Positions 1-64,000 of a DNA stretch of 64,000 bases are shown piece by piece. Source of the stretch: Leucobacter chromiisoli (GTDB taxonomy: Bacteria; Actinomycetota; Actinomycetes; Actinomycetales; Microbacteriaceae); contig NZ_JAEHOH010000007.1 of NCBI RefSeq assembly GCF_016522505.1, forward strand, positions 1-64,000, given 5' to 3'. Position 1 is the stretch's first letter; each line of letters begins with the position of its first letter. Below the pieces are notes generated by a model. It did no database searches. It had not been told where the DNA came from and was given only the letters and a program-made list of their open reading frames with translations. A program made the position numbers and the translations under genes.

Positions 1-743
1 TGCGGGTGCAGGTCCGACGCCGGGGTCGAGCCTGCGGAACGGGCGATCACTCGGCCGTCGGCGAGCTGGTTGACGATGGCGGCGGCGAGCTGGGAGCGGC
101 CCGCGTTCTGCACGCACACGAACAGCACCTGCGGCACCCCCGAAGACCGATCCCGGGTGAGGTCGGCGAGGCGCTGGCGGGCGAAGCGCTCGGTCAGCGG
201 GATCATGTGCTGCGTCAGCTTCGCCGACCGCACCAGGCCGGCGTAGGACTCGCGCACGATCGCGATCACGAGGTCCCGGTTCAGCCCGGTGAGCTCGTCC
301 GCGAGCTCTTCGGCGAGGCGGGTCACGCGGGCGTCCATCTGCTGCAGGGCCTCGGCCCGTGCTGCGGCGTCTTCGGGTTCGTCGGTGACGGCCGCGGCGG
401 GAGCGAACGCGTCGAGGAGGGACGCGACGGCGCGCTGCTTGCCCGGCGCGATGCGGTACCAGACCCAGGTGCCGCGCCGCTCGGAGGCCAGCATCCCGGT
501 CTCCTTGAGCACCTTCAGGTGGTGCGAGACCGTCGGCTGGGAGACCTCTGCCAGCTCGGCGAGGTCGCACACGCAGGACTCGCCGCGCGGGTCGGCCGCG
601 ATCGCGGAGAGCATCCGCAGCCGCAGCGGGTCCGCCAGCGCCTTCAGCGCACTGGCGACCGTGCTCGCCGCCTCCGCGCCGATTGCGTGGGTCGTCGACG
701 GCGAGCATGCCTCGGCGTCGGGGATGGTGGCAGCGTCGGTCAT
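1..743 (-). CDS. ArsR repressor-ArsC arsenate reductase fusion (partial at left edge)
   Basis: The frame stays open to the left edge, so the end of the reductase is missing. Residues 1-115 are a winged-helix ArsR repressor with metal-binding cysteines 57 and 59 (CVCDL) and recognition region SQPTVSHHLKVL. Residues about 125-200 are charged and helical. From about 205 a low-molecular-weight-phosphatase-type ArsC begins, with P-loop C210-X5-R216 (CVQNAGR). Known family roles: ArsR releases DNA on binding As(III)/Sb(III), and ArsC reduces As(V) to As(III). Here both sit on one chain, so the regulator also makes the ligand it senses (inference). The ATG at 743 overlaps the acr3 stop as ATGA, making this the last visible gene of the ars operon. 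Separate arsR and arsC genes are usual; the fusion is uncommon but known in actinobacteria. Confidence 0.93.
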   Translation of the reverse strand, partial: MTDAATIPDAEACSPSTTHAIGAEAASTVASALKALADPLRLRMLSAIAADPRGESCVCDLAELAEVSQPTVSHHLKVLKETGMLASERRGTWVWYRIAPGKQRAVASLLDAFAPAAAVTDEPEDAAARAEALQQMDARVTRLAEELADELTGLNRDLVIAIVRESYAGLVRSAKLTQHMIPLTERFARQRLADLTRDRSSGVPQVLFVCVQNAGRSQLAAAIVNQLADGRVIARSAGSTPASDLHP

Positions 744-1828
744 GACGTCCTCGATTCAGCGGTATACGGATCCGTGCGGAACCAGGCTCTGGCGGCCCAG
801 AGGGAGACGTAGACGAGGCCGACGAGCACAGGGACCTCGATGAGCGGACCCACGACGCCGGCCAGCGCCTGGCCGGAGGCGGCCCCGAAGGTCCCGATGG
901 CGACGGCGATCGCGAGCTCGAAGTTGTTGCCCGCCGCGGTGAACGCCAGCGTCGTCGACCGCGCGTAGCCGAGGCCGATGCCCTTGCCGAGCAGCAGCCC
1001 CGCGAACCACATCAGGCCGAAGTAGACCAGCAGCGGCAGCGCGATGCGCGCCACGTCGAGAGGCTTCGCCAGCACCGCGTTGCCCTGCAGTGCGAACAGC
1101 AGCACGATCGTGAACAGCAGCCCGTAGAGCGCCCACGGCCCGATCCTCGGGAGGAACTTCTCTTCGTACCAGTCGCGCCCCTTGCGCTTCTCGCCGATGA
1201 AGCGGGACGCGAAGCCCGCGATGAGCGGGATCCCGAGGAACACGAGCACGTTCAGCGCGATCTGCCAGACCGAGATCTCCAGTCCCTGTGCGTCCAGGCC
1301 CAGCCAGCCCGGCAGCACAGTCAGGTAGAACCAGCCCAGCACCGAGAACATCACGACCTGGAAGACCGAGTTGATCGCGACGAGCACCGCGGTCGCCTCG
1401 CGGTCGCCGCAGGCGAGGTCGTTCCAGATCACGACCATAGCGATGCATCGGGCGAGGCCGACGATGATCAGCCCGGTCCGGTACTCGGGCAGGTCCGGCA
1501 GGAAGATCCACGCGAGCGCGAACATCACCGCGGGCCCGACGAGCCAGTTCAGCACGAGCGAGGAGACCAGGAGCTTCTTGTCACCCGTGACGGCTGCGAC
1601 CTTGTCGTAGTGGACCTTCGCGAGCACGGGGTACATCATCACCAGCAGGCCCAGCCCGATCGGGACCGAGATCCCGCCGACCTCCATCGCAGACAGCGCG
1701 TCGGAGAGCGCCGGCACGAACCGGCCGAGCACGAGGCCGGCGACCATCGCGAGGCCGATCCAGAGCGGCAGCCACTTGTCGAGGGTGGAGAGCCGTTTCG
1801 GGGTGGTGCGGGTCAGGGCGTCGGTCAT
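740..1828 (-). CDS. acr3: ACR3-family arsenite efflux permease
   Basis: A 362-residue membrane protein with about ten hydrophobic segments and the ACR3 hallmark GLARCIAMVVIWNDLACGD. C128 in that motif is the family's essential cysteine. It should extrude As(III) made by ArsC, driven by the proton gradient, at the cytoplasmic membrane. The ATG at 1828 was chosen because it overlaps the thioredoxin stop (ATGA) and gives a normal N-terminus ([21 protein letters not shown]). The reading frame extends further upstream, but that part is Arg-rich shadow of trxA. The stop overlaps the start of the arsR-arsC fusion. Length and motifs look intact, so the pump itself is probably functional. Confidence 0.95.
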   Translation of the reverse strand: MTDALTRTTPKRLSTLDKWLPLWIGLAMVAGLVLGRFVPALSDALSAMEVGGISVPIGLGLLVMMYPVLAKVHYDKVAAVTGDKKLLVSSLVLNWLVGPAVMFALAWIFLPDLPEYRTGLIIVGLARCIAMVVIWNDLACGDREATAVLVAINSVFQVVMFSVLGWFYLTVLPGWLGLDAQGLEISVWQIALNVLVFLGIPLIAGFASRFIGEKRKGRDWYEEKFLPRIGPWALYGLLFTIVLLFALQGNAVLAKPLDVARIALPLLVYFGLMWFAGLLLGKGIGLGYARSTTLAFTAAGNNFELAIAVAIGTFGAASGQALAGVVGPLIEVPVLVGLVYVSLWAARAWFRTDPYTAESRTS

Positions 1829-2151
1829 GCGAGCAGCTCCTCGAGCTTCGCGACGTAGACGGGTTTCGGGTGCGCGCCGATCAGCACGTCGACACGTTCC
1901 CCGTTCCGGTAGAAGCCGAGGGTCGGGATCGAGGTCACGCCGGCCGCGGTCACGGTCTCGGGGTTCTGGTCGGCGTCGATCTTCACGATCTTCACCCGGC
2001 CCTCGTACTCGCCGGCGAGCTGGTCCAGGATCGGGGCGATCGCCCTGCACGGGCCGCACCAGGTCGCCCAGATGTCGACCACGACGGGCAGCTCGGACTC
2101 GAGCACCTCGGCCTGGAAGGTGGCGTCGGTGACGGGGGTGACGGTGCTCAT
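1825..2151 (-). CDS. trxA: Thioredoxin of the arsenic operon
   Basis: A 108-residue thioredoxin with the active site W31-CGPC and the cis-proline loop [12 protein letters not shown]. It is cytoplasmic, with no signal peptide. In ars operons thioredoxin recycles the disulfide formed in thiol-dependent ArsC. It overlaps trxB upstream and acr3 downstream by ATGA, so its translation is tightly coupled to both. The partner reductase next to it has a nonsense codon, so this thioredoxin probably depends on a reductase encoded elsewhere, if trxB is really dead. It could also act as a general thioredoxin. Confidence 0.95.
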
Positions 2152-3122
2152 ACGGAGACCTCCAGAACAGGCTCGGAAACGGTGGCGGGTGCGAGGTGCG
2201 ACAGGTAGTGCTGGGCGTCCTGCGCGGCCGCGCAGCCGGTGCCCGCGGCGGTGATCGCCTGCCGATACGTGTGGTCGACGAGATCCCCGGCCGCGAACAC
2301 CCCGGCCAGATTCGTCCGCGTCGACGGGTGCGCGACCCGCACGTACCCGTCCGCGTCGGTGTCGACCTGCCCAGTCACGAGCTCGGAGCGCGGGTCGTGC
2401 CCGATCGCGACGAACACCCCCGTCGCGTCGAGCCTCCGCTCGGCCCCGGTGATCGTGTCGCGCAGCGTGAGCCCGGTGACCTGCTCGTCGCCGAGGATCG
2501 CGGCGACCTCGCTGTTCCAGGCGACCTCGATCTTCGGATCGTCCAGCACGCGCTGTGCCATGATTCTCGACGCTCGGAACTCGTCCCGGCGGTGCACGAC
2601 GGTGACTTTCGATGCGAACCGGGTGAGGAACAGCGCCTCCTCCATCGCGGAATCCCCGCCACCGATCACGGCGATCTCCTTGTCGCGGAAGAAGAACCCG
2701 TCGCAGGTCGCGCACCAGGACACTCCGTGCCCCGACAGGCGCTCTTCCTCGGGGAGGCCGAGCTTGCGGTACGCGGAACCCATCGTCAGGATCACCGCCC
2801 GCGCCCGGTACGTCATCCCGGCACCCGTCTCGAGGGTCTTCACGTCGCCGTCGAGCTCGAGGCGAATCGCGTCGTCGTAGACGATCCGAGCGCCGAACCG
2901 CTCAGCCTGCGCCCGCATCGACTCCATCAGCTCCGGCCCCTGCACGCCATCGACGAAGCCGGGGAAGTTCTCCACCTCGGTCGTCGTCATCAGCGCACCG
3001 CCCGCGGTGACCGAGCCCGCGATCACGTTCGGCGCAAGACCCGCGCGGGCCGCGTAGACCGCCGCGGTCTATCCGGCCGGACCGGACCCGACGATGACCA
3101 GTTCGACTTCTTGATTCGACAT
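2148..3122 (-). pseudogene. trxB: Thioredoxin reductase, interrupted by an amber codon
   Basis: The frame would encode a normal-length TrxB (about 324 residues) with redox site CATCDG, NADPH-binding [10 protein letters not shown] and C-terminal FAD motif [15 protein letters not shown]. From the ATG at 3122 the reading is MSNQEVELVIVGSGPAG, then TAG (3069-3071) at codon 18, then [11 protein letters not shown]. Homologues have GPAGYTAA, so the Tyr codon has become amber by one base. Everything after it is uninterrupted. Re-initiation at the GTG at 3026 would lose the FAD-binding GxGxxG, so activity is unlikely. Alternatives are a recent mutation, a sequencing error or amber suppression. It is the promoter-proximal gene of the ars operon and overlaps trxA by ATGA. 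Confidence 0.88.
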
Positions 3123-3130
3123 ACTTCTAT

Positions 3131-3147
3131 ATTGACATCTATCGAAT
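3131..3147 (-). promoter_or_regulatory. Candidate ArsR operator/promoter of the ars operon
   Basis: An AT-rich stretch just upstream of the trxB start reads, on the minus strand, ATTCGATAGATGTCAAT. It is an imperfect palindrome with matching ATT...AAT ends, and it resembles ArsR/SmtB-type operators in actinobacterial ars promoters. It is the only AT-rich block ahead of the operon, so it is the natural place for the promoter and the ArsR site. The assignment is from pattern and position only. Confidence 0.5.
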
Positions 3148-3251
3148 CAGTTCGCGAGCCCATGCCGGCTTTGTCACCGGATGTTCACCTACCGTGCTCA
3201 GGCAGGGCTGCCAACGCCCTTCGCGCGTGACCTCCGCATCATCGACGAACA

Positions 3252-4313
3252 GTGCATGAAAAGTGCACTCTTCAACAATCGGACCTACCAGTAGAGGTGC
3301 TCGAGCGCTTCACGCACGAGCTCGACGTGTATTCGATCGACGAGGCGTTCGCCGCGGTGGATCGTCGGACTTCGGCCGATCCCGAGGCCATGTCGGTGCT
3401 CGGGCGCACAATCAGAGACGAGGTGCGCCGGCTCGTCGGTGTGCCCGTCTGCGTCGGGATCGCGCCGACCCGCACCCTCGCGAAGCTCGCGAACCGCGCG
3501 GCCAAGAAGATCCCGGTCTTCGAAGGGGTGTGCGTGTGGCCGGCGACGCGGGAGGCGTGGCGCGAGCAGCTGATGCGCCGACTGCCGGTCTCGGAGGTCT
3601 GGGGGATCGCGCGGCGCCTCGAGCGGCGGCTCGCAGGGTACGGCATCACCTCCGTGTGGGATCTCGCCACCGCGGATCCTGCGCAGATCCGACGCTGCTT
3701 TTCCGTGGTCGTCATGCGTACCGCGCTCGAGCTGCGCGGGGTCGCGTGCATCGGCCCGGAGGAGGATCGCACGGGGAAGAAAGACGAGCTGATCGTGTCG
3801 CGTTCCTTCTCAGAGAAGGTGTCCACGATTGAGGGGATGCGGCAGGCGCTCTCGATCTATGCGCAGCAGGCCGCGGCGCGCCTGGTGAAGCACCGGCAGG
3901 TGGCGAAGTCGGTGCAGGCGTTCGCCGGCACGAGTCACTGGCACGAGCAGCAGCACTATCCGGCTGTCCGGGTGCCGCTCCCCTATCCGACGGCCGATCC
4001 GGTCATGCTGACGCGAGCGGCACATCTGCTGCTCCCGCAGATTCAGGAGGGAACGCGGTATGCGCGGGCCGGGCTCCTGCTTACGGATCTGCACGCGGCT
4101 GAGGCGCACCAGGCCCTCGAGTTGTTCAGGCACGTCCACGAGGATGCGAGTATCGCGACGCTCGTGGACGCGGTGCAGAAGAAGGCCGGCCGAGAGGTGC
4201 TCGGGCTCGGCTATGGCGGTCTCCGGCCCGGCCCGGCCTGGCAGATGAAGCGTGGACTGCTGACGCCCAGGGCGACAACTCATTGGGACGAGCTCATGAT
4301 CGTCCGGGCGTAG
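3252..4313 (+). pseudogene. Y-family DNA polymerase (UmuC/DinB type), N-terminally truncated
   Basis: Homology starts abruptly at about 3291 (VEVLERFTHELDVYSIDEAF) and runs to a typical UmuC-type C-terminus (TTHWDELMIVRA). The palm motif YSIDEAF with catalytic acidic residues, the VCVGIAPTRTLAKLAN helix and the little-finger region are present. The first roughly 100 residues, including the first catalytic Asp of the family, are absent; complete proteins are about 420-430 residues. The 13 residues before VEVL (MHEKCTLQQSDLP) do not resemble the family. Without the first metal ligand it should not polymerise. The break lies about 170 bp from the ars promoter, so a deletion or insertion boundary probably passes here. 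Confidence 0.82.
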
Positions 4314-4352
4314 GGCCGACTACCGTCTGCAGCTACGACTGTGCTGAAGCTC

Positions 4353-4712
4353 TCAGGAGTCGAAGATGTCTCCGAGGAACTCGAAGGGACTCTTCTTTTT
4401 GCGGTAGCGGGGGTCGCGTTGGCGATCGTCGGAGTAGCCGCCGCGTCGGTCACCGTGGTGGCCTTCTCGTCGGCGGTCGTCGTGATGACTGTCGCGACGT
4501 CGATCGTCGTACCGGGGTGCCTCGTAGTCGTCATAGCGGGGTTCTGCATACTGCGAGCCTGGCGCCGCGTCGCTTTCGGCCTGCATACGCTCGAGGATCT
4601 TGTCTAGCTCGCCCCGGTCGAGCCAGATGCCCCGGCACTGCGGGCAGTAGTCGACTTCGACTCCCTGTCGCTCGCTCATCAACAGGGTGGTTCCATCGCT
4701 GGGGCAGTTCAT
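4353..4712 (-). CDS. Zinc-ribbon (TFIIB-type) protein with charged His/Asp/Arg-rich tail
   Basis: A 119-residue protein starting MNCPSDGTTLLMSERQGVEV, followed by DYCPQCRGIWLDRGELDKIL, the zf-TFIIB signature. C23 and C26 form one knuckle; the first knuckle keeps only C3, as in many members. Residues 55-105 are a low-complexity tail rich in Asp, Arg, His and Tyr (RYDDYEAPRYDDRRRD type), ending in KKKSPFEFLGDIFDS. The ATG at 4712 was chosen because the motif begins there and the upstream frame has no family-like sequence. Function is unknown for this family; a small zinc or nucleic-acid binding role is a guess. Confidence 0.85.
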   Translation of the reverse strand: MNCPSDGTTLLMSERQGVEVDYCPQCRGIWLDRGELDKILERMQAESDAAPGSQYAEPRYDDYEAPRYDDRRRDSHHDDRRREGHHGDRRGGYSDDRQRDPRYRKKKSPFEFLGDIFDS

Positions 4713-4794
4713 GATGTCAGCGTAAAGCAGCCGGGTCGCTCCCTGGCTGTGAAGTTGACTGCCGCAGCCTGGGAGTTCGTCGCGCGTTGCCGAG

Positions 4795-5409
4795 TCAGAG
4801 TCGGAACTCCAAGAGCCAGTCGACGGCGAGCTGCGCGACGGTGGCGACAATGACGAAGTGGAGGAGGATCGCGACCCATGCCCAGGACGCGAATCCTTTG
4901 AGCGCGCGCATGGCGGAGTCGCCCGGGAGGAGGAGGCCGTCGGCGCCGGCTTTCGCGACGGTGACCCACCAGAGCGGGATCATGGCCGTCCAGACGACCA
5001 TGCACCAGGGGCAGAGGGTGCCGAGAGAGTAGAAGCTCTGGTACTGCAGCCAGGTGATGAAGACGATGCCTCCGAGGAGGCCGAGGCAGTAGAGCCGCCA
5101 AAACCATTGGGCGAAGTGTGCTCCGGCGAGGATCGCGGCCCCGACGAGGATCGGCGCGGTGAAGGCGGTGACGCCGATGATGGTGTTGGAGAACCCGAAG
5201 AGGGAACCCTGCCAGGAGTCCATGTTCGGCCCGCAGGTGACGAGCTTCGAGATGTTGCAGTTGGGCGCGTGGGTGGGTTCCTGCAGGGTCTTGATGTACT
5301 CGGTGAGCAGTTCGAAGGAGGCGAACCAGCCGACGATGCCGGCCACGATCGAGAACCAGGCGAAGCCGATGCGTCGTCGGCGTAGCGGTGTCTCAGCGCT
5401 CGTGGTCAT
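4795..5409 (-). CDS. Vitamin K epoxide reductase (VKOR) family protein
   Basis: A 204-residue membrane protein with about five transmembrane helices. It has the VKOR pattern: loop cysteines C51 and C59 in NCNISKLVTCG, a conserved Ser/Trp region (DSWQGSLFGFSN), and redox motif C133-PW-C136. Bacterial VKORs reoxidise DsbA-type oxidases using quinone, in place of DsbB. The DsbA-like protein at 29.4-30.2 kb is a plausible partner on the same island (inference). In the uninterrupted ancestor its neighbour was the cupredoxin lipoprotein gene, so it may serve copper or cytochrome maturation outside the membrane. Confidence 0.93.
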   Translation of the reverse strand: MTTSAETPLRRRRIGFAWFSIVAGIVGWFASFELLTEYIKTLQEPTHAPNCNISKLVTCGPNMDSWQGSLFGFSNTIIGVTAFTAPILVGAAILAGAHFAQWFWRLYCLGLLGGIVFITWLQYQSFYSLGTLCPWCMVVWTAMIPLWWVTVAKAGADGLLLPGDSAMRALKGFASWAWVAILLHFVIVATVAQLAVDWLLEFRL

Positions 5410-5510
5410 GGTTCGAATCTACACAAGGGGAGGCTGAACGGATGACGGCTGCTCGATACGAATGCAGCGGCCGGGCAGAGGCGCTCTGCATGCGGGATCC
5501 TGGGCACGGG

Positions 5511-5732
5511 TCAGTCGGCCGTCACGTTGACGACGCCTTTCATCTCCGCGTGAATGGAACAGTCGTATTCGTAGCTGCCGGCCTGGTCGAAGACATGGGT
5601 GAAGCTGCCCTGTCGCATGAGATCGCTCACGAAGCTCGCATCCTGGGCGACGACATCGTGCTCGTTCTGTCCCTCGAACACCCAGCGCACCGCTTCGCCC
5701 TCGGCAACCTCGACCTCGGCTATGTCGTAGGC
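5511..5732 (-). pseudogene. Cupredoxin lipoprotein, C-terminal part
   Basis: The last 70 codons of a small copper protein, preceded by a 9-bp repeat (AYD). It contains EVEVAEGEAVRWVF and the type-1 copper ligands: His in NEHDVV, then Cys, His and Met in YDCSIHAEMKG. It has no start of its own and is read in frame from the IS3 transposase upstream, giving a chimeric frame that ends VNVTAD. Joined to the piece at 8593-8748 it gives an intact protein of about 122 residues with a lipoprotein signal. The two pieces are therefore one gene split by the 5733-8592 insertion. Confidence 0.88.
5724..5732. repeat. 9-bp direct repeat, left copy
   Basis: GTCGTAGGC on the plus strand, identical to 8593-8601. 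In both copies it encodes Ala-Tyr-Asp of the cupredoxin on the minus strand. Removing the insert and one copy restores the cupredoxin frame, as expected for a target-site duplication. Confidence 0.75.
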
Positions 5733-6425
5733 GTCGAACGAATCCCCGACGGTTCCGGTCGAGGGAACAGCGCCGAGTTCTTGGATACGGTCGGTATAGA
5801 CCATGGCCGTGTAGTTCGACCCGTGATCAGCATGATGGATGAGCCCATCGAGCCGGCCGCCTGACTGCCATGCCGCCATATCGAGTGCTTGCATCGGCAG
5901 AATCTCTGACTTCAGTGACGAAGCAACGTTCCAACCCACGATCCTGCGCGAGTACACATCCGTGACGAACGCGACATACGCGAACCCGGACCAAGTAGCG
6001 ACGTAGGTCACATCGCACACCCAGAGCTTGCGCGGCCCATCAGCGACGAATCTCCGGTTCACGAGATCAGCAGGCAATGCCAGCGCCTTGTCCGGGCGCG
6101 TGGTGAATACCCGCTTCGATTTTCGCACCCCGCGCACACCGGTGAGCCGCATCAGACGCTCGGTCTGGTCGCGGCCGATCTCCCACCCCTCACGCTTGAG
6201 TAGGGCGTGCATCTTCCGTCGCCCGTACACGTTGTAATGCTTCGCGTGGAGGCGCTGGATCTCGGACACGAGCAACTTGTCACGGAGCTGTCTCACCGAG
6301 GTCGGCCGCGACTTGGCTGCCCGGTAACCACGCGAGGTGAGAAACCCACGAACTGCCGTCCTGAGCGTACGGCAGAGGAACTCGACCCCGAAACGATCAC
6401 GATGCTCGTCGATGAACTGGATCAT
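5733..6425 (-). pseudogene. IS3-family transposase OrfB, N-terminal part
   Basis: It encodes the HTH_21 region (LRDKLLVSEIQRLHAKHYNV, YGRRKMHALLKREG) and the first two catalytic Asp residues of the rve core, in WVCDVTYVATW and HHADHGSNY. It stops at VGDSFD, where the sequence switches to cupredoxin. The catalytic Glu is missing; it lies in the piece at 8377-8592. The ATG at 6425 overlaps the orfA stop as ATGA, and no A-rich slippery run is visible. Coupled re-initiation rather than -1 frameshifting is therefore likely in this member. The chimeric frame continues to 5511. Confidence 0.9.
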
Positions 6426-6736
6426 TTCGTTCGTGGCCGGTCGAGTTCCTTCGCGAAAAACACGCTCGCAGCTTTAAGAACCTCGTTGGCCTTCTTCAGC
6501 TCGGCGTTCTCGCGTCGCAGACGTCGGTTCTCTTCGGCCATATCGCTCGTGACGCCGGGTCTCACGCCGGTATCGATGTCGTAGCGGCGCTGCCACACTC
6601 TCAGCGTCTCCGGGCTCACTCCAAGGAGGCCGCCGACGTGTCGGCAAGCGGCGGTCAGCGATTCAAATTCGGGGCGGGCCTCGGCAAGCATGCGGAGCGC
6701 ACGCTGACGAAGTTCGGGGTCGTATTTGCTTGGCAT
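6422..6736 (-). CDS. IS3-family transposase OrfA (HTH)
   Basis: A 104-residue OrfA: N-terminal helix-turn-helix (YDPELRQRALRMLAEARPE, LLGVSPETLRVWQRRYDID), then a leucine-zipper-like helix (EENRRLRRENAELKKANEVL) and the typical ending KAASVFFAKELDRP. OrfA binds the element's ends and works with OrfB. It appears intact and lies 20 bp inside the left inverted repeat. OrfB is split in this copy, so the element cannot move itself without help or re-circularisation. Confidence 0.93.
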   Translation of the reverse strand: MPSKYDPELRQRALRMLAEARPEFESLTAACRHVGGLLGVSPETLRVWQRRYDIDTGVRPGVTSDMAEENRRLRRENAELKKANEVLKAASVFFAKELDRPRTK

Positions 6737-6756
6737 CGTAGTTCCATCCTTATATA

Positions 6757-6785
6757 CAGATCGGAACTAAACCCAGGCCAATTCA
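6757..6785 (-). repeat. Left terminal inverted repeat of the IS3-family element
   Basis: On the minus strand it begins TGAATTGGCCTGGGTTTAGT and continues to TTCCGATCTG. It matches 8340-8368 with only four mismatches over the 29 bp compared. It starts with the 5'-TG usual for IS3 ends and lies just upstream of orfA, as IRL should. Confidence 0.85.
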
Positions 6786-6923
6786 CGGATAGCTATTGGG
6801 TCGAGCTACAGGCACCGCAACGTTGAAGGTGAAGACGAAATCCGTAATTGGATCAGTGCTCTGGGAACCGAGACAGCACGAGGCTCCGACATCGGCGAGG
6901 CCTCAGAGTTAGGACTCCCGGCT

Positions 6924-8243
6924 CTAATTCGTCTCCTCTTTTGCTCTCACCCGCATAACGATCACCTGGCCGACGATAACGGCTGTCGCAACCGCTGCAG
7001 CGACAATTACGGTTTGAAGATCGCTTTGCACTTTAAGAATCGTGAAGGAAATCAGAATCGAGAAGTTGAGCAATATTGTGAGAAGCGGTGCCCACGGCTT
7101 TGCCTTGATTTTTGTCCGGAGGTGCCGAATCACGCCCCATTGCACCGCGATGTCCATTGCGAGGTAGAGGAACGCTCCCATCGATGCGATCTGAGTGAGG
7201 TCCAGGAAGGCTGTGGCGATAATCGCGAGCCCAGCCGTGATGATCAGCGGCTGTTGCGGGACGCGCGCAGGCAGTGACGGCGTCTGGCGCATGTCTTGGA
7301 GCATTCCGTAGAGGCGTGATACCGAATACAGACTGGCCAGCAGCCCGGACAGTGTGGCGACAACGGCGATCGCCACCGTGATTCCGATACCCCACGAGCC
7401 AAAGAGCGGTTCGGCTGCCGCAGCCAACGCATAATCACGCGCTTTTACCGCGCCTGCGGCCCCAATACTGGACTCTACCGAGACGGTGATCAGCATGTAG
7501 AGGACCGTGCAGACCGCCAGGGAAATGACGATCGAGCGCGCAATGTTCTTTTTCGCGTCCTGAATGTCGTCACCTTGGTTGGTTATGGTGGTGAACCCTT
7601 TGTAGGCGAGCACACACAGGACCGTTCCGGCGAGCAGTCCGACGATATCGGGGGCCTCGCCTGAGCTTTGGGCGAAGAGTCCGGATCCTGATGCGACAGC
7701 ACCGACGAGTCCCGCTATAGCGAGCAGTGCGATGCCCACGATCTTGATGATCGCAGTCGTGGTCGCGGATCCTTCAACGAGCTTATTACCGAGCAAGTTC
7801 ACGATGGCTGCTGCCACGATCGCAAGCACGCCCAGGAGGGGGACGAGAATTGCAGAGTCTTGTAGGCCAAATGGGCGCAGCAGGTAAGTTCCGAAGGTGC
7901 GGGCGAGGAGACTTTCCGCGACCACCATTGAGACGTACATGAACAGGGTAAACGATCCCGCAGCGACCCCCGGTCCGTACGCATCTTTCAGTAGCATCGC
8001 AATACCACCCGCAGAGGGGTTCACGCTTGAATATCGCGTGTACGAGTAGGCGCTGACACCGGCGACAATCGCGCCGAGCAGAAACGCGAGCGGAAACCAG
8101 TCTCCGGCGAAGCCCGCGACCTGCCCGACGAGCGCAAAGATTCCCGCCCCGATCATCACTCCGGTGCCGAGCGAAACGGACCCGACGAGTGAAATCCTGC
8201 CCTTCGTTGCGACCATGTGAACCCCTCGCTCCTTCTCGTTCAA
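6924..8243 (-). CDS. APC-family amino-acid permease
   Basis: A 439-residue protein with about twelve membrane segments. The N-terminal signature VSLGTGVMIGAGIFALVGQVAG has the substrate-backbone-binding GAGIF of the amino acid-polyamine-organocation superfamily. It should be an inner-membrane symporter or exchanger; the substrate cannot be read from sequence. The start at 8243 (MNEKERGVHMVATKGR) has a possible alternative nine codons later. Codon use is more AT-rich than neighbouring genes. It lies between the two inverted repeats of the permuted IS, outside the IS proper, so it is cargo. A 9-bp inverted repeat sits 43 bp upstream of its start and may regulate it. Confidence 0.92.
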   Translation of the reverse strand: MNEKERGVHMVATKGRISLVGSVSLGTGVMIGAGIFALVGQVAGFAGDWFPLAFLLGAIVAGVSAYSYTRYSSVNPSAGGIAMLLKDAYGPGVAAGSFTLFMYVSMVVAESLLARTFGTYLLRPFGLQDSAILVPLLGVLAIVAAAIVNLLGNKLVEGSATTTAIIKIVGIALLAIAGLVGAVASGSGLFAQSSGEAPDIVGLLAGTVLCVLAYKGFTTITNQGDDIQDAKKNIARSIVISLAVCTVLYMLITVSVESSIGAAGAVKARDYALAAAAEPLFGSWGIGITVAIAVVATLSGLLASLYSVSRLYGMLQDMRQTPSLPARVPQQPLIITAGLAIIATAFLDLTQIASMGAFLYLAMDIAVQWGVIRHLRTKIKAKPWAPLLTILLNFSILISFTILKVQSDLQTVIVAAAVATAVIVGQVIVMRVRAKEETN

Positions 8244-8285
8244 TTTCGGTTTTCACGCCATGCTTACTAAGCAGGGAGCAGTACT

Positions 8286-8318
8286 TTGCACTTCCCCACG
8301 TTCTAGTTTGAAGTGCAA
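8286..8318 (-). promoter_or_regulatory. Inverted repeat upstream of the permease gene
   Basis: TTGCACTTC (8286-8294) and GAAGTGCAA (8310-8318) form a perfect 9-bp inverted repeat with a 15-bp spacer, just upstream of the permease start at 8243. The arm spacing of about 24 bp fits a dimeric or tetrameric regulator. There is no T-run, so an operator is more likely than a terminator. No regulator gene travels with it. Confidence 0.5.
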
Positions 8319-8339
8319 CATCAGGGTGTGGGGATGGGT

Positions 8340-8368
8340 TGAATTGGCCTGGTTTGAGTTCCGACCGG
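8340..8368 (+). repeat. Right terminal inverted repeat of the IS3-family element
   Basis: On the plus strand it begins TGAATTGGCCTGGTTTGAGT and continues to TTCCGACCGG. It is the partner of 6757-6785 and lies 9 bp beyond the orfB stop (8377), the normal place for IRR. The two repeats face away from each other across the permease gene, which shows the permuted layout. Confidence 0.85.
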
Positions 8369-8376
8369 TTTTCCTG

Positions 8377-8592
8377 TCAGCCGGTTGGTGACAGAAGCGT
8401 CTCGGTCTCAGCGTAGTATGCCTGCTCGACTTCGGCCGGGGTGCGCATGTCGAGTTCCCCGTGAAGTCGTTCATGGTTCCACCACCACACGTACTTAAGG
8501 GTCGCGAGCTCGACCTGCTCAACGGTCCGCCATGGCCCTTGCTGACGAATAAGCTCGGTCTTGTAGAGATTGTTGACCGCCTCAGCCATCGC
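8377..8592 (-). pseudogene. IS3-family transposase OrfB, C-terminal part
   Basis: 71 codons starting AMAEAVNNLYKTELIRQQGP, with the catalytic Glu in AMAEAV, and continuing through the usual WWWNHERLHGELDMRTPAEVE ending. It is read in frame from the cupredoxin lipoprotein start at 8748, so the open frame is a chimera of signal peptide plus transposase tail. It complements the piece at 5733-6425. Joined directly they lack one residue (usually Asn) of the family motif GDSxDNAxAE. Confidence 0.9.
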
Positions 8593-8601
8593 GTCGTAGG
8601 C
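8593..8601. repeat. 9-bp direct repeat, right copy
   Basis: Identical to 5724-5732 (GTCGTAGGC on the plus strand). It marks the cupredoxin/transposase junction on the right of the insertion. Confidence 0.75.
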
Positions 8602-8748
8602 CCGTACCGTGACGGCGGGGGCGGCGTCCTCGGCAGAGGGGGTGACCTCGGGCTTCGTGGCGGCACAGGCGGCGAGTCCTCCGAGCAGGCCGACTGTTAG
8701 GACGGCTCCGAGGGCGTGCACGAGGATGCGGCGAGTGTCGGCGTCCAT
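8593..8748 (-). pseudogene. Cupredoxin lipoprotein, N-terminal part
   Basis: 52 codons from the ATG at 8748, preceded by a GAGAG ribosome site. MDADTRRILVHALGAVLTV is followed by lipobox LAAC with Cys 28, so the intact protein would be a membrane-anchored lipoprotein. A Thr/Glu/Ala-rich linker then leads to VTVRAYD, where the transposase tail begins. It rejoins in frame with 5511-5732. The ancestral product would carry one type-1 copper outside the membrane, which fits the copper and cytochrome genes nearby. Confidence 0.86.
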
Positions 8749-8830
8749 GGTGTCTCTCTTACTCTCGATTTCTGGGTTAGTGTGGGCGTGCGACGCGGGA
8801 CTGCTCTCCCGGTGTCGACTCGGCGGCGCT

Positions 8831-9889
8831 CTACCGGGTTCCCCGCTCCTTCGGCGCGGAGGTGTGCTGGATGAGGTCGATGCGCTGCCGGCCGTACCCG
8901 CCCCGTGTGAAGACGCGCAGCGTGAGCCAGGCGAAGAGCGCAAGACCGGCGATCTGGCCGATCAGTCCGGCGGCGCTGCCGTCGCCTGTGGTCTGCGCGG
9001 TTTCCCCGGTGAGGCCCGACGCCATGATGCCGAAAGCGACGTAGTTGTTGACGACGTGGATCGCGATCGCTGCCTCGAGGCCGCCGGTGCGCCAGGTGAG
9101 CCAGGCGGATACTGCGCCAAGCAACCCGACGGCGAGGAGTCCCCAGATGTCGTAGATGTGGAGGGACGCGAAGCCGATCGAGGGGATCAGGATCGCGAAC
9201 CAGGGGTTTCTGAGCCAGGCTCCCAGCACCTGCATGAAGAGTCCCCGGAAGACGATCTCTTCGGCAGTGGATTGCAGCGGCACCAGGAGCAGCACGAGCA
9301 GCATCGATAGCAGCGCGGCGCGTGCATCGAAGGCAGTCTCGTTCGCAGCCGCTGCAGGGTCGGTGGCGGGCTCGAGGAGCACGCCTGCGGCGATACCGAC
9401 GAGGTTCATCACGGCGATCGCGAGCACGGAGATGACGAACAGTCGCCCGAGCAGCCCCCAGCGCATGCGGGCCGCGACTGACCAGATCAGGCCGATGGGC
9501 CGCATGCCGAGGACGAGCATCGCGAGCAGCACCGCCGGGAGCATGATGATGATCGACACCATGCTCACGAGTACCGAGACGGGCCGTTGGGTGTCGAGCG
9601 CCGCGGCAGTGCCGGCGGCGACCTGCGCCGGATAGTCGGGATCCGTGAGCAGGAGCACTGGGATGACGGCCACGGTGACTACCACGGTGAGGATGCCGAA
9701 GAAGGCCCCTGACAGCAGGAGCAGGGCGAGCGGTTTCCACCATCGGTAGGCGGAGGTGCCGCGCAGCAGGCTGTGGTAGTCGAGCGGTTCGGTCTCCATG
9801 ATGCGCAGCTGCGGCGGCGTGCCCCGTGCCCAGCCCCAGGACGGCGACACTGCAGACGGCGCGTGGGGCTCGGACTCGGGGCTGGACAT
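8831..9889 (-). CDS. CPBP (Abi/CAAX) family intramembrane metalloprotease
   Basis: A 352-residue multi-span protein with the CPBP motif EEIVFRGLFMQ (Glu-Glu and Arg) and two later His-containing helices (FASLHIYDIWG, AIHVVNNYVAFG) that complete the metal site. Family members are prenyl-protein proteases or of unknown substrate; some help in bacteriocin self-protection. It is the gene upstream of the interrupted cupredoxin on the same strand. A second, distinct CPBP gene lies in the copper operon at 11.1-11.9 kb, which suggests that this protease type is linked to the island's metal functions (inference). Confidence 0.9.
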   Translation of the reverse strand: MSSPESEPHAPSAVSPSWGWARGTPPQLRIMETEPLDYHSLLRGTSAYRWWKPLALLLLSGAFFGILTVVVTVAVIPVLLLTDPDYPAQVAAGTAAALDTQRPVSVLVSMVSIIIMLPAVLLAMLVLGMRPIGLIWSVAARMRWGLLGRLFVISVLAIAVMNLVGIAAGVLLEPATDPAAAANETAFDARAALLSMLLVLLLVPLQSTAEEIVFRGLFMQVLGAWLRNPWFAILIPSIGFASLHIYDIWGLLAVGLLGAVSAWLTWRTGGLEAAIAIHVVNNYVAFGIMASGLTGETAQTTGDGSAAGLIGQIAGLALFAWLTLRVFTRGGYGRQRIDLIQHTSAPKERGTR

Positions 9890-9910
9890 GCGGGGAACTG
9901 CGGTTGCGGC

Positions 9911-10300
9911 TCAGGCGGGGGCGTTCGTCGGCTGCTGCGCGCGGTAGCGGCGGGCGCGGACGAAGGAGGCGATGCCGACGGCGAGGAATACGAGGAGCAC
10001 GACGAAGGTGACGGTGCTCGCGATCACGGCGTTCGGTCGCTCGGCGGTGCCGGCGAAGAGTTCCCCGATCTTCATCACGTTCATCGCGGTGCCGGCGATG
10101 CCGAGGAGGGCGATCGCGAGGGCGGCGTGGATCGCGTGGCGGCGGGCTTTCGGCGCGCGTGAGATGACGGCTGCGACGAGGATGAGCACGCCGAGTGCGG
10201 AGGGGATGAGTGCGGTCATGCTGCTCGCGTCGGACGCGAAGTAGGCGACGACGCCGGTGGCGGTGAGGATGCCGCCGACGGCGAAGGTGAGTCCGGTCAT
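9911..10300 (-). CDS. Small four-helix membrane protein, unknown
   Basis: A 129-residue protein with four predicted membrane helices (TFAVGGILTATGVVAYFA, LIPSALGVLILVAAVI, HAALAIALLGIAGTAM, VIASTVTFVVLLVFLAVG). No catalytic motif is visible and the family is not recognised. The ATG at 10300 follows an AGGAAT-type site and leaves the divergent intergenic region with the CTACA-N3-TGTAG palindrome upstream. It may thus belong to the same metal-responsive regulon. It is 21 bp upstream of the CPBP gene and probably co-transcribed. Confidence 0.75.
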   Translation of the reverse strand: MTGLTFAVGGILTATGVVAYFASDASSMTALIPSALGVLILVAAVISRAPKARRHAIHAALAIALLGIAGTAMNVMKIGELFAGTAERPNAVIASTVTFVVLLVFLAVGIASFVRARRYRAQQPTNAPA

Positions 10301-10418
10301 GGTCAGTATTCCTTTCGCAGACGCCGCAGGGGTTCTGGGCCGCGCCGGGCGCCCGGGATGTCTCCTCCCCTCCCCCGGGTTCGGGGAACCTCGAGGGATG
10401 CGGGCCTTGGCCCGTACT

Positions 10419-10431
10419 CTACATGATGTAG
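10419..10431. promoter_or_regulatory. CTACA-N3-TGTAG palindrome (BlaI/CopY-type operator candidate)
   Basis: CTACATGATGTAG lies between the divergent genes 9911-10300 and 10448-11056. It matches the palindrome upstream of copZ (16458-16470) in arms and spacer length and in the following GA-x-GTA. The TACA/TGTA core is that bound by BlaI/MecI/CopY repressors, and a BlaI-type gene is present at 17332-17709. It probably controls both divergent genes. Confidence 0.65.
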
Positions 10432-10447
10432 ATGTAAGCTCGTGGGT

Positions 10448-11056
10448 ATGCTGGCTTCCCCGTGGAATCTGATTCTCACCGTCGTCTTCGCGTTCACCGG
10501 GGTGTACTGCCTCGTGCGCCTCATCGCGCACCGGCCCCCTCCCGGCGCGCGGCGCGGCCCGGTGCTCGAGTCGATGGCGATCCATCTCATGCACCTGGTG
10601 ATGAGCGCCGGGATGATCGCGATGTGCTGGATGATGTCGATTCCGGCGGCGTCGAACTGGGCGCAGATCGTGGTCTTCACCGTACTTGCGCTCGCCCTAG
10701 TGCCGGGGCTCTGGAAGGCGCCGTTGCCGGCCCGCCGCGTCGATCTCGCCGGGCATATCTGGCTCGCTGGCGCGATGGTGTGGATGATCGCGGCGATGCC
10801 GCTGCTCATGGCGGACATGGGCGGCGGGGAGCACGGTGGCGGCCACGGAGAGGCCGCTGATGAGGCGATGATGTTGGCGATGACCACCCCGGTGTGGGTG
10901 GACGTCGTCAACGTGGTGTTTGTGGCTGGAAGCGCAGCGATCGCACTGTGGTGGGCCTTCCGCGCGGCGACGGTTCGCGGGGATCGGTTGCACGCGCTCT
11001 GCCACTGCCTGATGGCGGCGGGGATGACGGCGATGCTGCTGCTCATGAACGGGTAG
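10448..11056 (+). CDS. DUF5134-like membrane protein, Met/His-rich
   Basis: A 202-residue protein with about six membrane helices that are unusually rich in Met (MHLVMSAGMIAMCWMMS). A periplasm-side loop reads MADMGGGEHGGGHGEAADEA. The Met/His pattern is typical of copper-handling membrane proteins, and similar proteins sit beside copper genes in actinobacteria. The function is not established. The ATG at 10448 was preferred to the GTG two codons upstream. Expression is probably under the palindrome at 10419-10431, 17 bp upstream. Its last codon is 9 bp from the convergent CPBP gene. Confidence 0.78.
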   Translation: MLASPWNLILTVVFAFTGVYCLVRLIAHRPPPGARRGPVLESMAIHLMHLVMSAGMIAMCWMMSIPAASNWAQIVVFTVLALALVPGLWKAPLPARRVDLAGHIWLAGAMVWMIAAMPLLMADMGGGEHGGGHGEAADEAMMLAMTTPVWVDVVNVVFVAGSAAIALWWAFRAATVRGDRLHALCHCLMAAGMTAMLLLMNG

Positions 11057-11064
11057 TCGGCCTG

Positions 11065-11880
11065 CTATGGCGCGACTTGGAAGAGAGTGGGCCAGAGCAG
11101 CAGCGCGAGCGGGTAGCCGACGAAGCTGACGATGTTGAGCAGCCAGTGCGCGACGATGAGCGGCAACGACCTCCCCCAGCGGTGGTAGACCCAGCCGAAG
11201 AGGAGCCCCATGACCACGTTGCCGATGAATGCGCCGATGCCCTGGTAGAGGTGGTAGCTGCCGCGCAGCAGTGCGCTTGAGACGATGGTGGAGATCGGGC
11301 CGACCCCGAGGCGTCGCATACGGTCGAAGAAGTAGGCGACGACGATGAGTTCCTCGCCGAGAGCTGCACGCAGGGCGGAGAGGATCAGCACGGGCACCGT
11401 CCACCAGTAGGCGTCGAGGGCGGTCGGTACGACGTTCGCGTTGATTCCGATGATGCGCGAGAAGAGGTAGAACGCGAGCCCCGGGATCCCGATCGCAGCC
11501 GCGAGCACGACACCCCAGCCGGTGTCTGCCAGCCACCACCGGCCGCCCCTGCCGGGGAGCCGTCCGAGGCCGAGGTTTCCCAGGTGCGGGGCCGCTGTGC
11601 GCCAGAGCAGATACGCCACGAGCGCGACGGGTGCGAGTTCCCCCACGAAGCCGAGCAGCTGGTAGGCGAGGTCGAAGAGGGGCTGCTCGGCCAGCGGCCG
11701 GTTGATGGTGGCGGTCTGGGAGGCGAGCGCGGTCTCCTGGCTGAGGCGGCGCAGGATCGTGATGATCGACTGCACGCCCGCGTAGCCGAAAGACAGTGCG
11801 AGCACGATCGCGAGCTCCCAGCGCAGTCGACGCTTCGAGATCGGGGCAACGTCGAAGCGCGCGTATTGGGGTGGTCGCAC
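11065..11880 (-). CDS. CPBP family intramembrane protease of the copper operon
   Basis: A 271-residue multi-span protein with a CPBP core: GEELIVVAYFFDRMRRLG (Glu pair), RGSYHLYQGIGAFIGN and the final SLPLIVAHWLLNIVSF, giving the Glu and His residues of the metal site. No ATG is available after the copA stop at 11895; the GTG at 11880 (VRPPQYARFDVAPISKRRLR) is the best start, 15 bp downstream of copA. It is the last gene of copZ > copD-ctaG > copA > CPBP. Its substrate is unknown; placement suggests a role in copper stress or processing of a membrane-bound partner. Confidence 0.85.
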   Translation of the reverse strand: MRPPQYARFDVAPISKRRLRWELAIVLALSFGYAGVQSIITILRRLSQETALASQTATINRPLAEQPLFDLAYQLLGFVGELAPVALVAYLLWRTAAPHLGNLGLGRLPGRGGRWWLADTGWGVVLAAAIGIPGLAFYLFSRIIGINANVVPTALDAYWWTVPVLILSALRAALGEELIVVAYFFDRMRRLGVGPISTIVSSALLRGSYHLYQGIGAFIGNVVMGLLFGWVYHRWGRSLPLIVAHWLLNIVSFVGYPLALLLWPTLFQVAP

Positions 11881-11894
11881 CTTTGAGAGCCCGT

Positions 11895-14135
11895 CTATAT
11901 CCGGCGGCGGTAGTTCTGCAGCCGAAGGCTGTTGAAGACGACGAGCACCGAGGAGAGTGCCATGGCGCCGGCGGCGATGAGGGGATTCAGTAAGCCGGCA
12001 GCGGCGATCGGGATCGCGGCGAGGTTGTAGCCGAACGCCCAGCCGAGGTTCACGCGGATGGTGCGAAGGGTGCGACGGGAGAGCTCGATCGCCTCGGGGA
12101 TCACGGCGAGGTCTTCCCGAACGAGGATGACGTCGGCCGATTTGAGGGCGATGTCGGTGCCGGAGACGACGGCGAGGCCGAGGTCGGCGGCGGCGAGGGC
12201 GACGGCGTCGTTGATGCCGTCGCCGACCATCGCGACCCGCTCTCCCGCCGCTTGCAGCTCGCGAATCGCATCGCCTTTCTCGGCGGGCAGCACTTCTGCG
12301 GAGACGCGGTCGATGCCGAGGGTGTCGGCGATCTCCTCTGCGGCCGTTCGGGAGTCGCCGGTGAGCAGCACGGTGGTGAGGCCCTGTTGCTGCAGCGCTT
12401 GGATTGCAGCACGGGCGTTCGGCTTGATGGTGTCGGCGAGTCCGAAGCGCCCGATCAGGCGTCCTGCCTGGGAGACGAACACGGTCGATTCCGTGGCGTC
12501 GGCCTCGGTGAGGTAGACGCGGGCGGCACCGGTCGAGACGCCCTGCTCGTCCAGGTAGGCGAGGCTGCCGATGTGGACGGTGTCGCCGGCGACGGTGCCG
12601 GAGGCGCCCCGGCCGGGCACGGCGATGAAGTCTCTGACGGGGTCGAGGTCGGCGATCTGCTGCTTCGCGGCCGCGACGATGGCACGGGCGATGAGGTGCT
12701 CCGATCCCTGCTCCACGGAGGCGGCGACGCGTAGCAGCTCGTGCTCGGCGACGCCGGGAACGGTGGCGATGCTGCGCACGGTCATCTCGCCGGTGGTGAG
12801 GGTACCGGTCTTGTCGAGCACCACGGTGGTGATCGTGCCGCTCGCCTCGAGCGCGTCCTGCCCCTTCACGAGGATGCCGAGGCTGGCGCCCCGGCCGATG
12901 CCGACCATGAGCGCGGTCGGAGTGGCGAGCCCGAGGGCGCATGGGCAGGCAATGATGAGGGTGGAGATCCCGATCCCGAAGGCCTCTTCAAAGGAGCGGC
13001 CGGCGAGCATCCACCCAGTGGTGACGAGGATGGCGAGAACGATCACTCCGGGTACGAAGTAGCGGGTGACGCGGTCGACGAGGGTCTGCACGCGGGCTTT
13101 GCGGGCCTGGGCTTGTTCGGCGAGGGCGGTCATCTGCGCGAGCTGGGTGTGTGCGCCGACCGAGCTCGTGCGCACTTCGAGGCGGCCGTTGGTGCTGATC
13201 GTGCCGCCGATCACCGCATCGCCGCTCGAGGCAGTGACGGGGAGCGGTTCGCCGGTGAGCATGCTGGCGTCGATGTCGGCGCTACCGACGATGATGGTGC
13301 CGTCGGCGGGGAGAGTTTCGCCGGGGAGCACGACGAACACGTCGTCGACGCGGAGTTCCGTGGCGGGCCTGATCTCCTCGGTGCCGTCGCGCTGGATGCG
13401 GACGTGCGTGGCGGCAAGCTCGCTGAGAGCGCCGAGCACGTCGCCGGCTTTGCGGCGTGAGCGGGTTTCGAAGTAGCGGCCGGCGAGCTGAAAGGTGGTC
13501 ATGCCGGCGGCGACGTCCAGATAGATGGCGTTTGCCCCCTCGGGAGTGGCGCCGATGCCAAGCCAGTATCCGGCCCCGCTCCCCTCGATACCGAGTAGCA
13601 GCGTCACAACCGACCAGCCGAAGGACGCGGCGATGCCGAGGGAGACGAGGGTATCCATGCTGACGTCGCCGTGGCGGAGGTTTCTGAGGGTGGCCTTGTG
13701 GAACGGCCAGGCCGCCCAGGTGACGATCGGCACGGCGAGGGCGACGCAGAGCCATTCCCAGCCGGGGAAGCGCCACTCGGGGACGAGGGCGAGCACGATC
13801 GTGAGATCCATGAGCGGCACGGTGAGCACGGCGGCGAGGATGAGCCGTCTGCGCAGCGAGGTGATGCGCACTTCGGTAGCGCGCTTTGACCAGGCGTCGT
13901 CGGCGTCGTCGTGGATGCGCGCCCCGTAGCCGGCTTTCTCGACGCGCTCGAGTGCTTCGCTCGCGCGAGCGGCGCCGAGGCCAGAGACGATGGCGCGCTC
14001 GGTCGCGTAGTTCACGCTCGCGGTGACACCCTCGATCTTGTTCAGGGCGCGCTCGACGCGTCCCGCGCAGGCGGCGCAGGTCATGCCTGAGACGTCGAGC
14101 TGCAACGGCTCGACGACGTCGGGGGCGAGGGTCAC
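11895..14135 (-). CDS. copA: Copper-translocating P1B-type ATPase
   Basis: A 746-residue pump. The N-terminal HMA domain has GMTC20AAC23, a helical segment pair and actuator loop TGEPLP precede the rest, the membrane metal site CPCALGLATP lies near residue 397, the phosphorylation motif DKTGTLTTG near residue 438, and GDGINDAVALAAAD near the C-terminus. CPC plus an MxCxxC domain indicates Cu(I) export from the cytoplasm. It overlaps the copD-ctaG stop by ATGA (14132-14135). CopZ, two genes upstream, is the natural chaperone. All core motifs are intact. Confidence 0.97.
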   Translation of the reverse strand: MTLAPDVVEPLQLDVSGMTCAACAGRVERALNKIEGVTASVNYATERAIVSGLGAARASEALERVEKAGYGARIHDDADDAWSKRATEVRITSLRRRLILAAVLTVPLMDLTIVLALVPEWRFPGWEWLCVALAVPIVTWAAWPFHKATLRNLRHGDVSMDTLVSLGIAASFGWSVVTLLLGIEGSGAGYWLGIGATPEGANAIYLDVAAGMTTFQLAGRYFETRSRRKAGDVLGALSELAATHVRIQRDGTEEIRPATELRVDDVFVVLPGETLPADGTIIVGSADIDASMLTGEPLPVTASSGDAVIGGTISTNGRLEVRTSSVGAHTQLAQMTALAEQAQARKARVQTLVDRVTRYFVPGVIVLAILVTTGWMLAGRSFEEAFGIGISTLIIACPCALGLATPTALMVGIGRGASLGILVKGQDALEASGTITTVVLDKTGTLTTGEMTVRSIATVPGVAEHELLRVAASVEQGSEHLIARAIVAAAKQQIADLDPVRDFIAVPGRGASGTVAGDTVHIGSLAYLDEQGVSTGAARVYLTEADATESTVFVSQAGRLIGRFGLADTIKPNARAAIQALQQQGLTTVLLTGDSRTAAEEIADTLGIDRVSAEVLPAEKGDAIRELQAAGERVAMVGDGINDAVALAAADLGLAVVSGTDIALKSADVILVREDLAVIPEAIELSRRTLRTIRVNLGWAFGYNLAAIPIAAAGLLNPLIAAGAMALSSVLVVFNSLRLQNYRRRI

Positions 14136-16192
14136 GACTGGGGCTCCTCTTCGCTCCGGGGCGCGGGTCGTCCAGGGCCTGCGGCTTGCCGTCGATTGGC
14201 GAGAGTTTCGAGCATCTTGTTGTAGTCGTCGAACTCCTCATCGCGGCCGGAGTCCAGGTGTCGATCCTTGCGGCGGGCCTCTTTCGCGTCCTGCCGCGAC
14301 CATTGGATGCCGAGCGCGATGATGACGAGCAGCAGCGGCAGCTCGCCGCCAGCCCAGGCGACGCCGCCGCCGAGGTATTGGGAGGCTTGGAGGTTTGTCC
14401 AGGGCAGCCCGAAGTAGAGGTAGAAGTTCTCCGCGATCCACTCGCCATCAGCCATCATCAGGATCACGCCGAAGAACGCGTGGAACGGCATCGCGGCGAG
14501 CACGAAGCCGAGCTTGCCGATGTGCGGGAGGGGGCGCGGCGGTCGGTCGACCCCGATTACGAGCCCGTAGAAGAGGTACCCGGCGATGATGAAGTGGACG
14601 TTCATGAGCTGGTGCGCCCAGTGGAACCGCATGCCCTCTTCGAAGATCCCGGTGAAGTACAGCCCGTAGTAGGAGCCGACGAAGAGCACGAACACGAACA
14701 GCGGGTTGTAGACGAGGCGGAGCGCCTTCCAGTGCAGCATCCAGGTGATCCAGAGGTGCAGGCCTGCTGGTCTGGTGGGGTCTGCGCGGGTCGCCCGCAG
14801 CAGCAGGGTGATGATGCCGCCCATCACCAGGAGGATCGGGGCGAGCATGTTCAGGCTCATGTGCACGATCATGTGCGTGCCGAAGTCGGGGGCGGAGTAC
14901 TTGCCGAAGCCCGAGCTCGTGGCGAAGACGATGACGCACCACCCGCCGATCCAGGAGACCGTGCGGCCGATCGGCCACCGGTCGCCGCGCGTGCATAGCA
15001 CGCGCACCGCCCAGAGGTAGGCGGCGATGGCGGCGATCGCGAGCACGATGAAGAGGAGATTGGGCCGCCAGTGCGTCAACCACACGAGCATCGAGGGTGC
15101 CTCGTCGACGTCGAAGCCGAGGAACACCTGGGAGATGCTGGTGGGCTGGAAGTAGTGGGGTGGCGGGATCCTCGTCATCGCCGCGGTGATCCCGATCCAT
15201 CCGGTGATCGCTAGGGTCGCGATGGCGGGCGGCAGGGCAGCGGGCTGTGCCGGGTTTGCGCGCTGGGCCGCGCGCCAGCCGAGCAGGGCGACGGTGAGGA
15301 GTGCCAGGCATGCCCAGCGTGCGAGGATCTGCCAGCCCGTCTCGGACTCGAGGAGGCTCGATCCGGCAAGCTTGAACCAGGTCAGAACGAGGTCGGTGGC
15401 GATGATGAGCGCAATGCCCGCGAGCACGAAGCTGGTGAGGCGGGTGACGATGACCGGGTCGAGGGTGCGGCCGCTCGCGGCGCGGATGGCGGCGATGAGG
15501 ATGACGCCGAAGACTGCTCCGGTGGCGAGGGTTTGATAGGTGCCGGCGTCGCTGCCGAGGTCGTGATTCGGGCCGACGAGGATCTGCCCGACGACCACGG
15601 GGGCGAGGATGCCGAAGCAGGTCACCCAGAGCGGGATGAGGAGTCCTGTCCACCGGGTGACGAACTGGCAGACGAGTGAGGTGATGACGGCGGCGACCAG
15701 CGACACCGTCCAGGCTCGCGGGAAGGCGCTCGTCTCGTAGAGGAAGGCGAATGCGCCCGGCTCCGTGAGACGCGCGAGGGGCATGCCGCTGCTGTCGAGC
15801 GATTCGAAGACCACCATGCCTGCCGACACCATCGCCCAGGCGACCGAGGCGATACGCAGCAGGGCGAGTTCGAGGCATGGCTCGATCCGTTTGGCCTGTT
15901 TGCCGCGAGCGTCACGGAAGAACAGGAGGTACAGCAGGGCGCCGAGGGTGAGCATGGCGGCGAGATCGCCGAGTCCCTGCCCGAGCGCGGTCGGCACGGC
16001 GACGTCGAAGCCAGGGAAGGTGAGGTAGATCTGTTCATAGGCGGCCGGCCCGATGCGGAGCGTGGCGACGATCGGGGGGACGATGATCGCAAGGAGACCG
16101 AATGCCGCGATCGCCAGAGCGACGGCGGTGCGACGTGGCGAGCGCTCCCGTGAGGCCTGAGCGGGCGTGGTCGTGGCCGCGCTGCTGCTCAT
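14132..16192 (-). CDS. CopD-CtaG fusion: copper import domain plus cytochrome oxidase copper assembly domain
   Basis: A 686-residue protein of about sixteen membrane segments. The N-terminal half resembles CopD/PcoD copper-resistance transporters. The C-terminal half (from about residue 330) is a caa3-type CtaG domain with FHWAHQLMNVHFIIAGYLFYG, MIVHMSLNMLAPILLVMG and MPFHAFFGVILMMADGEW, whose membrane His/Met clusters bind copper. The domain pair is known in actinobacteria and links copper uptake with delivery to cytochrome c oxidase. It overlaps both copZ and copA by ATGA, so the three are translated together. A free CtaG is encoded separately at 34.2-35.1 kb. Confidence 0.93.
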   Translation of the reverse strand: MSSSAATTTPAQASRERSPRRTAVALAIAAFGLLAIIVPPIVATLRIGPAAYEQIYLTFPGFDVAVPTALGQGLGDLAAMLTLGALLYLLFFRDARGKQAKRIEPCLELALLRIASVAWAMVSAGMVVFESLDSSGMPLARLTEPGAFAFLYETSAFPRAWTVSLVAAVITSLVCQFVTRWTGLLIPLWVTCFGILAPVVVGQILVGPNHDLGSDAGTYQTLATGAVFGVILIAAIRAASGRTLDPVIVTRLTSFVLAGIALIIATDLVLTWFKLAGSSLLESETGWQILARWACLALLTVALLGWRAAQRANPAQPAALPPAIATLAITGWIGITAAMTRIPPPHYFQPTSISQVFLGFDVDEAPSMLVWLTHWRPNLLFIVLAIAAIAAYLWAVRVLCTRGDRWPIGRTVSWIGGWCVIVFATSSGFGKYSAPDFGTHMIVHMSLNMLAPILLVMGGIITLLLRATRADPTRPAGLHLWITWMLHWKALRLVYNPLFVFVLFVGSYYGLYFTGIFEEGMRFHWAHQLMNVHFIIAGYLFYGLVIGVDRPPRPLPHIGKLGFVLAAMPFHAFFGVILMMADGEWIAENFYLYFGLPWTNLQASQYLGGGVAWAGGELPLLLVIIALGIQWSRQDAKEARRKDRHLDSGRDEEFDDYNKMLETLANRRQAAGPGRPAPRSEEEPQS

Positions 16193-16422
16193 CGTGCCCG
16201 CTCGCGGATGGCGGTGAGTTCGAAGCCGGCCTCGCTGACGGCCTGCGTGAGGGCGTTGGTGCTGAGGGGGTGGGCGACGTCGAGGATCACCCGGCCGGAG
16301 GTCACGTCGACGTCGACGTTCTCGACGCTGCTGAGCGCGCTGAGCACCGTGGTCAACGTCTGAGCGCAGTGGCTGCAGGTCATGCCGTTGACGGTGAGCT
16401 CCTGCTTGCTGGTCACGTCCAT
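16189..16422 (-). CDS. copZ: CopZ-type copper chaperone (HMA domain)
   Basis: A 77-residue single heavy-metal-associated domain with GMTC16SHC19 and a ferredoxin-like pattern (VENVDVDVTSGRVILDVAHP). It should bind Cu(I) in the cytoplasm and pass it to CopA. It is the first gene of the copper operon, with a perfect CTACA-N3-TGTAG palindrome 36 bp upstream of its ATG. The stop overlaps the next gene by ATGA. Confidence 0.95.
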   Translation of the reverse strand: MDVTSKQELTVNGMTCSHCAQTLTTVLSALSSVENVDVDVTSGRVILDVAHPLSTNALTQAVSEAGFELTAIRERAR

Positions 16423-16457
16423 CGCCGTCGTCCTCTCCTCGGGATACTCGCTTAAGA

Positions 16458-16470
16458 CTACAAGATGTAG
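16458..16470 (-). promoter_or_regulatory. CTACA-N3-TGTAG palindrome upstream of the copper operon
   Basis: CTACAAGATGTAG, a perfect 5-bp-arm inverted repeat 36 bp upstream of copZ. It shares its arms, spacer length and 3' extension (GA-C/T-GTA) with the site at 10419-10431. It is the best candidate operator for the BlaI-type repressor at 17332-17709. Confidence 0.7.
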
Positions 16471-16509
16471 ACGTACGCGAGCTTGGCGCGGGCAGCCGGC
16501 GCGACGAGG

Positions 16510-17325
16510 TCAGCGCAACTGTGCGGCGGCGTGCAGGCCCTGCGGGATGCGGCGTCGCTGCGGGGTAGGCCAGCGTTTCCGGGTGAGGCGCTCGGCTCGG
16601 AGGGTCATGCCGACATCGTGCGTCGCGGCTGCGAGGACGATGAGTGCATTCGCGAGGTGTGCGGCCCCGACTTGACGGGCGGCGGCATCGTCGGCAGCGA
16701 GCTCAATCTGCAGGCGGGTGGCGCGTTCGAGCGCTCGGCTGGCTCGGGTACCCGGCAGGACGAGCGTGTTGAGCTGGGCAATGCGGATGGCGAGTCCGTG
16801 CTGGTGGCGCAGATGGGCGAACTCGTGGGCGAGCACGGCTTGCAACTGCGGCGGGGTGAGGAGCTGCTCCATGGCTGAGGAGACGAAGATCTCGGGACGT
16901 CTGCCGGGGACAGCATAGGCTTCGGGCGTCTCCGAGTGGAAGCGGACGAGGGTGAATCCGATGTGCTCGTCTCTCGCATAGGCGACAGCGTGGGAGTGGG
17001 AGGCCGGGCGCAGGGACTGCAGCGAGCCGGCGAAGGTGAAGGCGAAGACGAGGAAGACGCCGGAGATCCCGGCGGCGACCCAGATCACCGCTGATACGGT
17101 CACGCTGGTGGTGTGCGGGATGGTGTGCCGCAGCGACTCGACCGCGACGATGCCGAGGGCGATGCCGGCGAGGGCGGTCGCGATGCCCACGCCGAACGAC
17201 CCGAACCAGACCGTCAGCGCGGCTCTCGGGTGGAAGAGGTGCCAGCGTCCTGCGGTGAGCACGCGCGGGCAGAGTACGGCGAGCGCGAGGGCCGTGCCCA
17301 GGAGAACTAGGGCAAGGAGCAGCAC
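16510..17325 (-). CDS. M56-family membrane metalloprotease (BlaR1-like protease part)
   Basis: A 271-residue protein with three or four membrane helices and zinc motif H167-EFA-H171 in VLAHEFAHLRHQHG. A downstream Glu in LQIELAADDAA is the probable third ligand. BlaR1/MecR1 proteins join such a protease to an external penicillin-binding sensor; no sensor domain is present here. The gene follows the BlaI-type repressor by 5 bp, the classic pairing in which the protease triggers loss of repressor. What it senses is unknown; copper or membrane stress is plausible from the operators nearby. Confidence 0.9.
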   Translation of the reverse strand: MLLLALVLLGTALALAVLCPRVLTAGRWHLFHPRAALTVWFGSFGVGIATALAGIALGIVAVESLRHTIPHTTSVTVSAVIWVAAGISGVFLVFAFTFAGSLQSLRPASHSHAVAYARDEHIGFTLVRFHSETPEAYAVPGRRPEIFVSSAMEQLLTPPQLQAVLAHEFAHLRHQHGLAIRIAQLNTLVLPGTRASRALERATRLQIELAADDAAARQVGAAHLANALIVLAAATHDVGMTLRAERLTRKRWPTPQRRRIPQGLHAAAQLR

Positions 17326-17331
17326 GGTCGG

Positions 17332-17709
17332 TTATCCTTCGGGCTTCGCCTCGCCGAAGGCGTCCATGAGCGCGGCGACGTCGTCTTCGGCGAGATTCCC
17401 GGCGAAGGCGAGCAGGGCGGCCCGCCGGTCGGCGGCCTGCTCGAGCGCGGAGGTCATCGTCTCGCTCGCCTCCTTCTCACTTGATCGCAGCGGTCGGAAG
17501 CTGATCTTCCGGGGCGAGTCGCCGATCCGTTCGACGCGGCCTTTCCCTTCCAAGCGGGTAAGTGCCGTCATGAGCGTCGTGTAGGCCGGCACGGGTTCGC
17601 TGAACATGGTCTGCAGTTCGCGCGCGCTCACGGCGCGCTCCTGTTCGTGGAGTCGTTGCATGACCTCGTCTTCGAGACCGCCCCATTCGCGTTTGCGCAC
17701 CCCGGCCAT
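17332..17709 (-). CDS. BlaI/MecI/CopY-family transcriptional repressor
   Basis: A 125-residue winged-helix protein with the family pattern REWGGLEDEVMQRLHE, VSARELQTMF and AYTTLMTALTRLEGKG, followed by a C-terminal dimerisation helix (AALLAFAGNLAEDDVAALMDAF). There is no C-terminal CxCx4CxC copper site, so unlike CopY it should not sense copper directly. Cleavage or release by the adjacent M56 protease is the likely switch. Candidate operators are the palindromes at 10419 and 16458 and a half-site in its own promoter at 17740. Confidence 0.93.
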   Translation of the reverse strand: MAGVRKREWGGLEDEVMQRLHEQERAVSARELQTMFSEPVPAYTTLMTALTRLEGKGRVERIGDSPRKISFRPLRSSEKEASETMTSALEQAADRRAALLAFAGNLAEDDVAALMDAFGEAKPEG

Positions 17710-17739
17710 GTCGTACCCTCCTCGTCGATGATTTTTACT

Positions 17740-17754
17740 CTACATCTCGTCGAG
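17740..17754 (-). promoter_or_regulatory. Half-site related to the CTACA/TGTAG operator, ahead of the BlaI-type gene
   Basis: On the minus strand the region reads GAGATGTAGAGTAAAAA, sharing GATGTAGA with the two full palindromes, 30 bp upstream of the repressor start. The other arm is poorly matched. This suggests weak autoregulation. Confidence 0.4.
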
Positions 17755-17796
17755 TTATTGCATTGTTCTCACAGCATGCAACAGTAGCCTCTGCGC

Positions 17797-18030
17797 ATGG
17801 AGAACTGGTGGGCGAACGCGCTCTGGTCGCTCACCCCGTCGGTGATCATCGGCGCCTTCTTCTGGTTCGTGATCCGCGCGATCTCTCGGGCCGATCGCAC
17901 GGAGCGCCGGGTCTATAAGCAGATCGAGGCCGAGGAGCGCGCGAAAGCTGGTCTCCCGCCGAAACAGCAGCCTCCCGCGCAGTCGCCGGCGGCTGCCGAG
18001 CCCGCGCCTGTCGAAGAGACGCCGGAGTGA
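17797..18030 (+). CDS. Small single-span membrane protein with Pro/Ala/Glu tail
   Basis: A 77-residue protein: MENWWANALWSLTPSVIIGA and FFWFVIRAISRAD form an N-terminal membrane helix. A charged helix (RTERRVYKQIEAEERAKAG) and a Pro/Gln/Ala-rich tail follow. Such short proteins are widespread in actinobacteria, with no known function. The ATG at 17797 is the only sensible start. It faces away from the BlaI-type gene and converges with the ArsR-type sensor. Confidence 0.8.
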   Translation: MENWWANALWSLTPSVIIGAFFWFVIRAISRADRTERRVYKQIEAEERAKAGLPPKQQPPAQSPAAAEPAPVEETPE

Positions 18031-18043
18031 GCACGCTGGCCGG

Positions 18044-18424
18044 TCAGTCAGCGGTGATGCCCTCATGATGCATGGGGCACAAGCGGACGGCGTCCCCGGT
18101 GAGAGCTAGCATCTTCTCGGCTGCTGCGAGGATCGCAACGACGGCGTCGGGATGCGCGAGCGAGTACATCGAGGCCCGCCCCTCGGCTCGCGAGACGACC
18201 ATGCCGGTGTCTTTCAAGCAGGCGAGATGCTTGGAGACGGTGCTCTGGGAGAGACCGAGGTGCTTCACCAGGTCGACCACGCGGTGCTCCCCGAGTTGCA
18301 GATGCTGCAGGATCACCAGTCGGGAAGGATCGCCGAGGCTATGGAAGAGGGCTGCCGCAGAGGTCAGCGCCTCGGCTTCGGCAATCGTCGGCAGCTCATG
18401 AGAACGTTCGGCTTGCATCGTCAT
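18044..18424 (-). CDS. ArsR/SmtB-family metal sensor (CmtR/CadC-like)
   Basis: A 126-residue winged-helix repressor: ALFHSLGDPSRLVILQHLQ, DLVKHLGLSQSTVSKHLACL and the wing VVSRAEGRASMYSLA. Candidate metal ligands are C in SKHLAC and the C-terminal CPMHHEG, the arrangement used by Cd/Pb/Zn-type sensors. It is divergent from the CDF exporter and shares its operator region, so it should repress the exporter until metal binds. A copy of the operator arm lies 5 bp upstream of its own start, indicating autoregulation. An alternative start is ATG two codons later. Confidence 0.93.
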   Translation of the reverse strand: MTMQAERSHELPTIAEAEALTSAAALFHSLGDPSRLVILQHLQLGEHRVVDLVKHLGLSQSTVSKHLACLKDTGMVVSRAEGRASMYSLAHPDAVVAILAAAEKMLALTGDAVRLCPMHHEGITAD

Positions 18425-18428
18425 ATCA

Positions 18429-18519
18429 CGATGTTATCTCCGAATCGGCAATCACTCTAGGTCGGAGGCAGCCGCGACTTATTGGCGAAAGATAACATCG
18501 CCAAACGACGATGTTATCT
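18429..18519. promoter_or_regulatory. Three operator arms between the ArsR-type sensor and the CDF exporter
   Basis: CGATGTTATCT occurs at 18429-18439 and again at 18509-18519, and its reverse complement AGATAACATCG at 18490-18500. The last two form a perfect 11-bp inverted repeat with an 8-bp spacer, immediately before a TATATAG -10-like sequence of the exporter gene. The first arm covers the sensor's own start region. The arrangement fits ArsR-type repression of both divergent genes. Confidence 0.82.
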
Positions 18520-18567
18520 ATATAGTGAAGTGTATTGACCAGTACCGAATGAGAACGGAGATCTCGA

Positions 18568-19509
18568 ATGGGCGCAGGACATGATCACGGCCCGGGCGTG
18601 GCCGAGGCGGGACAGCCCGGCGACTATCGCCGTAAGCTCTGGATCGCCTTCGGCATCACCGCAACGATCGTCGTCGCGCAGGCCGTGGGTTCCGTCGTCA
18701 CCGGAAGCCTCGCACTGCTCACTGACACCGCGCATGCCATCACCGACGCCTCGGGGCTGCTGGTCGCGCTGATCGCGGCGACACTGATGCTGCGGCCGGC
18801 GACGTCGACGCGCACCTGGGGGTTCCGCCGGATCGAGGTGATCGCCGCGCTCGGGCAGGCGACGCTACTGCTCGTGGTCGGCTTTTACACCGCCATCGAG
18901 GGCATCCGGCGCCTATTCGAACCGCCGGAGGTGCCTGCGACCGAGCTGCTGGTCTTCGGTATCGTCGGCCTCGCCGCGAACATCACCGCCATCCTCATTC
19001 TCTCCTCGAGCCGAGGCGCAAACTTCAATATGCGCGCCGCATTCCTCGAGGTGCTCAACGACGCGCTCGGCTCCCTGGGCGTGATCGTCGCCGCCATCGT
19101 GATCGCCACCACGGGCTTCCAGCGCGCCGACGCCCTCGCCGGCCTCTTCATCGCCGCGCTCATCGTGCCCCGCGCCTTCAAGCTGATGCGCGAGACGACG
19201 AGCGTGCTCATGGAGTTCACCCCCAAGGGCCTCAATCTCGACGAGGTGCGTGCGCACATCCTCGAGCTCGAGCACGTCAAGGATGTGCACGACCTGCACG
19301 CTTCGACGGTCGCGACCGGTCTGCCGACGATCACCGCGCATGTCGTCGTCGAGGATGAATGCTTCACCGACGGGCATGCTGCCGAAGTGCTCCATGCGGT
19401 GAAGGAGTGCGTAGCGGAGCACTTCGAGGTGTCGGTCAACCACTCGACCTTCCAGATCGAGACGGCGCACATCAGCGACGACGAGCCGGTGGGCGTCAAG
19501 CACCCATGA
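18568..19509 (+). CDS. Cation diffusion facilitator (CzcD-type Zn/Cd/Co exporter)
   Basis: A 313-residue protein with six membrane helices and CDF metal-site motifs LLTDTAHAITDASG (helix II) and FLEVLNDALGSLGV (helix V). A cytoplasmic ferredoxin-like domain (residues about 210-300) ends in a His-containing strand. The His-x-x-x-Asp type site indicates Zn/Cd rather than Mn selectivity. The N-terminus MGAGHDHGPG is a short His-bearing tail. It acts as a proton-coupled exporter at the cytoplasmic membrane. Regulation by the divergent ArsR-type sensor through the 18490-18519 palindrome is very likely. Confidence 0.95.
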   Translation: MGAGHDHGPGVAEAGQPGDYRRKLWIAFGITATIVVAQAVGSVVTGSLALLTDTAHAITDASGLLVALIAATLMLRPATSTRTWGFRRIEVIAALGQATLLLVVGFYTAIEGIRRLFEPPEVPATELLVFGIVGLAANITAILILSSSRGANFNMRAAFLEVLNDALGSLGVIVAAIVIATTGFQRADALAGLFIAALIVPRAFKLMRETTSVLMEFTPKGLNLDEVRAHILELEHVKDVHDLHASTVATGLPTITAHVVVEDECFTDGHAAEVLHAVKECVAEHFEVSVNHSTFQIETAHISDDEPVGVKHP

Positions 19510-19537
19510 GCGAGTGGCGCGGGATCGGCGGCGGAGC

Positions 19538-20695
19538 ATGACGAGCGCCCCCACGACTCCGCTGCGCCGCCGCATCGAACGAAACTGGCGGCGGCTGAAC
19601 GGCCCCGCCCGGGTCGCGGGGGTCGACCTCGCTCGCGGGCTCGCGGTGCTGGGCATGTTGGCGGCGCATCTGCTCTGGCTCGGCTCGCTGTCGTGGACGG
19701 AGCCGTCGACATGGGGGGCGATCGTGAACGGTCGCTCCTCGATCCTCTTCGCCACGCTCGCTGGCGTCTCGCTCGGCCTCTCCACGGGCGGCCCGAGGCC
19801 TCCGAGCGGTGCCGGGCTCGGCCGGGCGAGGCTGCGGGTGGTGATCCGGGCGCTGTTGATCTGGCTTATCGGCGTGCTGCTCATCAGCCTCGACGTACCG
19901 GCGGCGATCATCTTGCCGACTTATGCGGTCATCTTCGTCCTGGCGCTCCCCCTGCTCGCGCAGCGCGCCTCACGGCTGTTCCTCGCAGCCGCGATCGTCG
20001 TGCTCGTGGCTTCGCCCGTGGTGGTGTGGGCGAATGCCTCGCCGTGGTGGGAGAGCTACGAAGGCTGGCTCACCGGGCTCTACATCGGATGGAACTATCC
20101 GTTTCCGCTGTGGGTCGCGTTCACCCTCGCGGGCCTCGGTCTGGCGCGCGCGGGGATGTGGTCGCGGCGGGCGCAGTGGGCGGCACTCGGCCTTGGCATG
20201 TTGCTGGCGGTAGCCGGATACAGTCTCTCCCCTGGCGCGGAGCCGTCGGAGGAGTCGGCTGATCGACCGTTCCTTGAGGCCTGGTGGACGGCGGATCCGC
20301 ACTCGAGCGGCGTGCTCGAGGCGATCGGGAGCGGCGGCTTCGCGATCGCGGTGATCGGCGTGTGCCTGCTGCTGTGCTCTGCCGGACGGCTGCCGTGGCT
20401 CACCTTCCCGCTCCGGGCGGTAGGGTCGATGCCGTTGACGGCCTATGTGCTGCAGATCGTGGGCTGGGCCCTCGCCTCGACGATCCTGCTCGGCTCCGCG
20501 CATGAGCATGCGTTCCGCGATCTCGACCCGTTTCTCCCGATGACGCTCGCCACGATTGTGCTCTCCGTGGTGTGGAGTCTGCTGGTCGGGCAAGGGCCGC
20601 TGGAAGCTCTGATCGGTCGGCTCTCGTCGTTCGGCGGGCCGCCTGGCTCCTCCGGGGGCAATGCGCAGCGGCGCCAGCATATCCTTGAGCCGTGA
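19538..20695 (+). CDS. DUF418/HGSNAT-like multi-span acyltransferase-type membrane protein
   Basis: A 385-residue membrane protein with about ten helices. The N-terminal RVAGVDLARGLAVLGMLAAHL is the signature of the heparan-glucosaminide N-acetyltransferase-like/DUF418 group, with its conserved Asp and His; the C-terminal GSMPLTAYVLQIVGWA is also typical. The family moves acetyl groups across membranes in some members, but most bacterial ones are uncharacterised. The ATG at 19538 was chosen (GGCGGCGGAGC upstream); a GTG at 19514 is possible. It starts 28 bp after the CDF gene and may be co-transcribed. Confidence 0.82.
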   Translation: MTSAPTTPLRRRIERNWRRLNGPARVAGVDLARGLAVLGMLAAHLLWLGSLSWTEPSTWGAIVNGRSSILFATLAGVSLGLSTGGPRPPSGAGLGRARLRVVIRALLIWLIGVLLISLDVPAAIILPTYAVIFVLALPLLAQRASRLFLAAAIVVLVASPVVVWANASPWWESYEGWLTGLYIGWNYPFPLWVAFTLAGLGLARAGMWSRRAQWAALGLGMLLAVAGYSLSPGAEPSEESADRPFLEAWWTADPHSSGVLEAIGSGGFAIAVIGVCLLLCSAGRLPWLTFPLRAVGSMPLTAYVLQIVGWALASTILLGSAHEHAFRDLDPFLPMTLATIVLSVVWSLLVGQGPLEALIGRLSSFGGPPGSSGGNAQRRQHILEP

Positions 20696-20717
20696 CTGTC
20701 GACCCCGCTCTCGCCGC

Positions 20718-21074
20718 ATGATCGTCTGGTTCGGCATTGCCCAGATCGTCCTCGCCCTGCTCGCGGCGCTCGTCTGCATCCTTGAGTTCTCCCGCAAGCG
20801 AGGCCCCAACGACTACACCCTCGGCGCGACCCTGCTTGTCGGGGTGCTGCTCATCGCGCAGGTAGTCGTCGGCATCGTGCAGCCTGTCGCAGGCAATCCC
20901 GTCGTGGGGGATCCGCTCGAGTTCTGGATGTATCTCATCGTCGCGCTACTCATCCCGTTCGGTGCGGCGTTCTGGGCGCTCGTCGACCGTCGCCGCACGG
21001 CGAACCTCGTGCTGGTCGTCGTGAACTTCGCCGTCGCCGTCATGCTCTACCGCATGATGGTGATCTGGGGATGA
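20718..21074 (+). CDS. Small four-helix integral membrane protein
   Basis: A 118-residue protein starting MIVWFGIAQIVLALLAALVC, with three further hydrophobic helices and no soluble domain. Conserved Arg/Lys residues sit at helix ends (EFSRKRGPNDYTLGA, DRRRTANLV). No family was recognised. It follows the DUF418-like gene by 22 bp on the same strand and could be its partner. A GTG start at 20694 is less likely. Confidence 0.75.
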   Translation: MIVWFGIAQIVLALLAALVCILEFSRKRGPNDYTLGATLLVGVLLIAQVVVGIVQPVAGNPVVGDPLEFWMYLIVALLIPFGAAFWALVDRRRTANLVLVVVNFAVAVMLYRMMVIWG

Positions 21075-21152
21075 GTGAGTTCGACGCTGACCGGCACGCC
21101 GCGCCGCGGTGACATCGCCCGCCGCCCGGCTGAGGTTTGAGAGAATGGCGGA

Positions 21153-21845
21153 ATGGCAGCTTCGCACACGGATGAGACTCGGCGTCGGCTGCTCTCCGAG
21201 TCCTACCGTCGTCTCCGACCGGATGCGCATGTGGCGTTCGTCGATGAGAGCTACGTCGTCCCCGAGGTCGCACACGGTGCACGCACGTTCTACATCGCGA
21301 CCGCGTATGTGTCGCCGGTTCGACTCCATCAGCCGGTGCGTGACGATCTCGGGTCGATCGTCGGCGGAAGCTACTGGCATACGAGCGAGGCACACGCGGC
21401 GGGCGATGCGGAGACGATCCACGAGCTCTGCCGCTACCTCGCCGCAGCCGAGGAGGACGAAGCGTTCCTGTTGGCGGTGCAGTCGCCGATCGAAGATGCT
21501 CCTGGCGGCGATGAACTCGCTCGCGAGGCATGCTTGACGGCACTGCTGGGGAACCTGCACGAGGGGCAGCTGACGCCTCGGCCGTCGCTCGTCGTGGCCG
21601 AGGAGCGACGCCACCAAGGACAGCGGGCCCGTGATCTGCGGACGATCAAGACGATGCGACAGGCGCAGGTGATCGGCCAGATGCAGGTGACCTTCACCTC
21701 ACCGTCAGTGGAGCCGCTGCTGTGGGTGCCCGACATCGTGGCGTTCGCGCAGAGCCACCTTGAGCGTGGGAGCGACGCGGGCTATGCCGTGCCGCTGGCG
21801 CCGCTGCTGCGGGTCGTGCCCGTGGAAAAAAGCAACCCCCGGTAG
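21153..21845 (+). CDS. DUF3800-like protein (possible RNase H-fold), uncertain
   Basis: A 230-residue soluble protein. AHVAFVDESYVVPE near residue 30 and WVPDIVAFAQSHLERG near the C-terminus resemble the DES(G) and D-(V/I)-x-A pattern of DUF3800, proposed to be RNase H-like nucleases. Intervening Asp and Glu residues could complete a metal site. Identification is from these patches only. The gene starts 78 bp after the small membrane protein and ends inside a strong hairpin. No phage or toxin neighbours are visible. Confidence 0.6.
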   Translation: MAASHTDETRRRLLSESYRRLRPDAHVAFVDESYVVPEVAHGARTFYIATAYVSPVRLHQPVRDDLGSIVGGSYWHTSEAHAAGDAETIHELCRYLAAAEEDEAFLLAVQSPIEDAPGGDELAREACLTALLGNLHEGQLTPRPSLVVAEERRHQGQRARDLRTIKTMRQAQVIGQMQVTFTSPSVEPLLWVPDIVAFAQSHLERGSDAGYAVPLAPLLRVVPVEKSNPR

Positions 21846-21865
21846 CCGAAGCAAGAGACCGGGGG
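21836..21865 (+). terminator. Hairpin at the end of the 18.6-21.8 kb plus-strand genes
   Basis: CCCCCGGT (21836-21843) pairs with ACCGGGGG (21858-21865) around a 14-nt loop that includes the stop codon region. No T-run follows, so it would be a non-canonical actinobacterial terminator. Confidence 0.55.
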
Positions 21866-21963
21866 CCGCCGGAGCTATCGAGCGCTGGGCTGGAATGCTC
21901 CGGTTTGCACTCACTAGTGTAGCCGCATCGTCCAGTGTAGGCAAGACCCGGCAAGACGACAGA

Positions 21964-22179
21964 TCAGCGACGCGGAGGGCGTTTCTTCCGCCTGCCGCGC
22001 TGCTGCCATCGGCGCTTGAGCCGTGAGCCGAGCCGACGCGAGCGGTAGACGAAGTCGTCGAGCTCCTCGCGAACGGTCGGATCCTCGCGGCTGTCGCGCG
22101 GGGGTGCGCCGGCGACACCGATGACGGCGATCAGGGCGGACATGATGAGCAGCTGCGTGATCCAGAGGGCGATCTCCAC
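21964..22179 (-). CDS. Small membrane protein with Arg-rich tail
   Basis: A 71-residue protein read from a GTG at 22179. A good AAAGGAG site seven bases upstream decides the start. MEIALWITQLLIMSALIAVI is a membrane helix; the C-terminal 30 residues are strongly basic (SRLKRRWQQRGRRKKRPPRR). No family was recognised. It lies 63 bp downstream of SURF1 and may serve oxidase assembly, but only position suggests this. Confidence 0.65.
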   Translation of the reverse strand: MEIALWITQLLIMSALIAVIGVAGAPPRDSREDPTVREELDDFVYRSRRLGSRLKRRWQQRGRRKKRPPRR

Positions 22180-22242
22180 GCCTGCTCCTTTCGATGGCCC
22201 GGGTCGGGAAGACGCTCCGGCGCATGCGGCCGGTGGCGACCG

Positions 22243-23172
22243 CTACTGCTCGAGGAAGGCGTCTTCCTCTTCGGCGTCGGTCGTGCCGCGCCGGGCCTTG
22301 CGCGCTGCGGCTCGTCGCTGCTGCCGCAGCACGGCTTCGCTGCCCGCATTCAGACCGCGATGCTCCTGCCGGGCGGCGTAGACGACGCCGAAGGCGGCGA
22401 TGAGGATGAACACATACCATTGCAGCGCGTAAGAGAGGTGCGGGCCTTCATCGCGCTCCGGTGGCTCGGGGAGCACCCCGGTTTCGGCCTTGGGGGTTTC
22501 CCCGATGAGCATGCCGTACGCCCCGGTGTAGGCCTCATCGAAACCGCCGATCCGGGCGATCTCGGGCAAGTTGATACTGGCGACCGTGCTGCCCTGAGCG
22601 AGGCGCCCGGCGATCTGCGGTTCACTCGCCCGAAGTCGCACGTCGACCTCGACCGGCCCGGTTGGGGCTGCAGGAATGCTGTCGAGCCAGGCGTCGCCCG
22701 CATTCGCCTCGTTGCCATTGACCGGCACCCAGCCGCGGTCGACGATGAACATCAACCCCTGATCGGTGCGCAGAGCTTGGAGGAGATGTGAGCCGACCCC
22801 TTCGGGGCCGGGTCGGTTGCGGGCGAGGAAGGGGTTGCCGAGGTACTCGCCGCGCACGGTGGCGGTCTGCCATTTCAGTGTGTCTTCGTCGAAGCCAGCA
22901 GGGTCGGGCACAGCGTCATCGAGCGGGATAGCTGCGGCGTCGTAGTTCTGCTCAATGCGCGCGATCTCCGCTCGGGCATCGGCTCGCCGGTCGAACTGCC
23001 AGTCAGCGAGCCAGACGCAGACGATGCAGAAGATGACGAGGAGGACGTAGTACCCGAGCCAGCGGCGCGATCGCAGGAACGACCAGCCCGGTTGCGATTG
23101 GGGCGGCTCCTGGGGTCGCTCATGTCCTCCGTGGACTGGGCCCTGCCCGGAGGTGGCGGTGTGTGTCGTCAT
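22243..23172 (-). CDS. SURF1-family cytochrome oxidase assembly protein
   Basis: About 309 residues. It has an N-terminal helix (LGYYVLLVIFCIVCVWLADW) with the family QFDRR element after it. A large external domain contains FIVDRGWVPVNGNE and HLSYALQWYVFILIAAFGVVY, the second helix and hallmark QWY. SURF1 helps insert heme a in cytochrome c oxidase. The Ala/Arg/Gln-rich C-terminal tail is typical of actinobacterial members. The ATG at 23172 (MTTHTATSG) was preferred to a TTG three codons upstream. It sits with CtaG and copper genes, which fits an oxidase-maturation role. Confidence 0.92.
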   Translation of the reverse strand: MTTHTATSGQGPVHGGHERPQEPPQSQPGWSFLRSRRWLGYYVLLVIFCIVCVWLADWQFDRRADARAEIARIEQNYDAAAIPLDDAVPDPAGFDEDTLKWQTATVRGEYLGNPFLARNRPGPEGVGSHLLQALRTDQGLMFIVDRGWVPVNGNEANAGDAWLDSIPAAPTGPVEVDVRLRASEPQIAGRLAQGSTVASINLPEIARIGGFDEAYTGAYGMLIGETPKAETGVLPEPPERDEGPHLSYALQWYVFILIAAFGVVYAARQEHRGLNAGSEAVLRQQRRAAARKARRGTTDAEEEDAFLEQ

Positions 23173-23280
23173 GCCGCTCAAGGGGTGCGCAGCATGCCGG
23201 AGTCGACACGGAGTGTGAGGGCGGCAAGCATCATGCCGGTCATCCTTTCCTGAGCCGCCCGCAGCTGGGCGGCCTCGCTG

Positions 23281-24321
23281 CTACGGCAGGGAGCTGAAGC
23301 CTTCGAGTGTGATCTTCCCGACCGCCGTGCCGCTCTCGATGAGGCGATGGGCTTCGGCGACGGTCGCGGCGTCGATCTCGCCGAGCGTGCTGGTCAGCGT
23401 GCTGCGGAGCTTCCCGGCGTCGACGAGCTCGCCGACCTGTCGGAGGATCTCGCCCTGCTCGGCCAGGTCGAGGGTCTGCAAGCGAGAGCGCATGAACACG
23501 TCTTCGGGGTGCAGTGAGATGCACTTCGACTGGAACGGCTGCACGTCGAGCTCGGGGTGATCGGTGTACCCGAAGCGCCCCTGCGGGGCGAGCAGTTCGA
23601 GGATGTCGCCCTGTCTCTCCTCGGATCCCGCGGTGGAGAGCACGAAGCCGGGCGCCCCGAGGCCGAGCTCGGCCACCTGTGGGGTGAGCGGCCGGCGGTG
23701 GTCGAGGACGTGGTGGGCGCCAAGGTTCGCACACCACGCCTTCGTGACTGGGCGGCTGGCGGTGGCGATCACGGTGACGTTGGTGAGGGCGCGCAGCAGC
23801 TGAATGGCCATCGACCCGACTCCCCCGCCCCCGCCGATGATGACGACTGCGGATGCGGCTCCCGGGACGGGCCGCGTCACCTCGAGCCGGTCAAAGAGCA
23901 GCTCCCACGCGGTGAGCGCTGTCAGCGGCAGCGCCGCCGCGTGCGTGTCGCTCAGCGAGGCCGGAGCGTGAGCAGCGAGGTGGGCATCGACGATCTGGTA
24001 TTCGGCGTTGCTGCCCGGCCGGTCGATCGCTCCCGCGTAGAAGACGCGGTCGCCAACGGCGAAGTGTTCAAGCAGCGGTTCGTCCTCGACGGACGCGCCG
24101 AGTCCGACGATTGTGCCAACGGCGTCGTAGCCGAGAACGCGAGGCTGCCCGGCGCGGGGTTGCTCGGTGGCGCGAATCGCACAGTCCACCGGGTTCACGG
24201 AGACAGCGTGCACCTGCACCAGCAGATCGTGTTCCTCGGCTTCGGGTATCGGCAGCTCGACGTCGCGGAGAGCCCCGTCTTCGTCGAGGGGGCCTGGGTG
24301 GGTATATCCAACGGCCTTCAT
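23281..24321 (-). CDS. Zinc-binding alcohol dehydrogenase-family quinone oxidoreductase
   Basis: A 346-residue MDR-superfamily protein: GroES-like N-terminal half (VHAVSVNPVDCAIRA, VLGYDAVGTIVGLGA), then a Rossmann half with IIGGGGGVGSMAIQLLRAL for NADPH and GAHHVLDHRRPL. There are no zinc-ligand cysteines of classic alcohol dehydrogenases, so it is a zeta-crystallin/quinone-reductase-like enzyme of the ZADH subgroup. The substrate is unknown. The ATG at 24321 has AAAGGGG upstream. It may protect against reactive carbonyls or quinones formed under metal stress (inference). Confidence 0.9.
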   Translation of the reverse strand: MKAVGYTHPGPLDEDGALRDVELPIPEAEEHDLLVQVHAVSVNPVDCAIRATEQPRAGQPRVLGYDAVGTIVGLGASVEDEPLLEHFAVGDRVFYAGAIDRPGSNAEYQIVDAHLAAHAPASLSDTHAAALPLTALTAWELLFDRLEVTRPVPGAASAVVIIGGGGGVGSMAIQLLRALTNVTVIATASRPVTKAWCANLGAHHVLDHRRPLTPQVAELGLGAPGFVLSTAGSEERQGDILELLAPQGRFGYTDHPELDVQPFQSKCISLHPEDVFMRSRLQTLDLAEQGEILRQVGELVDAGKLRSTLTSTLGEIDAATVAEAHRLIESGTAVGKITLEGFSSLP

Positions 24322-24471
24322 GTTTGTCCCCTTTCCTGCATGTAGATGAGTCGTGGGCTCCGGCACGAGTGCGGCGTCACCGGTTGCGGCCTCTGCGCGC
24401 GGCACGGCATGGGGCGTCGGCGTGCCAGAGGCGGGTCTTGAGCGGATGCGGTGTCTAGAGGTGACATCGTG

Positions 24472-25674
24472 CTAGATGAACGGGGTCGGATCGATGAAGT
24501 TGCCGCCGGAGAGCACTTCGTAGTGGACATGGCAGCCGAAGCTCATCCCGGTGTTGCCGACGTAGCCGATGACAGCTCCGGCGGGCACCCATTGGCCGGA
24601 GACCACCGGCGGTGTGCCGATCTGATGCGCGAAACGGGTCTGATAGCCGTTGTCCTGGTTGAGGTAGGTCATGTATCCGCCGAAGTTGTCGACCCAACCG
24701 GCGACGGCGACGGTGCCGGAGGAGGGCGCGACGATGGGGGTGCCGCAGCCGGCTGGGAGATCGAGCCCGGTGTGACTCGGTGGTTGCCGGAAGTAGGTGG
24801 AGATCCAGGAGATCGGCACCGGCTGGTACCAGCCGGCACCGCCGGGGGTACCGCCGCCACCCCCACCGCCGCCACCTCCGCCGCTCTGTTGCTTTCTGCG
24901 CTCCTCCTCTTCGGCGCGGAGGCGTTCCTCGTAACCGGCGACCGTGTCGGTGGTCGCGTCTTTCAGAGCGGCGAGCTGCGCCTCGAGCTCACGCTGCTGC
25001 GCTTCTTGCGCGAGGAACGTAGTGCGCTGTGCGTCGAGGTTCTCAGCGGCGGTCTGGGCCAGCTGTTCGGCATCGGCTCGCAACTGATCGCGCTCCGTGC
25101 TCGCGGCGTCGGCTTGCTCGCCCAGCGAGGAAGCCGTGTTGCGGGCGAGCTCAGCACTCGCGGCGATGGTGGTGTTGCGCCGGGTGGCTTGCTCCATCAT
25201 CGCGAGGCGGTTCAGCAGGGCGTCGGTGGTCGCTGCGTCGGCCTCGAAGAACATGTCGGCACTGCGGTCGATACCGCCGGAGCGATACATCTGGCCGACG
25301 ACGACCCCCGCTTGGTCTGCGGCGACGTTGGCTTCCTCACGGCTCTTGTCGGCCTTCGCTTGGAGCGTCTCAGCGCGGAGCGCGGCGTCGGCTGCTGCGG
25401 TCTCGGCGTCCTGCCAGCTCGCGTTCGCTTGTTCGGTCGCGACCCGGAGCAGCTCGAGCTCCGCCAGGCTCTGCTCGAGCAGTCCTTCGATCTCCGTGAC
25501 TTTCGCGGCGGCGGCCGCCTCGTTCCGCTTCGCGGCCTGCACGTCGTCCCAGGTGGGCAGCTCGACCCCGTGGGCGGGCGTCGCCCCTCCCGAGAGGAAG
25601 AGGGCGAGGCCGACCAGGGCGGCCGCGAGAGCGCCGACGAGCCGGCGTCTCCGAACGCTTGAGGTGATATTCAT
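24472..25674 (-). CDS. Secreted M23 peptidase with coiled coil (EnvC/NlpD-like)
   Basis: 400 residues: signal peptide (RRRLVGALAAALVGLALFL, cleavage near AHG), a long coiled coil (about 40-270) rich in Ala, Glu and Gln, and a polyglycine hinge (eleven Gly after KQQS). A LytM/M23 domain (about 290-400) follows with Zn ligands in HTGLD and HVHYEV. The complete HxxxD...HxH set suggests an active D,D-endopeptidase acting on peptidoglycan cross-links. Coiled-coil M23 enzymes usually act in daughter-cell separation; here it sits among respiratory maturation genes and may open the wall for envelope assembly or conjugation. Confidence 0.93.
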   Translation of the reverse strand: MNITSSVRRRRLVGALAAALVGLALFLSGGATPAHGVELPTWDDVQAAKRNEAAAAAKVTEIEGLLEQSLAELELLRVATEQANASWQDAETAAADAALRAETLQAKADKSREEANVAADQAGVVVGQMYRSGGIDRSADMFFEADAATTDALLNRLAMMEQATRRNTTIAASAELARNTASSLGEQADAASTERDQLRADAEQLAQTAAENLDAQRTTFLAQEAQQRELEAQLAALKDATTDTVAGYEERLRAEEEERRKQQSGGGGGGGGGGGTPGGAGWYQPVPISWISTYFRQPPSHTGLDLPAGCGTPIVAPSSGTVAVAGWVDNFGGYMTYLNQDNGYQTRFAHQIGTPPVVSGQWVPAGAVIGYVGNTGMSFGCHVHYEVLSGGNFIDPTPFI

Positions 25675-25723
25675 CTGTCTGCTCCTCCTGTCTGCGGAGT
25701 GTGAACGGTCGGATCCTGGGTCT

Positions 25724-26056
25724 CTAGTCGCGAGGCCGTTTGATGAGTGCTCCGGCGATCAGGAAGACGCTGCCGGCGATGGGCTGGGCGAGGATCCAGA
25801 AGATGCCGCTGAAGTTGAACGGATAGACGGGGTTCCAGAGCACGGCGATCGCGACGAAGACTGGCACCCACCACCAGTGGCGGGCTTGCACCGCGAACCA
25901 GGCGACGATGAGCGCGAGGATAGCGATGATGAAGCGGAAGACGGTGAACCAGTCGGTGCCGATGAAGGCGACCGCGACGATGAGTAGGGCGAGTGCGATG
26001 AATCCCGGGAGCAGCGCGTTGCGCTGGTAGGACGGGGGCTGCTGTTTCTGACTCAT
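25724..26056 (-). CDS. Small DUF6804-like membrane protein
   Basis: A 110-residue protein with four hydrophobic helices and few loops; WFAVQARHWWWVPVFVAIAVLWNPVYPFNFSG is the distinctive centre. It overlaps the lspA stop (26053-26056, ATGA), so it is translated with lspA and lnt. Its function is unknown. Confidence 0.8.
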   Translation of the reverse strand: MSQKQQPPSYQRNALLPGFIALALLIVAVAFIGTDWFTVFRFIIAILALIVAWFAVQARHWWWVPVFVAIAVLWNPVYPFNFSGIFWILAQPIAGSVFLIAGALIKRPRD

Positions 26057-26694
26057 GAGTCCGTCGTTTCTGCTCGGGTGGTTACGGGACTACTGGTCGG
26101 CAGTTCGGCCTCGGCGCTCTCGACCGAATCGTCGGTATCTCGAGCGCGGGAGGCTGCGTGGAGGCGCCAAGCACCGAGGGCATAGAGCACGACGCCGGCC
26201 CCGATCGCGACGTCGGCGAGGTTGCCGATGAACAGGTGACCGTAGGCGAGGAAATCGGTGACCGCACCGCTGCCGAATCCTGGCGGGGCGAAGATGCGAT
26301 CGGCGAGGTTGCCGAGGGCACCGCCAAGGATCAGCCCGATCGAGGCGGCGTAGATGCGGTACTTCGTGCGGAGGGCGGCCCGGATAAGGAGCACGGAGGC
26401 GACGATGCCGAGCAGCGTGATGAAGGGGGTGAGCTGGGCACCGATCGAGAACGCGGCCCCGGTGTTGAAGGCGAGCTGCAGCCCGAAGAGGTCGCCGAGC
26501 ACGGGGATGCGGTTCTCCGTGTCGAGGAAGTGCAAGGCGAGTTGTTTGCTGATCACGTCGACAGCGATCGTGAGGGCGGCGATGGCGCAGCTGTAGACGA
26601 ACAGCAGTCGGCGGGAGGGACGGCGGCTTCGGGGCTGCGCCGACGGGCCGGTGCGCTCATCGGCGGGCGGGTCGTGCGGGAGTTCGTAGGTCAT
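26053..26694 (-). CDS. lspA: Prolipoprotein signal peptidase II
   Basis: A 213-residue membrane peptidase with four helices. LspA motifs FNTGAAFS, GNLADRIF and FIGNLADVAIGAG supply the two catalytic Asp residues. The N-terminal 30 residues (PPADERTGPSAQP) and the acidic C-terminal 40 residues are extra. It removes signal peptides from lipoproteins such as TlpA on this island and, formerly, the cupredoxin. It overlaps lnt upstream and the small membrane protein downstream by ATGA. A chromosomal lspA is expected elsewhere, making this an additional copy. Confidence 0.95.
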   Translation of the reverse strand: MTYELPHDPPADERTGPSAQPRSRRPSRRLLFVYSCAIAALTIAVDVISKQLALHFLDTENRIPVLGDLFGLQLAFNTGAAFSIGAQLTPFITLLGIVASVLLIRAALRTKYRIYAASIGLILGGALGNLADRIFAPPGFGSGAVTDFLAYGHLFIGNLADVAIGAGVVLYALGAWRLHAASRARDTDDSVESAEAELPTSSPVTTRAETTDS

Positions 26695-28352
26695 GATGCT
26701 TTCGGCGGGAGTTCGGCTGCTGCGCCGCCCTTTGCGGAGGCAGGCGCGGGCGGGAGGGAGGTCGTGCGGCTCCGTCGCTCGAGCAGGCCCAGTGCGAGGA
26801 GCCCGCCGAGCGCGGCGATGGGGATGATGAGGGTGAGGGTCGGGCCGACGAGCACGGCCGGGGTGAGCCCGGTGCGCAGTGGTACGGCGGTGACGGCGGC
26901 CGCCGGAGAATCGGCGGGTGCGCCGTCGATGATGGTGCCGTCGGGGGCGATGATCTGGCTGGTGCCCACGGTCGATACGTTCACGACGGCACGTCCGGTC
27001 TCGATGGCGCGCATACGCGCGAACTCGAGCTGCTGCAGGTTCTCGTCAGTGCCCCGGAAGTCGGCGTTGTTGGTCTGGAAGGCGTAGAACTGCGCACCGC
27101 CTCGCACCCCGTCCCAGATCACCGAGTCGTAGATGACATCGAAGCAGATTGCGAGCCCGACTTGGATGCCGTCGACGGAGACGAGCGGCGGGTTCGTACC
27201 CGGCGTGTACTCGCGCTGGATGAGGCCGACCAGGTCGGGGACGATGCGTTCGTAGAACCACCGGTCGGGCACATATTCGCCAAAGGGCACCGGGTTCACC
27301 TTGTCATGCATCTGCTCGGCGCTGCCGGCCTCCCAGAGCATCGACGTGTTGTAGGTGTCCTCGCCTCGCGCGGTGGCCGCATTCATGAGGAGCGGGGCCT
27401 CGGCGTTTGCGACGAGCTCGTCGAGGATGCGGGCGGTGGCCGGGGTGTTCAGTGGATCGGAATCGACCCCACCCTCGGGCCACACGAGCAGATCCATCGG
27501 TTCACCGAGGAGTGCGTCGCTCGCTTGCCGCTGGGCGGCGAGCACATCGCCGGGGCTGCGCGTGTCGAAGTAGCCGGCAGGCCCATCACCCTGCACCCAA
27601 CCGACGCGGAGGCTGCCCGCTGCAGTCGTGGGGAACGCCGGCACGAGCAGCAGGGCGAGGATCACCGCTGCGGGCAGCAGCTCGGCGCGTCTCCGGGGTG
27701 CGGGCCGGGCGGCCCAGTCGACGACGCACGCGCAGAGCCAGACGATGAGCAGGGTGAGGCCGGCGACGCCGACCCAGGAAGCGGCTTCGGCGAAGGGGCC
27801 ACCAGCCTGGGACATGCCGATTCTGCCCCACGGGAACCCGCTGTAGGGCCAGGTTCCGAGGAGGAGCTCGCGTGCGGCCCACAGCACCGCGATGAGCACC
27901 GGGAGTAGGAATCGGCGGGTGGCGCGGCGTTCGAGGAGAGCGCCCCAGCGGTAGGCGAGGGCGATCGGGATCGCGCCGAGCGCGAAGAGCAGCGATTCGA
28001 CCCCGGCGAGCGCGACCCACGGGATCGGGCCGAGGAACTGCACGACCCACATGAGGTGCGTGAAGTAGAACGCGGCGCCGTAGGCGAGACCCACGAGAAA
28101 CGCTCCCCCGATGCTGCGGCCCATGAGCGTCCAGAGCCCGCCGGCGATGCTGAGGAAGGCGAGCGGCCACCAGCCGAGGCTCGGGAACGCGGCGTCGAGC
28201 AGCAGGCCCGAGACGGCGGCGATCGGGATCGCCGCGCCCCACGGCAGGCGACGCACCGTGGTGGTGGTGCGCTGCTCGCGCGCACCGCGCCCGAGTGCCG
28301 TGCGGGGCACGTCGGGGTCGTCGCGCAGCGGGAGCGTGTCCGTGGTCGTCAC
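26691..28352 (-). CDS. lnt: Apolipoprotein N-acyltransferase
   Basis: 553 residues: six to seven N-terminal membrane helices, then a nitrilase-fold domain (about 240-500) with the Lnt triad: Glu in WPEGGVDSDP, Lys in HDKVNPVPFGEYVP, Cys in LAICFDVIYDS. It adds the third acyl chain to the lipoprotein Cys. A final helix (LTLIIPIAALGGLLALGLLE) is present. It overlaps lspA by ATGA, forming a lipoprotein-maturation pair on a mobile island. The N-terminal 40 residues are a Thr/Arg-rich cytosolic tail. Confidence 0.94.
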   Translation of the reverse strand: MTTTDTLPLRDDPDVPRTALGRGAREQRTTTTVRRLPWGAAIPIAAVSGLLLDAAFPSLGWWPLAFLSIAGGLWTLMGRSIGGAFLVGLAYGAAFYFTHLMWVVQFLGPIPWVALAGVESLLFALGAIPIALAYRWGALLERRATRRFLLPVLIAVLWAARELLLGTWPYSGFPWGRIGMSQAGGPFAEAASWVGVAGLTLLIVWLCACVVDWAARPAPRRRAELLPAAVILALLLVPAFPTTAAGSLRVGWVQGDGPAGYFDTRSPGDVLAAQRQASDALLGEPMDLLVWPEGGVDSDPLNTPATARILDELVANAEAPLLMNAATARGEDTYNTSMLWEAGSAEQMHDKVNPVPFGEYVPDRWFYERIVPDLVGLIQREYTPGTNPPLVSVDGIQVGLAICFDVIYDSVIWDGVRGGAQFYAFQTNNADFRGTDENLQQLEFARMRAIETGRAVVNVSTVGTSQIIAPDGTIIDGAPADSPAAAVTAVPLRTGLTPAVLVGPTLTLIIPIAALGGLLALGLLERRSRTTSLPPAPASAKGGAAAELPPKAS

Positions 28353-28400
28353 AGCGGCCTCCTTCCTGGTGCTCGAATCGCGGGTGTGGTCGGGGGCGGC

Positions 28401-29408
28401 TCAGCTGACGCCGGAGTAGGCGTGCAGGCCCTGGAAGTAGAGGTTGACGATGGTGAAGTTGAAGATCACCGTGGCGAAGCCGATGAGCGACAGCCACGCC
28501 GACTTCGTGCCGCGCCAGCCGCGGGTGGCGCGGGCGTGGATGTACCCGGCGTAGATCACCCAGATCACGAACGTCCACACCTCCTTGACGTCGAAGCCCC
28601 AATAGCGGCCCCAGGATTCGTTCGCCCAGATCGCTCCGGCGATGAGCGTGAACGTCCAGAAGATGAAGCCGAGAATCGCGAAGCGGTAGGCGAGCGTCTC
28701 GAGCACCTCGGCCTTCGGGAGCGTGCGCAGGTAGCCGCGATCCGGGGCAACCTCTTCGCCCCCGGTGGCCTTGATCCGCTCGCGGCGTGCCTGCAGCAGC
28801 TGCATCGTCGATAGGCCCGCCGCGATCGCGAGCAGCGCGGTGGCGAGCGAGGCGACGAAGACGTGGATGATGAGCCAGATGCTCTTGAGCGGATCCATCA
28901 GCGGGGTCACTTCGACGTAGAAGGAGATCGTCGATCCACCGAGGAAGAACACCACCATGCCGACGATGAAGACGCCGAGGAACCGGAGGTCGTACCAGCG
29001 CAAGGCGGCGAGGTAGACGGCGACGATCAGCAGGGTGCCGATGAGGGCGAACTCGTACATATTCGCCCACGGCACCCGTTCGGCCGCGATCCCGCGCGTG
29101 ACCGTGGCGGCGAGATGGAGCGCGAAGCCGAGGGCGGTGAACGCGATACCGAGGCGCGCGAAGTAGCGCCGTGACCGTTCGGCACCGGGCACGCGGAGGC
29201 TCCCCTCCCCTCCCCCGTTCTGCGGGGAGGCTGCGGGGCCTCCGGCCGCGCCGACGAGCGCGGCCTCCCGCTGTTTGATGGGTGCGGCCGAGGCGCGCTG
29301 CGAGAGGTCGTAGGCGAAGGCGAGGAACGCAAGGACGTAGATCGTGATCGCTGACCAGACGGCGAGCACGGAGAACTCGTCGAGCGCGGCCTGCAGTTGC
29401 AGATCCAT
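28401..29408 (-). CDS. ccsB: Cytochrome c biogenesis protein CcsB (CcsA/ResC type, heme handling)
   Basis: 335 residues with about eight membrane helices. The WWD-type loop ESWGRYWGFDVKEVWTF and flanking His residues (LIIHVFVASLATALLAI, YAGYIHARATRGW) bind and present heme outside the membrane. It works with ResB as the system II cytochrome c synthetase. It lies 48 bp after lnt and 2 bp from the DsbA-like gene in a minus-strand run. All characteristic residues are present. Confidence 0.95.
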   Translation of the reverse strand: MDLQLQAALDEFSVLAVWSAITIYVLAFLAFAYDLSQRASAAPIKQREAALVGAAGGPAASPQNGGGEGSLRVPGAERSRRYFARLGIAFTALGFALHLAATVTRGIAAERVPWANMYEFALIGTLLIVAVYLAALRWYDLRFLGVFIVGMVVFFLGGSTISFYVEVTPLMDPLKSIWLIIHVFVASLATALLAIAAGLSTMQLLQARRERIKATGGEEVAPDRGYLRTLPKAEVLETLAYRFAILGFIFWTFTLIAGAIWANESWGRYWGFDVKEVWTFVIWVIYAGYIHARATRGWRGTKSAWLSLIGFATVIFNFTIVNLYFQGLHAYSGVS

Positions 29409-29410
29409 GG

Positions 29411-30151
29411 CTACTCCTTGCTCTCCGCGATCGCCGCGTCGAGGGCGTCGGTGATGTCGGTGACGGTCTGGGGTTGCAGCAGCTCACCGTTCAGGAAGAA
29501 CGTCGGGGTGCCGCGCACGCCGAGCGACATGCCGGCGTTGTGGTCTTCTTCGACCCTCGCTTGGGTTGCAGGGTCGGCGACGGCCGCATCGAAGGCGTCC
29601 ATGTCGAGTCCGAGCTCCTCGGCGTAGCCGCGGATCTTGTCGGCCTGCGAGTCTTGCTGCTCCGCCCATTCGGACTGCGACTCGAAGAGCTTCTGGTACA
29701 TCTCCTCGAACTTGCCCTGCTGCGACGCGGCCTCGACCGCGATGGCGGCGTTCATGGAGTTCGTGTGGTTGGTGATGAAGTAGCGGGCGACATAGGTGAT
29801 CTGCCCGTCGTACTGTTTGCGGATCTCCTCGATCACCGGGTAGACGGCGCCGCAGGCCTCGCATTCGAAGTCGAGGAACTCGACGAGCACGGGTGCACCC
29901 TCGCCGGCGTCGTCGAGGACGTGCGAGTTCTCCTGCACGAGCGGCACTTCGCTCTGCGTGGGGGTTCCGCCGCCCGTTCCGCCGCTGTTCGACGCCTCGC
30001 CGGGCGCCTGGACTTCGGGCCGGTTGAGCACCGAGATGAGGATCAGGATGAGCGCGATGAGCAGCACGGCGGGAATGGCGATGAGTGCCGCCTTCTGCGA
30101 GGTGCTCAGCTTCTTGTTCGGTTTCTGCACGGTGTGCGGGGGCCAGTTCAT
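29411..30151 (-). CDS. Membrane-anchored DsbA/DsbG-like thioredoxin-fold protein
   Basis: 246 residues. The N-terminal anchor (AALIAIPAVLLIALILILIS) is followed by a Gly/Thr linker and a DsbA-type domain from about 70. Active site C97-EA-C100 in DFECEACGAVYPV and the cis-Pro loop VRGTPTFFLNG are intact. It probably oxidises or isomerises extracytoplasmic thiols, such as cytochrome c CxxCH or copper-protein cysteines. The VKOR at 4.8-5.4 kb is a candidate reoxidant. It overlaps resB by ATGA. Confidence 0.92.
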   Translation of the reverse strand: MNWPPHTVQKPNKKLSTSQKAALIAIPAVLLIALILILISVLNRPEVQAPGEASNSGGTGGGTPTQSEVPLVQENSHVLDDAGEGAPVLVEFLDFECEACGAVYPVIEEIRKQYDGQITYVARYFITNHTNSMNAAIAVEAASQQGKFEEMYQKLFESQSEWAEQQDSQADKIRGYAEELGLDMDAFDAAVADPATQARVEEDHNAGMSLGVRGTPTFFLNGELLQPQTVTDITDALDAAIAESKE

Positions 30152-31869
30152 GGGGTTCCCTTCTTGAAAAGCGGTGACGGTAGTTGCTCGGCGATGGCCG
30201 AGAGGTGGCTGGTGCGGAACTGTTCGACGGCGCGCTCGAGGCCTGGATCCTCACCGCGGGCGAGGCCGGCGTACTCGATCTTGACCTTGCGGCCGCCGAC
30301 GACTGGTCGGGTGAGGGTGGCTTTCACCCAGAGCCGACGGCGCGGCACGAGGAGGCCGGTGATGAGGCCGACCGTGGCGAGGATGGAGAAGACAAGCACC
30401 CAGGTGGCGCCGGTGTCGCGCTGGATCTGCAGCGAGACGAAGCGCTTGATCGACTCTTCGGCGCCCTCGGTGACGGTGAGATCCTCGAAGGTGATAGTTC
30501 CCATCCCGTTCGGGAGGTCGGCGGTGTCGCCGGGGGTGAGCTCGATCGAGTCGATACCGGTGTCGCCGCCGGTGATCTGGGTCATCGATTGGGTGTCGAG
30601 CTGGTACACCGAGCGCGGAGTGCCGTCGTCAATGCCGAGGTCTCCTGTGAACACGTTGAACGTCATCATCGGGTTGTAGAGGTCGGGGAACACCGAGTAG
30701 TAGGCGCCGGTGTCCAAGGTGCTCTGCGTCGGGTACAGGAAGCCGATGAGCCCGACCTGCTCAGGCAGACCGTCGGGGACTTTGATCACGCCGAGCGAGG
30801 TCATCGCGGAATCCTGCGGGAGGAAGGGCTGGGGTTCCTGGTAGACGACGTCTCCGGCGGCGTTGCGGATCGTGATCATCGGCGCGTAGCCGTTACCGAG
30901 GAGGTAGATGCGGTCGCCGTTCACCTCGATCGGTGCGTTCACCCGCACGGTCTCGGCACGGGTGTCGTCGTCCCCGGCCTCTCGGATGGAGAGGTGGGCA
31001 GCGAAGTTGCCTGCCTGCCCCGCACCGGGCTTCCCAGGGTCGACGTACTCGACGTCGAAGCTGTCGAGGCTCAGTGCGTAGGGGGTGAGTGAGCTTCGGT
31101 CGAAGTACCGTCCTGGCGAGAACGAGGAGTAGGCGCTCTCGCTGTTCACGAAGGTGGTGCCTTGGACGATGACGCGATCGCCGGTGTAGTTGAGGCCGGT
31201 GCTCAGCAGCACGGTCACGAGGATCCCGACGAGTGCCGAGTGGAAGACGAGGTTGCCGGTTTCGCGCAGGTAACCGCGTTCGGCGGATACCGACCAGGAA
31301 GTCGCGCTGTCGTAGCGGGCGGTGCGGTATCCGCGGCGTCGCAGCTCGCTCTCGGCGATCGCGATGGCCTGGGCGACGTCGGCTTCGGAGGTGCGATCAT
31401 CGACGAGTTGCAGATCGTTGGAGGAATAGCCGACCATGCGCTGCAGCCGGGCCGGGGTCTTCGGCGCCGGCGCGCGGAGCGCTTTCGCATGATGCTTGAT
31501 CCGCGGGATGATGCAGCCGATGAGGGAGACGAACAGCAGCAGGTAGATGGCCGAGAACCAGGCCGAGCTGTAGACGTCGAACAGCTGCAGTTTGTCGATG
31601 GTGGGGGCGAGCTCGGGGTTGTCGTCGAAGTACTTCACGACGCCGTTGGGGTCGGCTTGGCGCTGTGGGAAGAGCGAGCCGGGGATCGCGGCAATCGCCA
31701 TGAGCAGGAGCAGGATGAGCGCGGTGCGCATGCTCGTGAGCTGCCGCCACCCCCATCGGAGCCAGCCCTGCCACCCGAGGCCGACGTCGCCGCTGCCGCG
31801 TTCGGTGGAGTCGACGTGATCGCTTGGGCGTGCGGGGAGGGTATCGTTCTCAGAGCGGGAGCTGGACAT
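30148..31869 (-). CDS. resB: Cytochrome c biogenesis protein ResB
   Basis: 573 residues. Three N-terminal helices (TALILLLLMAIAAIPGSLFPQR, SAWFSAIYLLLFVSLIGCII, LVFHSALVGILVTVLLS), a large external domain (about 220-470) and a final helix (WVLVFSILATVGLITGLLVPRRR) are the ResB/Ccs1 plan. It is the partner of CcsB in attaching heme to apocytochrome c. Its start overlaps the ccdA stop by 20 nt and its stop overlaps the DsbA-like gene, indicating a tightly packed operon. Confidence 0.95.
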   Translation of the reverse strand: MSSSRSENDTLPARPSDHVDSTERGSGDVGLGWQGWLRWGWRQLTSMRTALILLLLMAIAAIPGSLFPQRQADPNGVVKYFDDNPELAPTIDKLQLFDVYSSAWFSAIYLLLFVSLIGCIIPRIKHHAKALRAPAPKTPARLQRMVGYSSNDLQLVDDRTSEADVAQAIAIAESELRRRGYRTARYDSATSWSVSAERGYLRETGNLVFHSALVGILVTVLLSTGLNYTGDRVIVQGTTFVNSESAYSSFSPGRYFDRSSLTPYALSLDSFDVEYVDPGKPGAGQAGNFAAHLSIREAGDDDTRAETVRVNAPIEVNGDRIYLLGNGYAPMITIRNAAGDVVYQEPQPFLPQDSAMTSLGVIKVPDGLPEQVGLIGFLYPTQSTLDTGAYYSVFPDLYNPMMTFNVFTGDLGIDDGTPRSVYQLDTQSMTQITGGDTGIDSIELTPGDTADLPNGMGTITFEDLTVTEGAEESIKRFVSLQIQRDTGATWVLVFSILATVGLITGLLVPRRRLWVKATLTRPVVGGRKVKIEYAGLARGEDPGLERAVEQFRTSHLSAIAEQLPSPLFKKGTP

Positions 31870-32614
31870 TCGCCATCACCCCCTGCAGGGAGGACATGAG
31901 GCGCGTCCAGAGCCCGCTTACCATGAGCAGGCCGAGCACGACGAGGACAACTCCGCCGGCGATGTTGATGGCGCGGATGTGACGCCGCAGGAACGACATC
32001 GAGCGGGTGGCCCAGCCGAGCCCGAGGGCGAGCAGCAGGAACGGGATACCGAGGCCGAGCGAGTAGGCGACGCCGAGCAGCCCCGCACGGACGGGGTCGC
32101 CGAGGTTCCACGACACGGAGATGATCGCGGCGAGGGTGGGCCCGATGCACGGTGTCCAGCCGATACCGAGGGCGAGACCGAGCAGTGGCGCCCCGGCGAG
32201 GCCCAGGCGTGAGCGGAAGCGGGGTCGGACAGTGCGCTGCATCTTGCGGAAGACCCCGACGAAGGCGAGCCCCATGACGATCACGACGACGCCGAGGATA
32301 CGGGTGGCGATGTCGGCATAGGCGAGGAAGACCTGGCCGAAGACACCTCCGAGCACGGTGACAGTGACGAACACGATGGAGAATCCGGCGATGAACAGGA
32401 GAACACCCAGGAGCAGGCGGCGGCGCTGTGCGGTGGTGCCGCGGGCAGGTGCAAAGCTCGGCTCGACGGGGGCGACGGCGGAGCCAAGGTAGCCGAAGTA
32501 ACCGGGTACGAGCGGAAGCACGCAGGGGGAGGCGAAGGAGACGAAGCCGGCGAGTGCGGCGATGAGCACACCCGCCCAGAGTGCGCCGTCGAAAACGAGA
32601 TCGCTCGGGTTCAT
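31850..32614 (-). CDS. ccdA: Thiol-electron transporter CcdA
   Basis: 254 residues, six membrane helices. The two conserved cysteines lie in ASPCVLPLVPGY and GIGWTPCIGPTL. CcdA carries electrons from cytoplasmic thioredoxin across the membrane to TlpA/ResA-type proteins to keep cytochrome c thiols reduced. It overlaps tlpA (32611-32614, ATGA) and resB. The island's TrxA could feed it if a thioredoxin reductase is available. Confidence 0.95.
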   Translation of the reverse strand: MNPSDLVFDGALWAGVLIAALAGFVSFASPCVLPLVPGYFGYLGSAVAPVEPSFAPARGTTAQRRRLLLGVLLFIAGFSIVFVTVTVLGGVFGQVFLAYADIATRILGVVVIVMGLAFVGVFRKMQRTVRPRFRSRLGLAGAPLLGLALGIGWTPCIGPTLAAIISVSWNLGDPVRAGLLGVAYSLGLGIPFLLLALGLGWATRSMSFLRRHIRAINIAGGVVLVVLGLLMVSGLWTRLMSSLQGVMANVQLPL

Positions 32615-33240
32615 GGCGTCTCCGCGAGTGCGTCGGCGACGAGCGTGTCGAGGATGGAGGCGGACTCGAGTTGCCCGATGATGCGGGCCGCGACGCGCCC
32701 CTCGCGGTCGAGCACGAGCGTGGTGGGCGTGGCCTGGATCGGGGTGACGCCGGCGAAGGCCTGCTTGACGCGGCCGTCGTTCACATCGATGATGCTCGGG
32801 TAGGTGATGCCGTTCTCTTCGGCGAAGGCGACGGCGGTTGCGGGCTGGTCGTAGATGTTCACACCGAGGAACCCGACGCCCTCATCCTGGTAGTTCAGCC
32901 AGACCTCCTCGAGCATGGGGGCCTCGATGATGCAGGGGCCGCAGGCGGCGTACCAGAAGTTCACGACGTACACCTCTCCGGCGTAGTCGTCGCTGGAAAC
33001 CGGGTCGCCGTATTCGGTGGTGCCGCTGAAGCTCACGGCGGCGCCACGCTCGTCGACCGGAATCTCGACGATGCGGCCATCAGAAGTGCCGCTTCGTTCA
33101 CTGCCCTGCTGGTACTGTTCCGACATCGGCGCGGCGGCTGTGCAGCCGATCAGCCCAATGCTGATTGCGGCGGTCGCTACGAGTGCGGTCAGCAGCAGGT
33201 ACGTCGGTTTGGACGTCCTCAAGTTCCTGGTTCTCCTCAT
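32611..33240 (-). CDS. TlpA/ResA-like thiol reductase lipoprotein
   Basis: A 209-residue protein with a lipoprotein signal ending GLIGC (Cys 33). An AhpC/TSA-thioredoxin domain has C100-GP-C103 in YAACGPCIIEAPMLEE and a cis-Pro loop IQATPTTLVLDREG. It would reduce the CxxCH thiols of apocytochrome c, recharged by CcdA next to it. It is the first gene of the cytochrome c system II operon tlpA > ccdA > resB > dsbA-like > ccsB. As a lipoprotein it is a direct client of LspA and Lnt encoded downstream. Confidence 0.94.
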   Translation of the reverse strand: MRRTRNLRTSKPTYLLLTALVATAAISIGLIGCTAAAPMSEQYQQGSERSGTSDGRIVEIPVDERGAAVSFSGTTEYGDPVSSDDYAGEVYVVNFWYAACGPCIIEAPMLEEVWLNYQDEGVGFLGVNIYDQPATAVAFAEENGITYPSIIDVNDGRVKQAFAGVTPIQATPTTLVLDREGRVAARIIGQLESASILDTLVADALAETP

Positions 33241-33313
33241 TCCTCAACGCGTGGTCGCGGGCATGGCGGACGTGCCGGCCCGTTCCTGCCTCAGGGGGCA
33301 GCGTGAGGGGCGC

Positions 33314-33751
33314 TTAAATGCGCAGGAGGCTGAGGTCGTGCAGGCCGAAGCGATGCCTGCCGCGATGATTGAACGCTGCAGTTGCGGCGATCGGAGCGAT
33401 CTGGGGGCGCTGGCGTTGGAACCGCATCTGCCTGCAGCGGAGCGCGAAGACGATCAGGATCGCCAAGGCAAAGCCGCAGAGTATCCCGAGCAGGCAGGTG
33501 ACAACACCGATCAGGATGTCGTCGCTGGCGGTGGTCTCCCCCACGGTGTCGGCGAAGTGTCCCACTGCGGCGTCGAAGGAGGTGGCTGCGACCGTGTTCG
33601 AGGCGGCCGCCGGCGCGGAGAAGCCGACATCATCGGCGTGGGAGACGCCCCACAAGCCCACGACGGTGACGATTGCGGCGAGGAGCAGCGTCGCGGCTCT
33701 CATCGTGAATCGTCGCCGCGTGATGCGGGCACTGCGGGGAACTGAGGACAC
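33314..33751 (-). CDS. DUF6153-like small membrane protein
   Basis: A 145-residue protein: signal-anchor helix (AATLLLAAIVTVVGLWGVSH), an external Ala/Ser/Asp-rich segment, and a second helix (GVVTCLLGILCGFALAILIVFAL) before a basic tail. Such proteins sit near copper and oxidase genes in actinobacteria; no function is known. The GTG at 33751 was chosen because an extended -10 (GGTATAAT) ends 7 bp upstream, predicting a leaderless mRNA that starts at this codon. A second protein of the same layout is at 36381-36809. Confidence 0.75.
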   Translation of the reverse strand: MSSVPRSARITRRRFTMRAATLLLAAIVTVVGLWGVSHADDVGFSAPAAASNTVAATSFDAAVGHFADTVGETTASDDILIGVVTCLLGILCGFALAILIVFALRCRQMRFQRQRPQIAPIAATAAFNHRGRHRFGLHDLSLLRI

Positions 33752-33757
33752 ACCCCG

Positions 33758-33763
33758 ATTATA
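33758..33763 (-). promoter_or_regulatory. Extended -10 promoter for the DUF6153-like gene
   Basis: On the minus strand GGTATAAT, a perfect -10 with a G-rich extension, is followed by six bases and then the GTG start. Transcription would begin at or next to the start codon, so the mRNA is leaderless, as is common in actinobacteria. No good -35 is seen. Confidence 0.65.
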
Positions 33764-33819
33764 CCGAGCGGGTTCAAGGCGATCATGGGAGTGGACTGAC
33801 GCGCACGGCATACTGCACC

Positions 33820-34197
33820 CTATTGAAGAGCGATGAGCAGGCTGAGCAGGCCCATCACGAAGGTGTAGGGAGCGAGCGTCATCTTCTCGTCTTTGCTCTT
33901 GGAGAGCAGGCTGAGGATCACACTGAACCCGAGGTGAGCGACGATGAGCCACATCACCCAGAAGCTGAACTCCCCGGGCAGCACAGCGATGGTGCCGCTG
34001 CGATCGAGGGCGATGAAAGCGATGAAGGCGTAGCGGAGCACAGCGGAGATCGCGCCGAGGCGGAGGTTGAGCGGGAGCGTGATGTGTTCCCCGCCCCACG
34101 CGTACTTGCCGAGCGGTGCACCGGCAGCCAGGGCGATCTGGAAGATGGCCAGCACGCCGAGCATCGCGGTGAGCGCGAAGATCAGGATCGTCGCCAT
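33820..34197 (-). CDS. Small four-helix membrane protein coupled to CtaG
   Basis: 125 residues with four hydrophobic helices (ATILIFALTAMLGVLAIFQI, LRYAFIAFIALDRSG, WVMWLIVAHLGFSVILSLL, YTFVMGLLSLLIALQ). The start ATG overlaps the ctaG stop as ATGA, so the two are translated together. No family was recognised with confidence. A role in oxidase copper-site assembly is inferred from coupling only. Confidence 0.8.
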   Translation of the reverse strand: MATILIFALTAMLGVLAIFQIALAAGAPLGKYAWGGEHITLPLNLRLGAISAVLRYAFIAFIALDRSGTIAVLPGEFSFWVMWLIVAHLGFSVILSLLSKSKDEKMTLAPYTFVMGLLSLLIALQ

Positions 34198-35105
34198 CAC
34201 TGCTCCTTTCCGAACTTCGCGGCGAGGTAGGCGTTGTAGGCGTCGAGTTCCGCGTCCTCTTGAGCTTCTCGACGTTTCGCTTGCCGCAGATCGCTCGTGC
34301 GCCACTTGGAAATGGTGACGATGAGCACGATGATCAGCGGCAGCTCGCCGTATGACCAGATCAGGCCGCCAGCGATGGCCTGGTCGAGAGCGCGGCTGAT
34401 CCCCCACGCTTCGGGGTCGGTGGCGTACCAGCGGAACATGGGCTCGGTGCTGCGCAGCAGCACGAGCCCGAAGATCGCGTGGATCTGGATCTCGAGGAGC
34501 ACGTCGACGATGCGTACCACGAACGATGGGGCGCGCGGCAACGGGTCGAGTGACCACAGCGGAGCGCCACCGATCATGCCGAAGGCGAGGAACAGGGTGA
34601 GCAGGATGAGATGCCCGGACGGGAGCTCGAGGAACCAGCTCAGGGTGTCGGTGAAGTACAGGGTAGGGAAGGCGACGACGGCGATGACGATCACGGTGGC
34701 CGGGTGCAGGAGCACCTGGGCGGTGCGCGAGCGGTAGGCGCTGAGCGCGGCGCGCATCACCGGCCGCCCGAGTCCCCGGCGCGGCGTCGCGCGCAGGAGC
34801 AGACGGCCGGGAGAGCCCATGAGCAGGAACGGGGGTGCGACGACCATGAGCGTGATCTGCTGGAAGAGCAGCACCGAGACGAGTTCCTCGGCGTAGGCGT
34901 TCGCGCGCAGTCCGGTGGCCGCGAACCAGAGGAGGCAGCCGACGGTGAACAGCAGCGTCGAACCGACGCCCCATCGTTTTCCCCGTACCCAGAGGGAGAT
35001 CGCCCCGGTCAGGTAGATGGAGAGGCAGACGACGGCGAGCCAGGCGAGCGGCGACATGCTGCGCAAATCGAACTGGAAGAGGTCGCCGAGCTCGAGGCTG
35101 GCCAT
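34197..35105 (-). CDS. ctaG: CtaG-type cytochrome c oxidase assembly factor (stand-alone)
   Basis: About 302 residues and seven or more membrane helices in the caa3-type CtaG pattern (LFQQITLMVVAPPFLLMGSP, LEIQIHAIFGLVLLRSTEPM, GGLIWSYGELPLIIVLIVTI). His and Met in these helices are the likely copper ligands. It resembles the C-terminal half of the CopD-CtaG fusion at 14.1-16.2 kb, so the island carries two copies of this function. The ATG at 35105 is used; a GTG four codons upstream is equally possible, as neither has a clear ribosome site. Confidence 0.9.
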   Translation of the reverse strand: MASLELGDLFQFDLRSMSPLAWLAVVCLSIYLTGAISLWVRGKRWGVGSTLLFTVGCLLWFAATGLRANAYAEELVSVLLFQQITLMVVAPPFLLMGSPGRLLLRATPRRGLGRPVMRAALSAYRSRTAQVLLHPATVIVIAVVAFPTLYFTDTLSWFLELPSGHLILLTLFLAFGMIGGAPLWSLDPLPRAPSFVVRIVDVLLEIQIHAIFGLVLLRSTEPMFRWYATDPEAWGISRALDQAIAGGLIWSYGELPLIIVLIVTISKWRTSDLRQAKRREAQEDAELDAYNAYLAAKFGKEQ

Positions 35106-35167
35106 CGCGGGGTACACGGTCGGGGGTTGTCCTTACTGACGCTGGCGAGTGCTCGCCGGGGAGGGGG

Positions 35168-36082
35168 CTACTTCGAGTTCGCGGCGATGAACGGCAGCGG
35201 GTCGACGGGCTCATCTTCGACGCGCACCACCAGGTGCAGGTGGTTGCCGAAGGACATCCCGGTGGTTCCGACGAGTCCGGCTTGGTCGTCTCCCTGAACG
35301 GTTTGGCCAACCTGCCAGGAGTGGGAGTTCTCCTGCATATGGCAGTACCGGCTGATGACCTCTTGACCGGCAACCTGGTGCTGGACTTTCAGCGAGAAGC
35401 CGCAGCCGTCGGAGGCCCAGCCAGCCTCAGTGATCACGCCGTCACCGACGATGCGGATCGGAGTGCCGCCGGCAGCGGCCATGTCTTGTGCGTCGTGGAA
35501 GCCTGCGACTGGTGCGGAGCGGTATCCGAAGCCATCGGTGAGCGGCACCTCTTGGGCGAAGGGGTACTGCAATGTGGTGTCGGTGAGGCCGCTGACGGTC
35601 ACTGCCCCACCGCTCAGCCCGATCTCGGGCGCGATCGCAGTCGGGGAGACCGAGAGCTCGTCGAGCAGCGTCGGAGTGTCGGTTGTGCCTCCCGTGACGA
35701 AGGCCTGCTGTCGGCTCGCGAAGACGGGGGTATCGGCGGTCGCGGCGCTGGTCGCAGGGAAGACGGTACCCGCCACGAGTACGGTGACGCTCGCGAGCGC
35801 CGTACTGCCAGCGACGAAGCTGCGCAGTTGTGAGCGTCGCCGTGCCGTGCCGGTCTCGGGTTCCGTTCCGCCCCCGGTCGGCGTCTCCTCGGCGGCAGGC
35901 AGCTCGCTGACGGGCTGCGCCGGGAGATCGGTGTATGGCACCGTGGACGGTGCTGCGGCTGCATGCTTGGATCGGCGGGGCCGAGCCGAGTCGTCGGTCG
36001 AGCGTTCGTCTGTATCAGTGGGTTCGATCCAGGTGCTCCGCCTCGGCCCCGCCGATTCCTCGGCGTGCCGACACCGCCTCAA
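35168..36082 (-). CDS. M23 peptidase, membrane-anchored
   Basis: 304 residues: a cytosolic Arg/Pro/Ser-rich N-terminus, one helix (FVAGSTALASVTVLVAGTVF), and an external LytM/M23 domain from about 180. Zn ligands are in FHDAQDM and HLHLVV. The TDGFGYRSAPVAGFHDAQD and GNHLHLVVRVEDEPVDPLPF segments match M23 peptidases. The frame has no ATG or GTG before the membrane helix except GTG at about 35948. A TTG at 36082 overlaps the stop of the small gene upstream (TTGA) and is preferred. It may remodel the wall for transfer or oxidase assembly. Confidence 0.88.
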   Translation of the reverse strand: MRRCRHAEESAGPRRSTWIEPTDTDERSTDDSARPRRSKHAAAAPSTVPYTDLPAQPVSELPAAEETPTGGGTEPETGTARRRSQLRSFVAGSTALASVTVLVAGTVFPATSAATADTPVFASRQQAFVTGGTTDTPTLLDELSVSPTAIAPEIGLSGGAVTVSGLTDTTLQYPFAQEVPLTDGFGYRSAPVAGFHDAQDMAAAGGTPIRIVGDGVITEAGWASDGCGFSLKVQHQVAGQEVISRYCHMQENSHSWQVGQTVQGDDQAGLVGTTGMSFGNHLHLVVRVEDEPVDPLPFIAANSK

Positions 36083-36195
36083 AAGACGACTCCGAGGACG
36101 AAGAACGAGACGACGGCGAAACAGATGCTCAGGAGCACGGTGCCGAAGACGAAGAGGAAGTGTTTAGCTTTGATCGGTGAATCTGTGCAGTTCAA
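36079..36195 (-). CDS. 38-residue single-span membrane peptide
   Basis: Read from TTG at 36195, with AGGAG seven bases upstream. The peptide is MNCTDSPIKAKHF followed by a hydrophobic helix with aromatic residues (LFVFGTVLLSICFAVVSFFV). Its stop TGA shares bases with the TTG of the M23 gene. It has no recognised relatives, but the ribosome site, the hydrophobic pattern and the overlap support it as a real small gene and possible partner of the peptidase. Confidence 0.5.
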   Translation of the reverse strand: MNCTDSPIKAKHFLFVFGTVLLSICFAVVSFFVLGVVF

Positions 36196-36380
36196 ACTGC
36201 TGGCTCCTGATCGGGGGCGCTCGTGCGCCCGAGTGATGTTCGAGAGTGCGCAATGCCGGAAGGCGTGCCGATGTCAGCGCTTTTGCAGGGGCCGGCGAAG
36301 CTCTCAGAGGGAACGTGGTGCCGGTTGGAGGCACACGGAGCTTCGCGGGCTATCCCCGTGCACGGGTTTCCCGGTGGAGA

Positions 36381-36809
36381 TCAGGTTCGCGAGATCGAGT
36401 GAAGGAGCAGCAATGGCTGCGGGCGGGCGGGTGCGCGCGGCAGGGCGACCGCCCATTCGCGGATCCTGCCGAGCCGCAGCTGTAGCCACGGTCGCCGGGT
36501 GAAGAGCACGACCAGCATCAGAGTGGCGAGCATGGTGAGCATGCAGATCGCGATGAGATCGAGGTGCCAGCTCTGCACGCTGCCGTGGGCGGCGTGCTCG
36601 CCCCCCTCGACGAGCGTGGCGGTCGAGGCTGTTGAGGGGGTGGTCGCACTGGTGCTCGCCGAGGCCTCGGCGATTACCGGCACGCTGCTGAGTTCGGCGC
36701 TGTGCGCGCGCAGTCCGACGAGACCGAGGATGACGAAGGCGCCGACCCAGACGAGGGTCAGGATCGCACGCCGCGATAGCGGTCGTCGCGATGCAACGCG
36801 TGCACTCAT
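36381..36809 (-). CDS. DUF6153-like small membrane protein (second copy)
   Basis: 142 residues: N-terminal helix (AILTLVWVGAFVILGLVGLRAH), Ser/Thr/Ala-rich external stretch with EGGEHAAHGSVQSWH, second helix (LDLIAICMLTMLATLMLVVLF) and a basic, Pro-rich tail. This is the same plan as 33314-33751. The ATG at 36809 has GGAGGTG upstream. An ATTGT-N6-ACAAT inverted repeat is centred about 24 bp ahead of the start. The His residues outside the membrane could bind metal (inference). Confidence 0.75.
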   Translation of the reverse strand: MSARVASRRPLSRRAILTLVWVGAFVILGLVGLRAHSAELSSVPVIAEASASTSATTPSTASTATLVEGGEHAAHGSVQSWHLDLIAICMLTMLATLMLVVLFTRRPWLQLRLGRIREWAVALPRAPARPQPLLLLHSISRT

Positions 36810-36824
36810 CACTCCATCACCTCC

Positions 36825-36840
36825 ATTGTCATGTAACAAT
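36825..36840 (-). promoter_or_regulatory. ATTGT-N6-ACAAT inverted repeat
   Basis: A 16-bp AT-rich element in the leader of the DUF6153-like gene, overlapping the probable promoter. Perfect 5-bp arms suggest a regulator site; the regulator is unknown. Confidence 0.4.
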
Positions 36841-36949
36841 TTAGCATCGGAACCTGAGGTCAGCCAGGGGATGCTACTGCGTGTGGGCGTACGTCGGCGC
36901 TTTTGCCAGTGTCGGCGCGGCTCCGCATGCCAGGGCTGATCCTGCCGCA

Positions 36950-38300
36950 CCCACTGGTATGGGGCAGGGACGCCGTTGAGGATCACGAGCGCTACGCGAG
37001 TTTGAGAACGTGCACGACTCCGGGTTACCCGAGTGCACAGAACAGCACGAGGGGACAATCACGATGTAGAGGGCTAGGGCTATATTCCGGATAACGATGC
37101 GCCGGCCCCGCTGAGCTGGCACAAGGTTCTGCGGAATGAAGACTGAATCGTGACGGCTATTGGCAACGCCAGCAGACTCAATGGCAGCCACGGAACCTTG
37201 ACGCTCATCGCGACGGTCACCGGAGCGAGCGCCGGGACGTCGTAAAAACCATCGCCGACTATCACCGTGGGATCAGCGGCGACGAGGGCGCTGATGGCAT
37301 GGCCTTGTCTGCGGGGACCGCCCGGCGTGCATACTCAAGATGCCGGAGTCGGCCGCCAGAGCCTGTGCAGTGCAATCGTGGCCACCGGTGAGCATGATCG
37401 AGAGATCCCGTCTCCTGCAGCATTTGGATCGTCTCAGCCAATCCCGCGCACGCAACTCGTCGCGAACCTCGATGAGATTGGGGAGTTCCCAATCGGCTTC
37501 GATCACGACGATGATCATACCCTGCTCGGCAAGCTACTCGGTGGCGAGTCGGTCCTTACCGGGATCAACCCAGCGGACAATACTGATTCGGATCCTCTGG
37601 CAGGAGGCGGTGCCGGTGATTCCGCGCTACGGCTCATCCTACTAAGCATCTCGCCTGGTCGCCGCATCGGGCACGGTCACGACGGCGGGTGCATGCTGGA
37701 TGATTCGAGTGCGTTGGCGAAGCCGATCACCTCGCGTTCGGCGCATTCGAAGCTCACGACTTCGACGACTTGGGGTTAGTTGCGGGTAAGTGCGCCTTTA
37801 CCGTTGAGGGCCACGGTGCGGATCGTACCCAGCTCTTCGAACTCCTGACGGAGCTTGGGCACATTTCAGTGCTTGGAGGCGGAGCCGATCGCGCCCTTCA
37901 CGGTGGCGGAGACGGTGTTCACAGGCGCCCACGGAGAAGCGGCGATGATGAGTACGGTCGGCACGAGCAGCTTGGCGCCTCGGTCGGTGAGCTTGGCACG
38001 TTCCCACTCGTGGGCGTGCATTCGGTCGATAAGGGTCCGATGTGCGTGAGCGAGTCTTCTCGGCCATAGGCGGTGGACTTGATGAACAGCACGCACGACC
38101 TGTCGACAGCGATTGCCGTAGCCACATCCCCTCCCCCAGACCGGGATGGACTCCCTCGTGATAGCAGAGGCGTCGATACTGAATGTGCCGTCGAAAGCAG
38201 TACCGCCGATGGCGTCTCCTTCTCCAGCCTTGATGATGAAGATCCCGACGTTGCAGCGCTGATGCTCTTCGGGAACACGTTCCAAGCACTCGACGCTCTG
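36950..38300 (-). pseudogene. Heavy-metal P-type ATPase, heavily decayed
   Basis: Pieces of a P1B ATPase follow one another in changing frames on the minus strand. Actuator pieces are GGTAFDGTFSIDASAITRESIPV-like and AKLTDRGAKLLVPTVLIIAA. Others are VVSFECAEREVIGFANALE, the nucleotide/hinge region VRDELR, SIMLTGGHDCTAQALAADSGI, IVGDGFYDVPALAPVTV (from VGDGxNDVPALA) and a final RNIALALYIVIVP and LVILNGVP. Several frameshifts and a missing CPC/DKTG region show it is dead. The Gly-to-Arg change in TGES and Asn-to-Tyr in GDGxND confirm loss of constraint. It probably once exported a divalent metal. Confidence 0.75.
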
Positions 38301-38360
38301 GTCTGGGTAATGCGGTCAGTTCAGAATCGAGTGGATAGATCGCGTCAAGGCGCCGGGTAG

Positions 38361-38708
38361 CGCAAGCCCTCGGGCATTTGGTTACTCACCGAACCCCAAT
38401 CCTCGGTCGCATCGCTGCGCAGCGCCCTCCGCACCGACCAGCACCGAGTACTCACCAATCTGCTTCGTCCTGGCACCGTACAGTATGGCGCAGCCGCGCG
38501 GATCGACCCGAACGGCAGCCTTCGGATCACCACCGAGTACGGAACCGAGGGCTTCGACCTCGTTGCGATCGTCGACGGCACCCGCTGCCGGAGCCGGGCA
38601 GCGACCTGCTTTGACACGAGATTCCATGAAGCGGGGTACTTCTACTATGGCGCGGCATTCCCGGCAGCCCCGTCGCGCTGCACTGAGCAACCGGAGAGAC
38701 CTATGTAG
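38361..38708 (+). pseudogene. Remnant of an unidentified gene
   Basis: An open frame without a start codon, following a TAG. It reads RKPSGIWLLTEPQSSVASL and later RIDPNGSLRITTEYGTEGFD, VAIVDGTRCRSRAATCFD and FHEAGYFYYGAAF, ending at TAG 38708. The composition looks like real protein, possibly a small secreted or beta-rich domain, but nothing was recognised and the 5' end is lost. It lies between the decayed ATPase and the adhesin gene. Confidence 0.4.
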
Positions 38709-38802
38709 TGCTCGTCCAAGTCCTACCGGTGCAGTGTGCGCACCTGACTAGTAGCTGTTGCCGTTCTGACGACGGCGGACACAATCAATAAGGAGATCCC
38801 AC

Positions 38803-41445
38803 TTGTCTGCTCACATTCTCGTACCACCCGACAAATCACCGCTGCCCGGCCGCGTTGTCTCAAGCGTTGCGACGACCCTCACAATCCTGCTGATGTTACT
38901 TGGCAGCCTGTTCTTCCCGGCAGCCCCGGCGCAGGCCGCGACCCTGGGCGTCGGGTATGGCAATCAGGATCTCTGGCTCGGTTCCTTCTCGTCGCATGGC
39001 CGTCAGGCGTACTGCATGGATCTCGACGCGCTCGCCCCGTGGGGCAACACGCAACACCCGGAGCTGAAGACCACGCTCGACAGCCTCAGCGCGACCGAGC
39101 TCGCCCGCCTGAACTACGTACTCGGGCGGTGGGGTGAGAGCAACGATCCAAACATCACCTCCGCCGTCCAGCTATACGTCTGGGATATCGCCGACCGCGG
39201 CAACTACTCCGCACGCGGCGGAGACGGGCAGTTCGTCACCCGGGCACCCGGGAACATGCAGGCCACGATCCTGTCGCACCTCACCACGATGCGGAGCGAG
39301 TCGGCGGCGAACGCCGTCGCGAACCCGTCGGTGTCGATGTCGATCACGATGACCGACCAGTACCAGGGGCAGCTCAAAGTCCAGGCGAACCCCACGAGCG
39401 CAACCGGCACCGTTACGCTCACCAACGCCAACTTCACGAACGGCAGCACCTCCGCGACACTCGGTGTCGGGACACATGAGATCGTCGGTATCCCACCCGA
39501 GGGCGCACCGGACTATCAGATCACCGCGAGCCTCAAGGCTCCGTCGCTTGGGTACGGGGCTGGCGTGGACCTGTTCTACACTCCGGGCGAGCAACGCATC
39601 CTCGGCGCGGCCTCGTTCGAGCCGCTGTTCGCCTCTGCGCAGTCAGCGGTGATTCCGTTGGACTTCCGGCCGGTGATCGAGACGGTCGTGGATGCGAAGT
39701 TCGTGCAGGCAGGCGACGTATTCTCCGACAAGCTGAACGTCACGGTGACGAAGCACTCCTGGATCAAGGTGAACGGTATCCCGGTGCCGGTGCTCGCCGA
39801 AGGCACCCTCTACGGGCCGTTCGACGCGCAGCCGGTCGAAGCGAACGCACCGCCAGAGGGCGCGCCCGTGCTCGGGACCGAGTCGCTGACGCTCACGCAC
39901 CCCGGGAACTACGTGTCGCCGGGCACGCTCACGGCCCCGGAGTCGGGGTTCTACACGTGGGTGTGGAGGATCGACAAGACCAAGCAGGGTGCGAACGCGA
40001 AGTACCTCACCGATTCCTTCACGGATCGGTTCGGGCGGGTGGCCGAGACCTCGGTCACGCCGTTCCAGCCGGAGGCGGTATCGAAGGCGAACGGCAAGCT
40101 CGTGAAGCCCGGCGACCGGGTGACGGATACGATCACGGTCTCCTCGACCAATGGCGCCTGGCTGAAGCACAACGGCGAGCCGATCCCGGTCGTCTTCGAG
40201 GGCACCGCCTACCAGGCACCCGGAACCCTCCCGCCGGTGCAGGGTGCGGAGGCGCCGGCGGGTGCGGTGCCGATCGGCACCGTCACGGTAACCGCGCCCG
40301 GGCCCGGTGAGTACGAGTCGCCCGAGGTGGAGTTGCCGGATGCGGGGTTCGTGGCCTGGGTGTGGCAGGTGAAGAAGGCGTCGCAGCCGGAGTGGGTGCG
40401 CCCGTACATCGCCGCCGATTGGCAGGACGAGTACGGCATCAACATCGAATCGCACTCCGTCAGGTGGCCGCTCACGATCACCTCGGAAGTCCGCGAATAC
40501 AACGTCCACAAGAACGGGCGCGCGTTCGACCGGATCACCGTCTCTGGGTTCCCGGAGAATCACCCCGAGTTCACAGGTGACGGCTACTGGGGGCCCGACG
40601 AGCAGGAGATCGAGCACACCGTCTACGGCCCCTTCCAGACCGATGCGGAGCTCACCGACGATCTCGATCTGTCGGATGCCCCGGTGCTCACGCGGATCAC
40701 GACGCCCGCGAAGAACGGGGTCTACGACATCGGCTACACCAATGAGGACCGCATCCAGCCGACCGAGGCCGGCTACTACGTCATCGTCACGCGGTTCGCG
40801 GGCGACGACCGCGTGCAGCCCTTCACGAGCTCGCCGACGGATATCTGGGAGCGGTTCTACGTTCCCGATGACGAGCAGCCGGTGTCGGTCATCACGCAGG
40901 CCACCCCCGTCGCGGGGGTCGGTGAGGAGTTCGACGATACCGCACTCGTGCAGGGGACGAAGATCCCCGACGGCGCGTACCTCGTGTTCCGCGCCTACGG
41001 CCCCCACGACCCCGACGCCGAGCCGGTCTGCGAGGTGCCGTTCTTCACCTCCGAGAAGATCGCCGTCACCCAGGCTGGCATCTACCGCTCCGGGAAGACG
41101 AGCGTCGACCGTGCCGGGCACGTCTACTGGGTCGAAACCCTCTACGACGCCACGGGCAAGGTCATCGCGGAAGGGAAATGCGGTGCACCGGGTGAGACGA
41201 CGGTCGTGACCGAGACGCCGCAAGAGGTGCCGCCGACGCCGGAGCAGCCGGAGCTTCCGGAGACGCCGTCCGAGCTGGCTACGACTGGGGGCGGGTTCCC
41301 GTGGCTGATCGCCGCCGGCGGCCTGGTCGCGCTCCTCGCGGCCGGAGTGACGCTGTGGTTCGGGCGCAGGCTCGCGCTCCACCGGGAGCGAGGCGGAGAC
41401 AGCGGAGAGGAGGACACCGGTATCGAAGACCTCATGAACCAGTAA
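38803..41445 (+). CDS. Cell-wall-anchored thioester-domain adhesin
   Basis: 880 residues: signal peptide (cleavage near AQA-ATLG), then a thioester domain (about 50-200) with C71 in AYCMDLDALAPW and Q123 in TSAVQLYVWDIAD, the Cys-Gln pair that forms the internal thioester. About four beta-rich repeats of 130-150 residues follow (starts near FRPVIETVVDAKF, FQPEAVSKANGKL and later), each ending in an aromatic ...GFYTWVWRIDK-like strand. A Pro/Glu wall-spanning stretch, LATTG sortase-like signal (825-829), membrane helix and charged tail end the protein. Thioester adhesins bind surfaces covalently; on a conjugative module it may promote donor-recipient contact. GGAG upstream supports the start, and a terminator follows. 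Confidence 0.88.
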   Translation: MSAHILVPPDKSPLPGRVVSSVATTLTILLMLLGSLFFPAAPAQAATLGVGYGNQDLWLGSFSSHGRQAYCMDLDALAPWGNTQHPELKTTLDSLSATELARLNYVLGRWGESNDPNITSAVQLYVWDIADRGNYSARGGDGQFVTRAPGNMQATILSHLTTMRSESAANAVANPSVSMSITMTDQYQGQLKVQANPTSATGTVTLTNANFTNGSTSATLGVGTHEIVGIPPEGAPDYQITASLKAPSLGYGAGVDLFYTPGEQRILGAASFEPLFASAQSAVIPLDFRPVIETVVDAKFVQAGDVFSDKLNVTVTKHSWIKVNGIPVPVLAEGTLYGPFDAQPVEANAPPEGAPVLGTESLTLTHPGNYVSPGTLTAPESGFYTWVWRIDKTKQGANAKYLTDSFTDRFGRVAETSVTPFQPEAVSKANGKLVKPGDRVTDTITVSSTNGAWLKHNGEPIPVVFEGTAYQAPGTLPPVQGAEAPAGAVPIGTVTVTAPGPGEYESPEVELPDAGFVAWVWQVKKASQPEWVRPYIAADWQDEYGINIESHSVRWPLTITSEVREYNVHKNGRAFDRITVSGFPENHPEFTGDGYWGPDEQEIEHTVYGPFQTDAELTDDLDLSDAPVLTRITTPAKNGVYDIGYTNEDRIQPTEAGYYVIVTRFAGDDRVQPFTSSPTDIWERFYVPDDEQPVSVITQATPVAGVGEEFDDTALVQGTKIPDGAYLVFRAYGPHDPDAEPVCEVPFFTSEKIAVTQAGIYRSGKTSVDRAGHVYWVETLYDATGKVIAEGKCGAPGETTVVTETPQEVPPTPEQPELPETPSELATTGGGFPWLIAAGGLVALLAAGVTLWFGRRLALHRERGGDSGEEDTGIEDLMNQ

Positions 41446-41463
41446 CCCCAGCACCCCCATGCT

Positions 41464-41508
41464 GGGCGGGGCGCAGACCATTCCCCAGGGTCTGCGCCCC
41501 GCCCTTTT
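41464..41508 (+). terminator. Rho-independent terminator after the adhesin gene
   Basis: A 16-bp perfect stem (41464-41479 with 41489-41504; core GGGCGGGGCGCAGACC), 9-nt loop and TTTT. It separates the adhesin transcript from dprA and the transfer genes. Confidence 0.93.
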
Positions 41509-41565
41509 CGCGTGTCCGCCTGGCGCACCTGTCCTCTGACAGTGACGGCGGTGCAGGAGGCGGTA

Positions 41566-42573
41566 ATGAGCGAGTACACGGCAGACACGATCGCGCGGAT
41601 CACGCTCGCCGTGCTCACCGAGCCCGGTGATCCGGTCACCGGGCAGCTCGTGCAGGCCATCGGCGTCACGGAGACGCTCGCGTTGATCCGCGACCCAGGC
41701 GCAGCGATCCCGTCACAGGTCGACCCTGTGGCCGGGGTGAGGTGGCGGCAGCAGGCCGCCTCGTTGCAGAAGGACGCGCTCACCGATGAGCTGATCGGCC
41801 TGACCGAGCGCCACGGCCTGCGCATCCTCACCCCGCACCGCCCCGGCTGGCCCACAGCCCTCGCAGACCTCGGCCACGCCGCACCGCTGGCGCTGTGGGC
41901 GAAGGGCAACCCGGAACTGCTCACCGCCTCGCTCTCGTCCCGGGTGACGATCACCGGCGCCCGCGCCGCCACCGGCTATGGGGTGCAGGTCACTCGTGAG
42001 TTCGCGTGGCAGCTCGCAGCGTCGCCGCGCATCCTCGTCTCGGGCGGCGCCTACGGCATCGACGCCGAAGCCCACCGCGCCGCCCTCACTGCGCGTTCGG
42101 CATCTACGATCGCGGTGCTCGCGGGTGGCCTGGATCGGCCGTATCCGCAGGCGCACGATGACCTGTTCCGCCGCATCACCGATCAGGGTGGCCTCCTCCT
42201 TTCCGAGGCCGCGCCAGGATATGCGCCGACGAAGGGCCGGTTCGAGGCACGTTCGCGTCTGCTCGCTGCCCTCTCCGCCGCGACGGTGATCCCGGAAGCC
42301 GGGGCACGGTCGGGAAGCCTCCGGGTCGCGGTCGCCGCCTACGAACTCGGCCGCCAGCTCGGCGCGATCCCTGGGCCGATCACCTCCGCGAACTCAGCCG
42401 GCTGCCACCGGCTCCTCGCCGAAGGCCTCGCAGAAGTCACCACGAGCGTCGGAGATGTCGAAGCGATGCTCGACCCGACGCCAGCGGCGTACCAGCTCCC
42501 GCCGGCATATCAGTCGGCCGCCCGCCGCACCGCCCCAGACCCAGGCCGCGGCGCGGGCCGGCCAGCGCTCTGA
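41566..42573 (+). CDS. DprA/Smf-like DNA-processing protein
   Basis: 335 residues with the DprA Rossmann core: RVTITGARAATGYGVQVTREF, RILVSGGAYGIDAEAHRAAL, LAGGLDRPYPQAHDDLF, GGLLLSEAAPG and RLLAALSAATVIPEAGARSGSL. DprA binds single-stranded DNA and loads RecA during transformation. Copies inside conjugative elements may protect or process incoming single strands. The chromosomal gene usually sits with topA/xerC, so this is a mobile paralogue. The ATG at 41566 follows AGGAGGCGGTA and is clearly the start. Confidence 0.93.
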   Translation: MSEYTADTIARITLAVLTEPGDPVTGQLVQAIGVTETLALIRDPGAAIPSQVDPVAGVRWRQQAASLQKDALTDELIGLTERHGLRILTPHRPGWPTALADLGHAAPLALWAKGNPELLTASLSSRVTITGARAATGYGVQVTREFAWQLAASPRILVSGGAYGIDAEAHRAALTARSASTIAVLAGGLDRPYPQAHDDLFRRITDQGGLLLSEAAPGYAPTKGRFEARSRLLAALSAATVIPEAGARSGSLRVAVAAYELGRQLGAIPGPITSANSAGCHRLLAEGLAEVTTSVGDVEAMLDPTPAAYQLPPAYQSAARRTAPDPGRGAGRPAL

Positions 42574-42692
42574 ACCCCGGCGCTCATCACTGCCATCCAC
42601 GTCGCGCCGTCCTGGGTGTGTGTCTTCCGGCCCGATGGCACCCCTTGCCTCGGGCCGATCTCTGCCTGCCCGTCTTATGAAGGAGACCCTGT

Positions 42693-43226
42693 ATGTCGAA
42701 GCGTGATCGCTCGAACCCTGCTGATCCGTCCGTGGTGATGGTGCGCATCGTCGTCGCCGAGGACGGCACCCTGGCCGTCACGGTCGACGGGGCGCCGTTT
42801 CTGCCGCCGGAGTTCTCCCCGCCGTGGCGGCGGGGATCGTTCCCGGCGATCGTGGACGCGATCCGCGAGCAGACCGACTGCACGATCCGCGTCGACGTCA
42901 TCGAAACCGACGGCCGCACGATGACCGACTTCTACACCCCGCGCCCGCGCCGCACCCCACAACCAGAGGCGCAGCCGGTGCAACAGGTTCCGCCCGTGGC
43001 CGCGGTGCCGGTGCCGGTGGTGCCGCGTCTGGTGCAGTTCGCGGGGTCGGGGATGGTGCCGGGCGAGGATGTCGCGGTCGCGATCGTCATCGCGCACACC
43101 GAGACAGGGCCCGACGGCATCGCCCGCGCCCTGATCGATTCCCGCTACCTCGACCACGCGCCCACCAATGAAGTGATTCTCCTCGGCCGGATCTCTGCCA
43201 CCGTCTGCATCGGGGCACCGCAGTGA
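42693..43226 (+). CDS. Conserved protein of the transfer module, unknown function
   Basis: 177 residues with two folded parts: residues 15-85 (VVMVRIVVAEDGTLAVTVDG, TDCTIRVDVIETDGRTM) and 115-175 (RLVQFAGSGMVPGEDVAVAI, NEVILLGRISATVCIGAP). A Pro/Val/Gln linker joins them. Both halves look beta-rich. No family was recognised. The start has GAAGGAG upstream and the stop overlaps the TraG-like gene (43223-43226, ATGA-type), so it is coupled to conjugative DNA transfer. Confidence 0.8.
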   Translation: MSKRDRSNPADPSVVMVRIVVAEDGTLAVTVDGAPFLPPEFSPPWRRGSFPAIVDAIREQTDCTIRVDVIETDGRTMTDFYTPRPRRTPQPEAQPVQQVPPVAAVPVPVVPRLVQFAGSGMVPGEDVAVAIVIAHTETGPDGIARALIDSRYLDHAPTNEVILLGRISATVCIGAPQ

Positions 43227-45055
43227 CCTCCCCGATCCGCCCGACGGGGAGCCTCGGCGACGAACTCACCAACGCCGCCCTCGTAGGGCTCGCCACCCTC
43301 GCCGTCATCGCGGTGATCCTCCGGGCTGCGGGCAGTGTCACCGCGTTCCTCACCGGCACCCCGCAACCCGATACCGGGTTCGGCGCCGGGGCCGGGGTGC
43401 TCCTGCACCCCGGCGCCCCTGGCGCCGCACTCGGCGCGCCGGGCCTGAACCCGGTCGTGTACTGGGTCATCGCCGGCACCATGATCTTCACCGCCGGGGC
43501 TGCGGCCTGGCGGGGGTGGACGGCGATCCGGCAGCACGGCCGCCGGCAGGCGATGGACCCGTACCGGATCGCCGGGATCGCCACCCGCGCCGAAGTCGCG
43601 AAAGCGGGATCTCCGCGCGCGCTCCTGGCTCGGGCGGGGAACCTGCGCCCGTCGCTCGAGAACCCTGAGCCTTCAGAGGTCGGGTACCGGCTCGGGGTGT
43701 CGCGCGGGGTCGAGGTGTGGGCGTCGGTCGAAGACTCGATCCTGCTGATCGGGCCGCCCCGCTCCGGGAAGGGCGTGCACATCGTCATCAACTCGATCCT
43801 CACCGCCCCCGGCGCGGTCGTCACCACGTCCACTCGTCCGGACAACGTGACCGCCACGATCCGGGCCAGGGAGAAGGTGGGGCCGGTGGCGGTGTTCGAT
43901 CCGCAGCACCTCGCCGACGGCATCCCCGCCGGGCTCCGCTGGTCGCCCGTCAGAGGCTGCACCGATCCCCTCACCGCGATGATTCGCGCCGCAGGGCTCG
44001 CCTCCGCCACCGGGCTCGGGAAAGGCGGGGTCGAGGGCGGAGACTTCTGGGAAGCGAAAACCCGTGTTGCGCTCCAATGTCTGCTCCACGCCGCCGCCCT
44101 CGACCAGCGGCAGCCCGCCGACCTGTTCCGGTGGACGCTCGACCCCGCAGCCGCCGGCGACGCCGTATCGATCCTCGCCACCCACCCGCAAGCCGCGGGC
44201 GGGTGGGCGGAGGCGTTGCAGGCGATGATCGACGCGGACCCGCGTACCAGGGATTCGATCTGGCAGGGCGTCTCCCTCGCCCTCGCCGCCCTCGCCGACC
44301 CCCGCGTGCTCGATGCCGTCACCCCCGGCCCCGACGAGGTATTCAACCCCGAAGACTTCCTCGCGAAGAAGGGCACCCTGTACCTGCTGGCGACCGCGGC
44401 CGGGGCGAACAACAGCGCCCCGCTGGTCGCAGCGCTCATCGAAGACGTAGTCGAGGCAGCCCGCCGCCTCGCCGCACGCTCCGCAGGCGCACGACTCGAT
44501 CCGCCCCTGCTGCTCTGCTTGGACGAGGTCGCGAACCTCAGCCCGTTGCCGTCGTTGCCGACGCTCATGGCCGAAGGCGGCGGCACAGGGATCACGACCA
44601 TGCCGGTCTTGCAGTCGCTTGCGCAGGCGCGGGAGCAGTGGTCGGAGCACGCGGCCTCCGCGATCTGGGATGCCGCGATCGTGAAGATCGTCCTCGGCGG
44701 CGCCTCCAACAGCCGCGACCTCCAAGACCTCTCAACCCTGATTGGGGAACGCGATGAGATCACCGACTCCACCACCGTCGGCGACCACGGCACCCGCTCC
44801 GCGCAACGCTCGATCCGCCGCGTACCGATCATGCCGCCCGACGCGATCCGCCGACTCCCGTTCGGCACCGGCCTCGTGCTGCTGCGCGCGGCACCGCCGA
44901 TCGTGGCACGCCTGCGCTCCTGGAACCAGCGCGCCGACGGGAAACAACTCGTAGCCGACCGCCGCGCGGTCGAAGCAAAACTCCATTACCGGCAGGCCAA
45001 CACCCAGCCGGGCGCGGACGATCCGTCAGGCAGAGAAGGTGCACCTGTTTCGTAG
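43223..45055 (+). CDS. TraG/VirD4-family type IV coupling ATPase
   Basis: 610 residues: two N-terminal membrane helices (AALVGLATLAVIAVILRAAG, PVVYWVIAGTMIFTAGAAAW), then a motor domain. Walker A is GPPRSGKG (about 176-183), Walker B is LLLCLDEVANL, and the TraM-recognition-type region is LMAEGGGTGITTMPVLQSLA. These proteins pump the transferred DNA strand into a type IV secretion channel. No relaxase or channel ATPase is in the window, so the rest of the machinery must be elsewhere on the element or missing. The C-terminal tail is Arg/Gln-rich. Confidence 0.93.
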   Translation: MTSPIRPTGSLGDELTNAALVGLATLAVIAVILRAAGSVTAFLTGTPQPDTGFGAGAGVLLHPGAPGAALGAPGLNPVVYWVIAGTMIFTAGAAAWRGWTAIRQHGRRQAMDPYRIAGIATRAEVAKAGSPRALLARAGNLRPSLENPEPSEVGYRLGVSRGVEVWASVEDSILLIGPPRSGKGVHIVINSILTAPGAVVTTSTRPDNVTATIRAREKVGPVAVFDPQHLADGIPAGLRWSPVRGCTDPLTAMIRAAGLASATGLGKGGVEGGDFWEAKTRVALQCLLHAAALDQRQPADLFRWTLDPAAAGDAVSILATHPQAAGGWAEALQAMIDADPRTRDSIWQGVSLALAALADPRVLDAVTPGPDEVFNPEDFLAKKGTLYLLATAAGANNSAPLVAALIEDVVEAARRLAARSAGARLDPPLLLCLDEVANLSPLPSLPTLMAEGGGTGITTMPVLQSLAQAREQWSEHAASAIWDAAIVKIVLGGASNSRDLQDLSTLIGERDEITDSTTVGDHGTRSAQRSIRRVPIMPPDAIRRLPFGTGLVLLRAAPPIVARLRSWNQRADGKQLVADRRAVEAKLHYRQANTQPGADDPSGREGAPVS

Positions 45056-45094
45056 AGCCGTGATGGGCGCGGCCGTGAAGCAGGAGGCGAAATC

Positions 45095-45538
45095 GTGTCG
45101 ATCCCGACCAAGACCTCGTTGTCAGGGTTCATCGCAACCACCCCGCATCCCTCGTCCACGAAGAGCGGGGTGCCGCGCATGTTCGCCCGCGTGGGCAAGC
45201 CCCGCTACCGGCGTGAGGAGGACGGCACATTCACGGAGCTCGAACCCTCGTTCCATGACCTCGTCGCGTTCGGGGAGAGCGCCGTGCGCGCACTGTCGAC
45301 GCTGCAGAAGCACGACAACTTCGTCGCCGAGGGGCGCGTGAATCGCCGAACCATCGAGCGAGACGGTGTGCCGACCGAGATCGAGCAGTTCATCGTCTCG
45401 AAGATCGGCCCCGACGCCGCCCGCACCACCTTCACGATGGATCGCAGCCAGCGCGCCAGCCGAACCGTCGAACGCACCAGCACCGCTGCCCGAGGCACTG
45501 AGCGGAGCACGTCGCCGGTGTTCGCCAGGGCCATGTGA
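45095..45538 (+). CDS. Single-stranded DNA-binding-like protein of the transfer module
   Basis: 147 residues from a GTG with AGGAGGCG upstream. The first 95 residues fit a divergent SSB OB fold (LSGFIATTPHPSSTKSGVPR, MFARVGKPRYRREEDGTF, FHDLVAFGESAVRALSTLQK, DNFVAEGRVNRR). The C-terminal 50 residues are a Ser/Arg/Thr-rich tail without the acidic DDxIPF tip of chromosomal SSB. It could coat transferred DNA together with DprA. The OB assignment rests on pattern only. Confidence 0.72.
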   Translation: MSIPTKTSLSGFIATTPHPSSTKSGVPRMFARVGKPRYRREEDGTFTELEPSFHDLVAFGESAVRALSTLQKHDNFVAEGRVNRRTIERDGVPTEIEQFIVSKIGPDAARTTFTMDRSQRASRTVERTSTAARGTERSTSPVFARAM

Positions 45539-45558
45539 ACCGGGAAGGGGACCCCGCC

Positions 45559-46152
45559 ATGAACATCGACGCGCCCGCCGACGAGGAAGGCTTCGACCCC
45601 GAAGAACTCGAGGAGGAGGACGACGGCACTGACCCGCTCAGCACTGTCTCTCTGCCGATCACCCCGAAGCCGATCAACTGGCATCTCCTGCGCTCGCACG
45701 AAGCCGAACAAGAATGGCTCGATCTGAACCAGTGGGTGAACCAGCTCCGCGAGACCTATGGGCTGCCCGCGTCGGTAGTGCCGCCGTTCTGGCATCGGCA
45801 TCCCGAACTCGTCTGGGAGCTCTCTGCGCTGCACACGCATTGGCTGTGCAGCTACGACCCCGAACAGGACGGGTCGGGGCCGATCGCGTGGCACACCGAT
45901 TTCGCGCTCGCCCGCGAACGGCTCCGCGAATGGGTGGCCACCTGCGGCACCCGCCTGGATCGCGACCGGCCAACTCGGCAGACCACCTGGCCTGGTGAGG
46001 TTGCGCAGGCACCGATTGAGGATGAGGTAATCCCGGATCGGGACGCTGACTTCATCACGTTCGTCTCTGCCGACGCCGCCCGTCGCGCCCAGATCGAAGA
46101 GGAAACGATCGCCGCCGCGGTCGCGGCCGCAAAGGGTTCGAAGTCTCAATGA
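45559..46152 (+). CDS. DUF4913-like protein of the transfer module
   Basis: 197 residues. After an acidic N-terminus (EEGFDPEELEEEDDGTDPLS) there is a conserved helical domain (LNQWVNQLRETYGLPASVVP, PPFWHRHPELVWELSALHTH) and an Asp/Glu/Ala-rich end. Proteins of this kind recur next to TraG-like genes in actinobacterial integrative elements, without known function. The ATG at 45559 was chosen for its GGGAAGGGG site; a GTG at 45535 is possible. It ends the plus-strand transfer operon before the terminator at 46192. Confidence 0.8.
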   Translation: MNIDAPADEEGFDPEELEEEDDGTDPLSTVSLPITPKPINWHLLRSHEAEQEWLDLNQWVNQLRETYGLPASVVPPFWHRHPELVWELSALHTHWLCSYDPEQDGSGPIAWHTDFALARERLREWVATCGTRLDRDRPTRQTTWPGEVAQAPIEDEVIPDRDADFITFVSADAARRAQIEEETIAAAVAAAKGSKSQ

Positions 46153-46191
46153 TCCCGGCCGGCACCCGTGGTTGGACTCCCGGCCAACACG

Positions 46192-46229
46192 AAAGGGAGG
46201 AACGTCCGCCAGGACCGTTCCTCCCTTTT
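46192..46229. terminator. Bidirectional terminator between transfer genes and xis
   Basis: AAAGGGAGGAACG (46192-46204) pairs with CGTTCCTCCCTTT (46216-46228), loop 11 nt, followed by T on the plus strand and preceded by AAA, so it reads as U-rich in both directions. It ends the plus-strand module and the minus-strand xis-int transcript. Confidence 0.88.
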
Positions 46230-46234
46230 CACTT

Positions 46235-46441
46235 CTATCGCGTCGATGGAATCTCGACCAGCAATCGTTCTTCCAGCTCCTTCATGTCGACTCGGATCAG
46301 GCGTCCCACACGGTACCCAGTAACCGTGCCGTCCGAGATCCGCCGGCGTAGCGTCTTCACGGACACCCCGAATCTCACCGCGGCCTCTGCCAACGGGACC
46401 AGGTTCTCGACGGGCACTTTTGTTCGAGATTGACGAACCAT
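46235..46441 (-). CDS. xis: Excisionase-like small HTH protein (MerR/AlpA type)
   Basis: 68 residues with a winged-helix binding domain typical of excisionases and AlpA: LVPLAEAAVRFGVSVKTLRR and RISDGTVTGYRVGRLIRVDM. It is basic overall and lies 52 bp downstream of the integrase gene on the same strand. It probably bends attachment-site DNA to favour excision. It could instead be a regulator of the element. Confidence 0.82.
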   Translation of the reverse strand: MVRQSRTKVPVENLVPLAEAAVRFGVSVKTLRRRISDGTVTGYRVGRLIRVDMKELEERLLVEIPSTR

Positions 46442-46493
46442 GTCAACACCTCTCCTTCTCTGTCGTCACATGGGTTCATCCCATAGGTGCCCT

Positions 46494-47807
46494 TCACGAA
46501 TCCCGGGCCGCACCGCTACTACCGTTCTCAGGCAGTGCGGAGGTGATGGCAGCCTCGACACGGCGACTCATTCGACAGGCGAGTTCTCGATCTCTCGTCA
46601 TCGTGGCGTGCTGGTATCGCAACACGATCCTCATATCCGAGTGCCCGCCCCGACGCATCAGCTCAGCCAACGTGGCACCCTCTTGAGCGAACAGCGTCAG
46701 ACCGGTGTGGCGCAGATCGTGGAAGCGAAACCTTGGGGGCAGCCCAGCGACGTTGTCACGGACGTCACCCCAGATGAACCCCCAGCGAGTGTTGGAAAGG
46801 GGCATGCTTCCGCGAGGGCTTGCCGGCACCAAGGGCGCTTTGGCCTCCGGCGCGACGCGCGACAGAAGGTGCTCGCGCAGGCGATCAACCATCAGATCTG
46901 GGACGCTGAGCGATCGCTTGCCTGCGTCGCTCTTCAGATCTGTGTAGTCCCCGGTGTTCGCGTTCAGCTGTCGACGTACGTGCAGCGTGGCGCTCCCGTC
47001 TGGGTACCATTCAACGTCTCGGCGTTGGAGTCCGAGGCACTCGCCTCGCCGCAACTGGCACCACGCGGCCAGCAGCACCATGATCGACCACTCAGGGGGT
47101 GCCGCCGCATACAAAGCTTCAACCTGTTCGGGTGCGATCACGTCCTCGCTGGCATCGTGGTCGGCATCGTGTCGCACCGGCTCTTGACGTGGAATCGAGA
47201 CGTTCGGAGCCGCAGGAGTGATGCCGTCCCGTGCCGCCTGTCGCAAGATCATCATCAATACGATCAAGACCGGACGCGTGACGCCGTTGAACTTCGACCT
47301 CGGATTCAACGGCGATGGGATCTTGTCGAGGCGTTCTGTCATGACGCGAATCCGGGCCTCGTCGATGTCACGGATTGGAGTGTTCTCGAACTCTGGCACC
47401 AGATAGCCCGTGACTTTGCTCTGGTAAGAGCGGACGGTGCCGACGGCACGCTTCTTACCGCTGCGGTTCGGCTCCGTGCGGATCATTGCAAGCCAACGCT
47501 CCGAGTACTCCGAGAACCCGACCGCGCGCGCCTGATCCGCAGCTGCTTCCGCGCGACGACGTGCAGCCACTGCGGACGGAGGCTGCCAGTCGCCGCGAGC
47601 AATCTTCGTGTGAGCGCCTGCGAGCCAGGTGCGAGCATCCGTCTTGGTAAGGAACGTCAGCGGTTTGTCGTCGTCGGTTCGCGCAGTGTAAATCTCCCCG
47701 TCAGGCGCCGGATAGCGAGCCTGCCATCGCCCCGAAGGGAGCTTTCGCAGGCTTCCCCAGGTCTCACGCTTTGTAGTTGGCCTCTTCTGCTCCGTGACGC
47801 TCATCAT
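46494..47807 (-). CDS. int: Tyrosine-family site-specific integrase
   Basis: 437 residues. The N-terminal arm-binding region has GSLRKLPSGRWQARYPAPDG, a SAM-like core-binding domain follows, and the catalytic domain holds the Arg in LRRGECLGLQ, His-x-x-Arg in FHDLRHTG, His in RRGGHSDMRI and Tyr in VLRYQH. The arm-binding domain means it uses arm-type sites, and GTGCCAC repeats lie directly upstream (47846-48033). ATG codons at 47807 and 47804 follow GGGAGGGC. The gene sits at the island's right edge beside nrdF, the usual position next to an attachment site. Confidence 0.95.
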   Translation of the reverse strand: MMSVTEQKRPTTKRETWGSLRKLPSGRWQARYPAPDGEIYTARTDDDKPLTFLTKTDARTWLAGAHTKIARGDWQPPSAVAARRRAEAAADQARAVGFSEYSERWLAMIRTEPNRSGKKRAVGTVRSYQSKVTGYLVPEFENTPIRDIDEARIRVMTERLDKIPSPLNPRSKFNGVTRPVLIVLMMILRQAARDGITPAAPNVSIPRQEPVRHDADHDASEDVIAPEQVEALYAAAPPEWSIMVLLAAWCQLRRGECLGLQRRDVEWYPDGSATLHVRRQLNANTGDYTDLKSDAGKRSLSVPDLMVDRLREHLLSRVAPEAKAPLVPASPRGSMPLSNTRWGFIWGDVRDNVAGLPPRFRFHDLRHTGLTLFAQEGATLAELMRRGGHSDMRIVLRYQHATMTRDRELACRMSRRVEAAITSALPENGSSGAARDS

Positions 47808-47845
47808 GCCCTCCCGTGGCCGCAAACGGACTGTTGCGGACGGTC

Positions 47846-48033
47846 GTGCCACTTCGTGCCACTAGGCACCTGGATCAGCCCAGATCCGCATGATTCTGCG
47901 GTTCCGAGCGAGCCTGAAACGTCCTCGCTGGCACGTTGTGGCACGGCCTCGGTGACCTCTCGAACCTGCTTTCCGTCCGGGAACCCACCCCGCTCTGGTC
48001 TGGCAGGTGCGCCCGTGCCACCTCCGTGCCACT
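47846..48033. repeat. GTGCCAC repeat cluster: probable integrase arm-type sites
   Basis: GTGCCAC occurs at 47846, 47856, 48015 and 48026, forming two pairs spaced 10 and 11 bp (about one helical turn). An inverted copy lies at 47938-47944. The cluster fills the 280-bp gap between the integrase start and the nrdF terminator, and no gene is visible there. Paired direct repeats of this size flanking a core are the usual layout of arm sites for arm-binding tyrosine integrases. The core crossover sequence was not identified. Confidence 0.68.
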
Positions 48034-48089
48034 CCGACTGGATACTGATGTGCATTTCCGTCCTCCTCTGTTCATCAGGAGGTGGCATG

Positions 48090-48131
48090 AAAAGAGGCCC
48101 GGAACTGCAGAATCCTGCAGTTCCGGGCCTC
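48090..48131 (-). terminator. Rho-independent terminator of nrdF
   Basis: A perfect 17-bp stem (48094-48110 with 48115-48131; core GAGGCCCGGAACTGCAG) with a 4-nt loop. On the minus strand it ends in TTTT. It lies 38 bp beyond the nrdF stop and ends the nrd operon. It is also the last chromosomal feature before the integrase arm sites. Confidence 0.93.
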
Positions 48132-48168
48132 TCATCAGCCCTCACGGGCCTGGGGCTACATCAACGAC

Positions 48169-49182
<1,014 letters not shown>

Positions 49183-49255
49183 TCAGTTCGGGATCGGGGT
49201 GGACAGGCCCCCGCGAACCGAGAGCGCCGGCGAACCGGTGCCCTCGACGCTCACG

Positions 49256-51361
49256 CTATAGCATGCAGCTGACGCACTCCGACATGTCCGTGCCCTCGAG
49301 TGCGAGCTGGCGCAGGCGGATGTAGTAGATCGTCTTGATCCCCTTGCGCCACGCGTAGATCTGCGCCTTGTTGATGTCGCGCGTGGTGGCGGTGTCCTTG
49401 AAGAACAGCGTCAGCGACAGGCCCTGATCGACGTGCTGCGTGGCCGCGGCGTAGGTGTCGATGATCTTCTCGGGGCCGATCTCGTACGCGTCCTCGTAGT
49501 ACTCGAGGTTGTCGTTCGTCAGGAAGGGTGCCGGGTAGTAGACCCGGCCCAGCTTGCCCTCCTTGCGGATCTCGATCTTCGACGCGATCGGGTGGATCGA
49601 GCTCGTCGAGTTGTTGATGTACGAGATCGAACCGGTGGGCGGCACCGCCTGCAGGTTCTGGTTGTAGATGCCGTGCTGCTGCACGCTCGCCTTCAGCTCG
49701 CGCCAATCGTCCTGGGTCGGGATCTCGACGCCGGCCGAGGCGAACAGCTCGCGCACGCGCCCGGTCACGGGCTCCCACGGCTGATCCGTGTACTTGTCGA
49801 AGAACTCGCCCGAGGCGTACTTCGAATCCTCGAATCCCTCGAAGCGCTGCCCGCGCTCCATCGCGATGCGGTTCGAGGCCTTCAGCGCGTGGAACAGGAT
49901 CGTGTAGAAGTAGATGTTCGTGAAGTCGACGCCCTCTTCGCTGCCGTAGTGGATGCGCTCGCGGGCGAGGTAGCCGTGCAGGTTCATCTGGCCGAGGCCG
50001 ATGGCGTGCGACTTGTCGTTGCCGTCCTCGATCGAGCGCACCGACGTGATGTGGCTCATGTCGCTCACCGCGGTGAGCGCGCGGATCGCCAGGTCGACGC
50101 TCTCGCCGAAGCGGTCGCCGTCCATCATCATGGCGATGTTCATCGAGCCGAGGTTGCAGGAGATGTCCTTGCCGATGACGTCGTAGCTGAGATCCTCGTT
50201 GTAGGTGGTCGGGGTGTTGACCTGCAGGATCTCGGAGCAGAGGTTCGACATGTTGATGCGGCCCTTGATGGGGTTCGCATTGTTCACCGTGTCCTCGAAC
50301 ACGATGTAGGGGTACCCCGACTCGAACTGCAGCTCGGCGATGGTCTGGAAGAAGTGCCGCGCGTTGATCTTCGTCTTCTTGATGCGCGCGTCGTCGACCA
50401 TCTCGTGGTACTTCTCGGTGATCGAGAGGTCGCCAAAGGGGACCCCGTACACCCGCTCGACGTCGTAGGGGGAGAACAGGTACATGTCCTCGCCCTTCTT
50501 CGCGAGCTCGAAGGTGATGTCGGGGATCACGACGCCGAGGGAGAGGGTCTTGATGCGGATCTTCTCGTCGGCGTTCTCGCGCTTCGTGTCGAGGAACCGC
50601 ATGATGTCCGGGTGGTGCGCCGACAGGTAGACCGCCCCGGCGCCCTGACGGGCCCCGAGCTGGTTGGCGTAGCTGAAGCTGTCCTCCAGGAGCTTCATCA
50701 CGGGGATGATGCCCGAGGACTGGTTCTCGATCTTCTTGATGGGGGCGCCGGCCTCGCGGATGTTCGAGAGGGACAGCGCGACGCCGCCGCCGCGCTTGGA
50801 CAGCTGCAGCGACGAGTTGATCCCGCGCGAGATCGACTCCATATTGTCCTCGATGCGCAGCAGGAAGCAGGACACCAGCTCGCCGCGCTGGGCCTTGCCG
50901 AGGTTGAGGAACGTGGGGGTCGCCGGCTGGAACCTGCCGGCGATGATCTCGCGGACGAGACCGCGTGCCAGCTCATGGTCGCCCTGGGCGAGGCCGAGCG
51001 CGACCATCACGACGCGATCCTCGAAGCGCTCGAGGTAGCGCTTGCCGTCGAAGGTCTTCAGCGCGTACGAGGTGAAGAACTTGAACGCGCCGAGGAAGGT
51101 GGGGAAGCGGAACTTCATCGCGAACGCCTCGTCGCGGAGCTCCTCGACGAACGAGAGCGGGTACTGATCCAGCAGTTCCTTCTCGTAGTAGTCGTTGTCG
51201 ATCAGGTAGCGCATGCGCTCTTCGAAGTTGTGGAAGAACACCATGTTCTGATTGACATGCTGCAGGAAGTACTGGCGCGCGGCCTCCCGATCCTTGTCGA
51301 ACTGGATCTTGCCGTTCGCGTCGTACAGATTGAGCATCGCGTTCAGCGAGTGGTAATCCAT
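49256..51361 (-). CDS. nrdE: Class Ib ribonucleotide reductase, large subunit
   Basis: About 701 residues. The sequence contains [25 protein letters not shown] (substrate-site Cys), the active-site segment with [12 protein letters not shown] and the C-terminal redox pair CVSCML, rereduced by NrdH. It lacks the N-terminal ATP-cone, as class Ib enzymes do. The ATG at 51361 ([20 protein letters not shown]) is used; a TTG at 51412 overlapping the nrdI end would add 17 residues and is possible. It is transcribed after nrdI and before nrdF. Confidence 0.96.
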
Positions 51362-51396
51362 CTCGCTGATCTTCGACGATTCGAGGCTCGTCTCCG

Positions 51397-51825
51397 TCAG
51401 TGTTGCTTCCAAAACTGTTCCAATCCCTCTCGAACGGCGTTGACGTCGTCCTCGGTCCCAAAGAGTTCGAATCGATACAGGTGCGGCACGCGGCACTTGC
51501 GAGCGATGATGTCGCCCGCGATCCCGTAGGCCTCACCGAAATTCGTGTTCCCCGCAGCTATAACGCCCCGGAGGTGCTTTCGATTCCGCTCATCGTTCAA
51601 GAATCTGATGACCTGCTTCGGCACCGCACGGGTCTCCGGCCCGCCGCCGTAGGTCGGCACGATGAGCACGAAGGGTTCGTCCACCACCAGCGGCTCATCC
51701 TTCGCATAGAGCGGGATGCGCACCGCCGGCTGGCCGAGCTTCTGCACGAAACGGTGCGTGTTCCCCGATGCGCTCGAGAAATAGACCAGATCCGCCACAG
51801 CCGCCCCCTTCAGCCTCGTCTCCAT
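51397..51825 (-). CDS. nrdI: NrdI flavodoxin-like activator of class Ib reductase
   Basis: 142 residues with the NrdI FMN-binding loops [27 protein letters not shown] and [19 protein letters not shown]. It supplies superoxide for assembly of the Mn-tyrosyl radical in NrdF. The ATG at 51825 is preceded by weak ribosome-site bases; the first in-frame Met gives [16 protein letters not shown]. Its end overlaps the possible upstream TTG start of nrdE. Confidence 0.95.
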
Positions 51826-51871
51826 AGAGAAAATCGCCCGCGACCGGCCAGCCGCGGGCGATCGAGCAGCG

Positions 51872-52108
51872 TCAGTCGGCGAGACGGCCGGCGAGCTCCG
51901 AGATCTTGTCGGGGCGGAAGCCCGACCAGTGCTCGTCCTCAGTGACCACCACGGGCGCCTGGAGGTAGCCCAGCTCCTTGACCGTCTCAAGCGCCGTCTC
52001 GTCCTGCGAGAGGTCGAGAACGTTGTACTCGATCCCCTTGCTGTCGAGCGCCCGGTAGGTCGCCGTGCACTGCACGCACGACGGCTTGGTGTACACCGTG
52101 ATCGCCAT
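51872..52108 (-). CDS. nrdH: NrdH glutaredoxin-like electron donor
   Basis: 78 residues: [20 protein letters not shown] with active site CVQC, and the NrdH features [11 protein letters not shown] and WSGFRPDKI. It reduces NrdE using thioredoxin reductase or mycothiol-linked electrons. It is the first gene of the operon; GAAGGGCG precedes the ATG and two NrdR-like boxes lie 41-88 bp upstream. Confidence 0.96.
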
Positions 52109-52148
52109 TTCACGCCCTTCGTCAAAATCTGCCGCGCCCCGTTCGAGG

Positions 52149-52196
52149 CACTACATATAGTGAACCACACTGCCGCCGACCACAAGATGCTGTAGT
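52149..52196 (-). promoter_or_regulatory. Tandem NrdR-box-like palindromes upstream of nrdH
   Basis: CACTACATATAGTG (52149-52162) is a perfect 5-bp-arm palindrome. CCACAAGATGCTGTAG (52180-52195) is a weaker copy, centred 32 bp away, about three helical turns. NrdR boxes come in such pairs ahead of ribonucleotide reductase genes, where NrdR-dATP represses transcription. An nrdR gene is not in the window. Confidence 0.8.
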
Positions 52197-52549
52197 TACA
52201 GCTGTGTAGTTTTCCACGCCGTTTCCACCGGGAGGCAGCTCGGATTGGGGAGAACTTTCGGCACCATTCCGCCCCTCTTCCCCGGTTATCCACAAGGGCG
52301 AGGCGGCGAAAGAAAATTGCCCACACACCCCGCTCCGGCGTGTCGCATGGATTCCTCGCCGGGCCTGCGCGACATCCCGCACCCGAACTCCCGCCGGCGA
52401 GATGAGCCGTGCGCGTGCTCTCACACGAGAACCATCTCATACGCATTGTGACCTCACAGGCGAGACACTGGTCCTGGACGATCTGAGCGTCCGGGCTTCG
52501 AGCGCATTCGCCTCTGGATTCTCCCCCGCGCGGGCACGAACATACACTC
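52197..52549. other. Divergent intergenic region between nrdH and the XRE regulator
   Basis: About 350 bp with no convincing gene. It is relatively AT-rich near 52197-52220 and holds the divergent promoters. A plus-strand stretch at 52510-52550 (CCCGCGCGGGCACGAACATA) precedes the XRE start. Nothing resembling an RNA gene or riboswitch was recognised. Confidence 0.5.
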
Positions 52550-52867
52550 ATGGACATTCCCCTCTCCCGCCTCCCCGCACGCGCGGTGGGGGCGCGCGTG
52601 CGCGAGATCCGACTGGCCCTGGGCATCAGCCAGAACGATCTGGCCGAACTCGCGTTGCTGCACTCGTCGAATCTGGGGAAGATCGAGCGCGGCGAGGCCA
52701 ACCCGAACCTCGACACGCTGACCCGCATCGCCACGGCGTTGAACACGACCGTGTCGGATCTGACGCGGTACGTCACTGCCGAGCACGTCGCACCACGGGA
52801 GCGCCGGGTCACGGCGGCCGACCTGATCCGCGCCCGCGGGCTGAGCGCCGAAGCGCACGACCCCTGA
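52550..52867 (+). CDS. XRE-family helix-turn-helix regulator
   Basis: 105 residues. The Cro/cI HTH spans about 12-70: [60 protein letters not shown]. The last 30 residues ([20 protein letters not shown]) are a short basic tail without a sensor domain. It stands alone and divergent from nrdH. Targets are unknown. Confidence 0.9.
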
Positions 52868-52967
52868 ACGGGGAGCTGCGGCATGCGGCCGAGGCGCGAC
52901 GAACATCTCCGGCGCCGCGACGAGCACCGCCGGCACAGGCGCGGCGGGCCTCGACGCGTCCGTCTCT

Positions 52968-53312
52968 CTAGAGCGCGATCGGCCACAGCAGCTCCGTCCC
53001 GTCGGCGTGGAACCACCGCAGCACCAGCATCGAGTCGGCGCTGACCACCGCTTCGTCGGCGTGCACCCCGCGCAGCACCACGCGGAGCCGCTCCCCGGGG
53101 TGCACGGTGCGCGGCAGGGACAGGCCGAGCAGTCCTCCGCCCGCCAGGAAGAACCTCACCCCTCGCAGCGGCTCGGGCCCGCAGTGCTCGAACTCGATCA
53201 CACCGCTGTCCGAACGGCTCGCGACGCGCCAGGGTACGGCGGCGGCCGGCCGGGCACCGGGGTCCACGCGCGGCGCCGGGCTCAGTCGGGTGGTGAGCCG
53301 GAACGGGTTCAT
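52968..53312 (-). CDS. Hypothetical small beta-rich protein
   Basis: 114 residues with a beta pattern: [40 protein letters not shown] and [20 protein letters not shown]. It resembles a single immunoglobulin- or OB-like sheet. There is no signal peptide or known motif. The ATG at 53312 gives [14 protein letters not shown]. Function unknown; similar short proteins occur in related actinobacteria next to rlmH. Confidence 0.65.
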
Positions 53313-53422
53313 GCGGACACCGTAGGCTCCGCCACCGACATCGACGGGTCGCCTCCCGACGGGGATCCCGCTCGGATGCCCCGAGCACGGAAGCGCCGTT
53401 CAGCACGACGGGCGAGGCCGCC

Positions 53423-53881
53423 TCAGACGTGGTGGTAGGGGCGTCCCGCCGCGATCTCCTGAGCCCGGTAGAGCTGCTCCGCGACGATCAGGCGCACGAG
53501 CTGGTGCGGGAAGACCAGTTTCGAGAGGCTCCACACGAAGTCCGCCCGGCTCCGCACCGCGTCGTCGACCCCGTAGGCCCCTCCGATGACGAGGGTGACC
53601 GGCCTTCCCCGCTCCAGCGCCCCCTGCAGCGCGCCCGAGAGCGCCGGCGAGTCGACGTTGCGCCCCCGCTCGTCCAGCAGCACGAGGAACTCGTCGCGCC
53701 CCACCTTCGCGAGGACGCGCTCGGACTCCTCCGCCCGCGCCGCCTCGCCGTCGCGCGAGGAGTGCGGCAGCAGCTGCCACTTCGTGTCGAACGGCTTCCG
53801 CAGCCGCTTCTCATAGCGCTCGATCCCCTCGGAGACCCAGCCCTCGTGCTTCCTGCCGATCGCGAGAATGCGCACACTCAT
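53423..53881 (-). CDS. rlmH: 23S rRNA pseudouridine-1915 N3-methyltransferase
   Basis: 152 residues, SPOUT fold: [61 protein letters not shown] and the C-terminal [20 protein letters not shown] with the final YHHV. The knot holds AdoMet and the enzyme modifies helix 69 of 23S rRNA. The ATG at 53881 has GGGAG upstream; a GTG two codons earlier is not needed. Confidence 0.97.
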
Positions 53882-54058
53882 GGGCACATTCTCCCAGCGC
53901 GGGATCGACGCAGGGGGCGACGCCGCCCCCGAAGGCTCCCGGCGGAGGAGCGAGCGGAGCGCCCGAACCCGCTCGGAACCCGCGAAATGTTCTGGTCAGC
54001 GGCGGGAAAGCCGCGCGTCGAAATGGCGGGAAGCCTCCCACCTGTGCAACCATTAGGC

Positions 54059-54388
54059 ATGGGTTATCTCGTGTACGGAGCAGCCGTCGAGTATGAGATC
54101 GAAGACAGAGCCCTGGCCCACGCCAAAGTCGCGATCGGCATGAAGCTCAGGCGCCAGGAGTGCTTCTTCGTGAGCTGGTCCAACCCTGTCGAGAAGGGCA
54201 GCGGCCGGGTCTCGCTCTGGGTGTCTCCGAACATCCCGCTCATCTTCCGCTTCGCCGGCAGCCGAGCTCCCGAGCTCAACCAGACGTGGCTCGAGGTGCT
54301 GGGCGAACTCTCCCACACCCCGCGCGGCCTGATCCTCATCAGCGAGAAGGAGGCCGAATCGTACGCGGCCCGGAGGCAGGTCGAGTAG
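54059..54388 (+). CDS. Small MGYL-type protein (paralogue 1)
   Basis: 109 residues starting MGYLVYGAAVEYEIEDRALA, with a beta/alpha plan: LAHAKVAIGMKLRRQECFFV, SWSNPVEKGSGRVSLWVSPN, PLIFRFAGSRAPELNQTWLE and LSHTPRGLILISEKEAES. It is similar in layout and sequence to the gene at 54465-54773 (MGYLxYG, Arg-x-Glu-Ser/Cys-Phe-x-Phe, Pro-x-x-N-x-x-W-x-E, Pro-x-G-L). The family is known in Microbacteriaceae but not characterised. The start has CATTAGGC ahead of it. Confidence 0.82.
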   Translation: MGYLVYGAAVEYEIEDRALAHAKVAIGMKLRRQECFFVSWSNPVEKGSGRVSLWVSPNIPLIFRFAGSRAPELNQTWLEVLGELSHTPRGLILISEKEAESYAARRQVE

Positions 54389-54464
54389 CCCGTAGGGAGC
54401 CGCAGCGGCGGCGTTCGGCACCGAGGCGCATCCGCGTCTCATCCACCACATCGAGGAGCACACC

Positions 54465-54773
54465 ATGGGATACCTGCGTTACGGTCAGCACCAGCCCTTC
54501 CAGTTCGACGACCGTACGCTCACTCATCTCCGCGTGGTGATCACCGGCAAGTTCGTGCTCCAGGAGAGCTTCGTCTTCACCTGGACCGACGAAGGCCTGC
54601 AGCGCAGCATCTGGATGCATCCCTCTCACACCCTCACCTTCGAGTTCGAGTCCGCCGAGACCCCGCCCGTGAACCGGGAGTGGATCGAGCTGCTCATGGG
54701 CCTCGCCAACAGTCCCGCAGGGCTCCGACTCGCCAAGGAGCCCGAGGGCCACGGGCACGACTCCCACCACTGA
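54465..54773 (+). CDS. Small MGYL-type protein (paralogue 2)
   Basis: 102 residues: MGYLRYGQHQPFQFDDRTLT, HLRVVITGKFVLQESFVFTW, EGLQRSIWMHPSHTLTFEFE and WIELLMGLANSPAGLRLAKE, ending GHGHDSHH, a possible metal-binding tail. It is the tandem relative of 54059-54388, 76 bp downstream. ATP-dependent DNA ligase labels given to such proteins in databases are not supported by any ligase motif here. Confidence 0.85.
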   Translation: MGYLRYGQHQPFQFDDRTLTHLRVVITGKFVLQESFVFTWTDEGLQRSIWMHPSHTLTFEFESAETPPVNREWIELLMGLANSPAGLRLAKEPEGHGHDSHH

Positions 54774-54799
54774 GCGCTGAGCGCTTCCGGTGAGACGAC

Positions 54800-54833
54800 A
54801 GGGGCGCCTCCACCTCGCAGTGGAGACGCCCCT
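54800..54833. terminator. Bidirectional hairpin between convergent genes
   Basis: AGGGGCGCCTCCAC (54800-54813) pairs with GTGGAGACGCCCCT (54820-54833) with one mismatch and a 6-nt loop. It lies between the plus-strand MGYL genes and the minus-strand acidic protein. Confidence 0.75.
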
Positions 54834-54854
54834 GAGGCCGGCCCCCTCGGCCGC

Positions 54855-55094
54855 TCAATCCGGAGGATCGAGGGTGATGCGGGGCAGGCCCTCCTCGCCC
54901 TCTTCCTCCCCGGCCGTCTCGGCGGTCGCGGGCCCGTCGGGAGTCGCGCCGCCCTCGGTCGACCAGTCGCTCCCGACGTCGTCGCTGCGAGCCGGATCGC
55001 TCACGACATCGCTCTCCACAGGGGGCGCGTCGGTGCTCTCCACGGCCGGCTCAGCGGTGTCCTTCCGGCCTTCCTCGCGGCGTTCCTCGGTCAT
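54855..55094 (-). CDS. Acidic low-complexity protein
   Basis: 79 residues, mostly Glu, Asp, Ala, Ser and Thr (AEPAVESTDAPPVESDVV, TAETAGEEEGEEGLPRITLD). It is probably disordered. It is 1 bp after the GlsB-type gene and thus co-transcribed with it. The reading frame and ribosome site (GGAGGG) support it as a gene; function is unknown. Confidence 0.6.
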   Translation of the reverse strand: MTEERREEGRKDTAEPAVESTDAPPVESDVVSDPARSDDVGSDWSTEGGATPDGPATAETAGEEEGEEGLPRITLDPPD

Positions 55095-55095
55095 A

Positions 55096-55359
55096 TCACT
55101 CCCTCCTGCGGCCCACGATGAGGCCGTAGATCAGCAGCACCACGATCGAGCCGCCGATGGCGAGCAGCCAGGTCTCGAGCGACCAGAAGCTGCCGAGGTC
55201 GGCCCCGAAGAGAAGAGAGCCGAGCCAGCCGCCCAGCATGGCGCCCACGACGCCCAGCAGGAGGGTGGCGATCCAGCCCCCGCCCTGGCGCCCGGGCAAG
55301 ATGGCCTTCGCGATCGCACCGGCGATCAGTCCCAGGAGCAGGAATGCAAGAAATCCCAT
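55096..55359 (-). CDS. GlsB/YeaQ/YmgE-family stress membrane protein
   Basis: 87 residues with three membrane helices and Gly-rich helix packing (FLLLGLIAGAIAKAILPGRQ, GGWIATLLLGVVGAMLGGWL, LLAIGGSIVVLLIYGLIVGR). It matches the transglycosylase-associated/GlsB small-protein family induced by envelope and acid stress. GGGAGACG precedes the ATG. Confidence 0.92.
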   Translation of the reverse strand: MGFLAFLLLGLIAGAIAKAILPGRQGGGWIATLLLGVVGAMLGGWLGSLLFGADLGSFWSLETWLLAIGGSIVVLLIYGLIVGRRRE

Positions 55360-55708
55360 CTCCGCGTCTCCCTTCAGTCGAACCCCCGCATGAATTGCGA
55401 GGAGATGTGTTCCCGACGTTACGAGGATCGCGTTCCGCCCCCTAGGGGCTTGCGCGAACCGAGCCCGGTGAGGTAGTCGCCCGCGGAGCGGGCGGCGCCG
55501 AGCTCATGCCAGGCCGCTCGGTTCCAGAATCGTAGCGGGGCCGGAGGCGCCGTGTCGACCCCCTGACTCGCCCCTCGGCGGCAGGCTACCGTCGATGCAC
55601 GGGCACGCACCCGTCGGGGCCTGCGCACGCCGTCCGCGACGGGAGCCGCGAGCCTCCGAGACGGAGTCGGCCGGTCGGCCGGCGGAAGAGATGCGGGGGA
55701 GGTCCACC
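55360..55708. other. Intergenic region between GlsB and the acidic 70-residue protein
   Basis: 349 bp between divergent genes. A minus-strand frame at about 55419-55560 reads FWNRAAWHELGAARSAGDYL and GLGSRKPLGGGTRSS, which looks protein-like, but no start with a ribosome site was found. Otherwise only promoter-type sequence is expected. Confidence 0.4.
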
Positions 55709-55921
55709 ATGAGCCGCATGTGGGAAGAGAACGAGGAGCTCGGCGCGGACGACGAGCTCGCCGTCACCGAGCACCGGGACGATGCCGGCCCCGAGCCGGA
55801 CCCGGAGGAGCTCCGAGAGGAGACCACGGAGGAGGACGGTCGCCACGTGCTCGACGAGTTCGGGGAGGACGTCTCCTCGTCGCCCGCTCAGCGCGGCCAC
55901 GACGTCGAAGACGAGGGATAG
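55709..55921 (+). CDS. Acidic small protein ahead of the YbdK ligase
   Basis: 70 residues, about 40% Glu/Asp (MSRMWEENEELGADDELAVT, DDAGPEPDPEELREETTEED). GGGGGAGG precedes the ATG, and the stop is 6 bp before the YbdK start, so the two form an operon. No motif was recognised; probably disordered. Confidence 0.7.
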   Translation: MSRMWEENEELGADDELAVTEHRDDAGPEPDPEELREETTEEDGRHVLDEFGEDVSSSPAQRGHDVEDEG

Positions 55922-55927
55922 CGCGCC

Positions 55928-57052
55928 ATGACCTCGAGCATCGACTCCGAGCTCAGAAACTTCGGCGTCGAGGAGGAGTACCTCATCCTCGACGCCGAAT
56001 CCGGCACCCCCAGCAACCGTGCGGCCGATCTCATCCGATCCATGCCCGCCCTCCGCGAACGCGCCGAGCGCGAATACTTCGCGAGCCAGCTGGAGACGGC
56101 GACCTCCATCTGCCGCAGCGCTGAGGATGCCGAACGGGAGCTGCGGTACTTCCGGCAGTGCGCGTCGGAGGCGGCCGAGGAGCAGGGGGTCATCGTCGCC
56201 GGGACGGGTGTGCCGCCCGTCGGCGGCGAGCGCGCGGGCTCCGTCACCCCGAAACGGCGCTACTTCGAGCTCAACGCGACGATGCGCCGTGCCTCCGCGC
56301 ACAGCTACAACACGGGCCTGCACGTTCACGTCGAGGTGCCCTCGCCGGACGCCGGAGTGGACGTCCTCGCTCGGATGGCGCCCTGGTCCCCGATCCTCCT
56401 CGCCATGACCACGAACTCCCCCATCTGGCAGGGACAGGTGATGGGGTTCGCGGGCTGGCGGCACATGCTCGGGAGGTCCTGGCCCCTCTGCGGGTATCCT
56501 CCCGAGTTCGCCAGCGGGGAGGAGTACGAGGAGCGGCTCAGCCGGTTGATCGCCAGCGGCACCCTGCTCGACCACGGCTCCGTCACCTGGACGGCCAGGC
56601 TCTCGAACCGCTTCCCCACCATCGAGCTCCGCATCGGCGATTCCCAGCTGTGGGCCGAGGACTCGGTGGCCTTCGCGGTGCTGGTGCGCGCGCTCGTCGA
56701 CCGGTGCCTGCGGGATCGCGAGGCGGGGCTCCCCCGGCCGCGCGTGCTGCCGGAGATGCTGACCGGCGCGAACTGGATGGCGTCGCGCGACGGACTGGAC
56801 GAGGGCATCCTCGACGTCGTGGGCGGCGAGCAGCTGCCCGCGATCGAGTTCGTGGATCTGCTGGTCGACGCCGTGGGCGAGGAGCTCGCCCGTTTCGGAG
56901 ACGAGCAGCGGGTGAGCGACTTCGTGTCGCGGCTCCGCGCCCACGGCTCGGGGGCGAGGCGCCAGGTGCGGGCCTTCGAGCACGGCGGCCTGGCCGGCCT
57001 CCTCGACCTGTACGGGTCCGAGTTCGGCGCGGGCGACGCCGCCGCCTCGTAG
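55928..57052 (+). CDS. YbdK-family carboxylate-amine (glutamate-cysteine) ligase
   Basis: 374 residues of the GCS2 family: FGVEEEYLILDAESG (metal-binding Glu cluster), SQLETATSICRS, LHVHVEVPSPDAG, GFAGWRHMLGRSWPLCG and PTIELRIGDSQLWAEDS. YbdK-type enzymes make gamma-glutamyl peptides, with weak glutamate-cysteine ligase activity. Actinobacteria use mycothiol instead of glutathione, so the real substrate is uncertain. Length and motifs are normal. Confidence 0.92.
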   Translation: MTSSIDSELRNFGVEEEYLILDAESGTPSNRAADLIRSMPALRERAEREYFASQLETATSICRSAEDAERELRYFRQCASEAAEEQGVIVAGTGVPPVGGERAGSVTPKRRYFELNATMRRASAHSYNTGLHVHVEVPSPDAGVDVLARMAPWSPILLAMTTNSPIWQGQVMGFAGWRHMLGRSWPLCGYPPEFASGEEYEERLSRLIASGTLLDHGSVTWTARLSNRFPTIELRIGDSQLWAEDSVAFAVLVRALVDRCLRDREAGLPRPRVLPEMLTGANWMASRDGLDEGILDVVGGEQLPAIEFVDLLVDAVGEELARFGDEQRVSDFVSRLRAHGSGARRQVRAFEHGGLAGLLDLYGSEFGAGDAAAS

Positions 57053-57087
57053 GCCCGGGCGACTCGCCGGGCTACAGGTGCTGGGGC

Positions 57088-57969
57088 CTACAGGTGCTTG
57101 CCGCCGGTCACCGGGAGCACCGCGCCGGAGACGTACGAGGCCTCCTCGGAGGCGAGGTAGACGTATGCTCCGGCGAGCTCGGCCGGCTGACCGGGTCGGC
57201 CCAGCGGCGTGTCCTCCCCGAAGTGCTCGACCTTCTCGGTCCACCCCGTCGCGGGGATCAGGGGCGTCCAGATGGGGCCGGGAGCCACGGCGTTGACGCG
57301 CACGCCCCGCGCGCCCTGCTCCTCGGCGAGGGCGCGGGTGAAGGCGACGAGGGCCGCCTTGGTCATCGCGTAGTCGAGCAGGTCGGGGCTCGGCGAGAAC
57401 GACTGGATCGATGCGGAGACGATGACGCTGGCGCCGGGCCGGAGATCCGGCGCCGCCTCGCGCATCAGCAGAATGGGGGCGACGAGGTTGGTCTCGAACA
57501 CGCGCAGGATCTCCTCCCGCTCGATCGCGGCGTCGGGATCCCGCTTCGACTGCGTGCCCGCGTTGAGCACGAGCGTGTCGAGGCCGCCGAGCTCCGCGAC
57601 CGTGCGCTCCACGACCTCGCGGCAGTGCTCCTCGAGGCGCAGATCGCCGGGGATCCGCACGCAGCGCCGTCCCGCCTCGGTCACGAGGCGCTCGGTCTCG
57701 AGGGCGTCCTCCTCCTCGGAGGGCAGGTAGGAGATCGCGACGTCGGCGCCCTCGCGGGCGAAGGCCACCGCGACGGCGCGGCCGATGCCCGAGTCGCCTC
57801 CCGTGATGAGGGCCCGCTGACCCGCCAGCCTGTCCGAGCCGCGGTAGCTCTCCTCGCCGTGGTCGGGCCGCGGCTGCATCGGCTCGGTCGTGCCCGGCTG
57901 CCCGCTCTGGTGCTGCAGCGGCATCGGCGGACGCGTGTACTTCGTTCTCGGATCGACGTTCGGTGACAT
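57088..57969 (-). CDS. SDR-family oxidoreductase (YghA-like)
   Basis: 293 residues: a Pro/Gln-rich N-terminus, then the classic short-chain dehydrogenase fold. It has GGDSGIGRAVAVAFAREG (cofactor loop), LVLNAGTQSKRD (NAG), VIVSASIQSF and YAMTKAALVAFTRALAEEQG (Tyr-x-x-x-Lys), and ends in NAVAPGPIWTPLIPATG. It follows the general-stress SDR group often annotated as YghA or glucose/ribitol dehydrogenase. The substrate is unknown. It lies among other stress-type small genes. Confidence 0.93.
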   Translation of the reverse strand: MSPNVDPRTKYTRPPMPLQHQSGQPGTTEPMQPRPDHGEESYRGSDRLAGQRALITGGDSGIGRAVAVAFAREGADVAISYLPSEEEDALETERLVTEAGRRCVRIPGDLRLEEHCREVVERTVAELGGLDTLVLNAGTQSKRDPDAAIEREEILRVFETNLVAPILLMREAAPDLRPGASVIVSASIQSFSPSPDLLDYAMTKAALVAFTRALAEEQGARGVRVNAVAPGPIWTPLIPATGWTEKVEHFGEDTPLGRPGQPAELAGAYVYLASEEASYVSGAVLPVTGGKHL

Positions 57970-58068
57970 GGCTCCTCCTCGGTTTGCGGATCTTCCCCCG
58001 CGCCCGTGCCCGTCAGGCGGGCACGGGGCGTCGGGATGCGGGCGACGGCTGCGGAGCGCAGCGGCGGA

Positions 58069-58335
58069 TCAGTGGTTGCGCAGGAGGTCGATGAGTTCCT
58101 TCTTGCGCAGACGCGAGTACCCGGAGAGGCCCAGCTCCTTCGCGCGCTCCCGCAGCTCCGGGACGGTGCGCTCCTCGTAGTCCTCGGCCTTGCCGCCGCG
58201 CTTGCCCACCTTGCTGCGTCCGTCCCGGGCCGCCGCGTTCGAGATGCGAGCCGCCTTCTCCTCCGACGCCCCGTCCTCGCGGAGGCTCTCGTAGAGCTCG
58301 GGATCCTTGAGCTGCGGGCGACGTGACCTCGGCAT
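58069..58335 (-). CDS. Rho-N/SAP-like small basic protein (DUF7218-like)
   Basis: 88 residues. The N-terminal half has LKDPELYESLREDGASEEKA and ARISNAAARDGRSKVGKRGG. The C-terminal half (VPELRERAKELGLSGYSRLR, KKELIDLLRNH) is a Rho N-terminal/SAP helix-extended-helix motif that binds nucleic acid. Such proteins are common near general-stress genes in actinobacteria. The start has GGGAGG upstream. Confidence 0.88.
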   Translation of the reverse strand: MPRSRRPQLKDPELYESLREDGASEEKAARISNAAARDGRSKVGKRGGKAEDYEERTVPELRERAKELGLSGYSRLRKKELIDLLRNH

Positions 58336-58473
58336 GATGCGACCTCCCTTGGCGAATTGCCGGAGCGCGCAGCGGACGCGCGCCCCGTTCGTGTGCGATT
58401 CACACTAGGAACGGGGCCGTGCCGTTGCGAGCCCCTCGACAAGCGGCGCGCGCCCCGCTATCGTGAGCCGCGC

Positions 58474-59700
58474 TCAGTCGATCCTGACGGTCTCCAGGTA
58501 CTCGGCGATGCGGCCGATCGCCTCGGTGAGCACCTCGACGCTCGGCAGCGTGACGAAGCGCACGTGATCCGGAGTCGGCAGGTTGAAGCCCCGCCCGTTC
58601 GTGATCATCACGCGGGTCGCGCGCATCAGCTGGATGACGAAGTGCTGGTCGTCGTGGATGTCGTAGCGCGCGGGGTCGAGGCGGGGGAACAGATACATCG
58701 CCCCGCCCGGCAGCTCGCAGGTGACCCCCGGGATCCCGGTGAGCAGGCGGTAGGCCGTGTCGCGCTGGTCGCAGAACCGACCGCCGGGGGCGCAGAGATC
58801 CGCGATCCCCGACCAGTTCGACGCGCTCGACAGCGCCACGGGGATCGCGTGCTGGCCCGGGACATTGGAGCACATGCGCATGTTCGCGAGCAGCGCGAGC
58901 CCCTCCAGGAAGTCGGTCGCGACGGAGCGGTCGCCGGAGGCGACGACCCACCCGGTCCGATAGCCGGCGACCCGCTGGATCTTGGACAGTCCGCTGAACG
59001 TGAGGCACAGCGTGTCGCGCGCGTGCCTCGCGGCGTGCTCGTGGATCGCGCCGTCGTAGAGGATGTGGTCGTAGATCTCGTCGGCCATCAGCACGAGGCC
59101 GTGCCGCTCGGCGAACCCCGCGAAGCCGCGCACCAGCTCGGGCGAGTAGACCGCGCCGGTGGGATTGTTCGGGTTGATGAGCACGACACCCTTGGTCCGC
59201 TCGGTCACGAGCTGCTCGAGCGCCCCGAGATCCGGCATCCACCCGTTCTGCTCGTCGCAGGGGTAGTGCACGGCGTGGCCGCCGGCGAGGGTCACCTGCG
59301 CGGTCCACAGCGGATAGTCGGGGGAGGGGATGAGGATCTCGTCACCCGGGCTGATCAGCGCCTGCAGCACGAGGGAGATGAGCTCGCTCACCCCGTTGCC
59401 GATGAGCACATCGTCGGGGCGCACCCCCTCCACCCCGAGCCTCGCGTAGTGCTCGGCCACCGCCTCGCGCGCCGGCAGGATGCCCCGGGAGTCGCTGTAG
59501 CCCTGCGCGTGCGGCAGCGACGCGCGCATCGCCTCGAGGATCTCGGGGGGCGCCTCGAACCCGAATGCCGCCGGATTGCCGATGTTCAGCCGCAGGATCT
59601 CGGAGCCCTCGCGCTCGAGGCGCTCGGCCTCCTGCAGGATGGGGCCGCGCACGTCGTAGCGAACGCCGCTGAGCTTGCTGGACTGGGTGATGGGACGCAC
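58474..59700 (-). CDS. alaA: PLP-dependent aminotransferase, AlaA-type
   Basis: 408 residues, fold-type I aminotransferase: ILRLNIGNPAAFGFEAPPEI, VLINPNNPTGAVYSPE, LVLMADEIYDHILYDG, and the PLP Lys in FSGLSKIQRVAGYRTGWVV. The NIGNPAxFGF element and QSSKLxxVxYDVRGP start are specific to AlaA-like glutamate-pyruvate aminotransferases. It likely makes alanine from pyruvate and glutamate. It is a single gene with a normal length. Confidence 0.94.
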   Translation of the reverse strand: MRPITQSSKLSGVRYDVRGPILQEAERLEREGSEILRLNIGNPAAFGFEAPPEILEAMRASLPHAQGYSDSRGILPAREAVAEHYARLGVEGVRPDDVLIGNGVSELISLVLQALISPGDEILIPSPDYPLWTAQVTLAGGHAVHYPCDEQNGWMPDLGALEQLVTERTKGVVLINPNNPTGAVYSPELVRGFAGFAERHGLVLMADEIYDHILYDGAIHEHAARHARDTLCLTFSGLSKIQRVAGYRTGWVVASGDRSVATDFLEGLALLANMRMCSNVPGQHAIPVALSSASNWSGIADLCAPGGRFCDQRDTAYRLLTGIPGVTCELPGGAMYLFPRLDPARYDIHDDQHFVIQLMRATRVMITNGRGFNLPTPDHVRFVTLPSVEVLTEAIGRIAEYLETVRID

Positions 59701-59766
59701 AGAGCGATTATTTCACGCACGACATCATCTTCCGGGGCACGCGTACCGCATCGCCGGTCTCGCCCG

Positions 59767-61830
59767 TTACGCGACACCGCCGACGACCGTGTACGCCCCG
59801 ACGCAGGCGCCCGTCGCATCGCGCGAGACCGCGAGGACCACGGTGCCGTAGGGCTCCCTCCACTCGCTGTGGACGCGATCGTGCTGCTCGTGAGCAAGCA
59901 GTTTCCGGCAGCGGAAGCCCGAGCCCGTGCGCACCGTCTCCAACTCCACGCCGTCGACGAAGACGCGGATCGCCGCCTCGGGGAGCGCCTCCCCCTCCAC
60001 CTCGACGGCGATCATCCCCTCGCCCGCCGGACCTCCGGCCTCCGCCACGGTGGCTCGAAGGCGGAGGAGGCGCTCCCCCATGGCGGCTCCGGCGCCGGCG
60101 CCGGAGCGGGGGCCCGCTGTACCACGAGCCCGCCGTTCCTCCCCGGGCAGCGGAGGGGTGCGGGGAGGGCTCGTGCGTCGCCTCCTCAGGGAGTCGAAGG
60201 CGTATGCATACCCGAGGAGCGCGCTGTCGTCGTAGGCTCCTCCCGCGAAGGTGAGACCCACCGGCATGGCGATATCGGACATGAGCCCCATCGGGGCCGT
60301 CACCGTGGGAATGCCGAGGTGGCGCAGCACCAGGTTGCCGTTGGCAACCCACGTGCCGTTGCGCCAGGCGAGGGCCGCCGACTCCGGATCGACATCCGCG
60401 TCGGCGGGTCCGACATCCGCCACCGCGGGAAAGACCAGGGCGTCGAGCGCTTCAGCGTCGAGCCACTCCTCGAAGTCTCTCCTGCGGGTCTCCTCCAGAC
60501 CGCGCAGCCCCTCCGCCAGCAGCGGGATCTCCTCGAGCCTCGGCACCCCGCGGCGGGCGAATTCGACGTACCGGGCGTGTTCGGGGTAGTCGGGTGCCGG
60601 GGTGAACTCGTGGTACCGGTCCGGCAGCGCCCCTTCCGGTCTCGGGAAGATCAGTTCCCCGTTCACGGCATCGAGGGACGGGATCCGAGGGTCGCCGTTG
60701 GCTCTGAGGAAGTCGTCCCAGGCCATCACGACGAGATCCCAGAGCTCGCTCCGGACGAACCCTTCCGGCACGAGGCCCCGGTCGATCATCGACCGGGCGC
60801 CCGGCCGGTCCCGCTCGTAGTTGGAGACCGCGGGAAAGTCGACTTCGACGACTTCCGCGCCCAGTGCTTCGAGATCGCGACGAGCCGCCTCCCAGCATTC
60901 GATCACGGAGGGTCGGGTCTCGACCGGCCTGGTCGTCTCGTGGTCGGCGTTGATGTACAGGCGGGGCACGCCGAGCCTGCGTCCGCGGAGAGCCCGGGGA
61001 TCCGCAAGCCGGCGATAGTCCCGAGGCCGTACTCGCGACGGGGAGGGGAGGCTCACCCAGGGCTGCAGGCGCCAGAAGTCGCCTCGGCGCTCCCCGTCAT
61101 CGGCCACCAGCACGTTCAGCACCTCCAGCATGTCCGCGACCGTGCGAGTGTGCGGCACCACGACATCCATCGTCGGGATCAGCGGCCAGTTGCCCCGCAT
61201 CGAGATCAGCCCCCGCGAAGGGGTGTAGGCCACCAGGCCGTTGTTCGACGCGGGAGCCCTGCCGGAGGACCAGGTCTCCTCCCCGAGGCCGAACACGCCG
61301 AACCCGGCGGCGGTCGCCGTTCCCGAGCCGTTCGAGGAGCCCGAGGCGAACGCGGAGGTGAGGTAGCGGGAGTTGTAGGGGCTCTCAGCGCGCCCGTACA
61401 CGCCCCGCTGCATACCGCCCGCCGCCATCGGAGGCATGTTGCTCAGACCGATGAGCACCGCGCCCGCCGCGCGCAGCCGCTCGATCGCGAACGAATCCTC
61501 GTTCGCGATGAGTTCGCGGAAGGCCGGCGAGCCCGCCGCAACGGTGAGCCCTCGTGCGCGGTAGCTGTCCTTCGCCGTGTAGGGTATCCCGTCGAGAGGG
61601 CCCCGCGACTCGCCGCGCTCACGCCGCTCGTCGGCGGCACGCGCTTCTGCGAACATATCGGGATTGAGCACCGGTACGGCGTTCAGGAGGATGCCGTGGC
61701 GGTCGTAGAACGCGATCCGGTTCACACAGTCCGCGACGAGCTCCACCGAGGTGACCGCTCCGGACTCGAGCGCCGCGTGCAGCTCCCGGATGCTCGACTC
61801 GAGCACGCTCGGGGGGCCGTGCGTACTCAC
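59767..61830 (-). CDS. Amidase-signature enzyme with extra C-terminal domain
   Basis: 687 residues. The amidase core (about 1-540) carries Lys in IPYTAKDSYRARG and Ser residues in FASGSSNGSGTATAAGFG and EETWSSGRAPASNNG, the Lys-cisSer-Ser triad. Residues about 560-687 form a small extra domain (RLRATVAEAGGPAGEGMIAV, ALPEAAIRVFVDGVELETVR, YGTVVLAVSRDATGACVGAY) linked by an Arg/Pro/Gly-rich stretch; it looks beta-rich and is not recognised. The GTG at 61830 overlaps the stop of the ABC permease (GTGA), so it is translated with the transporter. The substrate is probably an imported amide or ureide (inference). Confidence 0.9.
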   Translation of the reverse strand: MSTHGPPSVLESSIRELHAALESGAVTSVELVADCVNRIAFYDRHGILLNAVPVLNPDMFAEARAADERRERGESRGPLDGIPYTAKDSYRARGLTVAAGSPAFRELIANEDSFAIERLRAAGAVLIGLSNMPPMAAGGMQRGVYGRAESPYNSRYLTSAFASGSSNGSGTATAAGFGVFGLGEETWSSGRAPASNNGLVAYTPSRGLISMRGNWPLIPTMDVVVPHTRTVADMLEVLNVLVADDGERRGDFWRLQPWVSLPSPSRVRPRDYRRLADPRALRGRRLGVPRLYINADHETTRPVETRPSVIECWEAARRDLEALGAEVVEVDFPAVSNYERDRPGARSMIDRGLVPEGFVRSELWDLVVMAWDDFLRANGDPRIPSLDAVNGELIFPRPEGALPDRYHEFTPAPDYPEHARYVEFARRGVPRLEEIPLLAEGLRGLEETRRRDFEEWLDAEALDALVFPAVADVGPADADVDPESAALAWRNGTWVANGNLVLRHLGIPTVTAPMGLMSDIAMPVGLTFAGGAYDDSALLGYAYAFDSLRRRRTSPPRTPPLPGEERRARGTAGPRSGAGAGAAMGERLLRLRATVAEAGGPAGEGMIAVEVEGEALPEAAIRVFVDGVELETVRTGSGFRCRKLLAHEQHDRVHSEWREPYGTVVLAVSRDATGACVGAYTVVGGVA

Positions 61831-62858
61831 GGGGCGCCCTTGTCCGGCCGTCCGTCCGGTTCCTTCTCCTCCTCCTCGATGGCTTCCTTCCCCAGCTTGG
61901 CCCAGGAGCTCCGGATCACCTTCTGGACGCTGCGGTCGAGGCCGACCGCGACGATGAGCGTCGCACCCACGAGGATCGTCTGCAGGAAGGGGGACGCCTG
62001 GAGGAAGACGAGGCCCGTGCGCAGGACGCGGAAGAAGAGCAGGCCGGCCAGCACGCCGCTGATGCGCCCGATGCCTCCGGAGAACGCGACGCCTCCGAGA
62101 AGGACCACGGTGAGCGCCTCCAGTTCCAGCCCGGAACCGATGTTCGGGTTGGCCGACTGGACCTTCGCGGAGAGCAGCAGGCCGGCGAGCGCGGAGAACA
62201 CGCCGCTGGCGACGAACAGCAGCGCCCGGGTCCGTCTGACGTTGACGCCCATGAGGCTCGCCGCCCGCTCGTTCCCGCCGATCGCTTTCACCTCCTTGCC
62301 GAACCGGGTGCGATTCAGCACGTACCATCCGACGAGCACGACGAGCACCAGGAGGCAGATCTGGATCGGGACCGGCCCGATGCGCATCGTGCCGATGGTG
62401 CGGAACTCCTCGGGCAGTTCCGCGCGCGGAATCGTGTTGCCGCCCGAGAGCAGGAGCGCGAACCCGCCCCACACGCTCAACCCGCCGAGCGTCACGACGA
62501 AGGAGTTCAACCCCAGATACGACACCAGGAAGCCGTTGAGCGCCCCCGCGACGAGACCGGTCGCCACCCCCACGAGAAGTCCCAGTGCCGTCGAGCCGGT
62601 GCCGCTCATCACGAGTCCGGCCGTGACGGCGGAGGCCGAGGCGATGGACCCCACGGAGAGGTCGATCGTGCCGGACATGATGAGGAAGGCCACGGGAACG
62701 GCGATGAGCCCCAGTTCGGCGGCCTGCAGCAGGATGCTCTGCCCGTTGCCGAGGCTGAGGAAGTTCGGGCGAAGGATCGAGAAGACAGCGATGAGCAGGA
62801 TCAGCGCTGCGAAGATGCCGTTCCGGGCCAGCAGGATCTTGATGCGTTCAGAGTTCAT
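61827..62858 (-). CDS. ABC transporter permease, ribose/RbsC type
   Basis: 343 residues, eight to ten membrane helices. Characteristic parts are LIAVPVAFLIMSGTIDLSVG, GLNSFVVTLGGLSVWGGFAL and KAIGGNERAASLMGVNVRRT (the cytoplasmic coupling loop). The C-terminus has a charged Glu/Lys tail (KLGKEAIEEEEKEPDGRP). It overlaps the ATPase stop (62855-62858, ATGA) and the amidase start. It should import a sugar or sugar-like compound; the binding protein must lie to the right of the window. Confidence 0.93.
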   Translation of the reverse strand: MNSERIKILLARNGIFAALILLIAVFSILRPNFLSLGNGQSILLQAAELGLIAVPVAFLIMSGTIDLSVGSIASASAVTAGLVMSGTGSTALGLLVGVATGLVAGALNGFLVSYLGLNSFVVTLGGLSVWGGFALLLSGGNTIPRAELPEEFRTIGTMRIGPVPIQICLLVLVVLVGWYVLNRTRFGKEVKAIGGNERAASLMGVNVRRTRALLFVASGVFSALAGLLLSAKVQSANPNIGSGLELEALTVVLLGGVAFSGGIGRISGVLAGLLFFRVLRTGLVFLQASPFLQTILVGATLIVAVGLDRSVQKVIRSSWAKLGKEAIEEEEKEPDGRPDKGAP

Positions 62859-64000
62859 AGCTCGTCTCCCGGCTTTTCGCGGCGCCGTGCACCGGCCATG
62901 GACAGAAGGGTTGAGAGGAGGTCGGCGTTGTAGTCCCCTCCCTGAGAGACTTCGCGCACCTCCTCGTCGAACAGGACGTAGGCCCGGTCGCACATCATCG
63001 CGATCTCGTCGGACTCGCTCGAGACGACCAGCACCCCCGACCCCGCGGCGGCGGTCGACCGCACGGCGTCGACGATGTCGACCCGCGCACCGACGTCGAC
63101 GCCCTGCGTCGGCTGGGAGAGGACCAGCAGTTCCGGTTCGGCCGGGTAGAGCCACCGGGCGAGCAGGTGCTTCTGGCGGTTGCCTCCGGAGAACTGGGAG
63201 ATCTCGGCCTCGCCGGACGGACCGTGGATCTCCAGGCCCGTGCGCGCCGCGGCGTAGGTGTCCTTGCCCGTCTGAGGGGAGACCCACCATCCGCGCGCGC
63301 GACTGCGCCCGTACCAGGGAAGCATCACATTGTCCTTCGCGGACTCGGAGGCGATCAGCCCCTCGGCGTCACGGTCGGGGGGAACGTAGAAGATCCCTCT
63401 CCGGATGGCCTGCGCGGGGCGCACCACCTTCACGGTTCGCCCCCGAAACTCGAACTTCGACTGGTGGTCAGCTCCGGCGAGCCTCGCGGCGATCCTGAAC
63501 TGCTCCCCTCCGGCCATGCCGAAGAGCCCCACGACCTCGCCGTGACGCACGCTGATCGAACCTCCGCCCAGTGGAACCCGCAGGATCTCGTCGCCGGGCG
63601 TCGTCTCGATCAGGCGGGTCTCGCGCAGTTCGGGCACCAGCGCACGCGCCAGTGCGTCGGGCGTGAAGTCCCGTGCGGGCCCGTCGACCACGATCGCGCC
63701 CCCGCGCATCACCACCATGCGCGTGCAGATCTCCATGATGTCGGGGAGACGGTGCGAGACGTACAGCACCGAGGTGCCGCGGGCCGCGAAGCTCCTGATG
63801 AGTTGGTGCAGGGCATCGGTCTCCGCGCGTCCGAGCGCGGCGGTCGGCTCGTCGAGCAGCAGGACTTTCATCTCACCCGCGAGCATCCCTCGTGCGAGAT
63901 CCACCAGCTGGCGTTCCCCCAGAGACAGCGCGTCCACCGGGATGTCCAGCGGGAGATGGGCCGCCCCTACGGAGGCCAGCGCCTCCTCGGCGCGGCGCCG
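62855..64000 (-). CDS. Sugar-type ABC transporter ATPase (RbsA/MglA class), partial at right edge
   Basis: The frame runs off the right edge, so the first Walker A is not in the window. Visible are the signature LSLGERQLVDLARG and Walker B VLLLDEPTAALG of the first cassette. The second cassette (from about residue 145 of the visible part) has FGMAGGEQFRIAARL, FSGGNRQKHLLARWL and VLSQPTQGVDVGARVDIVDA. Two fused cassettes are the rule for this class. The second nucleotide site has a Gly-Met-Ala-Gly-Gly-Glu loop in place of a full Walker A, as is usual in RbsA-like proteins. It is coupled to the permease by ATGA. Confidence 0.92.
   Translation of the reverse strand, partial: RRRAEEALASVGAAHLPLDIPVDALSLGERQLVDLARGMLAGEMKVLLLDEPTAALGRAETDALHQLIRSFAARGTSVLYVSHRLPDIMEICTRMVVMRGGAIVVDGPARDFTPDALARALVPELRETRLIETTPGDEILRVPLGGGSISVRHGEVVGLFGMAGGEQFRIAARLAGADHQSKFEFRGRTVKVVRPAQAIRRGIFYVPPDRDAEGLIASESAKDNVMLPWYGRSRARGWWVSPQTGKDTYAAARTGLEIHGPSGEAEISQFSGGNRQKHLLARWLYPAEPELLVLSQPTQGVDVGARVDIVDAVRSTAAAGSGVLVVSSESDEIAMMCDRAYVLFDEEVREVSQGGDYNADLLSTLLSMAGARRREKPGDEL

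What the first reader, a model, noticed from the sequence alone, without database searches (positions are those of the whole stretch)
5511..8748. Cupredoxin gene split by a circularly permuted IS3-permease segment with 9-bp direct repeats
Seen directly: two chimeric frames. One starts as a cupredoxin lipoprotein and ends as the IS3 OrfB tail; the other starts as IS3 OrfB and ends as cupredoxin. Deleting 5733-8592 plus one 9-bp repeat restores a full cupredoxin of about 122 codons in frame. Joining the ends of 5733-8592 restores OrfB in frame, missing one Asn of GDSxDNAxAE. The segment also holds both IS inverted repeats and a permease gene. Inference: a circle of one IS copy plus permease opened inside the transposase gene, at the catalytic-Glu motif, and inserted with target duplication. 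IS3 elements normally insert by their terminal repeats with 3-5 bp duplications, so neither the end points nor the 9-bp repeat fit known IS3 movement.
Basis: partly seen in the sequence, partly recalled or inferred. Interest (0 to 1): 0.78.

Follow-up and report, generated by a model that had tools for sequence, protein, structure and literature searches.

The report
Gene split at an IS110 target site
A piece of DNA carrying a transporter gene and a scrambled insertion sequence sits inside a copper-protein gene, and both cut points look like the landing site of a second jumping element, of a kind known to be RNA-guided, that is no longer there.

Summary
The arrangement is real: in a Leucobacter genome 2,860 bp (5733-8592: split IS3 orfB, orfA, both inverted repeats, an amino-acid permease) interrupt a cupredoxin gene. 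The 9-bp target duplication is not real: three relatives with the uninterrupted gene read GCCTACGAC-AAC-GCCTACGAC, so both copies are native and the insertion only removed AAC. That native site, TACGAC|AACGCC, is the target of an IS110-family element (here ISX): 17 of 17 copies read at both ends, in Leucobacter, other Microbacteriaceae, Micrococcus and Streptomyces, lie at TWYGAC|AAYGCS, typically in IS3-type transposase genes. The segment's IS3 break is the same base, where Leucobacter sp. wl10 carries ISX in a 112-bp IS3 fragment identical to the window's. Both window junctions lack AAC; so does 1 of 63 other IS3 sites, a truncated near-twin of an ISX-disrupted copy. Best reading: ISX sat at both sites, the segment entered between ISX ends, and ISX left, deleting AAC. 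Former presence of ISX is inferred; none remains. No new IS3 behaviour is needed.

The parts
5511..5732 (-). 3' part of the cupredoxin gene; its first bases GCC(TACGAC) are the right half of the IS110 target (AAC lost)
   Evidence: Pfam Copper-bind on the chimeric frame
8593..8748 (-). 5' part of the cupredoxin lipoprotein gene, ending ...GCCTACGAC = left half of the IS110 target
5724..5732 (-). native copy 2 of GCCTACGAC (present in uninterrupted relatives, not a target duplication)
   Evidence: G029, G046, G047 read GCCTACGAC-AAC-GCCTACGAC
8593..8601 (-). native copy 1 of GCCTACGAC
5732..5733 (-). junction B: IS3 left target half TTCGAC joined to cupredoxin right half GCC, AAC missing
8592..8593 (-). 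junction A: cupredoxin left target half CTACGAC joined to IS3 right half GCG, AAC missing
5733..6425 (-). front part of IS3-family orfB up to GDSFD
6422..6736 (-). IS3-family orfA
6756..6785 (.). IS3 terminal inverted repeat, orfA side
   Evidence: 30 nt, 87% complementary to 8340-8369; IS3 matches in relatives end near here
6924..8243 (-). amino-acid permease gene (439 aa, full-length match to AA_permease_2), cargo
8340..8369 (.). IS3 terminal inverted repeat, orfB side
8377..8592 (-). tail of IS3-family orfB starting AMAE

Best explanation
The cupredoxin gene carried by chance a perfect target (CTACGAC|AACGCC) of an IS110-family element (ISX; by family, RNA-guided) that normally lands in IS3-type transposase genes at the codons for GDSYD|NAxAE. 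ISX also sat in the IS3 copies around the permease. The DNA between two ISX copies in an IS3-permease-IS3 array, or a circle of one IS3 plus permease opened at its ISX, is exactly this 'permuted' segment. It entered the cupredoxin between ISX ends, either by homologous exchange between ISX copies or as an ISX-segment-ISX composite. Both ISX copies were later lost, each time joining the two target halves without AAC (through the AC present on both sides). Shown: empty site, native repeat, target identity of both sites, one matching AAC-less site elsewhere. Inferred: former presence of ISX at both junctions, the array or circle, and the order of steps.
For: The empty site in G029, G046 and G047 is GCCTACGAC-AAC-GCCTACGAC. 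ISX-family copies read at both ends lie at TWYGAC|AAYGCS in 17 of 17, 13 distinct flanks. The cupredoxin site scores among the real targets; 0 of 122,256 positions of the insert-free window score as high with the 7+6 matrix. The IS3 break is the same site, one position in a roughly 1,309-bp IS. Leucobacter sp. wl10 holds 112 bp of the same IS3, 100% identical, cut at that base by ISX. AAC is missing at both window junctions; of 63 other distinct IS3 sites matching my pattern (34, 34, 5 shared) one lacks it, in Ca. L. sulfamidivorax (G036), in a copy 99.6% identical over 1,058 bp to an ISX-disrupted copy of that genome. G036 has four full ISX copies, the most I found in one genome.
Against: No IS110 element was found in the window's genome, so its past presence is inferred. 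IS110 excision is described as scarless (PMC11208160, passages), so an AAC-deleting exit is unusual; only one AAC-less IS3 copy outside the window supports it, that copy is itself truncated soon after the site, and a 3-bp slip at GACAACGCC could make it. The 63 sites are not independent (21 are copies of one IS in G025). No donor array and no ISX-permease composite was found in the searches made. With 12 left positions in the matrix 13 of 122,246 window positions score at least as high, so only the inner bases match. G036 holds a 59-bp ISX left-end remnant at a non-consensus flank, CTTGAT. A guide RNA was not demonstrated: the fold of the left end is no better than shuffles (z -0.25).
Confidence: 0.7

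Rival explanations
1. The IS110 recombinase, supplied in trans, recombined two of its target sites directly (IS3-permease circle and cupredoxin) without ever being inserted in either, or cut both and left the ends to end joining, which trimmed AAC.
For: Both junctions join left and right halves of two ISX targets. For IS621, rare genomic deletions and inversions between insertion sites are reported (PMC11208160, passage). Ku is encoded in this genome, and GAC/AAC offers AC microhomology.
Against: Reciprocal exchange between two sites that both read GACAACGC should keep AAC; it is missing twice. The described reaction pairs a donor with a target (PMC11208158, passages).
Confidence: 0.15
2. Chance illegitimate recombination or end joining between the shared 9-mer CGACAACGC of the cupredoxin and IS3, with no IS110 involved.
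For: The cupredoxin site and the inferred intact IS3 site share CGACAACGC (the intact form of this IS3 isoform was not seen). Ku is present.
Against: A crossover in the shared bases keeps AAC. It ignores that this exact base is where ISX cuts the identical IS3 fragment in wl10.
Confidence: 0.08
3. A circle of IS3 plus permease integrated by an unknown transposition with a 9-bp target duplication.
For: The window alone looks like a 9-bp duplication.
Against: Both 9-bp copies are native, 3 bp apart, in three relatives.
Confidence: 0.01
4. Chimeric assembly: the draft (42 contigs) joins pieces that are not neighbours.
For: Draft genome; the IS belongs to a repeat-prone family.
Against: The searches found the segment and both cupredoxin halves once in the assembly, no intact copy of this cupredoxin and no second copy of this IS; contig ends too short for those searches could be missed. 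Flanks match G029 up to the junctions.
Confidence: 0.04

Closest known systems
ISEc21 (IS110 family; Siddiquee et al. 2024, PMC11187229, passages read)
   Same: IS110-type element with upstream non-coding region and a 358-aa transposase; target lies in IS3-family transposase genes at a conserved catalytic motif; no target duplication
   Different: ISEc21 targets codons around the second D of DDE, ISX the GDSYD|NAxAE codons; no cargo exchange or AAC scar in the passages read
IS621 bridge recombination (PMC11208160 and PMC11208158, passages read)
   Same: Same transposase domains (PF01548 and PF02371); RNA-guided insertion, excision and inversion between a donor and a target site
   Different: IS621 is described as scarless with a CT core; here junctions lose 3 bp and the element is gone
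ISEc11 (IS1111 family; PMC11187229, passages read)
   Same: Circle formed, but the rejoined target was not detected, so the donor site need not be restored cleanly
   Different: IS1111 group, other target
Proposed origin of Tn916 by imprecise excision (PMC7288454, passages read)
   Same: Authors suggest an imprecise excision possibly mediated by an IS110 transposase that leaves foreign DNA behind
   Different: A plasmid insertion, no defined IS110 target or 3-bp scar in the passages read
IS-flanked composite transposons and translocatable units (IS26 type; recalled)
   Same: One IS plus cargo as the moving unit, hence a permuted IS
   Different: Here the unit is bounded by a second IS's target sites, not by IS ends

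Membership tests
IS3 family (the IS in the segment) | orfA with HTH_Tnp_1 and orfB with HTH_21/rve, transpos_IS3 profile | tested here: met
   orfB split at profile position 314
IS3 family (the IS in the segment) | terminal inverted repeats | tested here: met
   30 nt, 87% complementary; similar ends in intact copies of G029 and G030
IS3 family (the IS in the segment) | 3-5 bp target duplication at its own ends (recalled) | not testable with these tools
   outer flanks of the original IS copies are lost; the permease lies between the ends
DDE transposition with 9-bp target duplication | repeat created by the insertion | tested here: not met
   both copies present in three uninterrupted relatives
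IS110 family (ISX, in relatives) | DEDD_Tnp_IS110 and Transposase_20 domains | tested here: met
   NF033542 over its cut-off; one protein tested
IS110 family (ISX, in relatives) | long upstream non-coding end, no target duplication, fixed target | tested here: met
   about 264 nt before the gene in G036; 17 of 17 copies read at both ends are clean at GAC|AAY
IS110 family (ISX, in relatives) | bridge RNA / seekRNA | tested here: inconclusive
   GCGTT, complementary to AACGC, is kept in the left end of the nine full copies aligned, but fold z -0.25
IS110-flanked composite transposon | two IS copies flanking the cargo | tested here: not met
   no IS110 found in the genome today; past presence inferred from two AAC-less joins

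The most novel reading that the evidence does not exclude
IS110 elements are exchange points: two genes that carry the same guide target can swap the DNA between them through resident copies, and when the element leaves it deletes 3 bp instead of restoring the target. A vanished RNA-guided element can then be read from paired 3-bp scars.
Probability: 0.35. Interest if true: 0.68.

Novelty: new variant of a known kind. Interest (0 to 1): 0.52.

Why it matters
It replaces a supposed new IS3 behaviour by a testable effect of an RNA-guided recombinase family on neighbouring DNA. If the AAC-deleting exit is general for this group, IS110 excision is not always scarless, which bears on the mechanism of excision (left open in PMC11208158, passage) and on the use of these enzymes as tools. 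It also warns that a short direct repeat at an insertion is not a target duplication until the empty site has been read.

Tried and rejected
Rejected: target duplication and a DDE-type insertion. An IS256-like insertion in the C37 IS3 copy as cause: it lies several codons before the motif, a different site. My first target matrix scored the window-restored cupredoxin site, which lacks AACGCC, and gave only moderate support; with the true empty site replaces it. Until I took the 9-bp repeat for a duplication and considered a split-guide duplication and a 9-nt fill-in; notebook entries still say so and are superseded.

Searches that gave nothing: plasmids for the segment, near mode; phages for ISX; viral contigs with the ISX protein (13 pattern matches, none a relative). 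Guide RNA folding was inconclusive. Rows dropped: one of 8 pattern hits (G007) is not ISX, and that call covered 60 genomes, only G000 to G036 of the 54 Leucobacter genomes; one search found ISX at E 1e-90 or better in 2 of 299 family genomes. Of 38 plasmid records with an ISX relative (12 covering 80% or more) I fetched 10; 8 showed both ends, 2 one end. Of 32 loci, 24 are unrelated proteins; the window's own record may be missing from that collection. The 63-site count holds only sites that fit my pattern. No structure prediction was made.
Full report
What is in the window. The window is the first 64 kb of contig C36 (125,290 bp) of a draft genome (3.35 Mb, 42 contigs). Named records point to the genus Leucobacter: two congeneric genomes of the search, G036 and G051, have contigs of the same lengths as records of Candidatus Leucobacter sulfamidivorax GP and Leucobacter sp. 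wl10 that hold the same matches. Between a VKOR gene (4795-5409, minus) and a CPBP-type protease gene (8831-9889, minus) lie two chimeric frames. They are a cupredoxin lipoprotein gene cut by 2,860 bp (5733-8592) that hold, on the minus strand, an orfB tail, an IS3 inverted repeat, an amino-acid permease, the other inverted repeat, orfA and the orfB front.

The repeat is not a duplication. Of 100 relatives searched, three hold the gene at 89-100% identity without interruption, G029, G046 and G047; the other matches are 34-63% identical. Read base by base the three have GCCTACGAC AAC GCCTACGAC (protein VRAYDNAYD), so both 9-bp copies flanking the insertion were already there, three bases apart. 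The native gene has 126 codons in G029. G029 has both neighbours in place, with flanks 99.87% and 99.96% identical over 2,340 and 2,658 bp; over longer stretches it matches at 96% (window 1-5734) and 100% rounded (8593-20000). G046 and G047 have the VKOR side in place and about 2 kb of other DNA on the CPBP side. The event is therefore an insertion of 2,860 bp with loss of AAC, and nothing was duplicated.

Both cut points are one and the same site type. Intact IS3 relatives have three bases more at this point than the window's copy (for instance G030, G017, G025 and G087), and the pattern searches show that these are the Asn codon: 62 of 63 distinct sites have AAC or AAT (34 sites in 11 of 54 Leucobacter genomes; 34 in 23 of 398 Microbacteriaceae genomes; 5 shared). 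The sites are not independent, since 21 are copies in one genome. In relatives I found an IS110-family element exactly between GAC and AAC, here called ISX: 1,340-1,351 bp, TGTCAGTCT...GGAGC(A/G/T)TC, with a 356-aa transposase in G036 that has the DEDD_Tnp_IS110 and Transposase_20 domains. G036 has four full copies in two different IS3 types; further copies are in G003, G019, G146, G197 and a Microbacteriaceae MAG (L100). Plasmid relatives, 72.7-79.2% identical over 96-100% of ISX in the eight fetched, in Microbacterium, Micrococcus and Streptomyces, lie at the same site. Of the 17 copies I read at both ends (13 distinct flanks), 17 are at TWYGAC|AAYGCS with no duplication. Where the neighbouring frame was translated or annotated it is an IS3-type transposase; some plasmid records carry no annotation there. 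One-ended copies are in wl10/G051, G008, L174 and L175. One 59-bp left-end remnant in G036 has another left flank, CTTGAT.

The cupredoxin site CTACGAC|AACGCC is a perfect member of this set. With matrices from six targets, using 6 to 9 left and 3 to 6 right positions, it scores like the real targets or, with 9 left positions, somewhat below them, and no position of the insert-free window, both strands, reaches it (0 of 122,252 to 122,264 in four matrices). With 12 left positions the signal fades: it scores far below the targets and 13 of 122,246 positions reach it. So only the inner bases match. An earlier matrix run on the window-restored site is superseded. In wl10 a 112-bp fragment of the same IS3, 100% identical to 5733-5844, ends at the same base and continues into ISX. 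So the IS3 isoform of this segment is known to carry ISX at the very base where the segment ends.

The scar. Junction A joins the cupredoxin left half to the IS3 right half, junction B the IS3 left half to the cupredoxin right half; both lack AAC. A scan of genome contigs for the left half followed by a base other than A gave 32 loci, of which 8 are IS3 OrfB by upstream translation: 6 run into ISX, 1 (L105, G036) runs straight into GCC with AAC missing, 1 (L122, Mumia) has a larger deletion. L105 is 99.6% identical over 1,058 bp to the ISX-disrupted copy of the same genome; it is truncated about 110 bp after the site. The same AAC loss thus occurs once more, in the genome with the most ISX copies found, and in none of the other 62 sites. 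A simple reading is that ISX leaves by joining GAC to GCC through the AC on each side. This may be its normal core exchange, or repair of broken ends; Ku is encoded here. In L100 the triplet after ISX is AAT, which suggests that the triplet comes from the target and not from ISX.

Mechanism. If ISX sits in both IS3 copies of an IS3-permease-IS3 array, the DNA between the ISX copies is exactly the permuted segment; a circle of one IS3 plus permease opened at its ISX gives the same piece. Exchange between such an ISX and an ISX in the cupredoxin, or transposition of the ISX-bounded unit to that target, puts the segment in place; loss of both ISX copies leaves the observed bases at both ends. Both joins stay in frame because the target has the same phase (D-N-A) in both genes. 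ISX was not found in this genome, so this part is inference. Direct recombination of two target sites by enzyme acting in trans is less likely because it should keep AAC, although rare deletions and inversions between insertion sites are reported for IS621 (PMC11208160, passage).

What is known. An IS110 element (ISEc21) that targets IS3 transposase genes at another catalytic motif is published (PMC11187229, passages read); the same paper reports that ISEc11 forms circles without detectable restored target. The bridge RNA papers call IS110 excision scarless and leave its mechanism open (PMC11208160 and PMC11208158, passages read). One paper proposes an imprecise excision, possibly by an IS110 transposase, in the origin of Tn916 (PMC7288454, passages read); a Kocuria genome paper describes an IS110 element without such an event in the passages read (PMC12500396). 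In the listings of my searches for IS110 with bridge RNA, excision, empty site, composite transposon, donor-site break, IS3 targets, and for translocatable units I saw no report of cargo exchange at IS110 targets or of a 3-bp exit scar. The library holds only part of the literature, and two older papers that the bridge RNA paper cites were not held.

Limits. There is a single rearranged locus in a draft genome and one independent AAC-less copy; no donor array and no intermediate was found in the searches made; the guide RNA was not shown. Against misassembly: the searches found no second copy of the segment or of this cupredoxin, but very short contig ends could have been missed.

Noticed in passing
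L004 (G000:C37:84500-89187), about 1391-3840: Another IS3 copy of this genome has its orfB interrupted a few codons before the GDSYDN motif by an IS256-like element with a stop inside its gene (family name by eye, not searched); near-identical 9-mers TCGGCGCGA/TCGGTGCGA lie at its ends.
   Followed up: partly
L076 about 6021-6350; L164 about 1102-1329; L165 about 1151-1348: In G036, G047 and G052 a truncated IS3 tail ends at the same base (window equivalent 8567) and continues into nearly the same sequence; in G036 a P-type-ATPase-like reading frame follows (by eye). This looks like one shared mobile block.
   Followed up: no
L090 minus strand about 2048: A 59-bp left-end remnant of ISX at a non-consensus flank, followed by another IS3-like element (by eye) that is itself cut by a full ISX copy.
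   Followed up: no
L122 (Mumia xiangluensis) about 7649: IS3 orfB with a larger deletion starting exactly after GDSFD, the ISX site.
   Followed up: no
G000:C3 and G000:C20, position 1: Two contigs begin inside copies of another IS3, 20 bp before the GTCGG of the same motif; the copies differ by single bases, so an ordinary repeat break is likely.
   Followed up: partly
L071 about 840-1880: In wl10 the IS3 fragment next to ISX is cut on its other side by sequence that reads like a different IS3 element (by eye).
   Followed up: no
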